Assembly (NCBI RefSeq): GCF_947500045.1
Contig: NZ_CANMQQ010000009.1
Location: forward strand, 62,001 to 126,000
Length of the DNA stretch: 64,000 nt
Source: an uncultured Ruegeria sp.
GTDB lineage: Bacteria; Pseudomonadota; Alphaproteobacteria; Rhodobacterales; Rhodobacteraceae
Direction of reading: 5' to 3'
Shown here: positions 1-64,000 of the stretch, piece by piece
Layout of the letters: each line of letters begins with the position of its first letter
Numbering within the stretch: position 1 is the stretch's first letter
Notes under the pieces: model-generated
What the model was told of the DNA's origin: nothing
Database searches by the model: none
Seen by the model: the letters and a program-made list of their open reading frames with translations, nothing else
Position numbers and translations under genes: made by a program

Positions 1-813
1 GGGGCCATATCCGTCCAGCGTTGCGCAAGCCTGATCAACAAGCTCGGCGGCGCGGGTTTTAGCAGCACCCAGACCCAGTAGCGAGACAAAGGTCGCCTTG
101 CCTGCATTCGCATCTTTCTGCAGCCGCTTTCCGGCCTTTTCGGCATCTCCTTCGACATCCAAGATGTCATCCGCGATTTGAAAAGCAAGGCCAAGGGCTT
201 GGGCATATCGGCGCAGGGGCTCGGGGTTGGCCTGAGCCAACCGCGCGCCTGCGCAGGCGGACCATTCGATCAAAGCGCCGGTTTTACCAGCTTGCAGATG
301 GGTGATTTCTTCAAGTGTCAACGGTGCGGCAGCTGTTTCCGCCGCAATATCCAGCGCCTGGCCCAGAACCATGCCTTGCGCCCCGCTGGCCTTAGCCAGT
401 GTCAGAGCCAATTCTGCGCGTATTTTGGTGCTCCCAACCTCAGGCCGGATGCAAAGCTCAAAAGCGAGTGCCTGTAGCGCATCCCCTGCCAGAACTGCAG
501 TGCCCTCATCCCATTTTATATGTACTGTGGGACGACCACGCCGAAGATCATCATCGTCCATACATGGCAGGTCGTCATGAACCAGAGAATAGGCATGCAG
601 TGCCTCAATCCCCGTCGCAGGCCAGATCGCCTGTGCTGGCTCAACCCCATGCAAGCGCGCGCTTTCAAGCACCAGGAACCCGCGTAGACGCTTGCCGCCC
701 CGCGTGGCATAGGCCATCGCCTGGGTCACATCCAGATCGTCAAGCGCCCCCAGAACCAGATCGAATTGGTTCTGAATCCGCGCTGCATCCTGCGCCAGCT
801 TTTCGCGAAACAT
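1..813 (-). CDS. ispA: Polyprenyl (farnesyl/geranylgeranyl) diphosphate synthase, 3' end cut by window
   Basis: Condenses isopentenyl diphosphate with allylic diphosphates to make farnesyl/geranylgeranyl diphosphate for quinones, bactoprenol and carotenoids. The reading frame is open from ATG at 813 to the window edge (271 codons, no stop reached). The first aspartate-rich motif reads DDLPCMDDDD and the second reads DDILD, the two Mg-diphosphate binding sites of trans-prenyltransferases. The N-terminal GGKRLR motif is also present. The start codon immediately follows the TAA stop of xseB, so the two are translationally coupled. In related bacteria dxs usually follows, which would lie beyond the left edge (inference). 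Confidence 0.95.
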   Translation of the reverse strand, partial: MFREKLAQDAARIQNQFDLVLGALDDLDVTQAMAYATRGGKRLRGFLVLESARLHGVEPAQAIWPATGIEALHAYSLVHDDLPCMDDDDLRRGRPTVHIKWDEGTAVLAGDALQALAFELCIRPEVGSTKIRAELALTLAKASGAQGMVLGQALDIAAETAAAPLTLEEITHLQAGKTGALIEWSACAGARLAQANPEPLRRYAQALGLAFQIADDILDVEGDAEKAGKRLQKDANAGKATFVSLLGLGAAKTRAAELVDQACATLDGYGP

Positions 814-1056
814 TTACTGACCTTCGACAGGCGTCGTCCCGGTTGGCTGGCCATCAGCGTCCAGCGTGATCGCGGCCACTTTCTCTTCAGCCCGCTTCAA
901 TTCATCCTCGCAGCGTTTCTTCAAAGCAGCGCCACGCTCGTACAGGGCAATCGACTGATCCAGCGCGACATCTCCGCGTTCCAGTTGGCCCACCACGGCC
1001 TCAAGCTCTTTCATCGCCTGTTCAAACGTCATCTGTTCTACTGGAGTATCGGTCAT
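814..1056 (-). CDS. xseB: Exodeoxyribonuclease VII small subunit
   Basis: Small subunit of the nuclease that degrades single-stranded DNA to acid-soluble oligonucleotides together with XseA. It has 80 residues, the normal family length. The typical helical core is visible (FEQAMKELEAVVGQLERGD, then the SIALYERGAALKKRCEDEL segment). ATG overlaps the stop of the upstream deacetylase gene (ATGA) and its own stop abuts ispA, so the three genes form one minus-strand operon. xseA is not in the window. Confidence 0.95.
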   Translation of the reverse strand: MTDTPVEQMTFEQAMKELEAVVGQLERGDVALDQSIALYERGAALKKRCEDELKRAEEKVAAITLDADGQPTGTTPVEGQ

Positions 1057-1979
1057 CGTGCTGCTTTCATCAGTTCTTCCACATGCGCGCGTGTCGCTTC
1101 GGCCAGTGCGTTCAGATCATACCCACCTTCCAGAGTCGAGACGATACGGCCCTGACACAGCTCATTGGCGATCTTGCACAGCTCGGCCGTGATCCAGGCG
1201 AAATCGCCCGTGGACCAATTGAGATTGGCCAGCGGGTCATCCTGATGTGCATCAAACCCGGCAGATATGATGATCAGTTCCGGCTTGAACGCCCGCAGGC
1301 GCGGAAAGGCCTGCGTTTCATAAGCCGTCCGCATCTCAGCCCCGCCTGTGCCGGGAGCCAGGGGTATGTTCAGCACCGTTTCATAAACGCCGGTTTCGTC
1401 CGAACGGCCAGAGCCGGGCCACAAAGGCATCTGCTGACTGGTAATCACCAATGCGCGCTTTTCGTCCCACAGCAGATCCTGCGTGCCATTGCCGTGATGC
1501 ACGTCGAAATCCACAACCGCGACGCGGCTCAATCCGTGGTGATCCAGCGCATGCTTGGCAGCCAGCGCGGCATTGCCAAACAGGCAGAACCCCATGGCGG
1601 CTTCGGTCTCGGCATGGTGTCCCGGTGGTCGTATCGCGCAAAACGCGTTCGGTACCTCACCACCCAAGACCAGATCGACGGCCCGAACCACAGCACCCGC
1701 CGCGCGATAGGCCGCATCAACCGACCCCGGAGACATGAAGGTATCGCCATCAATCTGCTTGAAGCCCTCTAAGGGCCTGCTGTCGAGGACATTGTTAATG
1801 TGACTTTGTGGATGAATGCGCAGCAGATCGTCATCCGCCGCCAAAGGTGCGGTCACCCGTTGTAAATCCAGACCCTCCAGCGCATGTAGGACATGCTCCA
1901 ATCGCGCCACACGTTCCGGGTGGCCTTGCGGCGTTACATGACCAAGACAATCAGCGTGGGTCAAAAGGGCGGTTTTCAT
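1053..1979 (-). CDS. Histone deacetylase family protein (HDAC-like amidohydrolase)
   Basis: Zn-dependent amidohydrolase of the arginase/deacetylase fold (308 residues), in the same family as acetylpolyamine amidohydrolases and AcuC. Visible signatures are RPPGHHAE, with the catalytic His pair, and VDFDVHHGNGTQ, with the metal-binding Asp/His. A further metal-ligand segment reads SAGFDAHQDDPL. The true substrate cannot be read from sequence; acetylated small amines or protein lysines are possible. It is the first gene of the operon with xseB and ispA, with an ATGA overlap at its 3' end. A short Rhodobacteraceae-type repeat lies just upstream. Confidence 0.9.
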   Translation of the reverse strand: MKTALLTHADCLGHVTPQGHPERVARLEHVLHALEGLDLQRVTAPLAADDDLLRIHPQSHINNVLDSRPLEGFKQIDGDTFMSPGSVDAAYRAAGAVVRAVDLVLGGEVPNAFCAIRPPGHHAETEAAMGFCLFGNAALAAKHALDHHGLSRVAVVDFDVHHGNGTQDLLWDEKRALVITSQQMPLWPGSGRSDETGVYETVLNIPLAPGTGGAEMRTAYETQAFPRLRAFKPELIIISAGFDAHQDDPLANLNWSTGDFAWITAELCKIANELCQGRIVSTLEGGYDLNALAEATRAHVEELMKAAR

Positions 1980-1990
1980 CAGGATCCCAT

Positions 1991-2009
1991 CTTCATCTGG
2001 CTAAAAATA
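1991..2009 (+). repeat. Short intergenic repeat, copy 1
   Basis: The 19-nt string CTTCATCTGGCTAAAAATA lies between the HDAC-like gene and petR. The identical string occurs on the other strand at 15050-15068, and a degenerate relative lies at 62529-62545. It is followed by the small inverted element CCTTCGCCGAAGG (2010-2022). Confidence 0.6.
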
Positions 2010-2048
2010 CCTTCGCCGAAGGCGTAAAATCGCCGCGCAGCGGCTAAA

Positions 2049-2750
2049 TCAATCAGGGGCCAACATATAGCCCGCACCGCGCACGGTCTGCAGATAGCGT
2101 GGTTGCTTCGGATCCTGCTCCAGCTTCCGACGCAGGCGTGTGATCTGTACATCCACGGCGCGTTCTTGTGCCTGTCCCTTGTCGCGTCCCAGATCCTCGA
2201 CCAGTTTGGCGCGGCTGATCGCTTCGCCGGGCTGGGCCGAAAATATCTTCATCAGCTGGCTCTCAGTTGCGGTCAGACGCACCGGGTCTTCCCCCTGCCA
2301 CATCTCGCCCCGCTCGATATCATATCGAATTGGTCCAAGATTCAGGATCTTGGCCGCTGTGTCCTGCGCCGGTGTTTCCGGCATCCGGCGTAGAATCGCA
2401 TTGATCCTCAGCAGCAGCTCTTTGGGCTCGAACGGCTTCGCCAGATAATCATCCGCGCCGGCCTCTAACCCGGCGATCCGATGCTCGGTTTCGCCTTTGG
2501 CTGTCAGCAGCAGGATCGGGGTTGAATGCGTTTCGCGCAAGGCCCGGGTCAGGCTGACGCCGTCCTCGCCGGGCATCATCACGTCCAGCACGATCATATC
2601 GAAATCCAATCCTGACAGCACGCGCCGTGCATGGGCGGCATCGCGCGCGGACGTCACCAGAAACCCGCTGCGCATCAGGAATTTCTTGAGCAGATCGCGA
2701 ATGCGCTCGTCATCGTCGACGATCAGAAGATGGGCGTCCATTTCGCTCAT
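2049..2750 (-). CDS. petR: OmpR/PhoB-family response regulator, PetR-like
   Basis: DNA-binding response regulator of 233 residues. The receiver domain covers about 7-120, with the acidic cluster DDD at 12-14, phospho-acceptor Asp56 in VLDVMMPGEDG, and the conserved Lys in LLLTAKGE. A winged-helix DNA-binding domain covers about 135-230 and ends with the VRGAGYML signature. It overlaps the upstream MarR gene by ATGA, the same pairing as petP-petR of Rhodobacter capsulatus, where the pair lies next to petABC. Here petABC lies about 9 kb away. No cognate histidine kinase is adjacent. Confidence 0.9.
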   Translation of the reverse strand: MSEMDAHLLIVDDDERIRDLLKKFLMRSGFLVTSARDAAHARRVLSGLDFDMIVLDVMMPGEDGVSLTRALRETHSTPILLLTAKGETEHRIAGLEAGADDYLAKPFEPKELLLRINAILRRMPETPAQDTAAKILNLGPIRYDIERGEMWQGEDPVRLTATESQLMKIFSAQPGEAISRAKLVEDLGRDKGQAQERAVDVQITRLRRKLEQDPKQPRYLQTVRGAGYMLAPD

Positions 2751-3259
2751 AAAGTTGTATCCCGCAGTTTCGTATATGCACGACGCATATCAGCATCCAT
2801 CATCGCTTCAAGCACTTTGCGAAATCCAGCGACAGCGTCGGGACCCGCATCCTTATAGGCCGCGCGCATTCGGGCGCGCTGGGCGTCGGACAATTTAGCC
2901 TCTAACGCCTTACCCTTCTCAGTCAGAAATAGGTGGCGTTCGCGTTTGTCCACTGTGCCGACCCGGCTTTCAACCAGCCCATCTTCGATCAGGCTGCGCA
3001 AAACGCGGTTCAGAGACTGTTTTGTGACGCCCAATATGGCCAGCAGATTGTTGACGGTTGTGCCCGGCGCACGATTGATAAAGTGAATGGCACGGTGGTG
3101 CGCACGGCCATACGCCAACTCGGTCAGGATACGGTCGGGATCGGCGGTAAAGCCGCGATAGGCAAAAAACATGGCCTCGATGCCCTGCCTCAGTTGCTCA
3201 TCTGTCAGAAACAACAGGCTCTCTCCGCCAAAGACCGGGGCGGGACGGATGTCGGACAT
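2747..3259 (-). CDS. petP: MarR-family transcriptional regulator, PetP-like
   Basis: Winged-helix regulator of 170 residues from the ATG at 3259, which has GAGG about 8 nt upstream. A longer in-frame start at 3277 lacks an equally good site. The MarR core is visible: TTVNNLLAILGVTKQSLNRVLRSLIEDGLV forms the recognition helices and VGTVDKRERHLFLTEKG forms the wing with its conserved D-R pair. It is co-transcribed with petR (4-nt overlap) and divergent from ilvE. The ligand and targets are unknown. Confidence 0.87.
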   Translation of the reverse strand: MSDIRPAPVFGGESLLFLTDEQLRQGIEAMFFAYRGFTADPDRILTELAYGRAHHRAIHFINRAPGTTVNNLLAILGVTKQSLNRVLRSLIEDGLVESRVGTVDKRERHLFLTEKGKALEAKLSDAQRARMRAAYKDAGPDAVAGFRKVLEAMMDADMRRAYTKLRDTTL

Positions 3260-3417
3260 GTCGGGCCTCATTCGCAATATGGTTCGACTTTATGTCAGCC
3301 TTATTGACATTCCAAGAGTGCACAGGTATCGAATCGCAGTTTTTGCGCAACAATATGTCCGATGCGGACCTAAACGGCGCAACAATCGAAAATGTAACCC
3401 GGTTCAGGAGGTTTCGC

Positions 3418-4284
3418 ATGGCGGGATATGATGATCGTGACGGTGTCATCTGGATGGATGGCGAACTGGTGCCCTGGCGTGAGGCCAATGTGCACATCCT
3501 GTCCCACGCGATGCACTATGCGTCTTCGGTGTTTGAGGGTGAGCGCGCCTATAATGGCAAAATCTTCAAAAGCCGCGCGCATTCCGAGCGTCTGATCGCG
3601 TCGGCTGAGGCGTTGGATATGCCGATGCCTTACTCGGTCGACGATATCGAAGCCGCCAAAGAAGAGGCGTTGAAAGCCAGTGGTCTGCAGGATGCTTATG
3701 TCCGCGCGCTGGTCTGGCGCGGATCGGGCGAGGATATGGGTGTAGCCTCTGCCAAGAACCCGGTTCGGATGGCCATCGCAATCTGGCCTTGGGGTGCCTA
3801 TTACGGCGACGCCAAGATGCAAGGTGCTAAGCTGGACATCGCCGAGTGGAAGCGCCCCAGCCCTGAAACCATTCCGGTGCATGCCAAGGCGGCGGGTCTT
3901 TATATGATCTGCACCATCTCAAAGCATAAGGCCGAGGCCAAGGGGTGCTCGGACGCGCTGTTCATGGACTACAAGGGCAATGTGGCCGAGGCGACCGGTG
4001 CAAACGTCTTCTTCGTCAAAGATGGTGAGGTGCATACCCCGCTGGCCGATTGCTTTCTGAACGGCATCACCCGTCAGACTGTGATCCAGATGTTGAAAGA
4101 CAAGGGCGTCACCGTTCACGAACGCCGCATTAGACCCGAAGAGATGGCAGATTTCGAACAGTGCTGGCTGACCGGAACAGCGGCTGAAGTGACACCAGTC
4201 GGGCAAATCGGCGACTACACGTTTGAGGTCGGCGAACTGACCCGCGAAATCGCTGAAGACTACGAAAAGCTGGTCCGCGCATAA
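3418..4284 (+). CDS. ilvE: Branched-chain amino acid aminotransferase
   Basis: PLP-dependent class IV aminotransferase that interconverts branched-chain 2-oxo acids and Leu/Ile/Val. I choose the ATG at 3418 because AGGAGG sits 6 nt upstream (3406-3411); this gives 288 residues, the usual size. The in-frame extension back to 3292 looks non-coding. The N-terminal SHAMHYASSVFEGERAY segment is typical. Lys157 in PVHAKAAGLY is the expected Schiff-base lysine. Near the C-terminus, LTGTAAEVTPV is the cofactor phosphate-binding loop. A strong stem-loop follows the stop. Confidence 0.95.
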   Translation: MAGYDDRDGVIWMDGELVPWREANVHILSHAMHYASSVFEGERAYNGKIFKSRAHSERLIASAEALDMPMPYSVDDIEAAKEEALKASGLQDAYVRALVWRGSGEDMGVASAKNPVRMAIAIWPWGAYYGDAKMQGAKLDIAEWKRPSPETIPVHAKAAGLYMICTISKHKAEAKGCSDALFMDYKGNVAEATGANVFFVKDGEVHTPLADCFLNGITRQTVIQMLKDKGVTVHERRIRPEEMADFEQCWLTGTAAEVTPVGQIGDYTFEVGELTREIAEDYEKLVRA

Positions 4285-4295
4285 CCCAAATCCGA

Positions 4296-4325
4296 TTCGA
4301 ACCCCCGCTCCGGCAGGGGTTCGAA
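4296..4325 (+). terminator. Stem-loop after ilvE
   Basis: A perfect 10-bp inverted repeat TTCGAACCCC/GGGGTTCGAA with a 10-nt loop starts 11 nt after the ilvE stop. There is no T-run behind it, so it may be a Rho-assisted terminator or an mRNA 3'-end stabiliser. Confidence 0.5.
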
Positions 4326-4400
4326 GCGCAGTTCGTGCATATTTCCATGCAGATCGTCCAGGGATATGGACGTTGCCGCGCTTGGCCGTATTCTTGAACC

Positions 4401-5351
4401 ATGTTGGATCTTCTCAGCGATATTCTCACCCGCCTGTCTTTGCGCGGCACGTTTTACTTCCGCACATCCTTTACCCCACCCTTCGGGATACAGGTGCCGG
4501 GCTACGAAAACGTGGCCCGGTTTCACTTTGTCCAGCGCGGCGAGCTGAAGGTTCATCTTTCAGCGACCGGTGAAACGCTAAGACTGCGGCAGGGGGATCT
4601 GATCCTGATCCCTCATGGTGCCCCACATGCGTTGATGTGTAATGAGGTCAATCCGTTAGATGCACTGCCGCTTGAGCAGGTGTTGGAGCAATCGGGCTAC
4701 AAGGGCGATGGCGTTCTGGTCTATGGCGGCACCGAGGAAGAGCGCGATACGCAACTGATCTGCGGCCATTTCTCATTCACTGGCCCTGCCGGGCGAAACG
4801 GGGCCGGGCATATGCTGATTGACCGTCTGCCCCCCTACATTCTGATCCAGAATTACGGGGAAGAAGCAGGTTCGTGGATCGAGGCCACGTTGCGCATGAT
4901 CGGATCAGAAGTGTCCGGTGCCCGAATTGGCGGCGATCTGATCGCGATGAAATTGTCCGAAGTGCTGTTTGCGCAAGCAATCAGAGCCTATCTGGAACAT
5001 CAAAGCCCCGATGATGCCGCGCTGTCTGGTTTTGCTGATCCGCGCATCTCGCGGGCGCTGACGGCGTTTCACCAATCTCCGGCGCAAGAGTGGAGCGTCG
5101 CAACGCTCGCACGAGAGGCGGCGATGTCGCGCACCGCATTTGCCCAGCTTTTTGCCCAGAAGATGGGAACCACCCCGATGCAGTACCTGACGGATTGGCG
5201 GATGCAGATCGCCTGCCATGGGTTGACCGAAAGCCGTTGGAACGTCGCAGATGCCGCTGCCGAGGTCGGTTATGCGTCCGAGGCTGCATTTTCGCGTGTG
5301 TTTAAAAAGCAAGTTGGCTTGTCGCCCGCAGCATATCGGGCCATGCACTAG
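4401..5351 (+). CDS. AraC-family transcriptional regulator with N-terminal cupin domain
   Basis: 316 residues. An N-terminal cupin-like sensor (about 1-190) contains LRQGDLILIPHGAPHAL, typical of the cupin_6 type often fused to AraC DNA-binding domains. Two helix-turn-helix motifs fill the last 100 residues: ATLAREAAMSRTAFAQLF and VADAAAEVGYASEAAFSRVFKK, followed by GLSPAAYR. Ligand and targets are unknown. It stands alone between ilvE and a small membrane protein gene on the same strand, and could regulate the latter. Confidence 0.9.
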   Translation: MLDLLSDILTRLSLRGTFYFRTSFTPPFGIQVPGYENVARFHFVQRGELKVHLSATGETLRLRQGDLILIPHGAPHALMCNEVNPLDALPLEQVLEQSGYKGDGVLVYGGTEEERDTQLICGHFSFTGPAGRNGAGHMLIDRLPPYILIQNYGEEAGSWIEATLRMIGSEVSGARIGGDLIAMKLSEVLFAQAIRAYLEHQSPDDAALSGFADPRISRALTAFHQSPAQEWSVATLAREAAMSRTAFAQLFAQKMGTTPMQYLTDWRMQIACHGLTESRWNVADAAAEVGYASEAAFSRVFKKQVGLSPAAYRAMH

Positions 5352-5462
5352 TCGTTCATAATTTTCGGACGATCTGCAACACTTAGCAAACGATCAGGGA
5401 TGCTACGTTCGAACTACCGGTCCTATTCTTTAGCCATCAGTGATTGAAGAAAGGAAGTTCAC

Positions 5463-5828
5463 ATGTCTCTGCGTTTTGTCACCCGCTCTGTCCATGCGTA
5501 TCTCGACTACCCGGTTGCGGTTGCGCTGATGGTATTGCCTTTTGTTCTGGTGCTGGGTCAGTCCAACCCGATGGCGTTCTGCTTGTCCGTTGTTACGGGT
5601 ATCGCTGCTTTTGTGCTGACCGTTATGACAGATCACCATCTCGGCATTTGGCGCGTGTTGTCTTACAAGTTCCACCAAGCCGTTGATCTGCTGGTTGGCG
5701 TCACGTTCTTGCTGGCACCCAGCCTGTTTGGGTTTTCGGGGCTTGATGCCCTGTTTTACTGGGTGAACGGTGCTGCGGTCGTTGTCGTCATTTCCCTCAG
5801 CGCACCAGAGCGGAGCGCTGTGGCCTGA
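5463..5828 (+). CDS. Small integral membrane protein (SPW-repeat-like)
   Basis: 121 residues with four predicted hydrophobic helices (roughly 17-33, 38-55, 70-88, 95-112). The arrangement resembles SPW-repeat/DUF membrane proteins that alternate short loops and helices. The ATG has a good Shine-Dalgarno sequence (AAGGAAG) 6 nt upstream. No catalytic residues are recognisable. The role is unknown; related genes often sit near stress or cell-envelope genes (general knowledge). Confidence 0.6.
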   Translation: MSLRFVTRSVHAYLDYPVAVALMVLPFVLVLGQSNPMAFCLSVVTGIAAFVLTVMTDHHLGIWRVLSYKFHQAVDLLVGVTFLLAPSLFGFSGLDALFYWVNGAAVVVVISLSAPERSAVA

Positions 5829-6095
5829 TCTAACATCGGCTTCGTGAAGTATTGATGGGCCATGCGGGTAACCGGGTGGTCCCGCTCATATCAGGCTCTA
5901 ATTAAGGGATTTTGACCGAGAAGCTGGCCATCCGCTTAAAATTTTCCTGCTTGAATTTTCCGATAAAAACTATCAGATATAACGCAACGCCAGATGATAA
6001 CATCAAGCACTAAGTTCCGGGGCGATCTGTGGGCTCAGCTAAGGCAGATGTGAAGGCCTGCCATCGCCTCGGAAACGACCACAGGGAGGCTGCGA

Positions 6096-6305
6096 TTGCG
6101 CGAACGTTTCGAAGAATTGATGGACGATCCCTGCTGCGCGTCATGTGATTGTGATGCACTGACATCGGATGTTGCTGCATATCTCGACCACAAGACATGC
6201 GATGCCGAACGCTGTCGAAAGCTTGAGGAAAACTCTGACGTAAAGCCGCAGCCTGTCAGGCGCGCATCATTGCGCGCGCTGAACGAAGGAGATTCGCGAG
6301 CTTAG
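6096..6305 (+). CDS. Small Cys-rich hypothetical protein
   Basis: A 69-residue frame starting at TTG 6096, supported by a strong GGGAGG (6084-6089) at 6-nt spacing. Five cysteines cluster in two groups (CCASCDC near residues 13-19 and CDAERC near 35-40), which could bind a metal. I do not recognise a family. It ends convergently with cobO, the two stop codons sharing TTAG at 6302-6305. An internal ATG at 6120 is an alternative start with a poorer ribosome site. Confidence 0.45.
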   Translation: MRERFEELMDDPCCASCDCDALTSDVAAYLDHKTCDAERCRKLEENSDVKPQPVRRASLRALNEGDSRA

Positions 6306-6901
6306 AAGTCCACGCCGCGCTGGGCTTTGATACCGGCCTGAAACGGATGTTTTTCTTCGGTCATCTCAGTCACCAGATCCGCATAGTCACGCAAAGCCTG
6401 CGGGGCATCCCGGCCCGTCATGAACACACTGGTTTTGTCCGAGCGGGCCTGAAGCCCTTCAATAACAGTGTCTACTGAAAGGTATTCGTAACGCAGGGCT
6501 ATATTGATTTCGTCCAGAACAACCAGGTCATAGTCACCGCTTTTCATTAGATCACAGGCTTTGTTGAAGGCAGAAGTCGCCGCTGCGATGTCGCGTTCGC
6601 GGTCCTGTGTATCCCAGGTAAAGCCTTCGCCCATTGTATGCCAAGTGACCAGATCGCGTTCTTCGAAGAATCTGCGCTCTCCGGTCTTCCATTTGCCCTT
6701 GATGAACTGGACCACCGCAACCTTTTGACCCCAGCCCAACGCCCGGATCACCACGCCAAAAGCGGCCGAAGACTTGCCTTTGCCTTTGCCGGTATTGATC
6801 AGAACCAGCCCTCGGCCGGGATCAACCGCCTCGGACACTTTCTTGCGGTGCTTGGCCTGCACCTCTTGCATCTTGTCTTTGTGGTTCTGTGCGTCGCTCA
6901 T
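6302..6901 (-). CDS. cobO: Cob(I)yrinic acid a,c-diamide adenosyltransferase
   Basis: ATP:corrinoid adenosyltransferase of the CobO/BtuR/CobA family (199 residues) that transfers the 5'-deoxyadenosyl group to cobalt during coenzyme B12 synthesis or salvage. The P-loop NTGKGKGKSSAAFG is near residue 37, VVLDEINIAL is the Walker B-like segment, and VFMTGRDAP is a conserved family motif. No other cobalamin genes lie alongside and no cobalamin riboswitch is visible upstream. The 58-nt gap to the next minus-strand gene allows co-transcription with the EamA transporter. Confidence 0.95.
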   Translation of the reverse strand: MSDAQNHKDKMQEVQAKHRKKVSEAVDPGRGLVLINTGKGKGKSSAAFGVVIRALGWGQKVAVVQFIKGKWKTGERRFFEERDLVTWHTMGEGFTWDTQDRERDIAAATSAFNKACDLMKSGDYDLVVLDEINIALRYEYLSVDTVIEGLQARSDKTSVFMTGRDAPQALRDYADLVTEMTEEKHPFQAGIKAQRGVDF

Positions 6902-6959
6902 TGGGAAACCTCATAGGTATATCGCGCCCCAAACTAGGGGAAGTTTGCGAAAGGTAAAG

Positions 6960-7895
6960 TCAGGCTTTGGGGTCGGTAACAGACCGCGCTTTGGTGCGGT
7001 CGAGCCCAAGTTGGTGTTCGCGAAGGATCACCACCACATTGCCGGCAATCACCAGCGCCGCGCCGCCCAGCATCACCAGTGTCGGCAGCTCATCAAACCA
7101 GATGTAGCCGATGATGATGGCAAACAACATTGTGGTGTAGTCATAAGGCGCCAGCATCGAGGCTTGGCCAAACTTGTAGGAAGAGGTCACCAGAATCTGT
7201 GCTACTCCGCCGATCACGCCGATTGTCACCAGCAATGCGGCTTGCTCCCAGCTTGGGATCACCCAACCCCAGAACGCCGTCAGGCTCGAAAGTAAAGTCG
7301 CAGTGAGAGAGAAGTAGAACACGATCGCAGCCGGATGATCCACCTGCACCAGTTGGCGAATATGTATTTGCACAAACGCGCGCGCTACGGTGGCCGCTAA
7401 AACGCAGAGCGCACCAATTGTTGCCGCGGTTTCAGCAGTACCTGACCCCAGGCGGGGCCAAACCATGATCAGAACACCAACAAGGCCAAGGGCAACCGCG
7501 CCAATGCGGATCATTCGTATCCGCTCACCCAACATGATCGCCGCCAGGATCAGCGTAAAAATCGGGGTGGCATAGCCGATGGCCGTGACCTCGGGCAGAG
7601 GCAGCAGGCTAAGGCCGGTAAAGGTCAATCCCATGGCCGACGTGCCCAAAACACCACGCCAGAAATGGCCCATGGGCTTTTTTACGATGAAACCTTGTGC
7701 CAATTCTCCACGCCAACTTAGCCAGACAATGATGACCGGAATGGCGAATAGTGAGCGGAAAAACACCATCTCACCCGGAGGAAAATCATCTGACAGCGCC
7801 TTGACCAAAGCGGACATCGACGTGAACAGCACCAGCGCACCGAGTTTCAGCGCCACGGCCAGGGCCGGACGATGCGATGTTAAGGATTCCGCCAT
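6960..7895 (-). CDS. DMT-superfamily (EamA) metabolite exporter
   Basis: Inner-membrane transporter of about 311 residues with ten hydrophobic helices arranged as two EamA repeats; the first begins at FTSMSALVKAL and contains the conserved MVFFRSLFAIP segment. I choose the ATG at 7895. An upstream TTG at 7964 would extend the protein by 23 polar residues into the preceding gene's 3' end. The substrate is unknown. It lies between an HD-domain hydrolase gene and cobO on the same strand. Confidence 0.88.
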   Translation of the reverse strand: MAESLTSHRPALAVALKLGALVLFTSMSALVKALSDDFPPGEMVFFRSLFAIPVIIVWLSWRGELAQGFIVKKPMGHFWRGVLGTSAMGLTFTGLSLLPLPEVTAIGYATPIFTLILAAIMLGERIRMIRIGAVALGLVGVLIMVWPRLGSGTAETAATIGALCVLAATVARAFVQIHIRQLVQVDHPAAIVFYFSLTATLLSSLTAFWGWVIPSWEQAALLVTIGVIGGVAQILVTSSYKFGQASMLAPYDYTTMLFAIIIGYIWFDELPTLVMLGGAALVIAGNVVVILREHQLGLDRTKARSVTDPKA

Positions 7896-7948
7896 GGCGC
7901 GACCCTGCGCTTTTGCGTAAAAAAGATCAACAGGCCGAAATGCCCGTG

Positions 7949-8611
7949 TCAGAGGTTTGCCCAATCAGAGGGAAGCGGAGCGTCGATTTCATCTGACAAG
8001 TCCTTCAGAAACCGCACCATTCGCGCCGCGCGTTCCTGCGCAAGGGCGCGGCCTTTTTCGGTCAGCATTTCGTTGGGCAACCTGAGCAACTTGACTTTCC
8101 AGTGATCAATCGAGAACCGAAGATCATCCATTGGTCGGTTTGCGCCGAACGGGTCTTTCGTATCATACAGTGCCCGCCCCAGCGCCCCCGAAACCGAAAA
8201 GGTGCGGGCGATACCAATCGCCCCCAAAGCGTCCAGACGATCGGCATCCCGCAGGACACGGGCTTCGGGCGTCTCAGGTGGGATGTTGGCGGAAAAGCTG
8301 TGTGCCGTAATAGCGTGCTGCGTTGCGTGAATTTCGGTGGTCGAAAAGCCAATTTCGGCAAGAATAGGCTCTGATTCTGCCGCAGATTGTTTTGAGGCCA
8401 GATGCCGCTCGGGATCATCTTTGGGCAGGTTGATCAGATCGTGCAGATAACACGCCGCCAGCAACACGCGCTGATTGGTGTGTTCATCCGCGATGGCCTG
8501 CGCATTGACCCAAACCCGATCAAGGTGCGTCAGATCATGCGCTGGATCCGTCTGCATACGCTGCGTGACGACTGCCCGAAGCCTGGCGCGCAGATCAGCC
8601 AATCCGCCCAC
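7949..8611 (-). CDS. HD-domain phosphohydrolase
   Basis: About 220 residues. The metal-binding HD signature is visible: the first His in DLTHLDRVW, then [13 protein letters not shown] with the HD pair, and [17 protein letters not shown] with the downstream Asp. This arrangement is found in YedJ/YpgQ-like nucleotide phosphohydrolases. The start is uncertain. GTG at 8611 begins at the natural [11 protein letters not shown] segment and overlaps aroC by 17 nt; GTG at 8632 is an alternative. Confidence 0.82.
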
Positions 8612-9695
8612 GGTTCTCGCCGATCTGACCACGATGCAGAAGCAGATGATCGAGGATTACACAGGCCATCATCGCCTCACCCACTGGTACGGCACGGATG
8701 CCTACGCAGGGGTCGTGGCGTCCTTTGGTGATGATCTCGGTCTCTTCACCGGATTTGGTGATGGTCCTGCGGGTGGTCAGGATGGACGAGGTCGGCTTAA
8801 CCGCAAAGCGGACCACAACGTCCTGTCCGGTCGAGATACCGCCCAGAATGCCGCCCGAGTGGTTGGAGCTGTATTGCGGGCCGTTTTGGCCCATGAAGAT
8901 CTCATCTGCGTTGGCTTCGCCGGTGAGTTCGGCGGCGGCCATACCTTCGCCAATCTCGACCCCTTTGACGGCGTTGATCGACATCATCGCAGCGGCCAAA
9001 TCAGTATCTAACTTGGCATATATTGGCGCGCCCAGCCCCGCCGGGACGCCGCGCGCCACAACCTCGACAACCGCGCCCACTGAGTTCCCGGATTTGCGAA
9101 GGTCATCGAGATAAACCGCCCAATCCTCGGCGGATTTGGCGTCAGGTGTCCAGAACGGGTTTTGTTCGATCTGTGACCAGTCAAAGTTAGAACGATCAAT
9201 CTTGTGCGGGCCGATTTGGGTCATATAGCCGGTGATTTGCACATTCGGGGCGATCTGCTTGATCGCCTCGCGCGCCAACCCGCCAGCGGCAACGCGCGAG
9301 GCGGTTTCCCGGGCCGAGCTGCGCCCGCCACCACGATAGTCGCGAATACCGTATTTCTGCCAATAGGTGATATCGGCGTGACCTGGACGAAACTTGTCCA
9401 TGATGTCACCGTAGTCTTTCGAGCGCTGATCGGTGTTCTCGATCATCAACTGAACGGGGGTTCCGGTTGTTTGTCCCTCGAACACCCCAGACAGGATTTT
9501 CACCTGATCGGCTTCACGCCGCTGGGTGGTAAATTTGTTCTGGCCCGGTTTGCGCTTGTCCAGCCAGTGCTGGATCATCGCCTCATCGATCGCAACACCC
9601 GGAGGGCAGCCATCGACTGTGGCCCCCAATGCGGGCCCGTGGCTTTCACCCCAGGTAGTGACTCGGAAAAGATGTCCAAAGCTGTTCATCGACAT
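8595..9695 (-). CDS. aroC: Chorismate synthase
   Basis: Last step of the shikimate pathway: FMNH2-dependent elimination of phosphate from EPSP to give chorismate. It has 366 residues. Family signatures are present: GESHGPALG near residue 17, [30 protein letters not shown] (in two short blocks), and the C-terminal [17 protein letters not shown]. The ATG at 9695 has AGGAG at 8-nt spacing. Its FMN dependence fits the neighbouring riboflavin gene ribH on the same strand 113 nt upstream. Confidence 0.97.
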
Positions 9696-9808
9696 GGGGC
9701 AAGCTCCTTTGAACGATGTGATTAGCGGGGAGTGCCTTGAGCCTCAAGCGGATTTGCGTTTGCGGTCGAGTAAGCGCCGCCCAGTGGGCGACGCGATTAG
9801 ACAGAAAA

Positions 9809-10249
9809 TCAAGCGGCTTGAGCCACTGAGGCGCGGGTGGCGCTGATCTTGAGCGCAGCATGCGCTGCCTCACGCCCCTTCTCGACAAAATGCGCACGGT
9901 AGATGCCATTGTGATGTTCGGTTTCCTGATACTGATGCGGTGTCAGCGAGACCGACAGCACAGGAACACCTGTATCAAGCCCCGCGCGCATCAACCCATC
10001 GACGACCGCTTGCGCGACAAAATCATGCCGGTAAATGCCGCCATCCACGACAAAGGCAGCGCAGGCTACAGCGGCGTAGCGCCCAGTCTGCGCCAGATCG
10101 CGGGCGAGCAAGGGCATTTCGAACGCGCCGGGGACGTCGAACACATCGACTTGATCCGCTGGAACCAGTTCGAGAAATCCATCCAGCGCGCGATCCACGA
10201 TATCGGAATGCCAGTTAGCTTTAACAAAAGCATAGCGGGTGTGTGTCAT
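9809..10249 (-). CDS. ribH: 6,7-dimethyl-8-ribityllumazine synthase, RibH2-like
   Basis: Condenses ribityl-aminouracil with dihydroxybutanone phosphate in riboflavin synthesis. It has 146 residues, and FVKANWH and the GAFEMPLLARDLA segment match lumazine synthase substrate loops. The short N-terminus and single-gene setting resemble the RibH2 type known from Brucella and other alphaproteobacteria (family knowledge). An FMN riboswitch lies upstream on the same strand (10384-10567), so repression by FMN is expected. Confidence 0.93.
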   Translation of the reverse strand: MTHTRYAFVKANWHSDIVDRALDGFLELVPADQVDVFDVPGAFEMPLLARDLAQTGRYAAVACAAFVVDGGIYRHDFVAQAVVDGLMRAGLDTGVPVLSVSLTPHQYQETEHHNGIYRAHFVEKGREAAHAALKISATRASVAQAA

Positions 10250-10288
10250 TATGATCTCCTTTCAGCTTGGTGGCCTGCTGGCGGTCGT

Positions 10289-10310
10289 GAAAACCGGTTT
10301 CCACTTTTCG
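10289..10310 (+). repeat. Intergenic repeat, half-site copy
   Basis: AAAACCGGTT followed by TCCACTTTTCG, almost identical to the loop and inner arms of the palindromic element at 10454-10492 (22 nt, one mismatch, same orientation). It lies between the FMN riboswitch and ribH. Similar elements are widespread in alphaproteobacterial intergenic regions (general recollection). Confidence 0.6.
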
Positions 10311-10383
10311 TTGCCAGCCTGGCATGACACGTCACCCAAGGCGATCACGAGCAAACACATCGTAACACCGATGCGCTGCACGT

Positions 10384-10567
10384 TCTCTTTCATCCGGACT
10401 GTAACCGTCGGCTCTGGCCTCTCACCAGATCTGCTTGTCACCTTTCCATGGTTCCACAATCCGAAAACCGGTTCCCACTTTTCGGATTGTGGAGACGGCG
10501 AGGCCGCTCGCGGGCTTACGGGTCATACCCGCATACCGCCGGTGGGGAATTTCGCCCCGCCCTGAGA
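10384..10567 (-). promoter_or_regulatory. FMN riboswitch (RFN element) controlling ribH
   Basis: On the minus strand the conserved RFN blocks appear in order: GGGCGGGGCGAAATTCCCC then ACCGGCGGTATG (10536-10567), AGCCCGCGAGCG (about 10505-10517), GATCTGGTGAGAGGCCAGAG (10412-10432) and GCCGACGGTTACAGTCCGG (10394-10412). Together they form the FMN-binding core. The region between the third-helix block and the GATCTGGTGAG block, normally the variable stem, contains a 39-nt palindrome (10454-10492). The riboswitch ends about 135 nt before the ribH ATG. Confidence 0.93.
10454..10492. repeat. Palindromic repeat inside the riboswitch variable stem
   Basis: A perfect 14-bp inverted repeat CCACAATCCGAAAA/TTTTCGGATTGTGG around an 11-nt loop CCGGTTCCCAC. 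It sits in the variable stem of the FMN riboswitch, so it extends a helix rather than breaking the core. A half-copy lies at 10289-10310. Confidence 0.75.
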
Positions 10568-10628
10568 ACGAGGCAGACCTTGCCAAGGACACATCGCTTC
10601 TGCAAGAGAAATTAGTAGGAGGATCAAC

Positions 10629-11240
10629 ATGCACCCCTACCCAGCCTTTCGCGCCGAGGATCGCGCACGTCACATCAGTTTTGCCCGAGAGCGTGCCTTT
10701 GGCGTCTTGGCAGTGTCCAGTGAGGGTGCGCCGTTGATGAGCCATGTTCCGTTTTTGTTGTCCGAAGACGGCACGGTGGCTGAACTGCATCTGGTGCGGT
10801 CGAATCCGATAGTGCAGGCGTTGCGTGCAACGCAGGCGGCCAAGATCGCGGTACAAGGGCCGGATGGCTATATCTCTCCTGACTGGTATGGGGTCGCGGA
10901 TCTGGTTCCGACCTGGAACTATGTCGCGGTGCATCTGACCGGGCGCCTGGAGTTGCGCCCGCAGGACGAGCTGTTGGATCTATTGAAGCGGCAGTCGGCG
11001 TTTTACGAAGCGCGTTTGCTACCCAAGCCGCCCTGGGTGACCGACAAGATGTCGGATGCAGCTTTAGCGCGGATGATGCGGATGATCGTGCCGTGTCGGA
11101 TGCAGGTGGATGACATTCAAGGCACCTGGAAGCTGGGCCAGAACAAACCCGACGCCGCGCGGGAGGCGGCGGCAGAGCATGTACTGGACGGGATCGGCAG
11201 CGAGACCGCGCAATTGGCGGATCTGATGCGAGGTGTTTAG
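10629..11240 (+). CDS. PaiB-family FMN-binding protein
   Basis: 203 residues, matching the PaiB/FMN-binding split-barrel family (named after Bacillus PaiB, a negative regulator of protease genes). Visible family segments are MHPYPAFR at the N-terminus, the barrel strand SHVPFLL, and SPDWYGVADLVPTWNYVAVH. Late in the protein GTWKLGQNK is characteristic. A strong Shine-Dalgarno sequence (TAGGAGGA) precedes the ATG. It is divergent from the riboswitch-ribH unit, so two flavin-related genes face away from each other. A regulatory role here is unproven. Confidence 0.88.
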   Translation: MHPYPAFRAEDRARHISFARERAFGVLAVSSEGAPLMSHVPFLLSEDGTVAELHLVRSNPIVQALRATQAAKIAVQGPDGYISPDWYGVADLVPTWNYVAVHLTGRLELRPQDELLDLLKRQSAFYEARLLPKPPWVTDKMSDAALARMMRMIVPCRMQVDDIQGTWKLGQNKPDAAREAAAEHVLDGIGSETAQLADLMRGV

Positions 11241-11252
11241 GGCACGCCGACT

Positions 11253-11705
11253 TTAAGATTCAGGGGCATTGAACGTGGCCAGATAGGCGGCAATATCCTC
11301 GGCGCCTTTGCGTAGCTTTACACTCATATTCGGGCGGGCGGTGTCGTCATCCAGGTATTCCTGGATGAAACTGATCGGGTCTTGAGAATAGGCTGCGATG
11401 TTTTCTTCGGTCCACACCAGCCCTTCTTGACCAGCGCGGATCATGTCATCGGTGAACATACCGATCGGCAGACGCTCGCTGCCGTTCAGATAGTCGTATT
11501 CGGTCCCGGCGACGCGGCCAACAACACCATAGAGATTCGGCCCGGTGATACCGCCTTTGACCAAAATCTCGCCAACTTTGATGATCGCATGGCAGGATGA
11601 GCACCGGTTATAGAGTTTCCCGCCTTTCGCCGGATCACCGGCTGCTATCGCTTGTAATGGGGACAGAAGCACCAGAAGAATCGTGGTTGCTGCAATCTTT
11701 GACAT
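11253..11705 (-). CDS. Periplasmic class I cytochrome c
   Basis: 150 residues from the ATG at 11705, where GGAGA is 8 nt upstream; a longer frame to 11768 lacks signal-peptide logic. A Sec signal peptide covers about 1-22 (cleavage after AIAA). The haem-binding motif CSSCH is at 35-39. A Met in RPNMSVKL is a plausible sixth ligand. Long inserts after the haem site resemble cytochrome c2/c550-like proteins. It is divergent from petABC and probably shuttles electrons around the bc1 complex (inference). Confidence 0.85.
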   Translation of the reverse strand: MSKIAATTILLVLLSPLQAIAAGDPAKGGKLYNRCSSCHAIIKVGEILVKGGITGPNLYGVVGRVAGTEYDYLNGSERLPIGMFTDDMIRAGQEGLVWTEENIAAYSQDPISFIQEYLDDDTARPNMSVKLRKGAEDIAAYLATFNAPES

Positions 11706-12192
11706 TGGAAATCTCCGGCTGGACGGTGGTTGCCCTTGGCCTGTCACGCATTCATGCAAATAGTTCAATCGAATTCCCGTTGAAATGCATGATTATGAAA
11801 TATCTATTTTATATTAATAATTTAAATGTGTCAGAGACGTGTTTAACAGGAAGAGATAGTGGCAAACCCAGGGCGGGATTCCGGGTAAGGCCAGCGGTTC
11901 CAACGGCACGTGAACTTGCTCTGGTTCGGGTATGATCGAGGGCGGGCAGATGGCGAATCACGCTTATCCAGCGCACACCAGACCGCTGCCACAAAAGTCA
12001 AAATCTGCATTTGATATTGAAATTTTGCCCTCTCACAGTGACATGAATGCTTAGATGCGGCGTATTGCGCGTTTAAGAGCGCTGGACGAACTCTATTCTC
12101 CCCGATAGATACCCCCTCTAAGACACCGCATTCCCTGCGGTGCGCGAGCTATATGCCCGTTCGCGGGCGCCAGACAATTCGGAGATAACCTC
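11706..12192. other. Intergenic region between cytochrome c and petA
   Basis: About 490 bp without a convincing gene. It holds an AT-rich patch at 11786-11830. Two small hairpins lie just before petA: CACCGCA/TGCGGTG (12124-12142) and GCCCG-TTCG-CGGGC (12155-12168). The divergent promoters of the cytochrome c gene and petABC must be here. I could not assign a clear -35/-10 pair. Confidence 0.5.
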
Positions 12193-12777
12193 GTGTCCCA
12201 CGCTGAAGACCACGAAGGCACCCGCAGAGATTTCCTCTACTACGTCGCTGGCGGCGCAGGTGTCGTTGCGACGGGGGCGGCTGTATGGCCCCTCGTTAAC
12301 CAGATGAACCCATCGGCAGACGTTCAGGCGCTGTCCTCGATCCGTCAGGATGTCAGTGGGGTTGAACCGGGCACGCAGCTCACCGTGAAATGGCTGGGTA
12401 AACCGGTATTCATTCGCCACCGCACCGGTGCTGAAATTCAGGAAGCGCAGGGTCAGGATGCGGAAGGTCTTGACGCCTTGCCCGATCCGCTGGCCCGTAA
12501 CTTCAACCTGAATGCCGATGCACCGGCAACCGATGCCAACCGTGTCATGCCCTCGCCGGAAGGCGAAGCGCCGGGCGCATGGATCGTTCAGATGGGGGTT
12601 TGCACCCACCTGGGTTGTGTGCCTCTGGGCGACGCTGGTGACTTTGGTGGATGGTTCTGCCCCTGTCACGGCTCACACTACGACCTTTCCGGTCGTATCC
12701 GCAAAGGCCCCGCGCCTGAGAACCTGCCTATTCCGCCTGTGGAATGGGTGGACGCCACAACCATCAAACTCGGCTAA
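12193..12777 (+). CDS. petA: Ubiquinol-cytochrome c reductase Rieske iron-sulfur subunit
   Basis: Rieske protein of the cytochrome bc1 complex (194 residues); it takes electrons from ubiquinol and passes them to cytochrome c1. The start is GTG at 12193 with GGAG 8 nt upstream. The twin-arginine-like N-terminus is followed by one membrane anchor (about 14-37). The cluster-binding motifs are CTHLGC at 137-142 and CPCHGSHY from 156. Ligands are therefore C137, H139, C156 and H159, with C142 and C158 forming the disulfide. First gene of petABC. Confidence 0.97.
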
Positions 12778-12791
12778 GGGAGACCCAACTT

Positions 12792-14123
12792 ATGTCCGGA
12801 ATTCCCCACGATCATTACGAGCCGAAGACAAATGGCGAGAAGTGGCTGAACAGCCGTCTTCCGATTGTCGGCCTGCTGTATGACACCCTGATGATTCCCA
12901 CGCCCAAGAACCTGAACTGGTGGTGGATCTGGGGCATCGTTCTGGCGTTCTGCCTGGCGTTGCAGATTGTTACCGGCATCGTTCTGGTGATGCATTATAC
13001 TCCGCATGTCGACCTGGCCTTTGCCAGCATCGAACACATCATGCGCAACGTAAACGGCGGCTATATGCTGCGCTACATTCACATGAATGGCGCGTCGCTG
13101 TTCTTTGTTGCGGTGTACATTCACATCTTCCGTGGCTTGTTCTACGGCTCGTACAAAGCCCCGCGTGAAATCACGTGGATCATTGGCATGCTGATCTATC
13201 TGATGATGATGGGCACCGCCTTCATGGGCTATGTTCTGCCCTGGGGTCAGATGTCCTTTTGGGGTGCGACCGTGATCACCGGCCTGTTTGGCGCGATCCC
13301 ATTTGTTGGCGAAGCAATCCAGACCTGGCTGCTGGGCGGACCCGCGGTGGACAACGCCACGCTGAACCGCTTTTTCTCGCTGCACTACCTGCTGCCGTTT
13401 GTGATTGCGGCGCTGGTGATCGTGCATATCTGGGCCTTCCACACCACCGGCAACAACAACCCCACGGGTGTTGATGTCCGCAAAGGGTCGAAAGCCGAGG
13501 CCGAGAAGGACACTCTGCCGTTTTGGCCCTACTTCGTGATCAAGGACTTGTTCGCCCTGGCGGTTATTCTGGTCGTGTTCTGGGCAATCGTTGGCTACAT
13601 GCCGAACTATCTGGGCCACCCGGACAACTACATCGAAGCAAACCCGCTGGTCACACCCGCGCATATCGTTCCCGAATGGTACTTCCTGCCGTTCTACGCG
13701 ATCCTGCGTGCCTTCACCGGTGAGGTCTGGGTCGTTCAGTTCGCCAGCTTCATCACAGGCGGCATCATCGACGCCAAGTTCTTTGGTGTTCTGGCGATGT
13801 TTGGTGCGATCCTGGCCATGGCGCTGGCGCCGTGGCTGGACACGTCGACCGTGCGTTCGGGCAAGTATCGCCCGATGTTCAAATGGTGGTTCTACCTGCT
13901 GATCATCGACTTCTTTGCCCTGATGTGGCTGGGTGCGATGCCCGCAGAAGAGCCCTATGCGACCTTCTCGCTGATCGCGTCGGCCTACTGGTTCGCCTAT
14001 TTCTTCGTGATCCTGCCGATCCTTGGCGTGATCGAGAAACCTCTGGCCCTGCCCGAGACCATCGAAGAAGACTTCAACGCGCATTATGGCAAGGCTGACG
14101 CCGATGCCACGCCGGCCGAGTAA
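12792..14123 (+). CDS. petB: Cytochrome b of the bc1 complex
   Basis: Membrane core of ubiquinol:cytochrome c oxidoreductase (443 residues), with eight transmembrane helices and both quinone sites. I choose ATG 12792 with the AGGGAG site just upstream, giving the usual [11 protein letters not shown] start. Haem-ligand His pairs are visible in [19 protein letters not shown] and in [19 protein letters not shown]. The PEWY motif of the quinol oxidation site is intact ([10 protein letters not shown]). It lies 14 nt after petA and 17 nt before petC. Confidence 0.98.
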
Positions 14124-14140
14124 GAAGAGGGACGGGAAAC

Positions 14141-14929
14141 ATGTTCAAGAAACTTGCAATCGGTGCCGCGTTTGCCATAGCAATTGCGCCCGCCTCGACC
14201 TTTGCGGCAGGTGGCGGTGAGCAACACATCGAAGACTTCGACTTTTCGTTCGAGGGTCCTTTTGGGACCTGGGATCAGAACCAGCTTCAGCGCGGTCTGC
14301 AGATCTATACCGAGGTTTGCGCCGCTTGCCACGGTCTGCAATACATTCCTCTGCGGACGCTCGAGGATCTGGGATACTCGGAAGAGCAGGTCATCACCTA
14401 TGCGGCCGACAATTTCGAAGTGTTCGATCCCGAGGAGGATGATTTTCGCCCGGCAATCCCAACCGACCACTTCCCGGCCAACACCGGTGTTGGCGCACCG
14501 GACCTGAGCCTGATGGCTAAGGCTCGTGCCGGGTTCCACGGTCCGTACGGATTGGGCATCAACCAGTTGGTCAAAGGTATGGGCGGCGCGGAATACATTG
14601 CCTCGCTTCTGGATGGCTACACCGGTGAAGAAAAGGAAGAGGCTGGTACGGTTCTCTATGAGAACAAGGCCTTCCCCGGCGGCTGGATTTCGATGGCACC
14701 GCCTTTGTCCGAAGATCAGGTGGAGTTTGCTGACGGGCATCCAGCCACGGTTGAGGCGATGTCTGAAGACGTGGCAGCCTTCCTGATGTGGACGGCAGAA
14801 CCGAAGATGATGGAGCGCAAGAACGCCGGTTTCGTTGGTGTTCTGTTTCTGACTGTTTTGTCAGTGCTGCTGTATCTGGTGAACAAGCGCCTCTGGGCGC
14901 CTCACAAAGGCAAAACCCGCAAGGACTAA
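14141..14929 (+). CDS. petC: Cytochrome c1 of the bc1 complex
   Basis: Haem-bearing electron acceptor from the Rieske protein (262 residues). A Sec signal peptide covers about 1-22. The haem motif CAACH is at 60-64 and the Met ligand is probably in [13 protein letters not shown]-terminal transmembrane anchor ([16 protein letters not shown]) ends in a positively charged tail. Last gene of petABC, followed by a strong terminator. Confidence 0.98.
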
Positions 14930-14951
14930 GGTCCATTGAGTTAAAAAAATT

Positions 14952-14987
14952 AAAAACCCCCGCTCCCTGAAGGCTGCGGGGGTTTTT
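14952..14987 (+). terminator. Rho-independent terminator after petABC
   Basis: A perfect 12-bp stem AAAAACCCCCGC/GCGGGGGTTTTT with a 12-nt loop, ending in T5. The A-run on the other side makes it usable in both directions. Two more small hairpins follow at 15003-15022 and 15023-15035 before the repeat at 15050. Confidence 0.92.
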
Positions 14988-15049
14988 CTTTGCGAGGTTG
15001 GCAGAAGGGGCCAGCCCCTTCTTGGCCTGCGGCCAATTCAACCCCGAGA

Positions 15050-15068
15050 TATTTTTAGCCAGATGAAG
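15050..15068 (-). repeat. Short intergenic repeat, copy 2
   Basis: On the minus strand it reads CTTCATCTGGCTAAAAATA, identical over 19 nt to 1991-2009. It sits between the petABC terminator hairpins and the mtaB stop codon. In both copies the repeat lies in a short intergenic gap. Confidence 0.6.
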
Positions 15069-15074
15069 GGCGGA

Positions 15075-16331
15075 TCAGGCCTGGAGTTGGCGAGAGGTCT
15101 GACCGGTGATCTTCGTCGTCACGATCTGACCTTCTTGCTGAGGCGTGTCGAATGACACTTCGGTGAACTGTTCGGTCCGGCCCATATGAGGGTTTTCCAT
15201 CAAGATATTGTGGACTTTGCCAACCTGGCCTGAAAGGTGCTTGGCAACTTGCTCCTCTCCCTTTGAACGCAGGCGGGCTGCGCGCGCTTTAATGGTCGTT
15301 CCATTCACCTGTTGGGGGATGCGGGCGGCTGGGGTTCCCTGGCGTTTTGAATAGGGAAACACGTGCAGCCATGTCAGGCTGCAGTCTTCGACCAATTTCA
15401 GTGAATTCTCGAAATGGGTCTCGGTCTCGGTCGGGAATCCGGCGATTATATCAGCGCCGAACGTCATGTCCGGGCGCAACTTGATGGCCTCTTCGGTGAA
15501 GCGGACGGCGTCATCGCGCAGGTGGCGACGCTTCATGCGTTTCAGGATCAGGTCATCGCCGTGTTGCAAGGACAGATGCAGATGAGGCATCAGGCGCGGT
15601 TCGGTTGCGATGGCCAGCATCAAGTTCTCATCCACTTCAATCGAGTCGATCGAGCTGATGCGCAGACGTGAAAGATCGGGCACCAGCTTAAGGATGCGCA
15701 TAACGAGATCGCCCAGTTTGGGCGTGGCAGGCAGGTCAGCGCCCCATGACGTGAGATCCACACCGGTAAGGACAACTTCGTTATAGCCTTTGTCGACCAG
15801 CCGTTTGATCTGGTCTACCACAACACCCGCTGGGACGCTGCGCGAGTTGCCCCGGCCATAGGGAATGATGCAGAAGGTACAGCGATGGTCGCAGCCATTC
15901 TGGACCTGAACATAGGCGCGTGATCTGGTGCCAAAACCGTCGATCAGATGGCCAGCCGTTTCCGTGACAGACATGATGTCATCCACCTGAACGGCTTCGG
16001 TCTGGCCGATGAAATCCGCGGCCATCCGTTTCCAGGTTTCGGGCTGCATCTTTTCAGTGTTCCCGATCACCGCGTCAACCTCATCCATCCGGGCGAAGGT
16101 CTCGGGCTCGGTCTGCGCGGCGCAGCCGGTGACGATCAAGCGGGCGCCTGGGTTTTCCCGCCGCAGCTTGCGGATTTCCTGGCGGGCTTTACGCACCGCC
16201 TCGGCGGTCACAGCGCAGGTGTTTACGATCACCGCGTTTTCCAAGCCGGCCTGTTGCGACAGTTCTTTCATCGCTTCGGTCTCATAGGCGTTCAGTCGGC
16301 AGCCTAGCGTGCTGAATTTGGGTGGGTTCAT
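15075..16331 (-). CDS. mtaB: tRNA t6A37 methylthiotransferase
   Basis: Radical-SAM enzyme that converts N6-threonylcarbamoyladenosine-37 of tRNA to the 2-methylthio derivative. It has 418 residues: an N-terminal UPF0004 domain (FSTLGCRLNAYETEAM, with further Cys in NTCAVTAEA and VTGCAAQTEP), a radical-SAM core with the CxxxCxxC in NGCDHRCTFCIIPYGRG, and a C-terminal TRAM-like region. GCRLN and the lack of RimO features favour MtaB over MiaB. Its ATG overlaps the end of dapF (ATGA type). Confidence 0.94.
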   Translation of the reverse strand: MNPPKFSTLGCRLNAYETEAMKELSQQAGLENAVIVNTCAVTAEAVRKARQEIRKLRRENPGARLIVTGCAAQTEPETFARMDEVDAVIGNTEKMQPETWKRMAADFIGQTEAVQVDDIMSVTETAGHLIDGFGTRSRAYVQVQNGCDHRCTFCIIPYGRGNSRSVPAGVVVDQIKRLVDKGYNEVVLTGVDLTSWGADLPATPKLGDLVMRILKLVPDLSRLRISSIDSIEVDENLMLAIATEPRLMPHLHLSLQHGDDLILKRMKRRHLRDDAVRFTEEAIKLRPDMTFGADIIAGFPTETETHFENSLKLVEDCSLTWLHVFPYSKRQGTPAARIPQQVNGTTIKARAARLRSKGEEQVAKHLSGQVGKVHNILMENPHMGRTEQFTEVSFDTPQQEGQIVTTKITGQTSRQLQA

Positions 16332-17170
16332 TCCAGCGACCTCAGGAACTCTGGCGTCAACGTGCCAGAAAAGACGTGGGCCGTGGGCCCTGTCATCCAG
16401 ACACCGTCATCGCGCCAGTCGATCCAGATTGTCCCGCCGTCAAGTTCCACCTGGACCTTGCGCCCCGTGAGACCACGCCGGGCCGCTGCAACGGCTGTAG
16501 CGCAGGAAGATGAGCCGGAAGCCAGAGTGACGCCGACACCACGCTCCCATACGCGCATACGAATCTGGTCAGGCCCCGTGATCTGAGCGACTTGCACGTT
16601 GGTACGTTCCGGATAGAGCGGATGGTATTCATAGCGCGCGCCGAATTCTTCCAGCGGGATTGCGTCAGCGTTATCAACAAAGAAGGTGCAATGCGGATTG
16701 CCCATACCGGTCGCGGTCGGTCCGCCCTCGATAGGGAGCTCCAGCGTTTCCACCTCTTCGGCCAAAGGGATCTCATTCCAAAAGATCTGAGGTTGACCCA
16801 TGTTGACCGAAGTCAGTCCCTTGCCCGCGTCACGCGCAAATAACATACCACGCTCTGTTGTCAGTGTCAGATCGGAGCTGCCGGTTTCATCCATCAAAAA
16901 CCGCGCTATGCATCGCGTGGCATTGCCACAGGCAGCCGAGGTTGATCCGTCAGCATTGTAGAACACCAAATGGGCATCCGATTTTCCGCTTTCGATCACT
17001 GCCAGCTGGTCGAAACCCACGCCAAACTGCCGATGCCCGATTCCCATAGCCAATGCCGGCGTGATCGGGTCAGCATGCGCACGCGCGTCTACAATGACAA
17101 AGTCATTGCCCAGCCCGTGCATTTTCATAAAGGGCAATCCGGTATCGTTTATAGGTCGCATTGCGGGCAT
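16328..17170 (-). CDS. dapF: Diaminopimelate epimerase (second catalytic Cys replaced by Ser)
   Basis: Converts LL- to meso-diaminopimelate for lysine and peptidoglycan. I choose ATG 17170 (AAGG 5 nt upstream; 280 residues). MKMHGLGNDFVIVDAR and the first catalytic segment ACGNATRC (Cys81) are canonical. The second active-site segment, normally ACGxGxCA, reads ASGSSSCA: the family's catalytic Cys corresponds to Ser218 here, while the later Cys223 is kept. I confirmed this from the nucleotides (TCC codon at 16517-16519). It overlaps mtaB by 4 nt. A tRNA-Lys gene lies divergently upstream. Confidence 0.9.
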   Translation of the reverse strand: MPAMRPINDTGLPFMKMHGLGNDFVIVDARAHADPITPALAMGIGHRQFGVGFDQLAVIESGKSDAHLVFYNADGSTSAACGNATRCIARFLMDETGSSDLTLTTERGMLFARDAGKGLTSVNMGQPQIFWNEIPLAEEVETLELPIEGGPTATGMGNPHCTFFVDNADAIPLEEFGARYEYHPLYPERTNVQVAQITGPDQIRMRVWERGVGVTLASGSSSCATAVAAARRGLTGRKVQVELDGGTIWIDWRDDGVWMTGPTAHVFSGTLTPEFLRSLE

Positions 17171-17226
17171 ATAACCTTGGCAACAATATGAATCCACCCT
17201 GTCGCACAGATTCCTTAAAAAAGGGG

Positions 17227-17255
17227 TTGACCCCCTAGCGCCACCTGCCTAATTA
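17227..17255 (+). promoter_or_regulatory. Possible sigma-70 promoter upstream of tRNA-Lys
   Basis: TTGACC (17227-17232), 17 nt, TAATTA (17250-17255). Spacing and hexamers fit a housekeeping promoter. The leader to the tRNA would be about 120 nt. A second TTGACA at 17278 has no clear -10. Confidence 0.4.
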
Positions 17256-17380
17256 GGCCGCCTATCGGGACGCTGGATTGACAACTCAATACAGTGTACC
17301 GGGGTGCAAATTAAGGTCTTGAACCCAGTTGGGAAAATACCTTACAGAGCGCCATGGATCGAAAAGATTCAAAGAAGAGT

Positions 17381-17456
17381 GGGCCGTTAGCTCAGTTGGT
17401 AGAGCAACTGACTTTTAATCAGTGGGTCGCAGGTTCGAATCCTGCACGGCTCACCA
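17381..17456 (+). tRNA. tRNA-Lys (anticodon TTT)
   Basis: A 76-nt tRNA with CCA encoded. The acceptor stem GGGCCGT/ACGGCTC pairs with one G-U. The D arm (GCTCAGTTGGTAGAGC), the anticodon arm CTGACTTTTAATCAG with TTT in the loop, and the T arm GCAGGTTCGAATCCTGC are all intact. An AT-richer accessory region starts directly behind it, as is common at integration hotspots. Confidence 0.97.
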
Positions 17457-17871
17457 CTTTTTTCAAATGGAAGATGACACGAAGTTCGTCTCTTTTGACA
17501 AGAGTTTGTCGCTTTTATGGGAAACTCTTGGGCTTTGCATCATGCGTCTCATGGGTGCACTGTTAAGCTCGGTGCCGACATCTGGATTCAAATACAGAGC
17601 GCCTATGATGTAGCGCATGCTTCTTGCGATGTGGATGTGTCAGGTATTTCGACATTGAAGACTGCCAAGTGAATGCGGCCGGGCGTGTTCCCAAGCACAT
17701 GTCAAGCGGAGGGTTGATAAAACCGCAGCTCCACGCCCCCATACTCAGTAGAAAAACCGCCTTGAAGGACCTGTCACCTGTCTGACAATCAGGCTATGCC
17801 TAGGGTTGTATTTAATAATTGGCTCGCACCAGCTCATTGTACGGTGCGGGCATAAAATTTGGCAGGTTGCG
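17457..17871. other. Gene-free stretch between tRNA-Lys and the helicase gene
   Basis: About 415 bp with no supported gene, no integrase and no recognisable terminator. I saw no copy of the tRNA 3' end elsewhere in the accessory region. The promoter of the helicase gene presumably lies in the last 100 bp. The Shine-Dalgarno sequence is a modest CAGG about 7 nt before ATG 17872. Confidence 0.5.
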
Positions 17872-20800
17872 ATGAATAGTGGGTTCCATGAGATTCTAGG
17901 TTACTGGCGCGCGTCGTTGGCGGATGGTGCATTGGGGCGGGGTCGCTTCAGGCAGCGGGATCGGAAGGATTTCATCGAACTGTCGAAAGACACGCTGCGC
18001 GATGGAGTGCTGCCTAAGAACCAGGTTCGCAATGTTTTTGAAGGACAGAAGCCGGATACCAAGGTAGTAGACGTACAAATCTGGCCGATGGTCATGGCTC
18101 GGAGAACTTCCCACGGTGCGACTATATCCAATGGTTCTCCAGAAATCGTCGCACCTGTAGTTACAGAGGCGACCGTCGATAGAGACGGTAACATTCGCCC
18201 ATCCCGAAACGTCATTGCGAGAGACGTGCTGAAGCCACTCCCCAACGATGTTTTTTCGCTCGGCAAGGTTGAGGATTTCGATACCTTTCTTTCAGCGTCG
18301 CCCTTCTCGCCAGACGAAAACTCCCCTGTTTGGGACCAATACTTAAAACACTGTCGTGCAATGCTCGATGCCGTTTCTCCCGGGTGGCCATCTGACGATG
18401 ACAATTATCTCTCTGCCGGCGTGGGATTTATGGAGGTTTCCGGTGAGGCTGCCGCAGCTATTGCGCAAGTTATCAGCCTCTATGACACGCTGCTTGGTGA
18501 AAAACACAAAGCGCCGCTGTTAGAAAATCTGGCCGGATCGCCCTCAACCAAAAAGGAGCTTTCTCCTCAGACGGAAGCGAACTTCATAAATCGACTGGGA
18601 CATGCCAGCGATGAATTTCCGCTCGCAGATCATCAACGTCAGGTTCTTTCATATCTCTCAACCGGAAAACCCAGCGATGTGCTTGCTGTCAACGGGCCTC
18701 CTGGAACAGGCAAGACGACAATGCTCCTGTCGGCCATTGCAGATGCGTGGGTTCGCGCAGCGCTGGAAGAAAGTGCTCCACCGGTCATCGTCGCGGCGTC
18801 CACCAATAACCAGGCTGTAACAAACATTATCGGCGCGTTCGGCAAGGACTTCTCCGAAGGCGAAGGCCCATTCGCGGGTCGTTGGTTGCCTGGCCTCAAA
18901 AGCTACGGGTTGTTTCTTCCAGCAAAATCAAAAGAGGCCGAGGCTGCTCGCCGGTATCAAACTGAGCGGTACTTCAATGAACTAGAAAGCCATGACTATG
19001 TTCCCCGCGCCAGAGACGCTTTTCTGGAGGCAGGGAAATCTGCATTTCCGGGCCTTGAAAATCCAGATGTGAAAGAGATCGTATCTTCCTTACACAAGCG
19101 GATTGCTGAAGAGGTTGCAAAACTGTCCGATGCGGACAAGTCACGGAAATGGGTTGAGGAGGCAACATCGAAAGTTGTTAACCTATTGGGCGACGATGCC
19201 GAGGCAACACTGCTGCAGGTGGAAAAAGCAATGCAGGATGGCGCAGCAGAACTTGAGCGCCACAAGACTTGGGAATCCGGGTGGACCAAACATCAGGCTG
19301 ATGAATCTGTCTTTTTAGTAATGTTCAACTTTCTTCCATCTGTGGCTCAAAAAAGAGTGATGAAAGGGCGTGTCTCCCTGGAAACCATCGGCTGCACGCT
19401 GGATTTCTCCGATGTCAGTTCGGTTGAAAGTTTGGGGAATAGCCTGCGAAATGCGGTTCGAATTGCACAGGAGGCTGCTAAAACCACCAAGTCCAGATAT
19501 GAGGCAGCACGGTCAGCGTTAGAAAATCTGAATCAGGCGAAGAGAGCATGGGCGCGCGCAACGGAAAATCTTGGTGCGTCGGCCGTTCCAGCAACTGATG
19601 CATTGGACGTCGATAGATTTGCCGATTGCCACGCCCGTTTTCTTCTTTTCCGATTGGCTTGCCACTATTGGGAGGGGCGGTGGCTTCTGGAAATGGAAGA
19701 TAGCTTAGACGATATCGTGGCGTCGCATCGGAAAACCGGGCGGAAAACAATCGAACCACGCTGGCACCGTCGTATGATGCTGACACCCTGTGCTGTTTCC
19801 ACGTTTGCGAGCTTGCCAGGCAAAATGAGCTTTGGTCTGAAGTCTGGCGGTGAATGGGGCACAGGCTATTTGTTCGACTTCATCGACTTGCTGATTGTTG
19901 ACGAAGCCGGGCAAGTCTTGCCGGAGGTTGCGGCGCCCTCGTTTGCATTAGCGAAGTGCGCCTTGGTCATTGGGGACACCCAGCAGATTGAACCAATCTC
20001 ATCTGTGTCTAAAGCAGTCGATATTGGCAATCTGCAAAGTGCCGGTTTTCTAAAAGAGACCTATGCCGAGGCCGATTTGGCGACACTGTCAGATACGGGC
20101 ATGCGTAGTGTTGACGGTAGTGTAATGCGCCTCGCCCAGCAAGCGTGCGTCTATGAGCCCTACCCGGAATTAGAGCGAGGGCTTTACCTGTTCGAGCATC
20201 GGCGTTGCTTTGACGAAATCATCAATTTCAGCAACAAACTCTGCTACAAAGGATCGCTCAAACCGATGCGAGGCTGTGCTCCCGAGGGTCGCGCTGTACC
20301 GTCGATGGGGTACCTACATATTGATGGTATGGCTTTAAGCTTCGGCGGCAGCCGCGCAAACGCGACTGAGGCTGCAACAATTGCAGACTGGCTCGCAGAA
20401 AATCGGCAGGATCTTGAAGGCCAATACAACAAAAAACTGGAAGACATAGTCGGTGTCGTCACGCCCTTCGGGCGGCAGGTGCAAGAAATCAAACGCGCTT
20501 GTGCCGAACGAGGCATTGACGCGAAAATGACCGTTGGCACGGTTCACTCGCTTCAAGGGGCTGAGCGACCAGTCATCCTGTTCTCACCGGTCTATTCCAA
20601 ACATGCCGACGGGCATTTCATCGACATGTCACCAAGTATGCTGAATGTGACCGTATCACGTGCAAAAGACAGCTTCCTTGTCTTCGGTGACATGGATGTA
20701 TTTTCGTCGGCTGCGAAGGGTACGCCCAGATCGGTCTTGGCTGAATGTCTGTTCTCTCAGAGCGATGGCGTGCTTGAGTTTACTGCGCAGCCGCGCTCCG

Positions 20801-21288
20801 ATCTTCAGGATTCAAGTCACCCGCTTTCGACATTGAGAGACGCAGAAGAACACGATCGGTTCTTGAAAAATGCCCTGTCCACAGCCCGTGAAATGACCAT
20901 CGTCAGCCCGTGGATCATTGCCTCAACAATGAAACGTGCTGGGTTACTGGATGCTTTCCAAGGTGCGGTGGCGCGGGGTGCAGAAATCGATGTCATCGCA
21001 GATCCTCTGTTGAACCAGTTGAAGTACGATGATGGCGTAACACAGCTAGAAGCAGCAACATCTGCACTGCAAGATGTAGGTGTACGAGTCCACGAAGTGC
21101 GTCAGCTGCACAGCAAGATTGTCATAGTGGATGCCAATCGGCTTTGCATCGGCTCCTACAATTGGCTGAGCGCTGACCGGAAGGGCCGATATGCGCGCCA
21201 CGAAACGTCGATCGTGTACAATGGTTCGCACCTTCAAAGCGAGATTGAGGTCATCAAGCAAAGCCTAGGTGCTCGCGAAAAGCGCTGA
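17872..21288 (+). CDS. SF1 (UPF1-like) helicase fused to a PLD-family nuclease; candidate type II Mokosh defence protein
   Basis: 1138 residues from ATG 17872. An N-terminal region of about 260 residues has no domain I recognise. The SF1 helicase follows: a Q-motif-like FPLADHQRQVL, Walker A GPPGTGKTT (275-283), Walker B IVDEAGQ (Asp677), GDTQQIEPIS, LFEHRRCF, TVHSLQGAE and NVTVSRAKD (from 925). About 400 residues separate Walker A and B, as in COG1112-type helicases. After about 990 comes a phospholipase-D-like domain with one HKD motif, HSKIVIVD (His1080) and GSYNWLSA. Helicase plus C-terminal PLD in one chain is the described plan of Mokosh type II (MkoC). It stands alone next to tRNA-Lys in AT-richer DNA. 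Other COG1112-PLD proteins remain possible. Confidence 0.85.
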   Translation: MNSGFHEILGYWRASLADGALGRGRFRQRDRKDFIELSKDTLRDGVLPKNQVRNVFEGQKPDTKVVDVQIWPMVMARRTSHGATISNGSPEIVAPVVTEATVDRDGNIRPSRNVIARDVLKPLPNDVFSLGKVEDFDTFLSASPFSPDENSPVWDQYLKHCRAMLDAVSPGWPSDDDNYLSAGVGFMEVSGEAAAAIAQVISLYDTLLGEKHKAPLLENLAGSPSTKKELSPQTEANFINRLGHASDEFPLADHQRQVLSYLSTGKPSDVLAVNGPPGTGKTTMLLSAIADAWVRAALEESAPPVIVAASTNNQAVTNIIGAFGKDFSEGEGPFAGRWLPGLKSYGLFLPAKSKEAEAARRYQTERYFNELESHDYVPRARDAFLEAGKSAFPGLENPDVKEIVSSLHKRIAEEVAKLSDADKSRKWVEEATSKVVNLLGDDAEATLLQVEKAMQDGAAELERHKTWESGWTKHQADESVFLVMFNFLPSVAQKRVMKGRVSLETIGCTLDFSDVSSVESLGNSLRNAVRIAQEAAKTTKSRYEAARSALENLNQAKRAWARATENLGASAVPATDALDVDRFADCHARFLLFRLACHYWEGRWLLEMEDSLDDIVASHRKTGRKTIEPRWHRRMMLTPCAVSTFASLPGKMSFGLKSGGEWGTGYLFDFIDLLIVDEAGQVLPEVAAPSFALAKCALVIGDTQQIEPISSVSKAVDIGNLQSAGFLKETYAEADLATLSDTGMRSVDGSVMRLAQQACVYEPYPELERGLYLFEHRRCFDEIINFSNKLCYKGSLKPMRGCAPEGRAVPSMGYLHIDGMALSFGGSRANATEAATIADWLAENRQDLEGQYNKKLEDIVGVVTPFGRQVQEIKRACAERGIDAKMTVGTVHSLQGAERPVILFSPVYSKHADGHFIDMSPSMLNVTVSRAKDSFLVFGDMDVFSSAAKGTPRSVLAECLFSQSDGVLEFTAQPRSDLQDSSHPLSTLRDAEEHDRFLKNALSTAREMTIVSPWIIASTMKRAGLLDAFQGAVARGAEIDVIADPLLNQLKYDDGVTQLEAATSALQDVGVRVHEVRQLHSKIVIVDANRLCIGSYNWLSADRKGRYARHETSIVYNGSHLQSEIEVIKQSLGAREKR

Positions 21289-21315
21289 CAGTCCCACGAA
21301 ATCACTCTTTTTACT

Positions 21316-21340
21316 CACCCTGCCGTGCGCTGGCAGGGTG
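21316..21340 (+). terminator. Stem-loop after the helicase-PLD gene
   Basis: A perfect 9-bp stem CACCCTGCC/GGCAGGGTG with a 7-nt loop, followed by GTTTCAC. It starts 27 nt after the stop and is a plausible terminator, indicating a single-gene transcription unit. Confidence 0.7.
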
Positions 21341-22076
21341 GTTTCACGCTTTCTGTGATCTTAGCGGATTGATCTGGGAAAGCGACATACTTTCTGTCGA
21401 AAAGCGTCAGTCTTTTGTCGACGTCTTGAGGTTAACCTTATGTAATATAAAGGTACTTTTAAGATTCAGGTGCCAAACTCCGTATCATCTTACACCAAAT
21501 ATAAAATCAATACCTTACACCAAACAGGTGCGAAGTATCGCATCGTGCTAACGCTCTAACTTTAATCTCTGGGGGACATATGGGAGACACAAAGTGTGTT
21601 AGTGGTACTTTGTCGCTTTTCAGTCGCTCCACTCCACATCATCAGTTCAAGCGTTCCACCGGCAAGAAAAGGTCCAATAAGTTCCCTCGAACAGCGGCTT
21701 GTATGCTTGGCCGTGCTGGTGCGATTTCTTCTGGGAATCGCGAAGCTGCAATCACGCCGATATATCGCAATGCCGCAGGATTATTGGTTCGTCATCAAGG
21801 AATGGTTGAAGCGTTACGAAGTACCTGCGCCGCTAAATCTGCCTGTGTAGCCTGAGCAAACGAGGGCTATTGCTTGTTTCATAGGGGCCTGAAGGGGCGA
21901 TCGAAGGAGTCTAGGCTAGCCCTCACAAAGGGATACACGGAGCTGTCAGTGTAATTGGCTCGGTAACTCAAAGGTAACCAAAAAGGTTTGGCCGCGATAT
22001 TGGGGAGCCCCCTTACTTCTGTATGGACTGCTCAAGGGCGGCGGGGCACGTTCGAAATGGCGATGACGTATTGTCA
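21341..22076. other. AT-rich gene-poor stretch
   Basis: About 735 bp. An 11-nt direct repeat CTTACACCAAA occurs at 21489-21499 and 21514-21524. A short frame at 21580-21855 (91 residues) has a fair GGGGGA ribosome site. An overlapping frame in another register (21596-21850) is equally long. Neither resembles a family I know, and composition does not favour either. I see no convincing gene. Confidence 0.4.
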
Positions 22077-22577
22077 TCAGTTGGCTGGATGGCTCCGTTT
22101 TTTCGCTTCTTTGAGGGCCGTCGAGATACCACGTGGAGAAAACGTGAAGCTGCGCCGCAGTGTTGGAGAGCCCGCGAAGAAATAGGATACCTCCACCTCT
22201 TCCCCTTTGTTGTACGCATTTAACATCTTCTGAGACAGCCCCATGTTAACTTGGCAATGTGTAGGGGCGCAAAACTGGAGATTATATTTTAGACTAGGTT
22301 GCCCATCAATCGATACAGTTACACCTTTCCCTAGATCCAAAGTTGTCTGCAATTGCAATGCCAGTCCGGCAACTGCTCCTTCTTGGTCCGCTGGAAAACC
22401 AACTATGTTCGCAATGTTCGTACCCTGATAATTGATATTTTGACTTGCCACACATTTAGACGTTTGCCTTTCGCAAAGAATGCTCCAATCAGCAACTCTG
22501 GCAACCTTCTTAGGTTTTGCCTCGGCGGGCCCAATGGCAGCAAAGCAGACAGCGGCAATCAAAAAGGTCTGATACAT
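22077..22577 (-). CDS. IalB-family (invasion-associated locus B) periplasmic protein
   Basis: 166 residues from ATG 22577, where a Sec signal peptide begins (YQTFLIAAVCFAAIGPAEA). A longer frame up to 22742 adds a non-coding-looking stretch. The mature part has the IalB pattern: an early W-x3-C with the next Cys seven residues on (WSILCERQTSKC), a second Cys pair in FCAPTHCQV, and the late GSPTLRRSFTFSPRG. IalB proteins were named for Bartonella invasion but are common in free-living alphaproteobacteria; function unclear. The ribosome site is weak, and it lies in the accessory region. Confidence 0.75.
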   Translation of the reverse strand: MYQTFLIAAVCFAAIGPAEAKPKKVARVADWSILCERQTSKCVASQNINYQGTNIANIVGFPADQEGAVAGLALQLQTTLDLGKGVTVSIDGQPSLKYNLQFCAPTHCQVNMGLSQKMLNAYNKGEEVEVSYFFAGSPTLRRSFTFSPRGISTALKEAKKRSHPAN

Positions 22578-22990
22578 AATTAACTTTCGTTGAGACAACT
22601 GAATTTTTCCATGTTTCGTATCAAGTATCTCATGGCTGGGCCAGAGCTGACGGGACAGTATGGGCAGCGCTGAATTGTTCGATACAAAAAGTAACAAAAT
22701 CACAGGCGCGTGGGCAGATTTTGCATCATCCACACCCTTCAATCAGCTTTTTAACTCACGAGCCGCACTTACATGCCTACCAATAGCGTTCCTCAAGAGT
22801 TAGGATGCGCGACTTCGCATCTCGTGCTTGTTCGCTTGGTTCGCTTTGCTAGGGCGGTGGCCGCCACCCGTACCGTGCATCCGTGAGAAAAACCCATTCC
22901 TATGTATCGAACTCCTCCAATTGGTCGGGATAACCTCTGAGACCCTTAATTTCAAAATCTTCAAACATTTCTCAAACGTGTCTGTCGTCA
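22578..22990. other. Gene-free accessory DNA
   Basis: About 410 bp without a supported gene. Reading frames are short and have no recognisable product. The stretch around 22800-22890 is richer in G+C than its flanks and may be a relic of an older insertion. Confidence 0.35.
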
Positions 22991-23302
22991 ACGGGATTAC
23001 AAAACTGGGCGGATGCGTTGGCAACACTTTCGGCCCTGCCGCAGGTTCATTGCAAACTCTCGGGCCTTGGAATGTTTGATCACGACTGGACCGCTGAAAG
23101 CGTCTCGCCCATCATTTCAACCTGCTTATCGCAGTTTGGCGCCGATCGCTGCATGTTCGGATCGAATTTTCCGGTCGATAGTCTGACTTCAACTTACGAA
23201 GAAGTTGTATCCCGATACCAATACCTCCTCCCGGCTTCGTATCATGACGACGTGTTCCAGAATACGTCGAAACGATTCTATCATATTGAGAATAAAAACT
23301 AA
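22991..23302 (+). pseudogene. Remnant of an amidohydrolase (amidohydrolase_2 family), C-terminal part only
   Basis: The frame from about 22991 to the stop at 23302 reads like the C-terminal third of a TIM-barrel amidohydrolase: NWADALATLSALPQVHCKLSG, then GLGMFDHDW and RCMFGSNFPVDSL (the conserved late-strand Asp), and a final RFYHI. Upstream sequence does not continue the family and no start with a ribosome site is evident. It is therefore a truncated relic of a catabolic gene. Confidence 0.65.
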
Positions 23303-23352
23303 TCTTTGCAAACTATCTGAGAACTTGGGTTGTCAGAATATTGGATGTTATG

Positions 23353-23577
23353 TCAGCGACCGACACCATACATCGGATTTGAATTTTGCAGAGGGGTTGG
23401 TGAGGGGGTAATGACCAACCCCTCTGCAAGGGGGATATTCGGATCGGCGAAACGATCCGTTGAAAGCAGACTATTCCAAGCCATCCGCCCCGTATATTGG
23501 GGGTTCCCCGTAGTAGGAAAAATTAATCTTCCAGACACATTCCGGACATCTGGTGCCGATACCAAGCAAACACGGCG
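23353..23577 (-). pseudogene. Possible remnant of an FAD-dependent monooxygenase
   Basis: A minus-strand frame without a plausible start contains LVSAPDVRNVSGRLIF followed by NPQYTGRMAWNSLLSTDRF. This resembles the middle of salicylate-hydroxylase-like flavoproteins, where a GADGxxSxVR-type segment is followed by a YTGxxAWR-x-LxxxDR segment. Key glycines are lost and flanking parts are absent. The match is by eye and short, so it is tentative. A 15-bp hairpin overlaps its 3' part. Confidence 0.3.
23387..23428. repeat. Large perfect stem-loop in accessory DNA
   Basis: TGCAGAGGGGTTGGT and its exact complement ACCAACCCCTCTGCA form a 15-bp stem around a 12-nt loop. No T-run follows on either strand, so it is not a classical terminator. 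A second, 7-bp hairpin CGGATCG/CGATCCG follows at about 23440-23459. Confidence 0.6.
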
Positions 23578-23659
23578 CGCCTAGAAGACGTCTGATGATT
23601 TCTTGAGGGGGTACGAGTTCGGCGCGTCGTACCTTGATCCTGTTAGCCAGCCCAACACA

Positions 23660-24649
23660 TCAGGCGAGGCTGACAACTGTTCCCTGTTTCAGCGAAGTAT
23701 CTGCCGCGTCTGCCAGAATCTGTGCGCGCAATCCGTCGATGATTCCAGGCGAAAGGGGCTCAGACCCGCTCATCGCTGTGATGAAATGAGCCATCTCGGC
23801 GCGATAGGCGCTCTCATAGCGCTCCAGGAAGAAATGCTGGGCCGGGGCTTTGCGGAATCCCAGCGGGGTCGCAATTTCGACCGTATTTTCCAACATGTTT
23901 TCCGCGCGCAACAGACCTTTCTCACCATGCACCTCGATGCGTTGGTCATAGCCATAGCTGGCGCGACGCGAATTTGAGATCTGGCAAATCTTGCCGCTGG
24001 CTGTGGTCAGGGTAACGGCAGCTGTATCGACATCTCCGGCTTTGCCAATCTCGGGATCGACGAGCGATGACCCGACGGCATATACGCTGACCGGTTCTTC
24101 GCCCAGCAGGAAGCGAGCCATGTCGAGATCGTGGATCATCATATCGCGGAACAACCCGCCGGAACTTTTGATGTAGCTGATCGGTGGTGGTGAGGGGTCG
24201 CGGGACAGGATGGTGACGATCTCGACGTTTCCGATTTCGCCGTTGGTTATGCGGGATTGGATATTAGCAAAACTTGGGTCAAAGCGGCGGTTGAAGGCGG
24301 TCATAAAGGGCACGCCTGTGGCCTCGACCACTTTGATACAGTCGCGGATACGGTCGGCAGACATATCGACCGGTTTTTCGCAGAAGATCGCTTTGCCTGC
24401 GTTCGCAGCTTGGTGAATCAGGTCGTAATGGGTGTCGGTCGGGGTTCCGATGACCACCGCATCGACATCCGTGCTTTCGATCAGGTCTTCCGCCGGCAGC
24501 ACGTTTGCGCCGGTTTTGTCAGCCAGTGTCTGGGCGGGTTCGGCAAATGCGTCGGCCACAGCCGTGACCCGCGCGCCGTCAATCTGCCCGATCGAGCGCG
24601 CATGCACCTGCCCGATACGCCCGCAACCAAGAAGCCCGATATTCAGCAT
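23660..24649 (-). CDS. iolG: Inositol 2-dehydrogenase (Gfo/Idh/MocA family)
   Basis: NAD-dependent oxidation of myo-inositol to 2-keto-myo-inositol, the first catabolic step. It has 329 residues: a Rossmann fold at the N-terminus (GLLGCGRIGQVHA), catalytic Lys in CEKPVDM, and the Asp/His pair in MMIHDLDMARFLLGEEP, typical of IolG. It is the last gene of the minus-strand iol operon. Its ATG comes one base after the stop of the aldolase gene. Downstream is the decayed accessory region. Confidence 0.93.
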   Translation of the reverse strand: MLNIGLLGCGRIGQVHARSIGQIDGARVTAVADAFAEPAQTLADKTGANVLPAEDLIESTDVDAVVIGTPTDTHYDLIHQAANAGKAIFCEKPVDMSADRIRDCIKVVEATGVPFMTAFNRRFDPSFANIQSRITNGEIGNVEIVTILSRDPSPPPISYIKSSGGLFRDMMIHDLDMARFLLGEEPVSVYAVGSSLVDPEIGKAGDVDTAAVTLTTASGKICQISNSRRASYGYDQRIEVHGEKGLLRAENMLENTVEIATPLGFRKAPAQHFFLERYESAYRAEMAHFITAMSGSEPLSPGIIDGLRAQILADAADTSLKQGTVVSLA

Positions 24650-24650
24650 G

Positions 24651-25481
24651 TCATGCCCCTTTGAATGCCTGCAGAACCCGGCGTGTCGCCTCGACCACCG
24701 GTTCGTGTGTCTCTTTCAGGATTTGAACGCGGTCGAACCTCTCTGGGTCGGTGTTCACGGCCTTGCGCAGGGCGTTCCCGAAGGCCATCCGCAGCTCGGT
24801 CCCGATGTTGAACTTGCAAACCTTAGACCCGCGCGCCAGCGCTGTGCGCTGCGCAACAGGGACGCCTGATCCACCGTGAATGACCAGTGGAACTTCGGTC
24901 ACGGCTTCGATGGCACGAATGCGGGCCTTGTCCAGACCGCCTTCTTTGTTCTGTTGCAAATGGACGTTGCCGACCGAGATTGCCATTGCGTCTACGCCAG
25001 TCTCACGGGCGAACCGTGCTGCCTCATCCGGGTCGGTCCCGTCTGAACCTTCACTGCCGGAATAGCCCACAAAGCCAATCTCTCCTTCACAGGAGACCCC
25101 GGCGGCATGTGCCCTCTCGGCGATCGCCGCGGTTTCTTCAATGTTCTGGGCCAATGGTTTGCGCGAGCCGTCGAACATAACTGAGGTGAAGCCACTATCG
25201 ATAGCGACGCAACACTCTTCATGGGTGTAGCCATGGTCCAGATGGGCGACGACAGGAACGCTGGCCCCTTCGGCCAGATGGCGGAACATCTTGCCCAGAA
25301 CCGGCAGCGGCGTGTGTTCGCGGCAGGATGGGCCGGCTTGCAGGATGATGGGTACACCTTCGGCCTCGGCAGCAGCCACATAAGCGCGCATATCCTCCCA
25401 GCCCAGCGTCACCAGTCCGGCCACGGCATAGCCGTTACGCAGCGCGGATTGCAGCACGTCCGATAATGTCACAAGGCTCAT
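24651..25481 (-). CDS. iolJ: Class II fructose-bisphosphate-type aldolase of inositol catabolism (IolJ-like)
   Basis: 276 residues of the zinc-dependent class II aldolase family. Metal-ligand segments are VVAHLDHGYTHEE and VIHGGSGVP, with the ISVGNVHL segment between them; phosphate-binding KFNIGTELR is conserved. In the iol operon the likely substrate is 2-deoxy-5-keto-gluconate-6-phosphate, split to malonate semialdehyde and dihydroxyacetone phosphate. Assignment rests on context, since tagatose/fructose-bisphosphate aldolases look alike. The start overlaps the iolB stop (ATGA). Confidence 0.85.
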   Translation of the reverse strand: MSLVTLSDVLQSALRNGYAVAGLVTLGWEDMRAYVAAAEAEGVPIILQAGPSCREHTPLPVLGKMFRHLAEGASVPVVAHLDHGYTHEECCVAIDSGFTSVMFDGSRKPLAQNIEETAAIAERAHAAGVSCEGEIGFVGYSGSEGSDGTDPDEAARFARETGVDAMAISVGNVHLQQNKEGGLDKARIRAIEAVTEVPLVIHGGSGVPVAQRTALARGSKVCKFNIGTELRMAFGNALRKAVNTDPERFDRVQILKETHEPVVEATRRVLQAFKGA

Positions 25482-26335
25482 TTGAACTTGGCCACCATGT
25501 CCATGATGCCCGGAATCGTATGCAGCTGGGCTGCATGGGTCGGTTGGAAATACTGCTTTAGCGAGCGCTGGCTGAGGCCACCGAGGATGGTGAAATAGTA
25601 CATCTCATACCCCGGCAGAACCGCACAGGGGTGATAACCCTTGTCGATCATGATCGTTGAGCCATCCATGATGTGATAGGCGTCGCCCGGCTTGTTATCT
25701 TCACGCTGTAACATCTGGATGCCCGAGCCAAAGTTGGGCCGGAAGCGGAAATTATAGGTCTCGTCATGGCGGGTCTCGATCATCCCGCCTTCGTCGTCTG
25801 GGCGGTCGGTGTCATGTTTGTGACTGGGGAAGCCGGACCATCCGCCCTGACCCACGGTATAAAGCTCTGACACCAGCAGGCGGCCCACCTTGTCGTGGTG
25901 GTTTGCGCCAAGGATATGTTTGATCTTGCGATGGGTCTTGGTGTCGTCAGAGCCATATTGCACCAGATCCAGCTCTGGCACGCGCACGTCAAAAGGTTCG
26001 AGCACACGGTCATATTTTGCCCCGGCAATGAAAGTCTCAGTCTCGTCTGTCACGCAGGTGATGCGGACGTTGGCGCCGACGGGTACATAGACGCCCTCGG
26101 GCTCGCCATCCCAAACGTCGATTGTGCGGTTGCCCAAATTGGAATACACCGCGCCGTCCACGTCGACATCGACGGTGCCGGTTGCAGGTACGATGCAGGT
26201 CTCATATCCGGGCACGGCGTATTCGAACACCTCACCCTTTTTCAGTTTGACGATATTGAAATAGTTCAGCGGCACCAGTTCACTGTCGGCATCGACAATG
26301 GCTTTGTTCTGGTTGTCATGGGGCGCAATATGCAT
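25478..26335 (-). CDS. iolB: 5-deoxy-glucuronate isomerase
   Basis: Isomerises 5-deoxy-glucuronate to 2-deoxy-5-keto-gluconate. It has 285 residues of a bicupin; family segments include GGWSGFPSHKHD, with metal-binding His, DETYNFRF, and GYHPCAVLPGYEMYYFTIL near the C-terminus. The ATG has AAGGAG 7 nt upstream. It lies between iolC and the aldolase gene in the minus-strand operon. Confidence 0.95.
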   Translation of the reverse strand: MHIAPHDNQNKAIVDADSELVPLNYFNIVKLKKGEVFEYAVPGYETCIVPATGTVDVDVDGAVYSNLGNRTIDVWDGEPEGVYVPVGANVRITCVTDETETFIAGAKYDRVLEPFDVRVPELDLVQYGSDDTKTHRKIKHILGANHHDKVGRLLVSELYTVGQGGWSGFPSHKHDTDRPDDEGGMIETRHDETYNFRFRPNFGSGIQMLQREDNKPGDAYHIMDGSTIMIDKGYHPCAVLPGYEMYYFTILGGLSQRSLKQYFQPTHAAQLHTIPGIMDMVAKFK

Positions 26336-26347
26336 CTGCGTCTCCTT

Positions 26348-27325
26348 TCAGGTATCCGTTGGACCCGGGTGTTGGGCCAGAAAGTCGTCAAGCTGGGGCG
26401 TGGTCGGCATGGCCCCGGCGCAACCGGGCTTCGACACAACGATGGAGGCGCAGGCCGAGCCACGCAAAACCGCGTCGCGCAGGCCATGACCCGCCGCGAC
26501 CGAGGCTAGAAAGCCAGCCAGAAAACTGTCCCCCGCGCCGTTCGGTTTTACGGCAGTGACCGGGTAGATACCGGTGCGGATCTCTTGCCCATCGGTCAGA
26601 GTGATGGCCCCTTCGTGGCCCATCTTATAGATCACCATCTTGCCGTTGGCGGCCAGCTCGCGGGCTTTGTCCAACCCTTTTTCGATGCCACCGGCCATAA
26701 AGCCGAACTCTTCGTCATTGCCAACGATCAGGTCACTTTCGTTGCCTGCGCGGGTCAGAACCTCTGAGGCGACCTCCGGGGACGGCCAGCTATAGGGGCG
26801 GTAATCGATGTCGAATATGACAGGCAGACCAGCAGCGCGGGCGTTTTCGAACGCGCGGAACGTGGCCGAGCGCGAGGGATCCGACGCAAACACCGTGCCA
26901 GCAGTGATCAGGGCCGAGAACGCGCCATAGTCCACTACGTCCATATCCGCTTCGGTCACCTGAAAATCGGCGGCACCGTTGCGATAGATGACGTTCTGGA
27001 AGTCCTCGATGCAGCTTTCGTAGACAGCCAGAGAGGTCCGCGCCTCACCGCCCACCGCGCGGATATACCGCGTTTCCACGCCATAGTCCTGCAGCCTGTT
27101 CACACAGAACCGCCCCACCGCGTCGTCCGAGACCGAGGTGATCAGCGCTGCCTGACTGCCCAACTTGACCAATCCAGCGCAGATATTGGCGCTCGATCCG
27201 CCCAAATCGGCGCGAAACATCCCAGCGTCTTCGCTTTTGGTTCCGGCGGGATCGGCATACATATCCATGCCAGCCCGCCCGAATACTGCAAAGCGATTGC
27301 CTTTTATGCCTTCGATCAGAGTCAC
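26348..27325 (-). CDS. iolC: 5-dehydro-2-deoxygluconokinase
   Basis: PfkB-family kinase that phosphorylates 2-deoxy-5-keto-gluconate (325 residues). N-terminal GRAGMDMYADP and the glycine-rich DLGGSSANICAGLVKLG are typical of IolC. The C-terminal active-site motif reads KPNGAGDSFLAGFLA, with the catalytic Asp. The start is GTG at 27325, with GAGGGG upstream, overlapping the stop of the dioxygenase gene (GTGA). It is an unfused form, unlike the IolC-DUF2090 proteins of some bacteria. Confidence 0.95.
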   Translation of the reverse strand: MTLIEGIKGNRFAVFGRAGMDMYADPAGTKSEDAGMFRADLGGSSANICAGLVKLGSQAALITSVSDDAVGRFCVNRLQDYGVETRYIRAVGGEARTSLAVYESCIEDFQNVIYRNGAADFQVTEADMDVVDYGAFSALITAGTVFASDPSRSATFRAFENARAAGLPVIFDIDYRPYSWPSPEVASEVLTRAGNESDLIVGNDEEFGFMAGGIEKGLDKARELAANGKMVIYKMGHEGAITLTDGQEIRTGIYPVTAVKPNGAGDSFLAGFLASVAAGHGLRDAVLRGSACASIVVSKPGCAGAMPTTPQLDDFLAQHPGPTDT

Positions 27326-28161
27326 TTGCGCCCCTCGGTATTTCCTGCCCGGGCAGCATCCAGCACCTCGGGGTAGGGGTAGTTGAGGCCCAGCAATTGC
27401 CGCAGATCAGGGCTCGCCTGATCGAGGAAGTCCTGTGGTAGTGCTGCGGGCATGTCCTCCATCGGTTTGACCCATTTGGGCAGGTACTGGATCAGGATCG
27501 CGCTGCGGTCGTGATTGGCGTTGTTGGGCATCGCGCAATGCCATGTGACACCGTAGAACAGAGCGACGTCACCGGGTTCACCGGTCATCTGCTCGCAGTT
27601 TTCATAGAACTTATCTTCGGAGGTCGGATAGCGCAGTTCTTTCTGCGATCCGGGCACATAGCCGGTCGCGCCGCTTTCTACGGTGAACGGGTCCAGCAGG
27701 ACCGAAACCTGCGCGTTCATCGGAAATGATCCGTTCAGGCCGACAGGATGTGTTTCGGGGCTGTGAAAGTCCCAATAGGGATAGTCCACATGCGGTTCCT
27801 GCCCAGGACCACCCGGCAGGATGCGGTTGGCCGCGATTGAGCCCATGATGAACTCGGTTCCCAGAAACTTACGGAGGATTTTCATCAGAACCGGATGCGC
27901 GGCCATGCGGGAAAACACGTCGCCCTTACCCAGCAGGTTCCAGACCCGGCGCTGCAGGTTCAGCTTGCCATCCTCTTCCGCAGCACCTTGAAAGTGGGTC
28001 ACTTTTTCGGCCGCTGATTCAGAATGCTCCATGATGATGGCGCGCGCTTCGGCTATCTCCTCGGGCGTGAACAAGCCCGAGATGGCAACCGCCCCGCCGC
28101 CGTTCAGCAACTCTTCGACGATGGCGTCGGGATCGGCTGTTTCTGCTGTGAACCGTTTCAT
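27322..28161 (-). CDS. Phytanoyl-CoA dioxygenase family protein within the iol operon
   Basis: 279 residues of the PhyH branch of Fe(II)/2-oxoglutarate oxygenases. Iron ligands are probably the HVDYPYWD segment (H-x-D) and a late His in VTWHCAMPNN; an Arg near DRSAILIQYL would bind 2-oxoglutarate. I choose ATG 28161, which overlaps the iolD stop (TGATG). The frame extends to 28263, inside iolD, without a reason to start there. This enzyme is not part of the textbook iol pathway; its tight coupling to iolD and iolC suggests hydroxylation or demethylation of an inositol-like substrate (inference). Confidence 0.87.
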   Translation of the reverse strand: MKRFTAETADPDAIVEELLNGGGAVAISGLFTPEEIAEARAIIMEHSESAAEKVTHFQGAAEEDGKLNLQRRVWNLLGKGDVFSRMAAHPVLMKILRKFLGTEFIMGSIAANRILPGGPGQEPHVDYPYWDFHSPETHPVGLNGSFPMNAQVSVLLDPFTVESGATGYVPGSQKELRYPTSEDKFYENCEQMTGEPGDVALFYGVTWHCAMPNNANHDRSAILIQYLPKWVKPMEDMPAALPQDFLDQASPDLRQLLGLNYPYPEVLDAARAGNTEGRK

Positions 28162-30029
28162 CAGATGCCCTTGCGTTGTTTTTCGCGGGTGGTTTCCCAT
28201 TCGACATGAGCGTTGCGGACCTTTTCGTCCGCCGAGGTGTGGGGCGTTCCGACCTCCCACCACGTATGACCTTCGGTGGTCCAGCCGTCATAGGCGTCCA
28301 CATCCATCACGATCACATAGGTCTTGTCGCTGGCTTTGGCGCGCTTGAATGCCTCAGCCAGTTCCGCAGGGTTTGCGACCTTTTCGCTGGTTGCCCCCAT
28401 CGAGGCCGCGTGGGCTGTGAAATCAACGCCGAACGGTTCCGGGATGGTGGGGCAGTCTGCCAGCAAGTTGTTGAAACTTTCATTGCCGGTGTTGTTCTGA
28501 AGCTTGTTGATGACGGCAAAGCCGCCGTTGTCCAGCACCAGAACGATCAACTTCTTGCAGCTCAGGACTGATGAATAGATGTCCGAGTTTAACATCATGT
28601 AAGATCCATCGCCGCAGAAGGTGATGGTGTCCTTATCGGGCTCGCGTTCGGATTGGGCGATACGTGCGCCCCAGGCACCTGCGATCTCATAGCCCATGCA
28701 GGAAAAGCCGAACTCGACATCAACCGTGCCGATATCAAGCGTGCGCCAGTTGGCGGTAACCTCTGCGGGTAGGCCTCCGGCGGCGGCGACCACTCGGTCG
28801 CGCGCGTCACAAAGCTCGTTCACAACGCCGATGGCTTGCGCGTAGGAGTTCGGACGATTGCCGTAGGCGACGTTCTCGGCGACATAGGCATCCCATTTGC
28901 GCCGCTCGTCTTGCGCCAGAGATACCCAATCGGTCGGCGCGGTATAGTCATTCGCCTGTGTTAGAGCCTGAAGAGAAAGTTTCGCATCCCCAACAACCGG
29001 CAAGGACATATGCTTGACCGCATCATGGCGCGCCGCGTTGATCGAGATGAACTGGGCGTCCTTGGCAAAGGCGGTCCATGATCCGGTCGTGAAGTCTTGA
29101 AGCCGCGTGCCCACGGCGACAATCACATCCGCCTGTTCCGCAATCGCGTTGGCACTGTCTGAGCCGGTCACACCAATCGGGCCGATGTTCAGCGGATGGG
29201 TCGCCAGCATGTTTGCACGGCCCGCGATGGTTTCGACCACTGGAATCTGATGTTTTTCCACAAATTCGGTCAGCTCGGTGACGGCCTTGGAATACTGTAC
29301 TCCGCCACCGGCGATGATCATTGGGCGTTTCGCGCCCATTAAAGCCGCCGCAGCATCTTCGATTTCATCCGCATCAGGTGACTGGCGGCGAATGCGATGT
29401 ACCTTCTTTTCAAAGAACTTCACCGGGTAGTTATAGGTCCACCCCTGCACGTCCTGCGGCAGCCCGAGGAAAGCGGGACCACAATCGCCCGGGTCCAACA
29501 TGGTTGCGATGGCGGCGGGCAGAGATTGAATGACCTGCGCCGGATGCGTGATGCGATCCCAATAGCGGCTGACAGGTTTGAACGCGTCGTTCACGCCAAA
29601 GGTTGGATCGTTGTAGTTCTCCATCTGCTGCAGAACCGGGTCGGGCAGGCGAGTGATGAATGTATCTCCGCACAGCATCAGCATCGGTAAACGATTGGCA
29701 TGGGCCAGTCCGGCAGCAGTCAGCAGATTCGCGGTGCCCGGCCCGGCGCTGGCGGTGCAGAACATGAATCGCTGACGCAACCACTGCTTGGCATAGCCTG
29801 ATGCAGCGAATCCCATGCTCTGTTCGTTCTGTCCGCGATACAGGGGTAGTTCGTCCCGCATCGAATGAAGAGCTTCGCCCAGACATGTCACGTTGCCATG
29901 TCCGAAAATCCCGAAACCCCCGCCACATAGGCGATATTCCTGTCCGTCAATCTCGATGAACTGGTTCGATAACCAGCGAATGATCGCCTGCGCTGTTGTC
30001 AGGTAAACGGTGTCGTGTTGCGCGGACAT
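28161..30029 (-). CDS. iolD: 3D-(3,5/4)-trihydroxycyclohexane-1,2-dione hydrolase
   Basis: Thiamine-diphosphate enzyme that opens the inositol-derived ring to 5-deoxy-glucuronate (622 residues). The N-terminal ThDP domain has the catalytic Glu region with RGQNEQSMGFAASGYAKQ. The central domain carries GVTGSDSANAIAEQAD. The C-terminal ThDP-binding motif begins GDGSYMMLNSD near residue 470 and continues to a DNGGF segment. First gene of the minus-strand operon, with AAGGAG 9 nt before the ATG. A LacI-type operator lies 77 nt upstream. Confidence 0.96.
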   Translation of the reverse strand: MSAQHDTVYLTTAQAIIRWLSNQFIEIDGQEYRLCGGGFGIFGHGNVTCLGEALHSMRDELPLYRGQNEQSMGFAASGYAKQWLRQRFMFCTASAGPGTANLLTAAGLAHANRLPMLMLCGDTFITRLPDPVLQQMENYNDPTFGVNDAFKPVSRYWDRITHPAQVIQSLPAAIATMLDPGDCGPAFLGLPQDVQGWTYNYPVKFFEKKVHRIRRQSPDADEIEDAAAALMGAKRPMIIAGGGVQYSKAVTELTEFVEKHQIPVVETIAGRANMLATHPLNIGPIGVTGSDSANAIAEQADVIVAVGTRLQDFTTGSWTAFAKDAQFISINAARHDAVKHMSLPVVGDAKLSLQALTQANDYTAPTDWVSLAQDERRKWDAYVAENVAYGNRPNSYAQAIGVVNELCDARDRVVAAAGGLPAEVTANWRTLDIGTVDVEFGFSCMGYEIAGAWGARIAQSEREPDKDTITFCGDGSYMMLNSDIYSSVLSCKKLIVLVLDNGGFAVINKLQNNTGNESFNNLLADCPTIPEPFGVDFTAHAASMGATSEKVANPAELAEAFKRAKASDKTYVIVMDVDAYDGWTTEGHTWWEVGTPHTSADEKVRNAHVEWETTREKQRKGI

Positions 30030-30105
30030 GTCTGCGGGCTCCTTTGGAAAATTGCGGTGCAGTGCCGAATGCAGCTTGCGAGAGTCCTATTCTCACGATA
30101 CAAGT

Positions 30106-30123
30106 TTTGCAACCGGTTGCAAA
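30106..30123. promoter_or_regulatory. Palindromic operator between iolD and the divergent dehydrogenase operon
   Basis: TTTGCAACCGGTTGCAAA, a perfect 18-bp palindrome with central CCGG, typical of LacI/GalR-family sites. The same 18 bp occur at 34406-34423. It lies between the divergent starts at 30029 and 30158, so one bound dimer could repress both operons. Confidence 0.85.
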
Positions 30124-30157
30124 TGGTTTTCAAGAAAAAGCGAAGGAGGGCGTCAGA

Positions 30158-31261
30158 ATGGCAGAAATCGGCATTGGCATTCTGGGCGGCGGATATATGG
30201 GCAAGGCCCATGCGGTCGCCATGTCTTCGGTCGGGGCGGTGTTCAACACCGCGTTGCGGCCACGGTTAGAGATGGTGTGCGCGTCCTCGCCGGAAAGCGC
30301 TGATCGATACCGTCAGGCCTATGGATTCGCGCGTGCAACCGATGATTGGCGTGTACTGGTGAATGACCCGAGAGTCGACGCCATCGTGATCGCCACGCCT
30401 CAGGAAACGCATCGCGAGATCGCACTGGCGGCCTTTGCGCTGGGCAAACCAGTTTTGTGCGAAAAGCCCTTGGGGGCGTCGATGGAAGATGGTGCCGCCA
30501 TGGTGTTCGCAGCGGCGGAATCAGGTCTGCCAAATATGGTTGGTTTCAATTATATTCGCACGCCCGCCAGCCAACACGCCCGCCGGTTGATCGCCGATGG
30601 AGAGATCGGCGACATCACTTGGTTCCGGGGCGAACACACGGAAGACTTCTATGCTGATCCACAGGCCCCCGCGACTTGGCGCACGATGGGAATGTCCAAC
30701 GGAACAATGGGTGACCTCGCCCCGCACATGATCAATGCCGCGCTGGCGTTGATTGGGCCAATCTCACGCGTGATGGCAGAGGTTGAGACCGTACACAAAA
30801 GCCGCCCGGGTGGAGACGTGGACAATGACGACCACGCCCAGATGATGGTGCGGTTTGCAAACGGTGCGATGGGTTCGATGTATTTCAGCCGTATCGCGAC
30901 GGGGCGCAAGATGGGTTACGCCTATGAGATCAGCGGCACCAAGGGTGCGATCCGTTTTGATCAGGAGGATCAGAATGCATTGTGGCTCTATCGTATGGAC
31001 GGCCCCGAGGCCGAGCGCGGCTTTCGCAAGATCCTGACCGGCCCCGCCCATCCCGACTATGAACCGTTCTGTCAGGGGCCTGGCCATGGCACGGGTTATC
31101 AGGATCAGATCATCATCGAAGCGCGCGACTTTCTGCACGCGATCGAGACAGGCAAACCGGTCTGGCCAACCTTCCGTGACGGGCATGAGGTCAACCGGAT
31201 CGTCGCTGCGGCGCTGGCGTCGTCGGCGGATGAAAACTGGAAAAACATCGAAGATTTCTGA
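30158..31261 (+). CDS. Gfo/Idh/MocA family oxidoreductase (inositol-related dehydrogenase)
   Basis: 367 residues from ATG 30158 (GAAGGAGGG upstream). The NAD-binding motif is GILGGGYMGKAHA, the catalytic Lys is in LCEKPLGA, and the Asp-x3-His region is in MGDLAPHMINAALALIG. It starts the plus-strand catabolic operon and faces iolD across a shared operator. It probably oxidises another inositol isomer or a derivative (context inference); the exact substrate is not readable. Confidence 0.88.
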   Translation: MAEIGIGILGGGYMGKAHAVAMSSVGAVFNTALRPRLEMVCASSPESADRYRQAYGFARATDDWRVLVNDPRVDAIVIATPQETHREIALAAFALGKPVLCEKPLGASMEDGAAMVFAAAESGLPNMVGFNYIRTPASQHARRLIADGEIGDITWFRGEHTEDFYADPQAPATWRTMGMSNGTMGDLAPHMINAALALIGPISRVMAEVETVHKSRPGGDVDNDDHAQMMVRFANGAMGSMYFSRIATGRKMGYAYEISGTKGAIRFDQEDQNALWLYRMDGPEAERGFRKILTGPAHPDYEPFCQGPGHGTGYQDQIIIEARDFLHAIETGKPVWPTFRDGHEVNRIVAAALASSADENWKNIEDF

Positions 31262-31280
31262 GCATCGGAGACAAGACAAG

Positions 31281-32174
31281 ATGAGCATCAGAATTGGTAA
31301 TGCGCCCTGTTCCTGGGGCGTAGAATTTGCGCAAGATCCGCGCAATCCGCATTGGAAAACCGTTCTCAGCGACTGTGCCGAGGCCGGGTACAAGGGCATC
31401 GAATTGGGTCCGGTGGGCTTCATGCCCGAAGACCCAGCGGTTCTGGCCGATGCGCTAGCCGAGCATGACTTGGAACTGATCGGTGGTGTGGTATTTCGCA
31501 ACTATCACGACCCCGATGCGTGGGAGGACGTGCTTGACGCCACCCATCGCACCGCACGCGCGTTGAGAGCGCACGGGGCGCAGCACATGGTGCTGATCGA
31601 TGCGATATCCCCCCGCCGTGCGCCGACCGCTGGTCGTGCCGATCAGGCTGAGCAGATGGACAAGGCGGAGTGGACGGCATATCGCGACCGGATTGCCGAA
31701 AGTGCGCGTATTGGGTCTGAGGAATACGGGCTGACCGTTGGTATGCACGCTCATGCGGCCGGCTTCATGGACTTTGAACCCGAACTCATCCGGCTGCTGG
31801 ATGAGGTAGACGAAAACCTGCTGAAGATCTGCTTTGACACCGGGCACCATTCCTATGCCGGGTTTGATCCCGTGGATTTCATGACGCGTTACGTTGACCG
31901 GATCTCATACATGCACTTCAAAGATATCTCGCCCAGCGTGAAGGCGGATGTGATTGCCAATCGAACCGGATTCTATGACGCTTGCGGGCAAGGGATATTC
32001 TGCAATCTGGGTGAGGGCGATGTTGAGTTTCCGTCGGTCCGTCAGGTGCTGCTGGACGCAGGTTTCGCAGGGTGGTGTACGGTAGAGCAAGATTGTGATC
32101 CGACGCTTGATCCTGATCCGGTAGGTGACGCGCGGAAGAACCGCGAATATCTTGAATCCATTGGTTTCAGTTAA
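31281..32174 (+). CDS. iolE: Inosose dehydratase-like TIM-barrel protein (IolE family)
   Basis: 297 residues, the usual IolE length. The xylose-isomerase-like TIM barrel starts with GNAPCSWGVEF, with metal-ligand segments TVGMHAHAAGFMD, CFDTGHHSYAGFDPVDF and RISYMHFKD, and a late TVEQDCD. IolE dehydrates 2-keto-myo-inositol to the trione precursor. No other iolE candidate is in the cluster, which supports the call, although IolI/IolH-type isomerases share the fold. It lies 19 nt after the preceding dehydrogenase gene. Confidence 0.82.
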   Translation: MSIRIGNAPCSWGVEFAQDPRNPHWKTVLSDCAEAGYKGIELGPVGFMPEDPAVLADALAEHDLELIGGVVFRNYHDPDAWEDVLDATHRTARALRAHGAQHMVLIDAISPRRAPTAGRADQAEQMDKAEWTAYRDRIAESARIGSEEYGLTVGMHAHAAGFMDFEPELIRLLDEVDENLLKICFDTGHHSYAGFDPVDFMTRYVDRISYMHFKDISPSVKADVIANRTGFYDACGQGIFCNLGEGDVEFPSVRQVLLDAGFAGWCTVEQDCDPTLDPDPVGDARKNREYLESIGFS

Positions 32175-32187
32175 GGAGGTCCAGACA

Positions 32188-33321
32188 ATGACCAAGCTGA
32201 AATGGGGCATGATCGGTGGCGGCGAAGGCAGTCAAATCGGCCCGGCACACAGGTTGGGCGCGTTGGCGGATGGGCACTTTGAACTCACCGCCGGAGCGCT
32301 GGATCATCGGCCAGATGTTGGGCGCGAATATGCGCTGAGACTGGGCATCGCGGCAGAGCGGGCCTATGGCGACTGGACCGAGATGCTGGCCGGTGAGCGC
32401 GACCGCGACGACAAGATCGATCTGGTCACAGTGGCAACGCCGAATGCGACGCATTTCGAGATTACCAAAGCCTTCCTCGAAGCTGGATTCAATGTGCTGT
32501 GCGAAAAGCCCATGACCATGACTGTGGAAGAGGGCGAAGAAATCGTCAAAGTTGCTGAGAAATCCGGGAAGATTTGTGCAGTAAACTACTGCTATTCCGC
32601 CTATCCAATGGTGCGCCAAGCGCGCGCCATGGTGCGCGCAGGTGAGTTAGGCAAGGTTCGTCTGGTCGTCACTAACTTTAGCCACGGCCATCACGGCGAT
32701 GCGACAGATGCCGATAATCCGCGTGTACGCTGGCGTTATGATCCGGCGATGGCGGGGGTTTCCGGCCAGTTTGCCGATTGCGGTATCCACGCAATGCATA
32801 TGGCCGGGTTCATTGCTGATGACGAAGTCGAAACCCTTTCTGCAGATTTTGCCTCAACCATTGGCAGCCGAGAGCTGGAAGATGACGCGATGGTCAACTT
32901 CCGCACGGCAAAAGGCGCGGTTGGCCGGCTGTGGACATCGTCGGTGGCCATCGGTCGTCAGCATGGGTTCGACATTCAGGTGTTCGGTGAGACCGGTGGC
33001 CTGCGCTGGGCGTCAGAGCAACCGAACCAGTTGATCTATACGCCCGTTGGTGGGCGCCTACAGATCATCGAAAAGGGTGAAGGCGGTTTGCACGAAGAAG
33101 CGCAGCGCCTCAGCCGCGTGGCGATCGCGCATCCCGAAGGGTTCCCTCTGGCAGTTGCCAATATCTATTGCGATCTGGCCGACGCGATTGCCGGGGAAGC
33201 GCGCGACGGACTGCCCAATGCGGCAGACGGCGTCAGATCAATGGCGGCGGTGCACACTGCGGTCGAATCGGCAAAACAGGGCAGTGCGTGGATGGACGCG
33301 CGTCCTCCAATGTTCCGTTAA
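32188..33321 (+). CDS. Gfo/Idh/MocA family oxidoreductase
   Basis: 377 residues from ATG 32188 with AAGGAGGT upstream. The Rossmann motif GMIGGGEGSQIGPAHR has the spaced glycines of the branch that includes scyllo-inositol dehydrogenases. The catalytic Lys is in LCEKPMTM and ADCGIHAMHMAGF follows. It is the third such dehydrogenase in the cluster, last in the plus-strand operon. Its stop overlaps the stop of the lacI-type gene (shared TTAA, 33318-33321). Confidence 0.87.
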   Translation: MTKLKWGMIGGGEGSQIGPAHRLGALADGHFELTAGALDHRPDVGREYALRLGIAAERAYGDWTEMLAGERDRDDKIDLVTVATPNATHFEITKAFLEAGFNVLCEKPMTMTVEEGEEIVKVAEKSGKICAVNYCYSAYPMVRQARAMVRAGELGKVRLVVTNFSHGHHGDATDADNPRVRWRYDPAMAGVSGQFADCGIHAMHMAGFIADDEVETLSADFASTIGSRELEDDAMVNFRTAKGAVGRLWTSSVAIGRQHGFDIQVFGETGGLRWASEQPNQLIYTPVGGRLQIIEKGEGGLHEEAQRLSRVAIAHPEGFPLAVANIYCDLADAIAGEARDGLPNAADGVRSMAAVHTAVESAKQGSAWMDARPPMFR

Positions 33322-34322
33322 CCTTCAATAGCGGGGCGCAGTGTGCCCCGTTCCACCACTGAGCAGGGGAAGATCCGCGCCTCTGGGTATCGGTCGGGCT
33401 CGTTCAGGGTCGCTACCATCAACTCGATCGACGAACTGACGATCTGACGGATTGGCTGATGGATGGTGGTGAGGTCGATGTTCTCCCACCGTGCCATCTC
33501 CATATCATTCAAGCCAATGATGCCGATATCTTCGGGTACCTTTAGGTCACTATCCAAAATCGCCGACAGCACACCGATGGACAAAACGTCGTCACCGCAG
33601 AAATACGCCTCGGCCCGTTCAGATTTCAAAAGGCGCAGCATTTCCTGACGACCTGCCTCGAACGAGTAGGCCTCGGCAAACGAACAGGACACACCAATCT
33701 TAGGGTGCTGCGCCATTTCCGACATGAAGCCCGCATGGCGGTCCTGGGTCGAGGTCGCGGCCTCGGGCCCGCCTAGAAAGGCCACCTCTTTATACCCGCG
33801 CGCCACCAGTTCACGTGCGGCCATGCGCCCGCATTCCACGTTATCGATCCCGACAACATGGACTTGTGGCGAGGATGATGATCGGCCAAAGCTGTGCACC
33901 ACTGGCACGCCCGCATCACGAAACGCCTTGGCAAAGCCGGGTGGCAAAGTCGAAGAAGCGACTACAACGCCGTCGACCGAATACTGCCGGAGCATTCGAA
34001 CCGAATTCTCGGGTTCGACCTCATCGGTCAGGTTCACCAGTAGTGGGCGCAGGCCCCGGTCCTGCAAGCCACGGGTAAAGAGGTCGAAAACCTCAAGGAA
34101 GATCGGGTTGTGAAAGTTGTTCGACACCAACCCGATTAGCTTGGTTCGCCCCGTCGTCAGTGACGAGGCCAGCGCGTTCGGGCTGTATCCCAGCTCTCGC
34201 GCGGCCTTCTCGACCTTGCGCCGCATCTTGTCGGAAACCGAGGCCCCATCCGTGAAAGTGCGCGACACGGCGGATCGGGATACACCCGCGCGTTCTGCAA
34301 CCTCTTTCAATGTGACAGCCAT
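33318..34322 (-). CDS. LacI-family transcriptional repressor of the inositol cluster
   Basis: 334 residues. The N-terminal helix-turn-helix reads VTLKEVAERAGVSRSAVSR and is followed by the hinge helix PNALASSL. A periplasmic-binding-protein-like sensor domain covers about 60-330. It is divergent from the ABC transporter operon. A palindromic CCGG-centred operator in the shared promoter region and its twin before iolD point to local and autogenous control, with inositol or a pathway intermediate as inducer (inference). Confidence 0.92.
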   Translation of the reverse strand: MAVTLKEVAERAGVSRSAVSRTFTDGASVSDKMRRKVEKAARELGYSPNALASSLTTGRTKLIGLVSNNFHNPIFLEVFDLFTRGLQDRGLRPLLVNLTDEVEPENSVRMLRQYSVDGVVVASSTLPPGFAKAFRDAGVPVVHSFGRSSSSPQVHVVGIDNVECGRMAARELVARGYKEVAFLGGPEAATSTQDRHAGFMSEMAQHPKIGVSCSFAEAYSFEAGRQEMLRLLKSERAEAYFCGDDVLSIGVLSAILDSDLKVPEDIGIIGLNDMEMARWENIDLTTIHQPIRQIVSSSIELMVATLNEPDRYPEARIFPCSVVERGTLRPAIEG

Positions 34323-34403
34323 ATCCCGTTTGACCTTTCTAAGTTTTCAGCAGCCCTTTTACGCGTATTCCCTGGCAGATACAGTATGAAACACATCTAA
34401 TAT

Positions 34404-34425
34404 ATTTTGCAACCGGTTGCAAAAT
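34404..34425. promoter_or_regulatory. Palindromic operator between the repressor gene and the ABC transporter operon
   Basis: A perfect 22-bp palindrome whose 18-bp core (TTTGCAACCGGTTGCAAA) is identical to 30106-30123. It lies 82 nt before the repressor start and 85 nt before the substrate-binding protein start. Confidence 0.88.
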
Positions 34426-34509
34426 GTGATCGGATATGCTCTAACTCGAGTCGGAGAGGTGCAGAGGGCAGCCTCAATCCGCGATAACATGAGTTTTTGG
34501 GAGGACATC

Positions 34510-35460
34510 ATGACTTCACTGACGAAGAAGCTGGCGCTGGCGGCGGTAGTCGCTGCGACGCCGCTGATCGCAGCCACAAGCGCTGCGGCGGAAGGTGAGA
34601 AATACATTCTGGTCAGCCACGCGCCAGACAGCGACAGCTGGTGGAACACGATCAAGAACGGTATCGCGCTTGCGGGCGATCAGATGGGTGTTGAGGTTGA
34701 ATACCGCAACCCGCCCACCGGCGATCTGGCCGACATGGCGCGGATCATCGATCAGGCTGCTGCTTCAGGGCCGAACGGGATCATCACAACTCTGGCCGAT
34801 TATGACGTGCTGAGCGGTCCGATTAAATCGGCCGTGGACGCGGGCGTCGATGTCATCATCATGAACACCGGCACCCCGGATCAGGCGCGCGAAGTTGGGG
34901 CGCTGATGTATGTGGGTCAGCCCGAATACGACGCTGGATTCGCTGCGGGCCAACGGGCCAAGGGCGACGGCATCGGATCGTTCCTTTGTGTGAACCATTA
35001 TATTGTTCAGCCCTCCAGCCAAGAACGCTGCCAGGGTTTTGCAGACGGTCTGGGGATCGAACTGGGCAATCAGATGATCGATGCCGGTCAGGACCCGGCC
35101 GAAATCAAGAACCGCGTACTGGCTTATCTGTCGGCGAACCCCGATACCGATGCTGTTCTGACGCTTGGTCCAGTCTCGGCTGATCCAACCATTTTGGCAC
35201 TTGAAGAAAATGGCATGGCCGGTGATATCTATTTCGGAACATTCGATCTGGGTGGCGAGATTGTCAAAGGCATCAAGTCCGGCGTGATCCAGTGGGGCAT
35301 TGACCAGCAGCCGTTCTTGCAGGCCTACCTGCCGGTTGTCGTCATGACCAACTATCACCGCTATGGTGTTCTGCCCGGCAACAACATCAACTCGGGCCCC
35401 GGTTTCGTAACCGCTGACGGTCTGACCAAAATCGAAGAATTCGCTGGCGAGTACCGCTAA
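34510..35460 (+). CDS. Sugar/inositol ABC transporter substrate-binding protein
   Basis: Periplasmic binding protein of the ribose/inositol type (316 residues). I choose ATG 34510 with GGGAGGA about 6 nt before it. A Sec signal peptide ends after ATSAAA. The mature part begins with a SHAPDSDSWWNTIKNG strand-helix typical of peripla_BP_4 proteins. Context suggests inositol (IbpA-like). A stem-loop follows the stop, typical where the binding protein must outnumber the permease. Confidence 0.92.
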   Translation: MTSLTKKLALAAVVAATPLIAATSAAAEGEKYILVSHAPDSDSWWNTIKNGIALAGDQMGVEVEYRNPPTGDLADMARIIDQAAASGPNGIITTLADYDVLSGPIKSAVDAGVDVIIMNTGTPDQAREVGALMYVGQPEYDAGFAAGQRAKGDGIGSFLCVNHYIVQPSSQERCQGFADGLGIELGNQMIDAGQDPAEIKNRVLAYLSANPDTDAVLTLGPVSADPTILALEENGMAGDIYFGTFDLGGEIVKGIKSGVIQWGIDQQPFLQAYLPVVVMTNYHRYGVLPGNNINSGPGFVTADGLTKIEEFAGEYR

Positions 35461-35470
35461 TTCTTACAGC

Positions 35471-35498
35471 GCGGGCACCCTGAGCATAGGGTGCCCGC
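35471..35498 (+). terminator. Intra-operon stem-loop between binding protein and permease
   Basis: A perfect 11-bp stem GCGGGCACCCT/AGGGTGCCCGC with a 6-nt loop, 10 nt after the binding-protein stop. It is followed only by TTTGACTTTT. Such hairpins protect the upstream mRNA and partly terminate before the permease gene. Confidence 0.75.
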
Positions 35499-35546
35499 TT
35501 TGACTTTTAGACGTAAAATCACTGTTTTTATCGGAGGAGCGCTCTC

Positions 35547-36671
35547 ATGGGCGAGTCTGCTCAAAACGCGACTTTAAATGACGAACGGATCAAAGAGATC
35601 TCGCCGTTGCGCAAGGCCCTGATCCGGCCCGAGCTTGGCGGTATGGTTGGCACCGTCGCCGTGTTCACCTTTTTCCTGCTATTCGCATTCGACAGCGGTA
35701 TGTTCAACGCGCAGGGCATGATGAACTGGTCGGTCGTCTCGGCGCAATTCATGATTATTGCAGTGGGTGCCTGTCTTCTGATGATCGCGGGTGAGTTTGA
35801 CCTGTCGGTCGGTTCGATGATCGGTTTCTCCGGCATGATGATCGCCATTTTCTCGGTCACGCTGGCGTGGCCGGTTTGGATGGCCATTATCGTGACCTTT
35901 GCCATGGCTATGGCGATAGGTGCGCTCAATGGCTGGATTGTGATACGAACCGGTTTGCCCAGCTTTATCGTAACGCTGGCTTTCCTGTTCATTTTGCGCG
36001 GTTTCACCATATTCCTGCCTCAGGTGATTGAACGTAAAACGATCATCGGTGGCGTGAAGGATGTAGCAGAAGGAGACTGGCTGGCCCCCATCTTTGGTGG
36101 CAAAATCTTGCAAGGGTTGTTCCAATGGCTGGGCGACGCCGGGGTCATCGCGGTGTTTGAACGCGGCACGCGTCAGGGCCAACCAGTCGTCGATGGCATT
36201 CCGATGTTGATCGTCTGGGCCATAGTTCTGATCATCTTTGGACATGTCCTGTTGACCAAAACCAAATTTGGCAACTGGATATATGCCTCCGGCGGCGATG
36301 CCGAGGCCGCCCGTAACTCGGGTGTGCCAGTCAACAAGGTCAAGATCCTGATGTTCATGCTCACGGCATTCTGCGCCACAGTTTTTGCAGTCTGTCAGGT
36401 CATGGAGTTTGGTTCTGCTGGTGCCGATCGGGGTCTGCTGAAAGAGTTCGAAGCAATCATTGCCGTTGTCATCGGTGGTGCGCTTTTGACCGGAGGTTAT
36501 GGCTCGGTTCTGGGGGCTGCGCTGGGTGCGCTGATTTTTGGGGTAGTACAACAAGGCCTATTCTTTGCCGGTGTTGAAAGCTCGCTGTTCCGCGTGTTCC
36601 TGGGCGTCATCCTTCTGGGGGCTGTGATCCTCAACACCTATATCCGCCGTATCATCACAGGGGAGCGTTGA
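35547..36671 (+). CDS. Sugar/inositol ABC transporter permease
   Basis: Inner-membrane permease of the RbsC/BPD_transp_2 family (374 residues) with about nine to ten hydrophobic helices. LIAGEFDLSVGSMIGFSG is the typical early motif (FDLSVG), and GGALLTGGYGSVLGAALGAL is the late glycine-rich coupling region. Residues 150-230 form a longer loop than in RbsC. The ATG has GGAGGAG upstream and its gene ends one base before the ATPase gene. Confidence 0.93.
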   Translation: MGESAQNATLNDERIKEISPLRKALIRPELGGMVGTVAVFTFFLLFAFDSGMFNAQGMMNWSVVSAQFMIIAVGACLLMIAGEFDLSVGSMIGFSGMMIAIFSVTLAWPVWMAIIVTFAMAMAIGALNGWIVIRTGLPSFIVTLAFLFILRGFTIFLPQVIERKTIIGGVKDVAEGDWLAPIFGGKILQGLFQWLGDAGVIAVFERGTRQGQPVVDGIPMLIVWAIVLIIFGHVLLTKTKFGNWIYASGGDAEAARNSGVPVNKVKILMFMLTAFCATVFAVCQVMEFGSAGADRGLLKEFEAIIAVVIGGALLTGGYGSVLGAALGALIFGVVQQGLFFAGVESSLFRVFLGVILLGAVILNTYIRRIITGER

Positions 36672-36672
36672 T

Positions 36673-37461
36673 ATGAATCCCGAACATGCACCCATCATCC
36701 AGATGAAGAACATCGAAAAGCACTTCGGCAGCGTGATCGCGTTGGCGGGTGTCTCGGTGGATGTGTTCCCCGGTGAATGCCACTGTCTTCTCGGCGATAA
36801 CGGCGCGGGCAAGTCGACATTCATCAAAACCATGTCCGGTGTCCACCAGCCCACGCATGGCGAGATCCTGTTTGAAGGCAAACCGATGCATTTCGCAGAC
36901 CCGCGCGATGCTATCGAGGCCGGGATCGCGACGGTTCACCAGCATCTGGCGATGATCCCTTTGATGTCCGTCTCGCGCAACTTCTTCATGGGCAACGAGC
37001 CGGTGAAGAAAATTGGCCCGATCAACTTCTTCGATCATGAGTATGCAAACAACGTCACGATGGAAGAAATGAAGAAGATGGGGATCAACCTACGTGGACC
37101 GGATCAGGCGGTTGGCACGCTGTCTGGTGGTGAACGCCAGACGGTCGCCATCGCACGTGCGGTTCATTTCGGCGCCAAAGTTCTGATCCTTGATGAACCG
37201 ACCTCGGCCCTTGGTGTGCGTCAGACCGCCAATGTGCTGGCAACCATCGACAAGGTGCGCAAGCAAGGTATCGCGGTGGTCTTCATCACACACAATGTCC
37301 GCCATGCGCTGGCGGTAGGGGATCGGTTCACGGTTCTGAACCGGGGCAAGACCCTGGGTACGGCGCAGCGCGGACAGATCACGCCGGAAGAGCTGCAGGA
37401 CCTGATGGCCGGCGGTCAGGAGATGGTAGCGCTTGAGGGCAGCCTTGGCGGCACCGTTTGA
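36673..37461 (+). CDS. Sugar/inositol ABC transporter ATP-binding protein (single-domain)
   Basis: 262 residues with one ATPase domain: Walker A GDNGAGKST, Q-loop in TVHQHLAMIP, signature LSGGERQ, Walker B VLILDEPTSALG, and switch His in VFITHNVRHA. Most RbsA/IatA proteins for this transporter class are tandem ATPases of about 500 residues; this is a half-size form like FrcA, so it presumably works as a homodimer. Last gene of the transporter operon. Confidence 0.93.
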   Translation: MNPEHAPIIQMKNIEKHFGSVIALAGVSVDVFPGECHCLLGDNGAGKSTFIKTMSGVHQPTHGEILFEGKPMHFADPRDAIEAGIATVHQHLAMIPLMSVSRNFFMGNEPVKKIGPINFFDHEYANNVTMEEMKKMGINLRGPDQAVGTLSGGERQTVAIARAVHFGAKVLILDEPTSALGVRQTANVLATIDKVRKQGIAVVFITHNVRHALAVGDRFTVLNRGKTLGTAQRGQITPEELQDLMAGGQEMVALEGSLGGTV

Positions 37462-37468
37462 TGTTTTT

Positions 37469-37497
37469 TCACCCCGCGGGCAGTGACGGCGGGGTGA
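37469..37497 (+). terminator. Stem-loop between the transporter operon and DUF3833 gene
   Basis: A 9-bp stem TCACCCCGC/GCGGGGTGA with an 11-nt loop, between convergent genes. CTACTTTTTC follows on the plus strand. It likely ends the ABC transporter transcript. Confidence 0.6.
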
Positions 37498-38040
37498 CTA
37501 CTTTTTCTCGAAGAATAGAATGACCTCACCCAGTCGCACGCCGAAACGCGAAACATAGGCTCTGTTCAGTAATCGGTCATCGGACAAAAGCCACATCCAG
37601 TCATCGAAATTGACCCGCATGGTGCCGTCTTTGACGGGCAGGTCGATCTTATATTTCCAGTTGAAGGTATCACCCCGCTCAACGCCACTTGCAGTGCCCA
37701 AAACGCCGGGCGCGGTACCGGTCCAAGTGTCCTCACCGGTTTTGGTCAGCGTCCAAACTCGCTGTTCGGTCGCGCCGTCGTCATAGATGAAATCCTCAAC
37801 CAGCGTCAGCGTTTTACCATCCCAGGTGCCATTAATGTCGACCGTGAAACGGCGCGGGACATTGCCCAGTACATCCTGAAACTGGCCGTAGGCGACAGTT
37901 TTGCCCTCAAAGAACTCTTCAAGGTTCAGTTGGCGATCTGATAGAAAGGTCTTCGGGATGCGCGGCTTGGCCGAGCAGGCGGCGAGCATCGCCAGCCCCG
38001 CAAGAGCGACGACCACGATCAGTGTACGGCGGGCAATCAT
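37498..38040 (-). CDS. DUF3833 family lipoprotein
   Basis: 180 residues. The N-terminus is a lipoprotein signal with the lipobox LAAC (Cys22). The DUF3833 body follows, with repeated strand segments such as VDINGTWDGKTLTLVEDFIYDDG and the MWLLSDDRLLNRAYVSRFGVRLGEV C-terminus. It belongs to a five-gene overlapping operon and pairs with a second DUF3833 gene (ATGA overlap). Homologues are often found with COG2907 flavoproteins and lipid-modifying genes; function unknown. Confidence 0.85.
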   Translation of the reverse strand: MIARRTLIVVVALAGLAMLAACSAKPRIPKTFLSDRQLNLEEFFEGKTVAYGQFQDVLGNVPRRFTVDINGTWDGKTLTLVEDFIYDDGATEQRVWTLTKTGEDTWTGTAPGVLGTASGVERGDTFNWKYKIDLPVKDGTMRVNFDDWMWLLSDDRLLNRAYVSRFGVRLGEVILFFEKK

Positions 38041-38654
38041 TGCATAAGCCTTTGTTCAGACTCTATATCACGCCCGTTTGCTCCATGTAGATGGGCTGAT
38101 TTCACCTCGGGGGCTGGGCGCATTGTGGCGATCAATTCGGCAACCTTAATCCCGTATTTACGCATCTCGGAACGGTTCAAGATCGCCCCATTCTCAATCA
38201 GGTACATCCAATCGGTCACATCCAACGTATGCCCCCCGGCATCTTCGGGTAGCATGATCCGATAGGTCAGTTTCACAGTCGCGCCTGAGATCACGCCTTT
38301 GCCTTCGCCCACAATGTCATCTGCAGTTGCGGTAAACGTGTTCCCGGTGCCCAGCGTCAGATACCATTTCCGAGTCATCTTCTTGCCGTTGGAATAGGTG
38401 AAATATTCGGTCAGTGTCCCCGTGTTACCGTCCCATTCGCCGACCATACGCGCGACAAAGCTGTTCGACATCTTGCCATTTGGGCCGTAGATCAGCCCTT
38501 CTGACAGGATCTCTCCGTTCAGGTTTTCTTTCAGTGAGAACTCAGGCCCGGTCCCGCTGTAGTCAGACGGGGATTGCGCGCGGAAGCTTAGGAAACGGTT
38601 CTTCAAAGCGATCAGCGTGAAAATTGCGAGCAGACAAATCAGGAGAGTTTTCAT
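38037..38654 (-). CDS. DUF3833 family protein (second copy)
   Basis: 205 residues with an N-terminal hydrophobic anchor or signal (LLICLLAIFTLIAL) and no lipobox. The body parallels the neighbouring DUF3833 protein: GEWDGNTGTLTEYFTYSNG, then TDWMYLIENGAILNRSEMRKYGIKVAEL. The tandem arrangement implies an old duplication. It overlaps both neighbours by ATGA and carries an extra polar C-terminal tail of about 25 residues. Confidence 0.82.
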   Translation of the reverse strand: MKTLLICLLAIFTLIALKNRFLSFRAQSPSDYSGTGPEFSLKENLNGEILSEGLIYGPNGKMSNSFVARMVGEWDGNTGTLTEYFTYSNGKKMTRKWYLTLGTGNTFTATADDIVGEGKGVISGATVKLTYRIMLPEDAGGHTLDVTDWMYLIENGAILNRSEMRKYGIKVAELIATMRPAPEVKSAHLHGANGRDIESEQRLMQ

Positions 38655-39874
38655 TTGGCAGCGCCCTCTGTCGGGAGCGTCAGGACCATGCCAAACGCTC
38701 CGAGTTTGAGAATGCAGGGCAGTACCGCATAGGCGATGGTGAGCGTGTTCAAAGCCTCAGCCGAATTAGCCTGTCCTGGAATAAAGCCACTGCGTTCCAG
38801 CAGCGGCAGAGTGAAAAATGCAGCCAGAGCGAGCCCCAGCTTGCCCGCGAAGGACCAGATGCCGAATGCGGCGGAGGCGTTCAGCCCAGCCCGTGTCAGA
38901 ACAACCGAGAACATGGCTGGCAGGACGACCATATCCGCCCCAAGCGCTGCGCCTGAAGAAAGGCAAATGACAGCAAACCCGGCTAGATTTCCAGGTGCCA
39001 GAAGCGCTGCGCCGACAAAGCCAAGTATGGCCAGTGGCATCGCGATTATCAGAGTCTGTTTCGGGCCAATCCGGTTGCTGAGCCGTGCCCAGAATGGAAC
39101 GCTCAACCCGGCGCTGAGGAAAAACAGGATCAGCAGTGGCCCAGCTATGCCGGGCAGTTGCAGGCGGTCTTCGACAAAGAACAAAAACAAGGTCGAGGTG
39201 ATCGCAACTGGAAGGCTGTTTACCAGCGCCAGCGCGAGCAGGCGCAGCGCCCCGGCTTGTCCTAGCCCGTGGAAAGACAAACCCTGCCCGGTGATCGGTG
39301 GACGTCGCCATATCGGTAAGGTGACGATCAATGTGATCACGGCCAGAACTCCAAGGAACAGCCCAAAGGCCGGGTATCCCTGCGCCCCTGCGCCCAGTGC
39401 CACAAACAGCGCGGGCGCGGCAGCCGCGATAATGACGCCGGTCAGTTGCCCGCCTTCGCGGAAAGCTGCGAGCGTCATCAGCTCTTTCGGGCTGGTCTGC
39501 TTGGCCAGCGTCGCGCTTCGACCATAAAGCAGGATTGTCCCGAGGCTATAGGCCGAGAACAACAGGATCAAAACAGGCACTAACGCAAAAATACTCGCAC
39601 CTTTCGACAGGCCGAAGAGCAATGGAAATCCGATCGCCAGACCCAACGCAGCGGCAACGGCGAACAACATCTGCCCACCAGGCCAGCGGTCAATCGACCA
39701 GCCGATCAGCGGGTCCTGCACCAGATCGACCAACCGGATGACCAGCAGCACTGTGCCAATCATCCCCAGCCCTATGCCCAGATTTACGGCAGCAAAGCGC
39801 GGCAGGTGGATGTAAAGTGGGATACCCGCCGCAGCAAGCATCAGCGCATAGAGGCTGACACGCGGATACAGCAT
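38651..39874 (-). CDS. MFS transporter (GPH/MelB-like)
   Basis: Inner-membrane transporter of 407 residues with about 12 hydrophobic helices. RLVDLVQDPLIGWSIDRW in the second-third helix loop is the signature of the glycoside-pentoside-hexuronide:cation symporter branch. The substrate is unknown. In this operon type (COG2907, chalcone-isomerase-like, DUF3833) it may move a lipid or its precursor (inference). TGATG coupling joins it to the chalcone-isomerase-like gene. Confidence 0.87.
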   Translation of the reverse strand: MLYPRVSLYALMLAAAGIPLYIHLPRFAAVNLGIGLGMIGTVLLVIRLVDLVQDPLIGWSIDRWPGGQMLFAVAAALGLAIGFPLLFGLSKGASIFALVPVLILLFSAYSLGTILLYGRSATLAKQTSPKELMTLAAFREGGQLTGVIIAAAAPALFVALGAGAQGYPAFGLFLGVLAVITLIVTLPIWRRPPITGQGLSFHGLGQAGALRLLALALVNSLPVAITSTLFLFFVEDRLQLPGIAGPLLILFFLSAGLSVPFWARLSNRIGPKQTLIIAMPLAILGFVGAALLAPGNLAGFAVICLSSGAALGADMVVLPAMFSVVLTRAGLNASAAFGIWSFAGKLGLALAAFFTLPLLERSGFIPGQANSAEALNTLTIAYAVLPCILKLGAFGMVLTLPTEGAAK

Positions 39875-40410
39875 CAGTTCCCTCGCAAAGCCTGCGTGAA
39901 TGCCGCCGACCGGGTGTTCTCACCCAGAAAGATCGACATGAAACTGCGTTTGATGCCTGGATAGGACATGGTGCAGACCTTCTGCCCGTTTAGCCAGAAC
40001 CCGACCTTGTTCGGCCCCTGCGAAATTGCGACATAGCGGTCGCCCTTGCTGACTGCGTCGAAACAGACCTCGAGCTGCGCGCGCACAGGGGCCGCGCGTC
40101 CGATCCGCCTCATTTCGTCCAATGTCGAGTTCACCAGAGCCTTCTTGGACAGATTTCGACGATAGCGAAGTTCGAGGCCGAAATCCTGATTCCAATTCAG
40201 AGGCGCAGCGCCTTGTGTGAATAGCTGTGCGTCGTAAATCGGGAACCCCAGATAGCGGAACGTCGCCGTGCCGCGTAATTCAGCATTGTTGAGGACACCC
40301 AAAACAGGTGACGCCGCTAACCCACCGGGGAGCAGCAGCATCAGCGACGCAAGTGCTGCATAGACACTAGGCCGAGGCGGGAACGGCGGGTTCATTCTTT
40401 GATATGCCAT
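39874..40410 (-). CDS. Chalcone isomerase-like exported protein
   Basis: 178 residues from ATG 40410 (GGAG 7 nt upstream), overlapping the flavoprotein gene by 44 nt. An N-terminal signal or anchor (YAALASLMLLLPGGLAA) is followed by the chalcone_isomerase-like domain: GTATFRYLGFPIYDAQLF and SFMSIFLGENTRS near the end. Bacterial members lack flavonoid substrates; a fatty-acid or lipid-binding role has been suggested for the fold. Second gene of the five-gene operon. Confidence 0.82.
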   Translation of the reverse strand: MAYQRMNPPFPPRPSVYAALASLMLLLPGGLAASPVLGVLNNAELRGTATFRYLGFPIYDAQLFTQGAAPLNWNQDFGLELRYRRNLSKKALVNSTLDEMRRIGRAAPVRAQLEVCFDAVSKGDRYVAISQGPNKVGFWLNGQKVCTMSYPGIKRSFMSIFLGENTRSAAFTQALRGN

Positions 40411-41695
40411 TGTCAGCTCCGATGATCTGCGGGATGCCGGTGAGGCGCTCGACGACATGCATCGCGCTGGCAATCCCGTCTTCGTGAAAGCCGTGCCTGT
40501 TATAGGCGCCGGCAAACCAGGTTCGGTTTTGTCCCTGCATCTCACGGATTTGGCCTTGCGCACGCAGGGCCGCTTTGTCGAATACCGGATGGGCAAATTC
40601 GACCTCGTCATAGATCTTGTCAGCGGGAATGTCTGATGCGGCATTCAGCGTTACAAACAGCGGATCACTGTCAGGGATGTTCTGAAGCCGGTTCATCCAA
40701 TATGTGACCCCAACATTGCCTTTTTGTGACCTGTACGTCCAACTGGACCAACAGGCGCGCCGCCGGGGCATCTGGCCGGGATCGCAATGAAGAATGGCTT
40801 TGTTCGGTTGATATTGGATCGCACCGAGTGCGGCTTTTTCGGCCTCAGTCGCTGCATCGCCCAAAATGGCGAGGGATTGATCAGAATGGGTGGCCAGAAT
40901 GATCTCGTCAAACAGATCGATTTCACCGACTGCGTGTACGGTAACGCCCAGATCATGTCGTTCGATACGCTGCACGGGCGATGCCAGACGGATGTCGGAA
41001 CCACGCGTGCGCAGTGCAGCCTCAATCCGGCGCACATATTCGATGCTGCCACCCTTCACCGTGTACCATTGATGCTGATTGGCGCGGCCAGTGGCCAACA
41101 GCGCATGATTGTGGAAGAATTGCACCAGCGAACGGGCGGGGAACTGATCGACAAACTCAACAGGCGTTGACCAGATCGCGCCGCACATGGGCATCAGGTA
41201 ATTGTGCCGGAACCAATGGCCGAGGCGGAGCTGATCCACCAGCTCTCCGATCGTGGTGTCATCGTCCTGCGCAGCTTCGGGGGCCTCTTTGCCAAAGCGC
41301 AGGATGTCGGCGATCATCTTGTAATATGCCGGGCGAGCCAGATTGCGTTTCTGCGCCGTCAACGTGCGCAGGTTGTTCAAACCGTATTCGATGCGGCCGT
41401 TGTCAATCGTGGCACCAAAGCTCATCTCGCTTTTGGTCACTGGCACATTCAGCTCGTCGAATAGGCGGGTCAGATACGGATATGTGGCATAGTTGAAGAC
41501 GATGAATCCGGTGTCGACCGGCTGATCGCCATTGCGCCCCGCCATCACTGTTCGCGCGTGACCGCCCAACCGAGGCTCCGCCTCAAACACGGTTACATCG
41601 TGGTTTTCAGAAAGGTAATAAGCTGCGGAAAGACCTGAAATGCCTGCGCCTATGACTGCGATTTTCTTGCGTACGCCCCGGGTTTCGTCGAACAT
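40367..41695 (-). CDS. FAD/NAD(P)-binding amine-oxidase-like protein (COG2907)
   Basis: 442 residues. FAD-binding motif KIAVIGAGISGLSAAYYL is near the N-terminus, followed by VFEAEPRLGGHARTV. The C-terminal FAD segment is FAGAYNRHGFHEDGIASAMHV. This COG2907 flavoprotein usually sits with DUF1365 and a cyclopropane/furan fatty-acid methyltransferase in light-stress gene sets; those two partners are absent here. First gene of the operon, preceded by a TGATCC-N17-GTATCC promoter. Confidence 0.9.
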   Translation of the reverse strand: MFDETRGVRKKIAVIGAGISGLSAAYYLSENHDVTVFEAEPRLGGHARTVMAGRNGDQPVDTGFIVFNYATYPYLTRLFDELNVPVTKSEMSFGATIDNGRIEYGLNNLRTLTAQKRNLARPAYYKMIADILRFGKEAPEAAQDDDTTIGELVDQLRLGHWFRHNYLMPMCGAIWSTPVEFVDQFPARSLVQFFHNHALLATGRANQHQWYTVKGGSIEYVRRIEAALRTRGSDIRLASPVQRIERHDLGVTVHAVGEIDLFDEIILATHSDQSLAILGDAATEAEKAALGAIQYQPNKAILHCDPGQMPRRRACWSSWTYRSQKGNVGVTYWMNRLQNIPDSDPLFVTLNAASDIPADKIYDEVEFAHPVFDKAALRAQGQIREMQGQNRTWFAGAYNRHGFHEDGIASAMHVVERLTGIPQIIGADNGISKNEPAVPASA

Positions 41696-41724
41696 TCCAT
41701 CCTCGTTATTCGGCTTTTACAATA

Positions 41725-41753
41725 GGATACGCAGGGGAGGCTTCTATGGATCA
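41725..41753 (-). promoter_or_regulatory. RpoE/ChrR-type promoter for the COG2907 operon
   Basis: On the minus strand TGATCC (41753-41748), 17 nt, GTATCC (41730-41725), about 30 nt before the start codon at 41695. TGATCC is the -35 element I associate with RpoE-ChrR (ECF11) promoters of Rhodobacter sphaeroides. The same pattern faces the other way at 41823-41851. Confidence 0.6.
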
Positions 41754-41822
41754 ACCGGATTAGAAGTTTTTTTCGAACGCACTATGATGTGGTGCCTGGT
41801 CGTTTGTTCGATGGATCAGGCG

Positions 41823-41851
41823 TGATCCAATGCAGGCATCGGGCCGTAATG
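41823..41851 (+). promoter_or_regulatory. RpoE/ChrR-type promoter for the SDR gene
   Basis: TGATCC (41823-41828), 17 nt, GTAATG (41846-41851), 29 nt before ATG 41880. It has the same -35 hexamer and the same 17-nt spacer as the promoter on the opposite strand. Confidence 0.6.
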
Positions 41852-41879
41852 ATCTCAGCAACACCAAAAAGGCCCAGGC

Positions 41880-42605
41880 ATGCACGGATTTGAAGGAAAT
41901 ACTTATTGGATCATCGGTGCCAGCGAAGGGCTGGGCCGGGCGCTTGCCGAAGCATTGAGCCATAAGGGTGCGCATCTGGTCCTGTCGGCACGGAATGTTC
42001 CCCGACTGGAAGAGATCTGTGAAAACCTGCCCAATGCACGCGCAGTCCCGTTTGATGTGACCGATCTGGACGCTGTCAGCCGCGCGGTTGACGAGGTCGG
42101 CACATTCGACGGTCTTGTTTACAATGCGGGTACATACGACCCGATCAACACGGCGGATTGGAATACCAAATCTGCTTTGGCAATCAGCGATGTAAACTTC
42201 TCTGGCGCGCTTCGTGTGCTGGGTGAAACGGTGCCCGGTCTCATTCAGAAGGGACGCGGAGATATCACGTTGATCGGTTCATTGGCCGGATATCACGGCT
42301 TGCCCAACGCGATTTCATATGGGTCAAGCAAGGCCGCTCTGATTTCGTTGGCCGAGACCATGCGACATGATCTGGCGAGCACAGGCGTCACGATACGGAT
42401 CGTAAACCCCGGTTTCATCAAGACACGCCTGACCGACAAAAACAGCTTTAAGATGCCGATGCTGATGACACCCGAGGATGCTGCTGACCGTGTGGTCCGG
42501 GCGATGTCCCGACGCCGTTTTCGCACCGATTTCCCAGCGCCATTTTCATGGCTGATGCGCCTGATAGACTATCTACCAGATATTCTTGTTTACCGTGGAA
42601 AGTGA
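41880..42605 (+). CDS. Short-chain dehydrogenase/reductase
   Basis: 241 residues of the classical SDR family. The cofactor motif is IIGASEGLGRALAEAL (TGxxxGxG variant), then NAG in YNAGTYD, catalytic Ser in LIGSLAGYHG, and the Tyr-x3-Lys in ISYGSSKAAL. It is divergent from the COG2907 operon and shares its promoter type, so the two units are probably co-regulated. The substrate is unknown; homologues occur in singlet-oxygen-response gene sets. Confidence 0.9.
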   Translation: MHGFEGNTYWIIGASEGLGRALAEALSHKGAHLVLSARNVPRLEEICENLPNARAVPFDVTDLDAVSRAVDEVGTFDGLVYNAGTYDPINTADWNTKSALAISDVNFSGALRVLGETVPGLIQKGRGDITLIGSLAGYHGLPNAISYGSSKAALISLAETMRHDLASTGVTIRIVNPGFIKTRLTDKNSFKMPMLMTPEDAADRVVRAMSRRRFRTDFPAPFSWLMRLIDYLPDILVYRGK

Positions 42606-42607
42606 TC

Positions 42608-42895
42608 TTATCCGCAGGTCAATCGCTGAATGATCCCAGAACCGTTCACATACACGTTCAGCCGATCTATGCGATAGTCCTGAGTGGCAATATCATCCGG
42701 GCCGAGAACGCGCGACCGCTCGGGAAGCTCGGCTTGAATTGTTGAGACCGGCTGGCCAATTGTATCGGCAAACGGTTGCCCCTGACAGAAAGCTAGATCG
42801 ACCGACGCATCTTCTGCTTCAGATGCTGCATCTTGGGGGGGCGAGTTCTCGGAACATGCGGTCAAAAGGATCAGGATCGGAAATAGGCGGTACAT
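42608..42895 (-). CDS. I78-family peptidase inhibitor-like lipoprotein
   Basis: 95 residues with a short lipoprotein signal whose lipobox is LTAC (Cys14). After a polar linker the I78 pattern follows: an early Cys (AFCQGQPFADTIGQP), then RLNVYVNGSGIIQRLTCG with the second Cys, which would form the family disulfide. It probably inhibits periplasmic serine proteases. Its stop lies 2 nt from the convergent SDR stop. Confidence 0.78.
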   Translation of the reverse strand: MYRLFPILILLTACSENSPPQDAASEAEDASVDLAFCQGQPFADTIGQPVSTIQAELPERSRVLGPDDIATQDYRIDRLNVYVNGSGIIQRLTCG

Positions 42896-43023
42896 TGGCG
42901 CAAGGCTTTCTGTTGATGTCGTTTCTGAAATATCAAAGATTTAGCCAACCTGTCATGAAAGTGCAGTTGAAAAAACCCTGCAATTGACGCAGGGTCGGGC
43001 GAAACTGTCAGGGAGAAAGTTAG

Positions 43024-44136
<1,113 letters not shown>

Positions 44137-44164
44137 GGCTCTAAATTGACGGAAAATGCCGATG

Positions 44165-44191
44165 CGGCGCGCGATTGGGCGCGCCGTTTTT
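44165..44191 (+). terminator. Rho-independent terminator after adhI
   Basis: An 8-bp GC-rich stem CGGCGCGC/GCGCGCCG with a 6-nt loop, directly followed by T5. It also covers the 3' end of the convergent EamA gene. Confidence 0.88.
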
Positions 44192-45128
44192 ATTCTCCCG
44201 GACGCGTCGCGCCGGTATCCGACCGAGGTGACCTAACCCGTAGTACAGGAGTATTGGCTGAGGTGGTGTTGGTCCGGCTTTCACGCCAGACCACAAAGAC
44301 ACCAGATGCGATGATAATACTTGCGCCAACTGCCACCCAGATATCCGGGTGTTCGCCAAAGAAAATCACGCCGAAAATCGTGGCCCAGATGATCTGGCTG
44401 TACTGGCTGGGGGCAATAACCCCGGCAGGTGCGGCGCGATAGGCCAGAATGATCAGATGTTGCGCGATCACCGAGCACACGCCGACCAGTGCCATCATGG
44501 CCAGATGCAGCAGAGATGGCGCTTGATAGACAGCCGGCTGCACAACGCTCATCACTACAATGGCAAGTAACATGGGATAGAGGATCAGGACCGCCGAACG
44601 CTCTTCATTCCCGATCTTGCGGACCAGAACCGAGGCAAATGCACTGCAAAAAGCAGCAGTTAGAGCCGCCAAATGCCCCAATGTGATCTCAGTCGCGCCC
44701 GGGCGCAGGACGATGAGAACGCCGATTAAGCCAACCCCCACGGCTGCCCATCTTTGGGCGCGGACAACCTCGCCCAGAATCGGGATCGCCAGCACAGTGA
44801 CGACGAGTGGGAAGGAAAACAGCAGCGAATAGACCTCGGCCAAAGGCAGGACCGAAAATGCATAAAAGGCGCAGGACATTGCGATAATCATCAAAGCAGA
44901 CCGTAACAGCACCAACCACGGGTGGTGTGGCATGAAGTTGCCGGTGGTCCGGTCAGCCAGAATTGTCACGGCCATCGGGACAAACGAAAACAACGTGGCA
45001 AAGAAAATGATCTGCAATACCGAATAGGTGCCACCCAGCACTTTGATTAGCACATCATGGGTGGCAAAGACAGCAAAGCCCAGGAACGCAAAAGCGAGCC
45101 CACGAAGGGTTGTGTTCTGAGTGCTCAT
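44190..45128 (-). CDS. DMT-superfamily (EamA) transporter
   Basis: 312 residues from ATG 45128, with ten predicted helices in two EamA repeats (first from GLAFAFLGFAVFATHDVLIKV, second from HLAALTAAFCSAFASVLVR). A frame extension to 45257 looks non-coding. The C-terminal 25 residues are polar and lie over the adhI terminator region. The substrate is unknown. Confidence 0.87.
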   Translation of the reverse strand: MSTQNTTLRGLAFAFLGFAVFATHDVLIKVLGGTYSVLQIIFFATLFSFVPMAVTILADRTTGNFMPHHPWLVLLRSALMIIAMSCAFYAFSVLPLAEVYSLLFSFPLVVTVLAIPILGEVVRAQRWAAVGVGLIGVLIVLRPGATEITLGHLAALTAAFCSAFASVLVRKIGNEERSAVLILYPMLLAIVVMSVVQPAVYQAPSLLHLAMMALVGVCSVIAQHLIILAYRAAPAGVIAPSQYSQIIWATIFGVIFFGEHPDIWVAVGASIIIASGVFVVWRESRTNTTSANTPVLRVRSPRSDTGATRPGE

Positions 45129-45326
45129 GACAGAAGCCTCAATCTCGGATGAAGTGGTAAGGGGCGTTTGATGCCTGCTTAGACTCAAATTGTCACAACG
45201 TGTAGCCCTAATTTTACCGCTAACATTCTTTTGCATGCAGGGTTGCATCTGATGCAATGCGCAGGAACCGGGTCGAGCGCGCCCTGAGCTTTGGGCATGA
45301 TCGCCTTGACCTCAAGGAGATATATC

Positions 45327-45794
45327 ATGCACAGAATTTCAGCCCTTCCTACCGAACAGGTTCAGGCGTATCGCGCTGGCGCGCCTGACGGATATGGAAA
45401 CCCGCCGGAGCGCGCGATTTCCAACGGGGCGGGAAACCCTTGCCGACATTGCCTGACATATATTCCGAAGGGCAAAGATATGCTGGTATTGGCCCACCGC
45501 CCTTTTCCGGAAACGCAGCCCTATGCTGAAACCGGTCCTATCTTTCTATGTGCAGAACCGTGCCTGCGTTACGAAGATAGGGATGCATTGCCTGAGGCGC
45601 TGAGCGACTCACCCAACTACCTGATCAAAGGATATGGGTCGGACGATCGGATCGTCTATGGAACCGGGATCATTGCCCCGCAGGCGCAGTTGCAGGAGAC
45701 AGCCGAGAACATATTTGCCCGTTCAGATGTGGCTTATATCCACGTTAGATCAGCCTTGAACAACTGCTATCACGCGCGCATTGATCGCGCCTAA
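45327..45794 (+). CDS. DUF1203 family protein
   Basis: 155 residues from ATG 45327 (AAGGAGA 7 nt upstream). The DUF1203 pattern is visible: PCRHCLTYIPKGKDMLVLAHRPF in the first half, with a CxxC, then GPIFLCAEPC and a C-terminal VAYIHVRSALNNCYHARI. Four Cys in two pairs could bind a metal. Function unknown. Its stop overlaps the stop of the convergent ABC gene. Confidence 0.82.
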   Translation: MHRISALPTEQVQAYRAGAPDGYGNPPERAISNGAGNPCRHCLTYIPKGKDMLVLAHRPFPETQPYAETGPIFLCAEPCLRYEDRDALPEALSDSPNYLIKGYGSDDRIVYGTGIIAPQAQLQETAENIFARSDVAYIHVRSALNNCYHARIDRA

Positions 45795-46816
45795 AGCTTG
45801 ACGCGGTGCATACCCCGGCGCGGTTTGCCGGGGTCGTCAATCATGACGTCGTCAGTTCGGCTTGAGGTCAGCGCGAGGAACACATCCTCAAGATCGGCCT
45901 CTTCTGTGCGGACGTCGCGGATACGGATTCCGGCCTGACGCACCGCTTCGAGTACCTGTTCAGCGTTGGTTTGATTGCTGTGATACTGCAGCACAAGATC
46001 GCCATTCTCACGTTGAATTGCGGTCACGTTTTCGGCCTCGGGCAGAGCCTGGATAGGAGAATCTGGCACGATCACCATGGTTCGGCTGTCCATGCGGCCC
46101 AGCAGATTGGCCGTGCTGTCCTGCGCGATCTTTTCGCCGTGATTGATGATGGCGATCTCGTCGCACATCTCTTGCGCTTCTTCCAAGTAATGCGTGGTCA
46201 GGATGATGGTCATGCCCTGTTCATTCAGCTTGCGGACATTGGCCCACAGCATCTGGCGCAGTTCGATGTCGACGCCCGCAGTGGGTTCATCCAGCACCAA
46301 TATCTTGGGATGGTGCACCAGCGCTTTGGCCAGCAGCAAACGCCGCCGCATCCCACCCGAAAGCGTCCGCGCATAGGCTTCGGCTTTGTCGCTTAGGCCA
46401 ACGAGGTCGAGGATCTCATCGCTCCGCCGATCTGATTTGGGGACGCCATAAAGTCCGGCCTGAACCTCTAACGCGCCGCGCGGCGAAAAGAACGGATCAA
46501 GGTTCAACTCCTGCGGCATCACGCCAATGGCCGCGCGCGATTGGCGCGGGTTTCGATCCTGATCAAAGCCCCAGATCGAGACGCTGCCCGAGGTTTTGAC
46601 AACCAGACCCGCCAGAATATTGATCAGCGTCGATTTACCGGCGCCGTTCGGACCAAGCAGGCCGAATACCGAGCCCTGCGGCACAACCAGATCGATACCT
46701 TTCAGCGCTTGTTTCTCGGGCTGACCCTTGCTGCCGCGATAGGTCTTGCGCAGTGCGTTGATTGTGATTGCCGCATCGGCCATGTGGCCCTTGCCCCCGG
46801 ATTGCTCATCGCTCAT
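45791..46816 (-). CDS. ABC transporter ATP-binding protein (ABC-2 type, DUF4162 C-terminus)
   Basis: 341 residues from ATG 46816. The ATPase domain carries Walker A GPNGAGKST, signature LSGGMRRRL, Walker B LVLDEPTAGVD and switch His in ILTTHYLEEA, as in CcmA/NodI-like exporters. The C-terminal approx. 90 residues match the DUF4162 extension. No ABC-2 permease gene flanks it, so the partner is elsewhere. It is divergent from a small zinc-finger gene with only 54 nt between starts. Confidence 0.9.
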   Translation of the reverse strand: MSDEQSGGKGHMADAAITINALRKTYRGSKGQPEKQALKGIDLVVPQGSVFGLLGPNGAGKSTLINILAGLVVKTSGSVSIWGFDQDRNPRQSRAAIGVMPQELNLDPFFSPRGALEVQAGLYGVPKSDRRSDEILDLVGLSDKAEAYARTLSGGMRRRLLLAKALVHHPKILVLDEPTAGVDIELRQMLWANVRKLNEQGMTIILTTHYLEEAQEMCDEIAIINHGEKIAQDSTANLLGRMDSRTMVIVPDSPIQALPEAENVTAIQRENGDLVLQYHSNQTNAEQVLEAVRQAGIRIRDVRTEEADLEDVFLALTSSRTDDVMIDDPGKPRRGMHRVKL

Positions 46817-46870
46817 AAACGCACCTAATACATGCCCGCGAGGCCGACAACCAAAGAAGGATCGCCAGCC

Positions 46871-47056
46871 GTGACACTTGATGCGCCGGAAACCAAGATT
46901 GTCGACAAAGCCCGAGTCGCCTGCGATGGCGGCGAGGGCGCGCTGGGTCATCCGCGTGTCTGGCTGCAGATTCCTGAAGACACAGGTTGGGTCGAGTGCC
47001 CTTATTGCGATTGTAAATATGTGTTGCGTGATGCGGGCTCAGATCAAGGCAGCTAA
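46871..47056 (+). CDS. Small zinc-finger protein (zf-CHCC type)
   Basis: 61 residues from GTG 46871, preceded by GAAGGA at a long spacing of about 10 nt. The zinc motif is formed by Cys in RVACDGG, His in [13 protein letters not shown], and CPYC near the end (C-x-x-C), as in the NDUFS6-like zinc finger of complex I. Homologues of this length are common in Rhodobacteraceae. An upstream ATG at 46832 has no ribosome site. Likely a complex I-associated or general zinc-binding protein. Confidence 0.8.
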
Positions 47057-47103
47057 AGGCCTTTGAAGCGCGCATTCGGGGCTCTGTTTGGCAGGGGAAG
47101 AAG

Positions 47104-47766
47104 ATGCTGTTCACAGCAAAGACAATCGATCTTTCCGAAAACCAGCCAATTGCGAACGGAACCGTGCGCAGTGTCTATGATTTTCCTGGCCAACCTGACC
47201 TTCTGATCAAGGTCTTTACCCGGTCCGAAGATCGCGTCTCTCACAGATTTGGTAAGCGTTTGGCGTGGAAATTGTTCCCCGAAGCGCAATATCGCAGCAC
47301 TCTGAAAGAACTGGAATGTGAGCTTCGCGTATCGCTGAAACTTGGGACGAAGATTGAGCACTCACCCCTGTCCAGAATGTTGGGCGTGGTCCAGACCAGT
47401 CGCGGGGCTGGTGTGGTTGTAGAGCGCATTGCTGGCCTTGATGGCGGTCTTGCGCCTAAGCTTTATGAAGTCTACCGCAACGGATTGGACGACCCGGCGT
47501 TGGATGCGCTGAATGTTTTTGTCGGGCAGATGTTTGACCATCATATCGTCGCGCGCGACGTCAAAAGCTCAAACATCGTCTATGGGACACGGGGCGCAGG
47601 ACCGGCCTGTTTTCTGATTGATGGATATGGAGAACGTAACCTCATCCCATTGCGCAGCCTGTCCCGACGCCTGAATGATCGCTCACTGAATAAACAGTTC
47701 GCACTGATTGCGGAAAAAGCAGGCTTGACGTGGAATGCGGAGCAACGCGCTTTTTCGACTACCTGA
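47104..47766 (+). CDS. YrbL-like kinase-fold protein
   Basis: 220 residues resembling the PhoP-network protein YrbL, a shortened protein-kinase-like fold. The N-lobe has GTVRSVYDFPGQPDLLIKV, with a candidate ATP-binding Lys, and the catalytic loop reads ARDVKSSNIVYG followed by FLIDGYG in place of DFG. Whether it phosphorylates anything is unknown. It is followed by polA on the same strand after 111 nt. Confidence 0.75.
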   Translation: MLFTAKTIDLSENQPIANGTVRSVYDFPGQPDLLIKVFTRSEDRVSHRFGKRLAWKLFPEAQYRSTLKELECELRVSLKLGTKIEHSPLSRMLGVVQTSRGAGVVVERIAGLDGGLAPKLYEVYRNGLDDPALDALNVFVGQMFDHHIVARDVKSSNIVYGTRGAGPACFLIDGYGERNLIPLRSLSRRLNDRSLNKQFALIAEKAGLTWNAEQRAFSTT

Positions 47767-47877
47767 GGTCCGGTTTCGAATATCACCCCAAGGAACCGAC
47801 CATTTGAATGTTGACCGGCCTCGTCTTTTATTCAGCCCTTCTGTACAACTTGGCGCAACCCAGCGCAGGAGCCCCCT

Positions 47878-50679
47878 ATGACCACGACCCAATTCGGAAA
47901 AGGCTGCCATCTGCATCTGATTGACGGATCGGCCTTTATCTTCCGTGCCTATCATGCCCTGCCGCCGTTGACGCGGAAATCGGACGGGTTGCCGATTGGG
48001 GCGGTCTCGGGTTTTTGCAACATGCTGCAGAAATATGTCGAAGATAACGCAGGGCCTGATGCACCAACGCATGTGGCGGTGATCTTTGACAAGGGATCGC
48101 ACACGTTCCGCAACGATCTGTATGACCTGTATAAGGCCAACCGCGAGGCAATGCCCGAGGACCTGCGCCCGCAGATGCCCCTGACCCGCGAAGCGACGCG
48201 CGCGTTTAACATCGCCTGCAAAGAGCTTGAGGGGTACGAGGCTGACGACATCATCGCGACCCTTGCGGTTCAGGCGCGTGAGGCCGGTGGCCGAGTGACC
48301 ATCGTCAGCTCTGACAAGGACCTGATGCAGCTTGTTGGTGGTGGCGTCGAGATGCTTGATGCGATGAAGAACAAGCGCATCGACCGTGACGGGGTGATCG
48401 AGAAATTCGGTGTGGGACCAGAACGGGTGGTCGATGTGCAGGCGCTGGCTGGCGACTCGGTTGATAACGTACCGGGGGCTCCGGGGATCGGGGTGAAAAC
48501 TGCTGCGCTGTTGATCAACGAATATGGTGATCTCGAAACGCTGCTGGACCGCGCAGAAGAGATCAAACAGCCTAAGCGCCGCCAGACACTGATCGAAAAG
48601 CGCGATCAAATTGAGCTGTCTAAGAAATTAGTACAGCTGGACGAACAGACGCCGCTGGATTTCACTCTGGATGATTTGGAAGTGAAGGATCCTGATGCCG
48701 AAACCCTGCTGGGTTTTCTGGCTGAGATGGAGTTCCGCACGCTGACCAAGCGGATTGCTGACAAGCTGGGGGCTGAAGCCCCGGTCATCGCAGACGCGCC
48801 TGCTCCGGTCGATGAACCCGAGGCCGAGGCGATCCCGTTCGACGCGTCGAAATACGAATGCGTGCGCGATGCGGGTGCTTTGCAGAAATGGATCGATCAG
48901 GCCTATGAGCGTGGCTGGATCGCTGTGGATACTGAAACCACCGGCCTGAATGAGATGATCGCCGATCTGGTTGGCATTTCGCTGTGTGTTGGGGCGGGTG
49001 AAGCCTGCTATATCCCACTGACGCATCGCGAAAGTGCAACCGATGATCTATTCGGATCAGACGCGTTGGCCGAGGGGCAGATGCCGGTGGATGAGGCCTT
49101 GACCTTACTGAAACCGATGTTTGAGGACCCGTCGATCCTGAAGATCGGGCAGAACATGAAATACGATGCCAAGATATTCAGACGGTATGGCGTCGATGTT
49201 GCACCCATCGATGACACGATGCTGATGTCCTATGCAATGCATGGCGGTGAGCACGGGCATGGTATGGATACGCTGTCTGAACGCTATCTCAGCCATACGC
49301 CGATCCCTATCAAACCGCTGTTGGGGTCGGGCAAGTCAGCGATCACTTTTGACAAGGTTCCGATTGACGAGGCAACGGCTTATGCGGCCGAGGATGCAGA
49401 TATCACGCTGCGCCTGTGGAAACTGTTCAAGCCGCAGCTGCATCAGGTTCAGGTGACGACAGTTTATGAAACGCTAGAACGTCCGCTGGTCCCGGTTCTG
49501 AGCGAAATGGAGATGCATGGCATCAAAGTCGACCGCGATGTGCTATCGCGTATGTCCAACGCGTTTGCGCAGAAAATGGCCGGGTTAGAGGCTGACATCC
49601 ACGAACTGGCGGGGGAGAACTTCAATGTCGGGTCTCCGGCGCAGCTGGGCGAAATCCTGTTCGACAAGATGGGGCTTGAGGGCGGCAAGAAAGGCAAGAC
49701 CGGGAAATACTCGACAGGTGCTGATATTCTTGAGGATCTTGCCACCGAACATGAATTGCCACGCCGGGTGTTGGACTGGCGGCAGCTGTCCAAGTTAAAA
49801 TCGACCTACACCGACGCGCTTCAGACCCACATCAACCCGGATACGGGAAGGGTGCATACGTCTTATTCGATCACCGGGGCGAACACCGGGCGATTGGCGT
49901 CGACCGATCCAAACCTGCAGAATATACCGGTGCGAACGGAAGAAGGACGACGCATTCGCGAGGCGTTTATTGCAGAGCCGGGGAATGTGTTGGTCAGTTT
50001 GGACTATAGCCAGATCGAGCTGCGGATTCTGGCCCATATTGCGGATATTCCGACCCTGAAACAGGCCTTTGCAGATGGCTTGGACATTCACGCCATGACA
50101 GCGTCCGAAATGTTCGATGTTCCGCTGGATGAGATGACGCCGGATATCAGGCGGCAGGCCAAGGCGATCAACTTTGGTGTGATTTATGGCATTTCGGGCT
50201 TTGGTCTGGCGCGCAATCTGCGCATCCCGCGGGCGGACGCTCAGGGCTTCATCGATCGCTATTTCGAACGCTTCCCCGGCATACGACGCTATATGGACGA
50301 CACGATCGCTTTCGCGAAAGAAAATGGCTATGTGCAGACACTGTTCGGGCGAAAAATCCATACGCCCGAGATTAATGCGAAGGGACCGCATGCTGGGTTT
50401 TCACGCCGTGCAGCGATCAACGCACCGATTCAGGGGACGGCAGCAGATGTGATCCGGCGTGCGATGGTGCGGATGCCAGACGCGATTAACGGTTTGCCCG
50501 CCAAGATGCTTCTGCAGGTGCATGATGAGCTGTTGTTCGAGGTGGCCGAGGATGCCGTGGATCAGACCATTTCAGTCGCGCGTGCGGTGATGGAAGGGGC
50601 TGCGGACCCAGCGGTGAAGCTGGATATCAAGCTGATCGCGGACGCCGGACAGGGGCCGAACTGGGCCGAAGCGCACTAG
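47878..50679 (+). CDS. polA: DNA polymerase I
   Basis: 933 residues with three domains. The 5'-3' exonuclease (about 1-290) contains FDKGSHTFRNDLY, EADDIIATLA and GDSVDNVPGAPGIGVKTA. The 3'-5' proofreading domain begins at AVDTETTGLNE and retains the Asp in YAAEDADITLRLW, so proofreading looks intact. The polymerase domain has DYSQIELRILAHI (motif A), RRQAKAINFGVIYGIS (motif B) and QVHDELLFE (motif C). Involved in repair and Okazaki-fragment processing. Confidence 0.98.
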   Translation: MTTTQFGKGCHLHLIDGSAFIFRAYHALPPLTRKSDGLPIGAVSGFCNMLQKYVEDNAGPDAPTHVAVIFDKGSHTFRNDLYDLYKANREAMPEDLRPQMPLTREATRAFNIACKELEGYEADDIIATLAVQAREAGGRVTIVSSDKDLMQLVGGGVEMLDAMKNKRIDRDGVIEKFGVGPERVVDVQALAGDSVDNVPGAPGIGVKTAALLINEYGDLETLLDRAEEIKQPKRRQTLIEKRDQIELSKKLVQLDEQTPLDFTLDDLEVKDPDAETLLGFLAEMEFRTLTKRIADKLGAEAPVIADAPAPVDEPEAEAIPFDASKYECVRDAGALQKWIDQAYERGWIAVDTETTGLNEMIADLVGISLCVGAGEACYIPLTHRESATDDLFGSDALAEGQMPVDEALTLLKPMFEDPSILKIGQNMKYDAKIFRRYGVDVAPIDDTMLMSYAMHGGEHGHGMDTLSERYLSHTPIPIKPLLGSGKSAITFDKVPIDEATAYAAEDADITLRLWKLFKPQLHQVQVTTVYETLERPLVPVLSEMEMHGIKVDRDVLSRMSNAFAQKMAGLEADIHELAGENFNVGSPAQLGEILFDKMGLEGGKKGKTGKYSTGADILEDLATEHELPRRVLDWRQLSKLKSTYTDALQTHINPDTGRVHTSYSITGANTGRLASTDPNLQNIPVRTEEGRRIREAFIAEPGNVLVSLDYSQIELRILAHIADIPTLKQAFADGLDIHAMTASEMFDVPLDEMTPDIRRQAKAINFGVIYGISGFGLARNLRIPRADAQGFIDRYFERFPGIRRYMDDTIAFAKENGYVQTLFGRKIHTPEINAKGPHAGFSRRAAINAPIQGTAADVIRRAMVRMPDAINGLPAKMLLQVHDELLFEVAEDAVDQTISVARAVMEGAADPAVKLDIKLIADAGQGPNWAEAH

Positions 50680-50722
50680 GGGTGGCGCTGCTCATCACGC
50701 CCTGCGGGCCCTCTTTGCAGCG

Positions 50723-50743
50723 GGTCAGGCCTGAGGCCTGACC
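50723..50743. terminator. Stem-loop at convergent polA / DUF2798 ends
   Basis: A 9-bp stem GGTCAGGCC/GGCCTGACC with a 3-nt loop, overlapping the last codons of the DUF2798 gene and 44 nt after the polA stop. No T-run is present. Confidence 0.4.
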
Positions 50744-50955
50744 AGGCGCGCGATCAGTCGTTTCACGGACGGTCCCAGCGTCAGGATCACGGTGAAGGCG
50801 ATGGGCCAGCAGAAGATCCATGAAGCCATCCAATCCCCAAATGTCGAAGGGCCAAGGCCGATGGCCTTCACCGTGGCAATACCGGTGACGATGCAGGACA
50901 TGAGACCGGACATGATCAGGGCGAACAGGGCATTGGCAAAGCGGGCAGGGATCAT
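50725..50955 (-). CDS. DUF2798 small membrane protein
   Basis: 76 residues with two hydrophobic helices (about 9-30 and 43-62) separated by a short polar loop, matching DUF2798. It starts with the typical RFANALFALIMSGLMSC. The C-terminus is basic, suggesting a cytoplasmic tail. Function unknown. It follows hyi on the same strand after 73 nt. Confidence 0.78.
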   Translation of the reverse strand: MIPARFANALFALIMSGLMSCIVTGIATVKAIGLGPSTFGDWMASWIFCWPIAFTVILTLGPSVKRLIARLVRPQA

Positions 50956-51028
50956 GTGCGGCGTCCTTGGCGTGTCGATATCTTCAATTGCGCCATTTCA
51001 GCCCGAAAATCCAGTCTTGATGCAGGTG

Positions 51029-51784
51029 CTATTGCCGCATCCATACCAGCGAATCCTCGGTCCGCCGGGTAGAGGGTGTGTATTCGGCACTGACCCAACC
51101 GTCATAGCCGGACTGGTCCATTGTGGTAAAAAGCGCGGGGAAATCCGTCTTGCCCAGACCGGGTTCTGAACGATCCGGAGCGGCCCCGATTTGCGCGTGT
51201 ACGATACGGGGCAGAAAGCGATGCCAGATCGCCAGCGCGTCGCCATGGATCATCTGCGCATGAAAGCTGTCATATTGCAGGCCGACATTCGGCCGATCGA
51301 CATGGTCCAGCACCTCAGCGGCCAAATCATAGTCGTTCAGGAAGTAACCGGGTTGCGAAACCTCGTTCAGGGGTTCGATCGTAAATTGCTGATCCGGCGC
51401 GGTATCTGCAGCCCATTGTAGGTTTTCGACAAAGCAGGCGAAGGCATCCGGGCCGGAGCTGTATCCTGCCATGACGTGGATAAACCGGGGCCGCAGGATA
51501 TCGGCATAGCGCAGAACACGGCGGATGTCGGATTGAAACCGGGCCCTACCGCCGGGGACGGCTGCATAACCTGGCGCGCCACCGGTGTAGTTGGGAGGCG
51601 GGGCATTGATCAGCACCAGGTCAAGCCCGTTGGCCAATAGCGCCCGGCGGGTTTCTTTGGCTGCCAGATCGTAGGGGAAGAGGATTTCTACAGCGGTGAA
51701 ACCAGCCTTCGCAGCGGCTTGAAACCGGTCGAGATAGGGCAGCTCGGTAAACAACAGCGAAAGATTGGCGGCAAATCGGGGCAT
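51029..51784 (-). CDS. hyi: Hydroxypyruvate isomerase
   Basis: Interconverts hydroxypyruvate and tartronate semialdehyde (251 residues). The TIM barrel begins with FAANLSLLFTELPYLDRFQAAAKAGF, typical of Hyi/OtnI. Metal and catalytic segments are FTIEPLNEVSQPGYFL, QYDSFHAQMIHGD, HAQIGAAPDRSEP and VSAEYTPS. No glyoxylate carboligase or tartronate reductase gene is adjacent. OtnI-type 2-oxo-tetronate isomerase is an alternative. Confidence 0.88.
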   Translation of the reverse strand: MPRFAANLSLLFTELPYLDRFQAAAKAGFTAVEILFPYDLAAKETRRALLANGLDLVLINAPPPNYTGGAPGYAAVPGGRARFQSDIRRVLRYADILRPRFIHVMAGYSSGPDAFACFVENLQWAADTAPDQQFTIEPLNEVSQPGYFLNDYDLAAEVLDHVDRPNVGLQYDSFHAQMIHGDALAIWHRFLPRIVHAQIGAAPDRSEPGLGKTDFPALFTTMDQSGYDGWVSAEYTPSTRRTEDSLVWMRQ

Positions 51785-51957
51785 GGGGCATCCGGTCTGT
51801 GATTTTGTGAAGACTAGCGATCACGATTGGCGCGGGAAAGAGACTGAAAACGACAGATTGTCGAAAATCTACCAGATTGCGGGCTTCGAATCAGGAACCA
51901 TCAAGCTCAGGCAGTGTCTCGTTGCGAGCGCTGTATCAACAAGAAGGTCTGATCACG

Positions 51958-52914
51958 ATGGCCATGAGCCACGAACCCGCGTGCGGGACCGCCCTAGCTG
52001 TATCTGATGGCCGGCAGGCCACATTTACTGGCAATACGCTGGCGGTGGCTTCGATGTTGACTTGGGCGGCGGGTTTTCCGGCGGCTGAGGTCTTGTTGCA
52101 AAGCTGGCCACCAATCTCGCTGTTTGCTGTACGTATCGCCCTTGCAGTGCTGGTCATGGTGCCGATTTGGTTCATTTTGGACGGGCCCGCGCGGGTGCTG
52201 GGTGCCCGCTGGAGGCATGCGTTTTTCGTGGGTGGCCTGGGGATCGGAGCGGGGATGTTCCTGATCCTTGTCGCGCAGAAGCTAACCGACCCTGTCACCG
52301 TTGTGATCATCGCCTCGTGCGCGCCGTTAATTGCAACTCTGTTGGAATTGGCGGCGGGAACACGGCGATTGCGGTGGAATTTTGCGCTGGGCATTGCGAT
52401 TTCGATCCTAGGCGGGCTGATCGCGACCAGCGCGGTGGCTCCGGCGCAACTGGGACTTGGCGCGGCTTGCGCTGTGGTGTCGACCGCGCTGTTCTGTTGG
52501 GCTAGCATGGCCACGGCGCGCGATTTCCCCGAGCTCAGCCAGTTGGGTCGCAGCACCATCACGCTGGCCGGCGGGCTCTCGACAGCAGCCGTTCTTGTTC
52601 CAGTTGCAGGTGTTCTGGGGTTAGAGGTCATGCCCACGCGCCAGGTCGATGCGCCACAAATGGGGATGTTGGTATTTTACGCATTGTTTTCGATGGGCCT
52701 GAGCCAGTTTTTCTTCATCGCATCAGTCGGCAAACTGGGCGTCGCCCTGGCCTCGTTCCACATGAACATCACGCCGTTCTATGTGATGATCGTCATGTTG
52801 GCGTTGGGAGAGGACTGGAATTGGACCCGCGCACTGGGTGCAGCGCTTGTGGCGCTTGCGGTGGTGCTGGCGCAGGACCGCAAACCCTGGCCAGTTCAGC
52901 CATCCAGCGCCTGA
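51958..52914 (+). CDS. DMT-superfamily (EamA) transporter
   Basis: 318 residues from ATG 51958 (GAAGG upstream; ATG 51964 also possible). Ten helices in two EamA repeats, the first from NTLAVASMLTWAAGFPAAEVLL. The end includes MNITPFYVMIVMLALGEDWNW, a conserved late-helix segment. The substrate is unknown. Third transporter of this superfamily in the window. It overlaps the convergent DUF1285 gene by 19 nt. Confidence 0.86.
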   Translation: MAMSHEPACGTALAVSDGRQATFTGNTLAVASMLTWAAGFPAAEVLLQSWPPISLFAVRIALAVLVMVPIWFILDGPARVLGARWRHAFFVGGLGIGAGMFLILVAQKLTDPVTVVIIASCAPLIATLLELAAGTRRLRWNFALGIAISILGGLIATSAVAPAQLGLGAACAVVSTALFCWASMATARDFPELSQLGRSTITLAGGLSTAAVLVPVAGVLGLEVMPTRQVDAPQMGMLVFYALFSMGLSQFFFIASVGKLGVALASFHMNITPFYVMIVMLALGEDWNWTRALGAALVALAVVLAQDRKPWPVQPSSA

Positions 52915-53486
52915 GACGCGATCAGAGGGAAGAACTGGCCGTCTGACCACACGCCGAACCAACCATCATGATGGGTGCCGATCTCGACCAATCGGTAGAA
53001 GCTCTTGCGATCGATGCGTGCTTCTAGGTTTGTGCGCACCAATATGTATAGCGACGGCTCATCTGTTTCCGAATCAAAGACAATGCGGATTGGATGATCG
53101 GGCCCGGCGATGGCTGTATCTTCCACATGTGTCGTGAAGGTCAGGCGCTGCGCGTCGCCTACACCGTCCTGATCGAAATCAACGGCGATAAACGGTGCGT
53201 CCTCAACAGTGATTCCCACCTTTTCGACCGGAGTGACCAGAAAGTACTTGCCCTTTTCTTTCTTAAGAATTGAGGAAAATAGCTTCACAAGCTCGAACCG
53301 GGTGATGGGGGACCCTAGATAACTCCATGAGCCATCTTTTTTGATCTTGATGTCCAGATCGCCACAAAACGGAGGATTCCATAGGTGAACAGGCGGCAAA
53401 CCTCGCGTTTTGGTCGCTTTGACTGATTTCGCCAGACCGTCTGGCGAAGGGGTCACGGGTTTTTGTCCGCTCATTGCTTTTGCCAT
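52896..53486 (-). CDS. DUF1285 family protein
   Basis: 196 residues matching DUF1285: PPVHLWNPPFCGDLDIKIKKDGSWSYLGSPITR at the start and a C-terminal HHDGWFGVWSDGQFFPLI. The protein is cytosolic with no membrane segments. Start uncertain: ATG 53486 has AGAGGAA very close, ATG 53474 has it further away. Function unknown. It is divergent from the MoxR operon, with which homologues are commonly neighboured. Confidence 0.82.
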   Translation of the reverse strand: MAKAMSGQKPVTPSPDGLAKSVKATKTRGLPPVHLWNPPFCGDLDIKIKKDGSWSYLGSPITRFELVKLFSSILKKEKGKYFLVTPVEKVGITVEDAPFIAVDFDQDGVGDAQRLTFTTHVEDTAIAGPDHPIRIVFDSETDEPSLYILVRTNLEARIDRKSFYRLVEIGTHHDGWFGVWSDGQFFPLIASQALDG

Positions 53487-53538
53487 TTCCTCTCAGCGCG
53501 ATACACTTCAATCATAACAGTCCATGGAAGGGAACCTT

Positions 53539-54546
53539 ATGTCCGAACCTGCCGACCTCGTGTCCGAGATCGAAGCGCTGGAAAACAAGCTGCAAGAGGC
53601 CAAATCCTCGATCACCCGCCGCTTTATCGGGCAGGAGAAGGTCGTGGACCTGACCTTGACCGCGCTTTTGTGCGGGGGGCACGCGTTGTTGATCGGCTTG
53701 CCGGGGCTGGGCAAAACGCGATTGGTCGAGACGTTGTCGACCGTGATGGGCCTGCATGGTAACCGCATCCAGTTCACGCCTGACCTGATGCCGGCCGATA
53801 TTCTGGGGTCCGAGGTTCTGGACACCGCCGAAGATGGCAGCCGCCATTTCCGCTTTATTTCCGGCCCGATTTTCTGTGAGCTGCTGATGGCGGATGAGAT
53901 CAACCGCGCCAGTCCCCGTACTCAGTCGGCTTTGCTGCAGGCGATGCAGGAGCGAACGGTGACAGTTGCGGGTGAAGATCGTGATTTGGGTGTGCCGTTC
54001 CACGTGCTGGCGACGCAAAACCCGATTGAGCAAGAGGGCACCTATCCGCTGCCCGAAGCTCAGCTGGACCGTTTTCTGGTACAGGTCGATGTAGAATACC
54101 CCGACCGTCAAACCGAACGCGACATCCTTCTGGCCACCACGGGCGTCGAGGAAGCCGAAGCGCATCAGATTTTCACCAAAGATGAATTGCTTGCCGCGCA
54201 GGTTCTGCTGCGTCGGATGCCGGTGGGAGATTCGGTAGTCGAGCTGATCCTTGATCTGGTCCGCGCCTTCCGCCCGGATGAAGAAGGCGCGTCCGAGCGG
54301 GTGAAGGAAACCGTCGCTTGGGGGCCTGGACCACGGGCGGCGCAGGCGCTGATGATGACCGTGCGCGCCAATGCGATGTTGCAAGGTCGTCTGGCACCGA
54401 ATGCCGAGGACGTGCTGGAGATGGCGCGCCCGGTACTCAGCCACCGCATGGCGCTGAACTTTGCGGCACGGGCGCGGGGCGACAGCCTGTCTGATCTGAT
54501 CGAGTCCACGGCCGCCGGTCTTGTCCGCACCGAGGCTGCGGCGTGA
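53539..54546 (+). CDS. MoxR-family AAA+ ATPase
   Basis: 335 residues from ATG 53539 (GAAGGG 7 nt upstream). Walker A GLPGLGKTR, Walker B LMADEINRASPRTQSALLQAMQE, sensor LATQNPIEQEGTYPLPEAQLDRF with the arginine finger region, and the C-terminal MoxR lid are all present. MoxR ATPases act as chaperones with von-Willebrand-factor proteins, for which DUF58 is the usual partner. First gene of a four-gene operon joined by ATGA overlaps. Confidence 0.93.
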   Translation: MSEPADLVSEIEALENKLQEAKSSITRRFIGQEKVVDLTLTALLCGGHALLIGLPGLGKTRLVETLSTVMGLHGNRIQFTPDLMPADILGSEVLDTAEDGSRHFRFISGPIFCELLMADEINRASPRTQSALLQAMQERTVTVAGEDRDLGVPFHVLATQNPIEQEGTYPLPEAQLDRFLVQVDVEYPDRQTERDILLATTGVEEAEAHQIFTKDELLAAQVLLRRMPVGDSVVELILDLVRAFRPDEEGASERVKETVAWGPGPRAAQALMMTVRANAMLQGRLAPNAEDVLEMARPVLSHRMALNFAARARGDSLSDLIESTAAGLVRTEAAA

Positions 54547-55418
54547 ACGCCGCCCAGACCCTACGCGAACGATCCGAGGCCGAAGCATCCCGGCTGCCGC
54601 CTCTGTTGGCGCGCGCCGAGCAGTTGGCTGGAACCGTGTTGTTGGGTGATCATGGGCGCAGACGCTCGGGTCTGGGGGATGATTTCTGGCAATACCGCCC
54701 TGCACAGATCGGTGACAGTCGCCGCATGATCGACCACCGCCGTTCTGCGCGCGGAGACCAGCAATTTGTCCGCGAACGGGAGTGGCAGATTGCGCAGTCG
54801 ATCATGTTATGGGTCGATCAGGGCGCGTCGATGCGGTTTGCCTCAGACAAGATCCTGCCGACTAAGGCCGACCGTGCCCGCTTGCTAGGGCTGGCAACGG
54901 CCATCCTTCTAGTGCGTGGAGGGGAACGTGTTGGTCTGACCGGCACTACCTTGCCACCACGCAGAGGAAATGCACAGATCATACGGTTGGCACAGGCGTG
55001 GTCAGAAGATACGCAGACAGATTATGCTCCGCCCGAGCACCGCGCCATGATCCCGCATGCGCGTGCCGTGTTTATTTCAGATTTCCTTGGTCCGTTGGAT
55101 GAGGTTGAACTGGCCTTGACCAAAGCCGCCGACCGGGGGGTACGCGGTGTGTTGCTGCAGGTTCTGGACCCAAGTGAGGAATCCTTCCCCTATTCCGGAC
55201 GCACCATCTTTGAAAGTGTCGGTGGCACCGCCCGGCATGAAACACTGAAGGCCGCAGATCTGCGCGATCGCTATCTGAATCGCCTCGCGCAGCGCAAGGA
55301 TGCGTTGACACAACTCTGCCGCGCGACCGGTTGGCAAATGGGGTTGCACCACACGGACGATAGCGCTCAATCGGCTCTATTGTGGGTCTATCGTGCCTTG
55401 GATGGGGGTGCGCAATGA
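54543..55418 (+). CDS. DUF58 domain protein
   Basis: 291 residues. The DUF58 core motif is visible in GDDFWQYRPAQIGDSRRMIDHRRSAR, followed by a degenerate VWA-like fold (IMLWVDQGASMRF). No membrane segment precedes the domain, unlike many DUF58 proteins. It overlaps the MoxR gene and the following membrane-protein gene by ATGA. It probably forms the substrate-binding partner of the MoxR ATPase. Confidence 0.9.
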   Translation: MNAAQTLRERSEAEASRLPPLLARAEQLAGTVLLGDHGRRRSGLGDDFWQYRPAQIGDSRRMIDHRRSARGDQQFVREREWQIAQSIMLWVDQGASMRFASDKILPTKADRARLLGLATAILLVRGGERVGLTGTTLPPRRGNAQIIRLAQAWSEDTQTDYAPPEHRAMIPHARAVFISDFLGPLDEVELALTKAADRGVRGVLLQVLDPSEESFPYSGRTIFESVGGTARHETLKAADLRDRYLNRLAQRKDALTQLCRATGWQMGLHHTDDSAQSALLWVYRALDGGAQ

Positions 55419-58177
55419 CGGTTCTGGCGGGCATCGGCTTTACTGCGCCTTGGGTGCTGTTGGGGCTTTTGACCCTGCCGATCCTTTGGCTGATCCTGCG
55501 CGCCGTCCCACCCGCGCCGATCCGTCGTCTGTTCCCTGCCGTTACCTTGCTGCTGGGCCTGAAGGATGACGAAAGCGTCTCGGACCGCACACCGTGGTGG
55601 CTGTTGCTGCTCAGGATGCTGGCAGCTGCAGCGATCATTATCGGGCTGGCTGGACCGGTGCTGAACCCCTCGCGTGATGAAACTGGGTCCGGGCCGTTGT
55701 TGTTGGTGCTTGATGCCAGCTGGGCGGGCGCGACACGCTGGTCGTCGAAACTGGACCAGATCGACGCACAACTGACCGAGGCTGGGCGTGCCGGTCGCCC
55801 CGTATCGATCCTGCGCCTGACCGAGCCCGAGCCCCCTGTGTTCCAAGCCGCCGAGGCGTGGCGTGGGCGCCTGCCGGGTCTGACGCCGATGCCCTGGCAG
55901 CCCACCGATACGCAGATCGACCAAACATTGGCAGCGCTAGAGCAGGTAGAGGGCGGGTTTGACACCCATTGGTTCAGTGACCGGCTGTCGTATGACGGGC
56001 ATGATCGGCTTGTCTCGGCCCTGCAAGGGCGCGGCAATGTGATCGTTTACCAATTCGCCGCACCGGTAACCGCGATCCTGCCAGCCACCTATCAGGACGG
56101 CGCAATACAACTCAGTGTATTGCGCGCCAATCCGGGTCCGGCGGAAAGCGTCACGGTTCTGGCGCAAGGGCGTGATCCTGCAGGTGCGATGCGCGTGCTG
56201 CACTCCACGCCGATGGAATTTGAAAACGGCTCTATGCAAGAACAAATCGATCTTGCACTGCCTTCGGAACTGCGTGCGCGGATTACCCGGTTCGAGCTTC
56301 AGGGCGAACGCTCTGCCGGTGCAGTGACGTTGACGGATGACAGCTTGCGCCGACGCGAGGTGGCGCTGATCGCAGGTACTCTGAACCGCGAAGGGTTGGA
56401 GTTGTTGTCGCCGCTACACTACCTGACCCAAGTGCTGATCCCGACCGCCGATTTTGTCGACGGTGGCTTGACCGAAGTATTACCCGCCAACCCCGATGTG
56501 ATCGTATTGGCGGATGTGGCCAAACTATCTGCTTCAGAACAGGCTGATGTCGTCGAGTGGGTCGAACAAGGTGGTTTGTTGCTGCGTTTCGCCGGTCCCC
56601 GCATGGCGGCCAGCGATCTAGGGCGTGATGACGAAGATACGCTGCTGCCGGTTCGCCTGCGCAGCGGCGGCCGCTCGGTTGGCGGCGCCATGAGTTGGGG
56701 TGAGGCAAAGGGGCTTGCGCCCTTCGCTGAAAACTCGCCGTTTTATGGGTTAGAGATCCCCGAGGACGTGTCTGTGACCACTCAAGTCATGGCGCAACCA
56801 GACCCTAATCTGGCGGATCGGGTGATTGCTTCGCTTTCTGACGGCACACCCTTGGTGACCCGCAAACCTCTGGGGCTGGGGCAGGTGGTGTTGTTCCATG
56901 TGACGGCAGATGCTGAATGGTCCAGCCTGCCACTGTCCGGGCTGTTTGTAGAGATGTTGGACCGGCTGGCCGTCGCGTCAGCGGCCAAATCGCGGCAAGA
57001 AGAACAGATGCAGGGCACCGTGTGGGAACCGGTCCAGATACTGGACGGCTTCGGTACATTGACCGATGCGGGAACGCTGGCGGGGGTTGACGGGGTCGAA
57101 CTGGTTTCGGGCCAGATTGGACCAGACCTGCGCCCTGGGCTCTACGAGAGTGGCAAGCAGAAACTCGCACGCAATGTGTTGGCCGAGGATGCGCTGCTGT
57201 CGCCGGTAATCTGGCCTGCCGATGTCCCCATCCGCGGGCAGGAGATCACGACAGAGACGCCGCTTGCGGGCGTGTTGCTGAGCCTCGCGCTCGTGTTACT
57301 GACGATCGACGTTATCGTGTCGCTGGCCCTCTCAGGGCGTTTGGGTCTGGCGCGCGCAGCGGCAGTGGCGCTGGGCGCGCTGCTGATTGCACCGGATGCA
57401 CAGGCGCAGACGCCGGGTGATACCGATTTCGCGCTGAGTGCAACACATGAACTGGTTTTGGCCCATGTGCTGACAGGGGATTCTCAGGTCGACAGTATCG
57501 CGTTGGCAGGGCTGCGCGGGCTTGTGCAGACGCTGCATTTCCGTACTTCGGTCGAACCTGCCGATCCGGTTGGTGTTGATCTGGAGCGGGATGAACTTGC
57601 ATTCTTCCCACTGCTCTATTGGCCGATTACACCCGATCAGCCGCAGCCATCAGCGGGGGCTTATGCCAAGCTCAACGCTTATCTACGGTCAGGCGGCATG
57701 ATCCTATTCGATACGCGTGACGCCGATATCGCCGGCTTCGGGGCGTCCAGCCCCAATGGGCGCAAGCTACAACAGTTGGCGGCTCCTCTGAATATCCCTT
57801 CGTTAGAGCCTGTTCCACGAGATCACGTCCTGACCCGTGCCTTCTATCTGTTGCAGGATTTCCCCGGACGCTATTCGGGTACCGAGGTTTGGGTCGAGGC
57901 CGCGCCGCCGGACGCCGAGCAGATTGAGGGGATGCCGTTCCGAAACCTCAACGACAACGTGACCCCGGTGGTAATCGGTGGCAACGACTGGGCCGGAGCC
58001 TGGGCTGTGGACCGCAACGGGCAGGCCCTGTTACCGGTCGGACGAGGTTACGCCGGGGAACGACAGCGTGAGCTTGCTCATCGTTTTGGAGTCAATCTGG
58101 TGATGCATGTGCTGACCGGGAATTACAAATCCGATCAGGTTCACGTGCCCGCCCTTCTGGACAGGTTGGGACAATGA
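55415..58177 (+). CDS. BatA/DUF4159 membrane protein
   Basis: 920 residues from ATG 55415. An N-terminal BatA-type membrane region (helices at about 9-26 and 62-80) precedes a VWA-like periplasmic part (LLLVLDASWAGATRWSSKL). A second pair of helices lies near 615-665. The C-terminal approx. 210 residues are DUF4159 (ELAFFPLLYWPITPDQPQPS, GGMILFDTRDADIAGFG, ENGxx-like NGRKLQQLA), which resembles a class I glutamine-amidotransferase fold. Part of the MoxR operon; function unknown, perhaps envelope complex assembly. Confidence 0.87.
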   Translation: MTVLAGIGFTAPWVLLGLLTLPILWLILRAVPPAPIRRLFPAVTLLLGLKDDESVSDRTPWWLLLLRMLAAAAIIIGLAGPVLNPSRDETGSGPLLLVLDASWAGATRWSSKLDQIDAQLTEAGRAGRPVSILRLTEPEPPVFQAAEAWRGRLPGLTPMPWQPTDTQIDQTLAALEQVEGGFDTHWFSDRLSYDGHDRLVSALQGRGNVIVYQFAAPVTAILPATYQDGAIQLSVLRANPGPAESVTVLAQGRDPAGAMRVLHSTPMEFENGSMQEQIDLALPSELRARITRFELQGERSAGAVTLTDDSLRRREVALIAGTLNREGLELLSPLHYLTQVLIPTADFVDGGLTEVLPANPDVIVLADVAKLSASEQADVVEWVEQGGLLLRFAGPRMAASDLGRDDEDTLLPVRLRSGGRSVGGAMSWGEAKGLAPFAENSPFYGLEIPEDVSVTTQVMAQPDPNLADRVIASLSDGTPLVTRKPLGLGQVVLFHVTADAEWSSLPLSGLFVEMLDRLAVASAAKSRQEEQMQGTVWEPVQILDGFGTLTDAGTLAGVDGVELVSGQIGPDLRPGLYESGKQKLARNVLAEDALLSPVIWPADVPIRGQEITTETPLAGVLLSLALVLLTIDVIVSLALSGRLGLARAAAVALGALLIAPDAQAQTPGDTDFALSATHELVLAHVLTGDSQVDSIALAGLRGLVQTLHFRTSVEPADPVGVDLERDELAFFPLLYWPITPDQPQPSAGAYAKLNAYLRSGGMILFDTRDADIAGFGASSPNGRKLQQLAAPLNIPSLEPVPRDHVLTRAFYLLQDFPGRYSGTEVWVEAAPPDAEQIEGMPFRNLNDNVTPVVIGGNDWAGAWAVDRNGQALLPVGRGYAGERQRELAHRFGVNLVMHVLTGNYKSDQVHVPALLDRLGQ

Positions 58178-60219
58178 CCGGAACTGTCATCTTTGACCCG
58201 CTGATCCCGTGGCCTATTCTGACCTTTGTGGCAATGGTCGCCCTGTCGGGCGTTATTCTGGCCCTCTGGCGCGGCCTATCGGGTTGGGCTTTGCGCGGGT
58301 TGGCGGGCTTGATCATCCTCGCGGCACTCAGCGGCCCAGTCTATCAGGCCGAGGACCGTGCGCCGCTAACCGATATCGTGTTGATGATCGAGGATGAAAG
58401 CGCCAGCCAAACCCTATCGGATCGCTCCGAACAAACGACACAGACGGCCAACGCCCTCGCAACTGAGATTGAAGCCCGCGACAATACCGAGCTGCGCCGG
58501 ATCAGGGTCGGCGATAGCGAAGGGGACGAAGGCACGCAGGTCATGGCTGCTTTGAACGCCGCGCTCGCCGAAGAACCCCGCGCGCGGATCGCTGGAATTC
58601 TGGTTGTTTCAGACGGTATCGTCCATGACGCGGATCAAGCACCCGATTTGCCTGCTCCGATGCATTTGCTGCGGACCGGGCGCAAGGATGATTGGGATCG
58701 TCGCCTGATTGTGCGCAATGCCCCCGCCTTTGCCATTATCGGTGAGCCTGTGACCCTCACGCTGCGTGTCGAAGATACCGGCGCTGCGCCTATCGGTGCC
58801 GCAAGCGCGCCGCTTGAGATATCTGTGGATGGGGCCGAACCCGAGCAATTCACCATTCCAATCGGTCTGGACGTCGAGTTGCCAATCACTCTGCCGCATG
58901 GTGGGCGGAACGTCATCCAATTCACTGTGCCCGAGGCTGAAGGCGAACTGACCGATCGCAACAACACCGCTCTGATCCAGATGAACGGCGTGCGCGATCG
59001 CCTGCGTGTTCTGCTGGTATCGGGTGAGCCGCATCCGGGCGGGCGCACTTGGCGCAACCTGCTGAAATCCGACAGTTCCGTGGATCTGGTTCATTTCACC
59101 ATTCTGCGGCCACCGGAAAAGCAGGATGGCGTACCGGTTGATGAGCTTTCGCTGATCGCCTTTCCCACGCGCGAGCTGTTTCTCGAAAAGATCAACGATT
59201 TCGATCTGATCATCTTCGACCGCTATAAGCGGCGTGGGATATTGCCTGCAATTTATCTGGACAATGTCGGTGACTATATCGTCAACGGTGGCGCCGTACT
59301 GGTCGCAGCTGGCCCTGATTTTGCGACAGCCGACAGCCTGTTCCGGTCTCCGCTTGGTCCTGTTTTGCCCGCAAAACCCAGCGCGCGTGTGTATGAGGAA
59401 CGATTCGTCCCCATGGTCACGGATTTGGGGCAACGCCACCCGGTGACCACCAATCTGGGTGACGCTGAAACATGGGGCGCCTGGTTGCGTCAGATTGATG
59501 TGAGCCAGCTGTCCGGTGATCTGTTGATGACGGGCGTGGATGATCGCCCACTGCTGGTGTTGGACCGTGTGGGTGAGGGCCGTGTGGCCCTGATGGCCTC
59601 TGATCACGCCTGGCTCTGGAGCCGAGGATTTGAAGGGGGCGGCCCGCAATTGGAGCTGCTACGCAGGCTTGCGCACTGGATGATGAATGAACCCGAGCTT
59701 GAGGAAGAGGCGCTATGGGCCGAGGCGAACGGCCAGTCCATGCGGATTATCCGACAAACTCTGGAAAATGAGGTTGGACCCGTGACCGTAACCCGCCCCA
59801 ACGGTGACACCTTGGACATCACGCTGAACCAAGTCTCACCCGGCCGGTTCGAGGCGCAGTATTTCGGCCCTGAGATTGGCCTTTATCGTCTGGAAGAGGG
59901 TGCGCATTCTGCAGTGATTGGTTTGGGTCCCGCCGCGCCCAAGGAATTCGAACGCACCATCGCGACCGATGAGATACTCAGCCCGGTTCTGGCCAGCCTG
60001 CGCGGTGGAACGATCCAGGTCGAAGATGGTTTGCCCGCGATCCGCGATGTCCGGGTTGGTCGCCCAGCGGCGGGTCGGGGCTGGATCGGCCTGACCCCAC
60101 GCGAGGCTTATGAAACCCGCGACGTCACGCAGGCGGGATTGCTTCCGCCTTGGTTGGTTTTGCTGCTTGCCGGTGGTTTCCTGCTGGGTGGTTGGTTGCG
60201 CGAAGGTCGGCGCTCGTAA
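58174..60219 (+). CDS. Membrane protein with glutamine-amidotransferase-like fold
   Basis: 681 residues with two N-terminal helices (about 10-31 and 34-55) and one C-terminal helix (LLPPWLVLLLAGGFLLGGW), leaving a large periplasmic part. VWA-like DIVLMIEDESASQT replaces the usual DxSxS metal site. The segment LIIFDRYKRRGILPAIYLDN with the later GGAVLVAAGPDF looks like a GATase1-like domain without its Cys. Last gene of the MoxR operon, ATGA-coupled. It probably works with the preceding protein. Confidence 0.85.
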   Translation: MTGTVIFDPLIPWPILTFVAMVALSGVILALWRGLSGWALRGLAGLIILAALSGPVYQAEDRAPLTDIVLMIEDESASQTLSDRSEQTTQTANALATEIEARDNTELRRIRVGDSEGDEGTQVMAALNAALAEEPRARIAGILVVSDGIVHDADQAPDLPAPMHLLRTGRKDDWDRRLIVRNAPAFAIIGEPVTLTLRVEDTGAAPIGAASAPLEISVDGAEPEQFTIPIGLDVELPITLPHGGRNVIQFTVPEAEGELTDRNNTALIQMNGVRDRLRVLLVSGEPHPGGRTWRNLLKSDSSVDLVHFTILRPPEKQDGVPVDELSLIAFPTRELFLEKINDFDLIIFDRYKRRGILPAIYLDNVGDYIVNGGAVLVAAGPDFATADSLFRSPLGPVLPAKPSARVYEERFVPMVTDLGQRHPVTTNLGDAETWGAWLRQIDVSQLSGDLLMTGVDDRPLLVLDRVGEGRVALMASDHAWLWSRGFEGGGPQLELLRRLAHWMMNEPELEEEALWAEANGQSMRIIRQTLENEVGPVTVTRPNGDTLDITLNQVSPGRFEAQYFGPEIGLYRLEEGAHSAVIGLGPAAPKEFERTIATDEILSPVLASLRGGTIQVEDGLPAIRDVRVGRPAAGRGWIGLTPREAYETRDVTQAGLLPPWLVLLLAGGFLLGGWLREGRRS

Positions 60220-60283
60220 GACTTAAGCACTTTTTCATGCTCTCCCTTGATGCTCTGCGCTGAGTATTGCGGGAAAACTGGTC

Positions 60284-62497
60284 ATGAGTCTTGCAGAAAA
60301 ACTGGCACAGGAGCGTCGGGCACGTCTGGCGGCTGAGCGTCTTTTGCACCTGAAACAAGCCGAACTGTCCGCGGCCAACCGCAAACTGGGGCGCCATGCC
60401 ATCGCCCTGACGCGTCAGATCGACGAAACTCAGGCTGAGGTTGCGACGATTCGCGACGAGAACGAAAAGGTCAAATCCGATCTCACGGTGGCCCATGCCA
60501 AGATCGAAGTGGCCGAACGCCGATTGTGGCACTCGATCCAGACTATCCCTGACGGGTTTGCCTTTTTCGACTGCAACAATACGCTGATCGGTGCCAACGC
60601 TGCCTATCTCAGCGTTTTTGATGGGCTGGAAGAAGTTGCGCCGGGCATTACCTATCCCCGTATCCTTGAGATTCTGACCCATGAAGGGATCGTGGATATC
60701 GGCACGGAACAGGCCGAGGACTGGCAGGCACGTTTACTTGCACGCTGGGATCAACCATATCCCGAGCCCGAAGTGATTCAGCTGTGGAATGGCCAGTATA
60801 TCCGGCTGATTGATCAACGCGGTCATGGCGGTGATGTGTTGAGCCTTGCGTTGAACATTACCGCCTCGGTCCGGCATGAAGCTGAATTGAACGCGGCCCG
60901 CGAACGGGCCGAGGCCGCCAACCGCGCCAAATCCGCCTTTCTGGCGAATATGAGCCACGAGATTCGCACGCCGATGAATGGCATCGTTGGAATGACCGAA
61001 CTGCTGACCGAAACCCCATTGAATGAAGAGCAGCGGCTCTATCTCAATACGATTCGCAACTCGGGTGAGGCGCTGCTTGTCATCATCAATGATGTTCTGG
61101 ACTACTCAAAAATCGAAGCTGATCGGCTGTCTCTGCATCCCGAGAAATTCGATCTGGAGCGTTGCATTCTAGAAGTCGCCATGTTGCTTCAGCCCAGTGT
61201 TCGGGACAAAGGGCTAAATCTATTGGTCGATTACGACCTGTTTCTGCCGACACTTTTTGTGGGTGACCCTGGGCGCATTCGTCAGATTCTGACCAATCTT
61301 GTGGGCAATGCCGTCAAATTCACCACCGAAGGCCATGTCCTGATCCGTGTCACCGGCGTACCCGACGCCGGGGCGCAGAGATGTGATATCCATATCGCGA
61401 TCGAGGACACGGGCATCGGTATCGAAGCAGATAAAGTGACGCATATCTTTGGTGAATTCAATCAGGTCGAAGATGCACAGAACCGCCAGTTCGAAGGTAC
61501 CGGGCTGGGATTGGCGATTACCAAACGCCTGATCAGCATGATGGGTGGGAATGTCTGGGTTGAAAGCGAAGCGGGCCGGGGTTCGTGTTTCGGATTTCGT
61601 ATATCTCTGCCCACTGCAGAGGGTCCACAACCTGCCCCGCCCGATCTTGCCGGTCGGTTGCGCCACGTGCTGGTGGTCGAGGATCTGGCCGTGAACCGTG
61701 CGATCCTGACCAAGCAATTGGATCGGCTTGGGTCACGTGTTTCAGCATGCGCGACTGGGACCGAGGCGCTGTCGCTTATTGATGGTTCAGTTGATCTGAT
61801 CCTATGCGATCATGATCTTCCGGACATGGATGGGCTGGAGCTTGCGACGACCTTTCGTGACAAGGGGTGGAAAGATTTGCCGATTGTCGTGATGTCAGCC
61901 AACCCAGCTACGATACGTGTCGATCCCGCCCACCATCTGATCGAAGGCGTGTTACAAAAACCTATTCCGCGGGCCGAGCTGTTTTCCCGCTTACTGGCCC
62001 TTGGTGAGCCAGTATTCAAGCAGAGCCGCAGCGAAGAACACGAAGCCATTGTGGACCACCAACCAATACCCCAGCAGGATCAGCGGCAAATGCGTGTCTT
62101 GGCCGCAGAAGATAACCGAACCAACCAGTTGATCCTGAAAAAGATGACAAAGGATCTGAGCATTGATCTGCGTTTTGTCTCAAACGGGTTGGAGGCGGTT
62201 GAAGCCTTTACAAGTTTTGATCCCGACCTGATCTTCATGGATATTTCAATGCCGAAGATGGACGGCAAAGAAGCAACCGGAGAAATTCGACGCCGTGAGA
62301 TCGGAACCGGTCGCCGGGTGCCGATCGTGGCACTGACAGCGCATGCCATGGCCGGAGACGATCAGGGCATCCTCGATGCGGGGCTCGATCACTACATGAC
62401 GAAACCGCTGCATAAGCAGCTGATTCAGCAAATGATCCTAAAGCACTGCCCCGACGGCGCTTGCCCGGTCGATGAAAGCACTGAACCCGCAAGCTGA
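60284..62497 (+). CDS. Orphan hybrid sensor histidine kinase with two receiver domains
   Basis: 737 residues with no membrane segment, so cytosolic. A coiled coil covers about 1-80 and is followed by a PAS-like domain (about 83-200: [21 protein letters not shown]). HisKA has phospho-acceptor His225 in [12 protein letters not shown], and the HATPase_c has the N, G1 and G2 boxes ([31 protein letters not shown]). Receiver 1 carries Asp509 in [11 protein letters not shown] and receiver 2 carries Asp653 in [11 protein letters not shown]. No HPt domain or response-regulator gene is adjacent. ATG 60284 follows the MoxR operon by 64 nt. Confidence 0.92.
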
Positions 62498-62606
62498 TAT
62501 GAAATCTCATCCAAAGACGGTTCCGTCATCTGGTTAAGATACCCTGGCGAGCGCACGAGGTTAGCCCCTGATCTATTCTTACGGTGAGGCAAGCCCAAAA
62601 AACCAT

Positions 62607-63377
62607 TTAGGTGCTATAGGGACGCACAAACACGGGTCTGTCCTCTTCCGACAATTCTGCGCGGTACTCGTATCCGCCTGTGTCGAAATCCAGAAGGCCA
62701 TTGGGATCGGTCAGCCGATGCTGGATCACATACCGCGCCATTGCGCCGCGTGCTTTCTTTGCGAAGAAACTGACGATCTTGGGGGTGCCACCCTTGTCTT
62801 CCATGAAGACCGGCGTAATGACGCGCAATTTCAGCGCCTTCAGATCGACCGCGCCAAAATACTCTTGGCTCGCGCAGTTCACCAGAACACCGGTTTCTAT
62901 CTGACCCGCTTGCGCATTCAAGGCTTTGCTCAATTGATCGCGCCAGTATTCATACAAGTTCCTGCCGCGGCGGGTTTTCAGCTTGCTTCCCATCTCAAGG
63001 CGATAAGCCTGAATTGCGTCCAGCGGTCGCAAAACACCATAAAGACCCGACAATATACGCAAGTGATCCTGCGCCCAGTCCATTTCCTGGGCATCCAGCG
63101 ATGCGGCTTCCAGCCCTTGATAGGTGTCACCCGCAAAAGCAAGCGCTGCAGGGCGGGTGGCATCCGCATCTGGCGCACCAGAAAAGATCCGGTATCGGTC
63201 CCTGTTCAGACGTGCCAGGTCGTCGCTTAGGTCCATCAGCTTTTTCAAGTCGCCCAAGGTCAGGTTCCGCGCGGTCTTTGAAAGCCGGATCGCGTCATCC
63301 TGAAAGTCGGGCTGCGTGACCTCGACATCGCGCTCGCTCCAGTCCAACCGCTTGGCCGGGGAAATCACTACCAGCAT
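62607..63377 (-). CDS. yaaA: Peroxide stress protein YaaA
   Basis: 256 residues of the DUF328/UPF0246 family, which in E. coli is OxyR-controlled and limits free iron during peroxide stress. Diagnostic segments are MLVVISPAKRLDW at the N-terminus, FAGDTYQGLEAASL, LSGLYGVLRPLDAIQAYRLEMG and VNCASQEYF, then FFAKKARGAMARY. No OxyR site could be recognised upstream. It lies 33 nt downstream of the recQ stop, same strand. Confidence 0.93.
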   Translation of the reverse strand: MLVVISPAKRLDWSERDVEVTQPDFQDDAIRLSKTARNLTLGDLKKLMDLSDDLARLNRDRYRIFSGAPDADATRPAALAFAGDTYQGLEAASLDAQEMDWAQDHLRILSGLYGVLRPLDAIQAYRLEMGSKLKTRRGRNLYEYWRDQLSKALNAQAGQIETGVLVNCASQEYFGAVDLKALKLRVITPVFMEDKGGTPKIVSFFAKKARGAMARYVIQHRLTDPNGLLDFDTGGYEYRAELSEEDRPVFVRPYST

Positions 63378-63410
63378 ATCCGCCCTCGTTTCTTGCCTGT
63401 CTTGCGGTAT

Positions 63411-64000
63411 CTAGCCCGCCTGACGCAACACGTCCAGAAAAGCGGCACCAAACCTTTCGTGACGACGATCACCCAACACTTGCTCTATGCCGCGCGGGTC
63501 ATCGGCGCGCATCTGAGCGACCTTGGCCAATTGCGAGGCCGAGCAGGTCAGCGGTTTGTCGATCCCCTCTGGCCCGCGCGCCAGATCGTTTTGCGCGGCC
63601 AGCAATCGATCGTAGATCTCGCCCTGATCTCGCCCTGCCAATTTGCGGCGCGCCGGATGAACAGGAGCGATTTCGCCCGCGACAACCTCTAGGAAAGTAT
63701 CGCCGTATCGTTCCAGCTTTTTTGCCCCCACACCACCAATTCGGGCCATCTCGTCCAGTGTTCCGGGGCGTTTTTCGGCCATTTCAATCAGAGTGCGGTC
63801 GGGGAAAATCACATACGCAGGCACCCGCGCGGATTCTGCCAAGGTGCGGCGCTTGGCCTTGAGTGCCGAGAGCAGCGGTGCGTCTTCTTCGGCCACCATC
63901 GCCTTGACGGCTGGGCGACGGTTTGCTGTGCGGATCGTGTCCTTGCGCAAGTCGATCTGTGCCTCGCCCTTCAGAATAGGCTTGGCCGCTTCGGTCATGC
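63411..64000 (-). CDS. recQ: ATP-dependent DNA helicase RecQ, C-terminal part (5' end beyond window)
   Basis: The frame is open to the right edge, so only the C-terminal part (about 196 residues) is seen. It includes the HRDC domain: LLSALKAKRRTLAESARVPAYVIFPDRTLIEMAEKRPGTLDEMARIGGVGAKKLERYG, in short pieces identical in style to RecQ. After this comes an extra approx. 85-residue tail (HPARRKLAGRDQGEIYDRLLAAQ), a second HRDC-like helical unit found in alphaproteobacterial RecQ. Helicase and zinc-binding domains lie outside the window. Confidence 0.85.
   Translation of the reverse strand, partial: MTEAAKPILKGEAQIDLRKDTIRTANRRPAVKAMVAEEDAPLLSALKAKRRTLAESARVPAYVIFPDRTLIEMAEKRPGTLDEMARIGGVGAKKLERYGDTFLEVVAGEIAPVHPARRKLAGRDQGEIYDRLLAAQNDLARGPEGIDKPLTCSASQLAKVAQMRADDPRGIEQVLGDRRHERFGAAFLDVLRQAG

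Follow-up and report, generated by a model that had tools for sequence, protein, structure and literature searches.

A probable stand-alone Mokosh type II anti-phage gene in a Tn7-like mini-element behind tRNA-Lys of an uncultured Ruegeria

The 64,000-nucleotide stretch of DNA analysed here (the window), from an uncultured Ruegeria sp., carries a gene, mkoC, that we hold to be quite likely a stand-alone anti-phage gene of the Mokosh type II family, housed in a Tn7-like mini-element and encoding a product that would couple sensing by a helicase to cutting by a phospholipase D (PLD) nuclease. Judged by its sequence, the protein is an intact SF1/UPF1-like helicase with a C-terminal PLD domain and belongs to Mokosh type II, in which a single gene is reported to suffice with no partner. 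The gene is thus an additional member of an already known family, and its setting points to a Tn7-like mini-transposon, or a deletion derivative of one, behind tRNA-Lys(TTT), in which mkoC is most likely the sole gene still intact. The features of the locus are collected in Table 1.

Table 1. Features of the mkoC locus, in coordinates of the window.
Feature	Position	Strand	Basis or remark
tRNA-Lys (anticodon ttt), attachment site	17381..17456	+	ARAGORN
Candidate 5-bp target duplication, left copy, TCAAA	17463..17467	.	Sequence; 4/5 equal to right copy
Element left end	17468..17488	+	L002 right end as query, 3 mismatches, expected 0.00
HTH (presumed HigA-like) gene fragment, last 35 codons	17565..17672	+	Translations; complete upstream of mkoC in L002
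mkoC, Mokosh type II, 1138 aa	17872..21288	+	PADLOC PDLC03924, 1263.5 bits, residues 1-1134
N-terminal region, aa 1-249	17872..18618	+	No Pfam match; within MkoC model
Helicase core part 1, aa 250-365, with Walker A 275-283	18619..18966	+	Pfam, alignment
Helical insertion, aa 366-640	18967..19791	+	Predicted-model secondary structure; fastest-evolving, dN/dS 0.20-0.27
Helicase core part 2, aa 641-980	19792..20811	+	PF13087 at 775-941
PLD domain, aa 981-1138, one HKD (H1080, K1082, D1087)	20812..21285	+	PF13091, fold search
G+C-rich hairpin 3' of mkoC, possible weak terminator	21315..21341	+	Folding; no call by terminator scan
Element right end, inverted relative to left end	21474..21494	-	End search; L002 DNA match stops at 21494
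Candidate target duplication, right copy, CCAAA	21495..21499	.	Sequence

The MkoC protein and its relatives

The reading frame runs from an ATG at 17872 to a stop ending at 21288, and an earlier, sequence-only reading of this DNA had its coordinates (17872-21288), forward strand and length of 1138 residues right. Its assignment of the gene to Mokosh type II also holds, because the PADLOC MkoC profile (PDLC03924) matches the protein from end to end (residues 1-1134 against positions 1-1134 of 1136, 1263.5 bits). The domains PF13086, PF13087 and PF13091 follow one another in one chain, helicase before PLD, all above their Pfam cut-offs, with the PLD match at residues 1014-1126 (35.1 bits, cut-off 27). 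Separate mkoA and mkoB genes are absent, the protein being a single chain whose neighbours include no such gene.

The Walker A motif, GPPGTGKTT, occupies residues 275-283 and is followed by further helicase motifs at D677-E678, G889-T-V-H with Q895-G-A, and N925-V with S929-R-A; a long helical insertion separates the Walker motifs. The PLD domain contains one HKD motif per chain, formed by H1080-S-K1082 and D1087. We aligned the window protein with 18 relatives whose frames are complete or almost so (in L007 the 3' end is missing); copies that are split or partial, among them L005, L011-L013, G030, G258, G123 and G135, are not in this alignment. All 19 proteins match the same MkoC model. The helicase motifs and one-HKD PLD domain that the sequence-only reading had recognised are borne out by PF13091, by fold and by this alignment, in which the columns of the helicase motifs and of H1080-S-K1082 are invariant. 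The HKD aspartate (D1087) is conserved in 17 rows and replaced in the other two.

The same reading had proposed the N-terminal 260 or so residues as a new sensor module. This candidate was ruled out, the region being a constant part of the known MkoC family that lies within the MkoC model and is present in 19/19 aligned proteins. The prediction of its structure is only moderately confident (mean pLDDT 67.1), and no PDB entry matched it at an E of 0.001 or below (lowest E 0.22). The full-length model (mean pLDDT 63.5, pTM 0.36) is too poor for the placement of the helicase relative to the PLD domain to be read from it. Profile searches with the helicase reached UPF1, DNA2, SEN1 and SMUBP-2, and the fold search with the PLD domain gave better E-values for PLD lipases, FAM83 and TrmBL2 than for the nucleases BfiI, Zucchini and SauUSI, so that the fold by itself does not prove a nuclease. 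The structure alignments comprised 11 rows each, and no solved Mokosh structure was among the PDB hits.

In whole length, domain order and motifs, the window protein is the same as MkoC (PDLC03924); nothing in the protein sets it apart, only the placement of its gene within a mini-transposon at tRNA-Lys. Mokosh type I consists of two separate proteins; the helicase part of the window protein matches MkoA (96.6 bits) and its C-terminus MkoB (48.4 bits), each model being covered in part only. SF1 helicase motifs are shared with UPF1, SEN1, SMUBP-2 and DNA2, which to our knowledge have neither a PLD domain nor the MkoC N-terminus. The C-terminal fold resembles that of the one-HKD nucleases BfiI and Zucchini and that of SauUSI, with 14-16% identity in the structural hits and with different fusion partners.

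A proposed mechanism

The UPF1-like motor would load on RNA derived from the phage or on an intermediate of infection, either single-stranded or RNA-DNA, and its ATP-driven movement would then bring or activate the C-terminal PLD nuclease, which would destroy the bound phage nucleic acid. Because each chain has one HKD motif, the PLD active site is predicted to form between two chains, making at least a dimer the working unit. For phage recognition, the fast-evolving helical insertion is a likelier candidate than the N-terminus, which is more conserved. We infer the substrate, the order of events, dimerisation and anti-phage activity, including protection by the window copy, from the MkoC family.

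The activated PLD nuclease might instead cut the nucleic acid of both host and phage, so that the infected cell dies or stalls. Such abortive infection is possible, if somewhat doubtful. Mokosh appears, in the accessible text of a review (PMC12926258), in a list of systems that extend from abortive infection to genome defence and whose mechanism is not established; the element also formerly had an antitoxin-like helix-turn-helix gene adjoining mkoC, which is at most a hint. However, the accessible part of PMC11291487 describes Mokosh as degrading viral transcripts, that is, direct clearance.

A probable transposon remnant behind tRNA-Lys

The gene is encoded alone in the window and, as the sequence-only reading had stated, lies in AT-richer DNA: the GC fraction of the seven 1-kb bins between 17 and 24 kb is 0.48-0.53, against 0.56-0.60 in the adjacent bins. 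Two other elements of that description stood in part. The terminator ascribed to mkoC corresponds to an 11-pair hairpin (-19.6 kcal/mol, z -1.53, with 13 of 200 shuffles equally good), but this hairpin lacks a trailing T-run and drew no call from the terminator scan. The gene does follow tRNA-Lys(ttt), but it sits inside a transposon remnant and not simply behind the tRNA. In the promoter scan, promoter-like sites were no commoner than in shuffled sequence.

The Tn7-like mini-element spans 17468-21494 (4,027 bp), begins 11 bp behind tRNA-Lys(TTT) and has inverted terminal repeats at both borders, TGG... at 17468 (+) and TGT... at 21494 (-). When the right end of a related mkoC locus (L002) was used as query, hits in the window lay solely at these two borders and pointed opposite ways, against an expected 0.00; a query with the left end of another (L007), allowing as many as 3 mismatches, had no match in the window. 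The candidate target duplication, TCAAA/CCAAA, agrees at 4 of 5 positions, and the uninterrupted loci G001 and G021 have CTTTTTCCAAA at the target site, with CCAAA there. Upstream of mkoC, L002 has a small helix-turn-helix gene that we take to be HigA-like (weak Pfam match to HTH_31, 19.8 bits, below the cut-off of 27). No transposition genes (TnsA/B/C, TniQ) were found in 17468-21494, and the genome itself lacks a TniQ of that kind. Because its transposition genes are missing, we file the element as a mini-element or deletion derivative and not as a working transposon. The Tn7-like elements with defence cargo described in the accessible text of PMC8649781 have in common with it the TGT-type inverted ends, insertion behind a tRNA gene, the defence cargo and, as a candidate matching at 4/5 positions here, the 5-bp duplication; the window element differs in that its transposition genes are missing.

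The gene could also have been brought by a tyrosine-recombinase island at the tRNA, the transposon-like ends being chance or old DNA. Integrases use this tRNA-Lys often in the genus: the tRNA 3' end is duplicated at 11 of 53 loci (53 of 54 were retrieved, G028 being omitted because it lies near a contig end, with G047 represented by 114 bases and G046 by 4.3 kb), and an integrase cluster is found at tRNA-Lys in nine genomes. Furthermore, an extra 20 kb lies between the tRNA and the gene that immediately follows it in G001 and G021, and chance end-like matches do occur at 4 mismatches (window 32876, L004 14589, L122 1901). Yet the tRNA 3' end is not repeated in the window, the 21 kb that follow the tRNA hold no convincing integrase remnant (best tblastn E 0.067), a query with the L002 end picked up both element ends with 3 mismatches, and tniB and tniQ adjoin mkoC in L002 and L007. 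This origin appears unlikely, and we reject an integrase island as the last vehicle; transposon and integrase routes may have acted successively.

Related elements and their proposed homing

The same end type lies 10-11 nt behind tRNA-Lys in L007, G015 and G046, and a Tn7-like gene set of another genus stands at the same distance behind tRNA-Lys. In a sister species, this end type is followed by a gene for a KptA/Tpt1 RNA 2'-phosphotransferase. A tniQ fragment precedes the decayed mkoC of L011, where the end match, at 4 mismatches, is weak because chance matches occur at that level. End-like sequence was present in only four of ten MkoC loci (L002-L011), and the combination of tRNA and end in one of 394 family genomes, that of the window itself. 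Relatives of the L007 TniQ occur in 16 of the 394. Six of these places were inspected: in one (L172) TniQ is directly behind tRNA-Lys, in another (L169) tRNA-Lys is some 8 kb away on the opposite strand, and four have no tRNA near TniQ in the stretches inspected. A search for a second end of the L172 element found none.

On balance we lean towards the view that marine Rhodobacteraceae share a Tn7-like transposon lineage that is directed by a TniQ/TnsD-type selector to a point 10-11 nt behind tRNA-Lys(UUU) and carries anti-phage cargo, mkoC among it, and that repeated loss of transposition genes strands the defence gene, as immunity that stands alone, in a hotspot at tRNA-Lys also used by integrase islands. 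A literature search, outside which most subscription journals lay, found no paper joining Tn7-like elements with tRNA-Lys, or giving tRNA-Lys as their target, and none joining Mokosh with Tn7.

It is improbable that mkoC chiefly defends its transposon from rival elements or plasmids and not the cell from phages. The gene is carried by a mobile element, and its relatives occur also on plasmids of other genera; in the window, however, mkoC has stayed intact and the transposition genes are gone, an indication that the host gains from mkoC.

Selection and distribution

The gene is under purifying selection, with dN/dS of 0.098, 0.109 and 0.138 against L002, L003 and L004, respectively. Its distribution is patchy and horizontal, with transfer between genera: full-length copies occur in four of 54 genus genomes, and the copy of the window genome is the only one adjoining this tRNA-Lys. 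The closest relatives belong to other genera (93, 91 and 90% identity) and those of its own genus are at 58, 55 and 54%, with tree support of 100/100 for the kinship with other genera. Several relatives are decayed. Six records of a phage collection match, one of which covers at least 80% of the query (33.4% identity), and viral contigs have mkoC matches at five loci. The scan for defence families covered nine ORFs, picked by size from 190 neighbours of 240 aa or more.

It is highly improbable that the protein is instead a housekeeping enzyme, an RNA or DNA repair helicase that also bears a PLD domain: the helicase halves resemble UPF1, DNA2 and SEN1 and selection is purifying, but the MkoC profile is matched at full length and the gene is rare in the genus, has moved between genera and has decayed in several relatives. 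Nor is it a repair helicase conserved at the locus, the finding that the sequence-only reading had named as counting against a defence gene, because the dapF-tRNA-Lys DNA is present in 54/54 genus genomes and MkoC stands beside it in one.

Implications

The window mkoC is a well-preserved and constrained example of a family whose trigger and substrate have yet to be settled, as far as the accessible texts of PMC12926258 and PMC11291487 go. Its relatives at 90-93% identity, the decayed copies and the fast-evolving insertion together form a natural set for studies of recognition by MkoC. Finally, the setting suggests how one-gene immunity may pass between genera: a Tn7-like element homing to tRNA-Lys would shed its transposition genes and the defence gene would stay.

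Assignment of the window protein to the MkoC family

The window gene mkoC (17872-21288, forward strand) encodes a protein of 1138 residues. Column 1 of an alignment of this protein with 18 relatives was methionine in at least 90% of the 19 rows and matches the ATG at 17872, and because this start coincides with the conserved first-column methionine, the longer TTG frame (from 17806) is unnecessary. The PADLOC MkoC model (PDLC03924) aligned with residues 1-1134 over its positions 1-1134 of 1136 (1263.5 bits); the runner-up models MkoA (96.6 bits) and MkoB (48.4 bits) covered parts only. The type II Mokosh (MkoC) identity proposed in the sequence-only reading was therefore correct, and all 19 aligned proteins matched the model. 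That reading had also recognized a helicase and a one-HKD PLD domain in a single 1138-residue chain, an arrangement borne out by the Pfam domains (see table) and by motifs conserved in the 19 rows. Walker A (275-283), D677-E678, G889-T-V-H, Q895-G-A, N925-V and S929-R-A were invariant in all 19 proteins, as were H1080-S-K1082 and G1094-S-x-N1097 of the PLD domain, and D1087 of the HKD motif was retained in 17 of the 19. Mokosh type II is not known to require a second gene, and the source genome carries a single copy of mkoC.

Domains of the window protein and side features of the DNA behind the mini-element
Feature	Pfam	Position	Remarks
SF1 UPF1-like helicase, part 1	PF13086	aa 254-463	Pfam, above cut-off
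SF1 UPF1-like helicase, part 2	PF13087	aa 775-941	Pfam, above cut-off
PLD-like domain	PF13091	aa 1014-1126	Pfam, above cut-off
IalB-like gene	PF06776	22077-22742 (-)	AT-rich stretch behind mini-element
Amidohydrolase C-terminal fragment	PF04909	23018-23302 (+)	Same AT-rich stretch; profile positions 196-288 of 289
Inverted repeat		23386-23429	Perfect, 16 bp, 12-nt loop; between amidohydrolase fragment and next gene; possibly a terminator
Gene cluster		23660-37461	Makes up most of the additional 20 kb behind tRNA-Lys

Whole-gene dN/dS of mkoC was 0.098, 0.109 and 0.138 against its homologs in Thalassobius (L002), Roseovarius (L003) and a Rhodobacteraceae MAG (L004), respectively. Regional values, of which the ranking alone is usable (few changes, three related pairs, Nei-Gojobori only), were lowest in the second helicase part and the PLD domain (0.03-0.07), followed by the first helicase part (0.08-0.09) and the N-terminus (0.10-0.19), and highest in a helical insertion at residues 366-640 (0.20-0.27). 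This pattern of substitution fits what would be a functional enzyme with a variable part within its helicase.

Distribution and horizontal transfer

All 54 genus genomes contained dapF-tRNA-Lys DNA, and four of them (G000, G001, G034, G050) had an uninterrupted full-length MkoC match. A fifth (G030) had a full-length match in two frames; this broken gene (L086, 8957-12261, reverse strand) has transposase-like ORFs on either side. The remaining genus matches were partial (helicase or PLD regions), and 11 of 14 control genomes gave partial matches of this kind too. In three of the other four carriers of the genus, mkoC lies on a contig apart from dapF-tRNA-Lys; in the fourth, G001, about 50 kb separate the two. 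Of 394 genomes sampled from the family, 8, counting the source genome, matched almost the entire model without interruption.

The window protein is 93% identical to its Thalassobius homolog, 91% to that of Roseovarius and 90% to that of the Rhodobacteraceae MAG, and 58, 55 and 54% identical to copies of its own genus. The maximum-likelihood tree grouped it with L002, L003 and L004 (100/100), separate from the same-genus copies, and the nearest named relatives belong to Roseobacteraceae or Paracoccaceae. As judged from sequence, the window mkoC is a product of horizontal transfer. Full-length relatives are also present on plasmids, where a search returned 733 matching records, of which 50 reach a query coverage of 80% or more at a single location. 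Plasmid relatives among the matches listed came from Yoonia (63.8%), Neorhizobium and Rhizobium (about 52%) and Agrobacterium (47.6%).

A probable mini-element with Tn7-like ends

The window matched L002 at the DNA level over 17570-21494 (89.9%), L003 over 17688-21477 and L004 over 17754-21289. In L002, mkoC is preceded by tniB (PF05621), tniQ (PF06527, with its match spread over several frames) and a small helix-turn-helix gene, whose final 35 codons survive in the window (17565-17672). The 21 bases of the L002 right end, read inward, had exactly two sites in the 64-kb window, 17468 (+) and 21474-21494 (-), each with 3 mismatches (0.00 in shuffles). The right-hand match is a consequence of the homology with L002; the left-hand match is independent, since it lies outside the homologous stretch. 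The ends enclose a piece of 4,027 bp, flanked by TCAAA and CCAAA (equal at 4 of 5 positions), and G001 and G021, which are without this mini-element, have CTTTTTCCAAA at the insertion spot. Among ten MkoC loci (L002-L011), searched at up to 4 mismatches (chance matches occur as well at 4), an end-like sequence was found in L002, L004, L007 and L011 and not in L003, L005, L006, L008, L009 or L010. The sequence CTTACACCAAA occurs twice within 21489-21524, once across the right end and candidate duplication (21489-21499) and once at 21514-21524; the second copy may represent terminal bases of an older element at the same site.

The tRNA-Lys gene as a proposed target

In an uncultured Roseobacter (L007), the 3' end of tRNA-Lys lies 10 nt ahead of the left end, beyond which come part of tniB, an intact tniQ reading frame and mkoC, with 88% identity to the window over 108 bp spanning the tRNA end and left end; the first 21 bases of this left end alone had no match in the window at 3 mismatches. 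Within the genus, the same left end lies behind tRNA-Lys in two of 52 other loci, at 10 nt in G015 and 11 nt in G046. Past it, G015 carries a KptA/Tpt1 RNA 2'-phosphotransferase gene (PF01885, tested in this genome; L088, 340-885), and G046 (L114) a gene of the same cluster.

In a locus of another genus (L172), the end-like sequence TGTGGATTGTCACC begins 11 nt past tRNA-Lys(ttt). Directly past this tRNA (7593-13426) are a 593-residue TniQ with a helix-turn-helix, TniB, an rve-core transposase and a TnsA-like protein, the last two matched below cut-off (30.2 against 32.6 bits and 22.6 against 26.5 bits). These matches suggest a Tn7-like element occupying the same position behind tRNA-Lys as that of the window. 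Its ends are unlike those of the mini-element, and a search of L172 for a second end found none. Decayed mkoC pieces occupy the dapF-tRNA-Lys site in Cochlodiniinecator (L011), where a tniQ fragment lies between site and pieces, and in a Pelagimonas MAG (L013), whose piece may be an assembly mosaic. One report describes tRNA-Leu as a homing target, with insertion about 30-33 nt downstream (PMC10293859), a distance that differs from that of the tRNA-Lys insertion in the window. The tRNA end combined with the window's type of end was recovered in 1 of 394 family genomes, the source genome itself, and this exact arrangement is therefore rare.

The gene at 37498-38040 of the window begins 38 bp (G001) and 33 bp (G021) behind tRNA-Lys in genomes of the genus; in the window, 20 kb separate the two. 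Within the range fetched, 11 of 52 other loci contained the block that directly follows tRNA-Lys in G001 and G021. Of 53 loci, 11 have a second tRNA 3' end downstream, and an integrase-containing protein cluster spans nine genomes, with a phage-integrase domain in all four members tested. A defence-family scan of nine large proteins, chosen by size among 190 ORFs of these loci, gave clear matches to PD-Lambda-4_A and PifA (both G007; L093, 9050-15216), type IIG restriction (G052; L099, 2577-5840) and DRT3b (G045; L124, 4051-6129), the last within a stretch ended by a second tRNA 3' end. A G016 protein had a weak PifA-like match, and four of the nine had no defence-family match. Taken together, the integrase islands, Tn7-like ends and defence matches indicate that the tRNA-Lys site takes both types of vehicle, with defence genes in their cargo. 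Behind the mini-element, the AT-rich DNA has the appearance of decayed foreign sequence, and the cluster beyond it, named from translations, resembles genes for inositol catabolism and sugar ABC transport.

Mechanism and significance

Active sites of known one-HKD enzymes are built from two chains. By analogy, the single HKD motif per MkoC chain implies an active site that would be common to two chains. In fold searches the PLD domain resembled the nuclease PLDs BfiI, Zucchini and SauUSI, but fold alone cannot establish a nuclease because TrmBL2, FAM83, vaccinia F13 and human PLD entries scored higher. The helicase profile extends to UPF1, DNA2, SEN1 and SMUBP-2, and since these act on RNA, DNA or hybrids, the substrate of MkoC cannot be named. 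The predicted full-length structure was poor and that of the N-terminus modest.

Type II Mokosh is described as one chain carrying helicase and PLD nuclease. Publications disagree on mechanism: Mokosh degrades viral transcripts according to PMC11291487, a later review gives its mechanism as unknown (PMC12926258), and a table in a third paper enters it in the row for functional phage proteins, with polymerase or helicase as examples (PMC10286901). Most likely, in its predicted defence, MkoC would sense phage RNA or a replication intermediate, and the PLD domain would then cleave. The window protein is a new member of the already known MkoC family, which is a sound finding, and its transposon setting raises the case somewhat above routine annotation.
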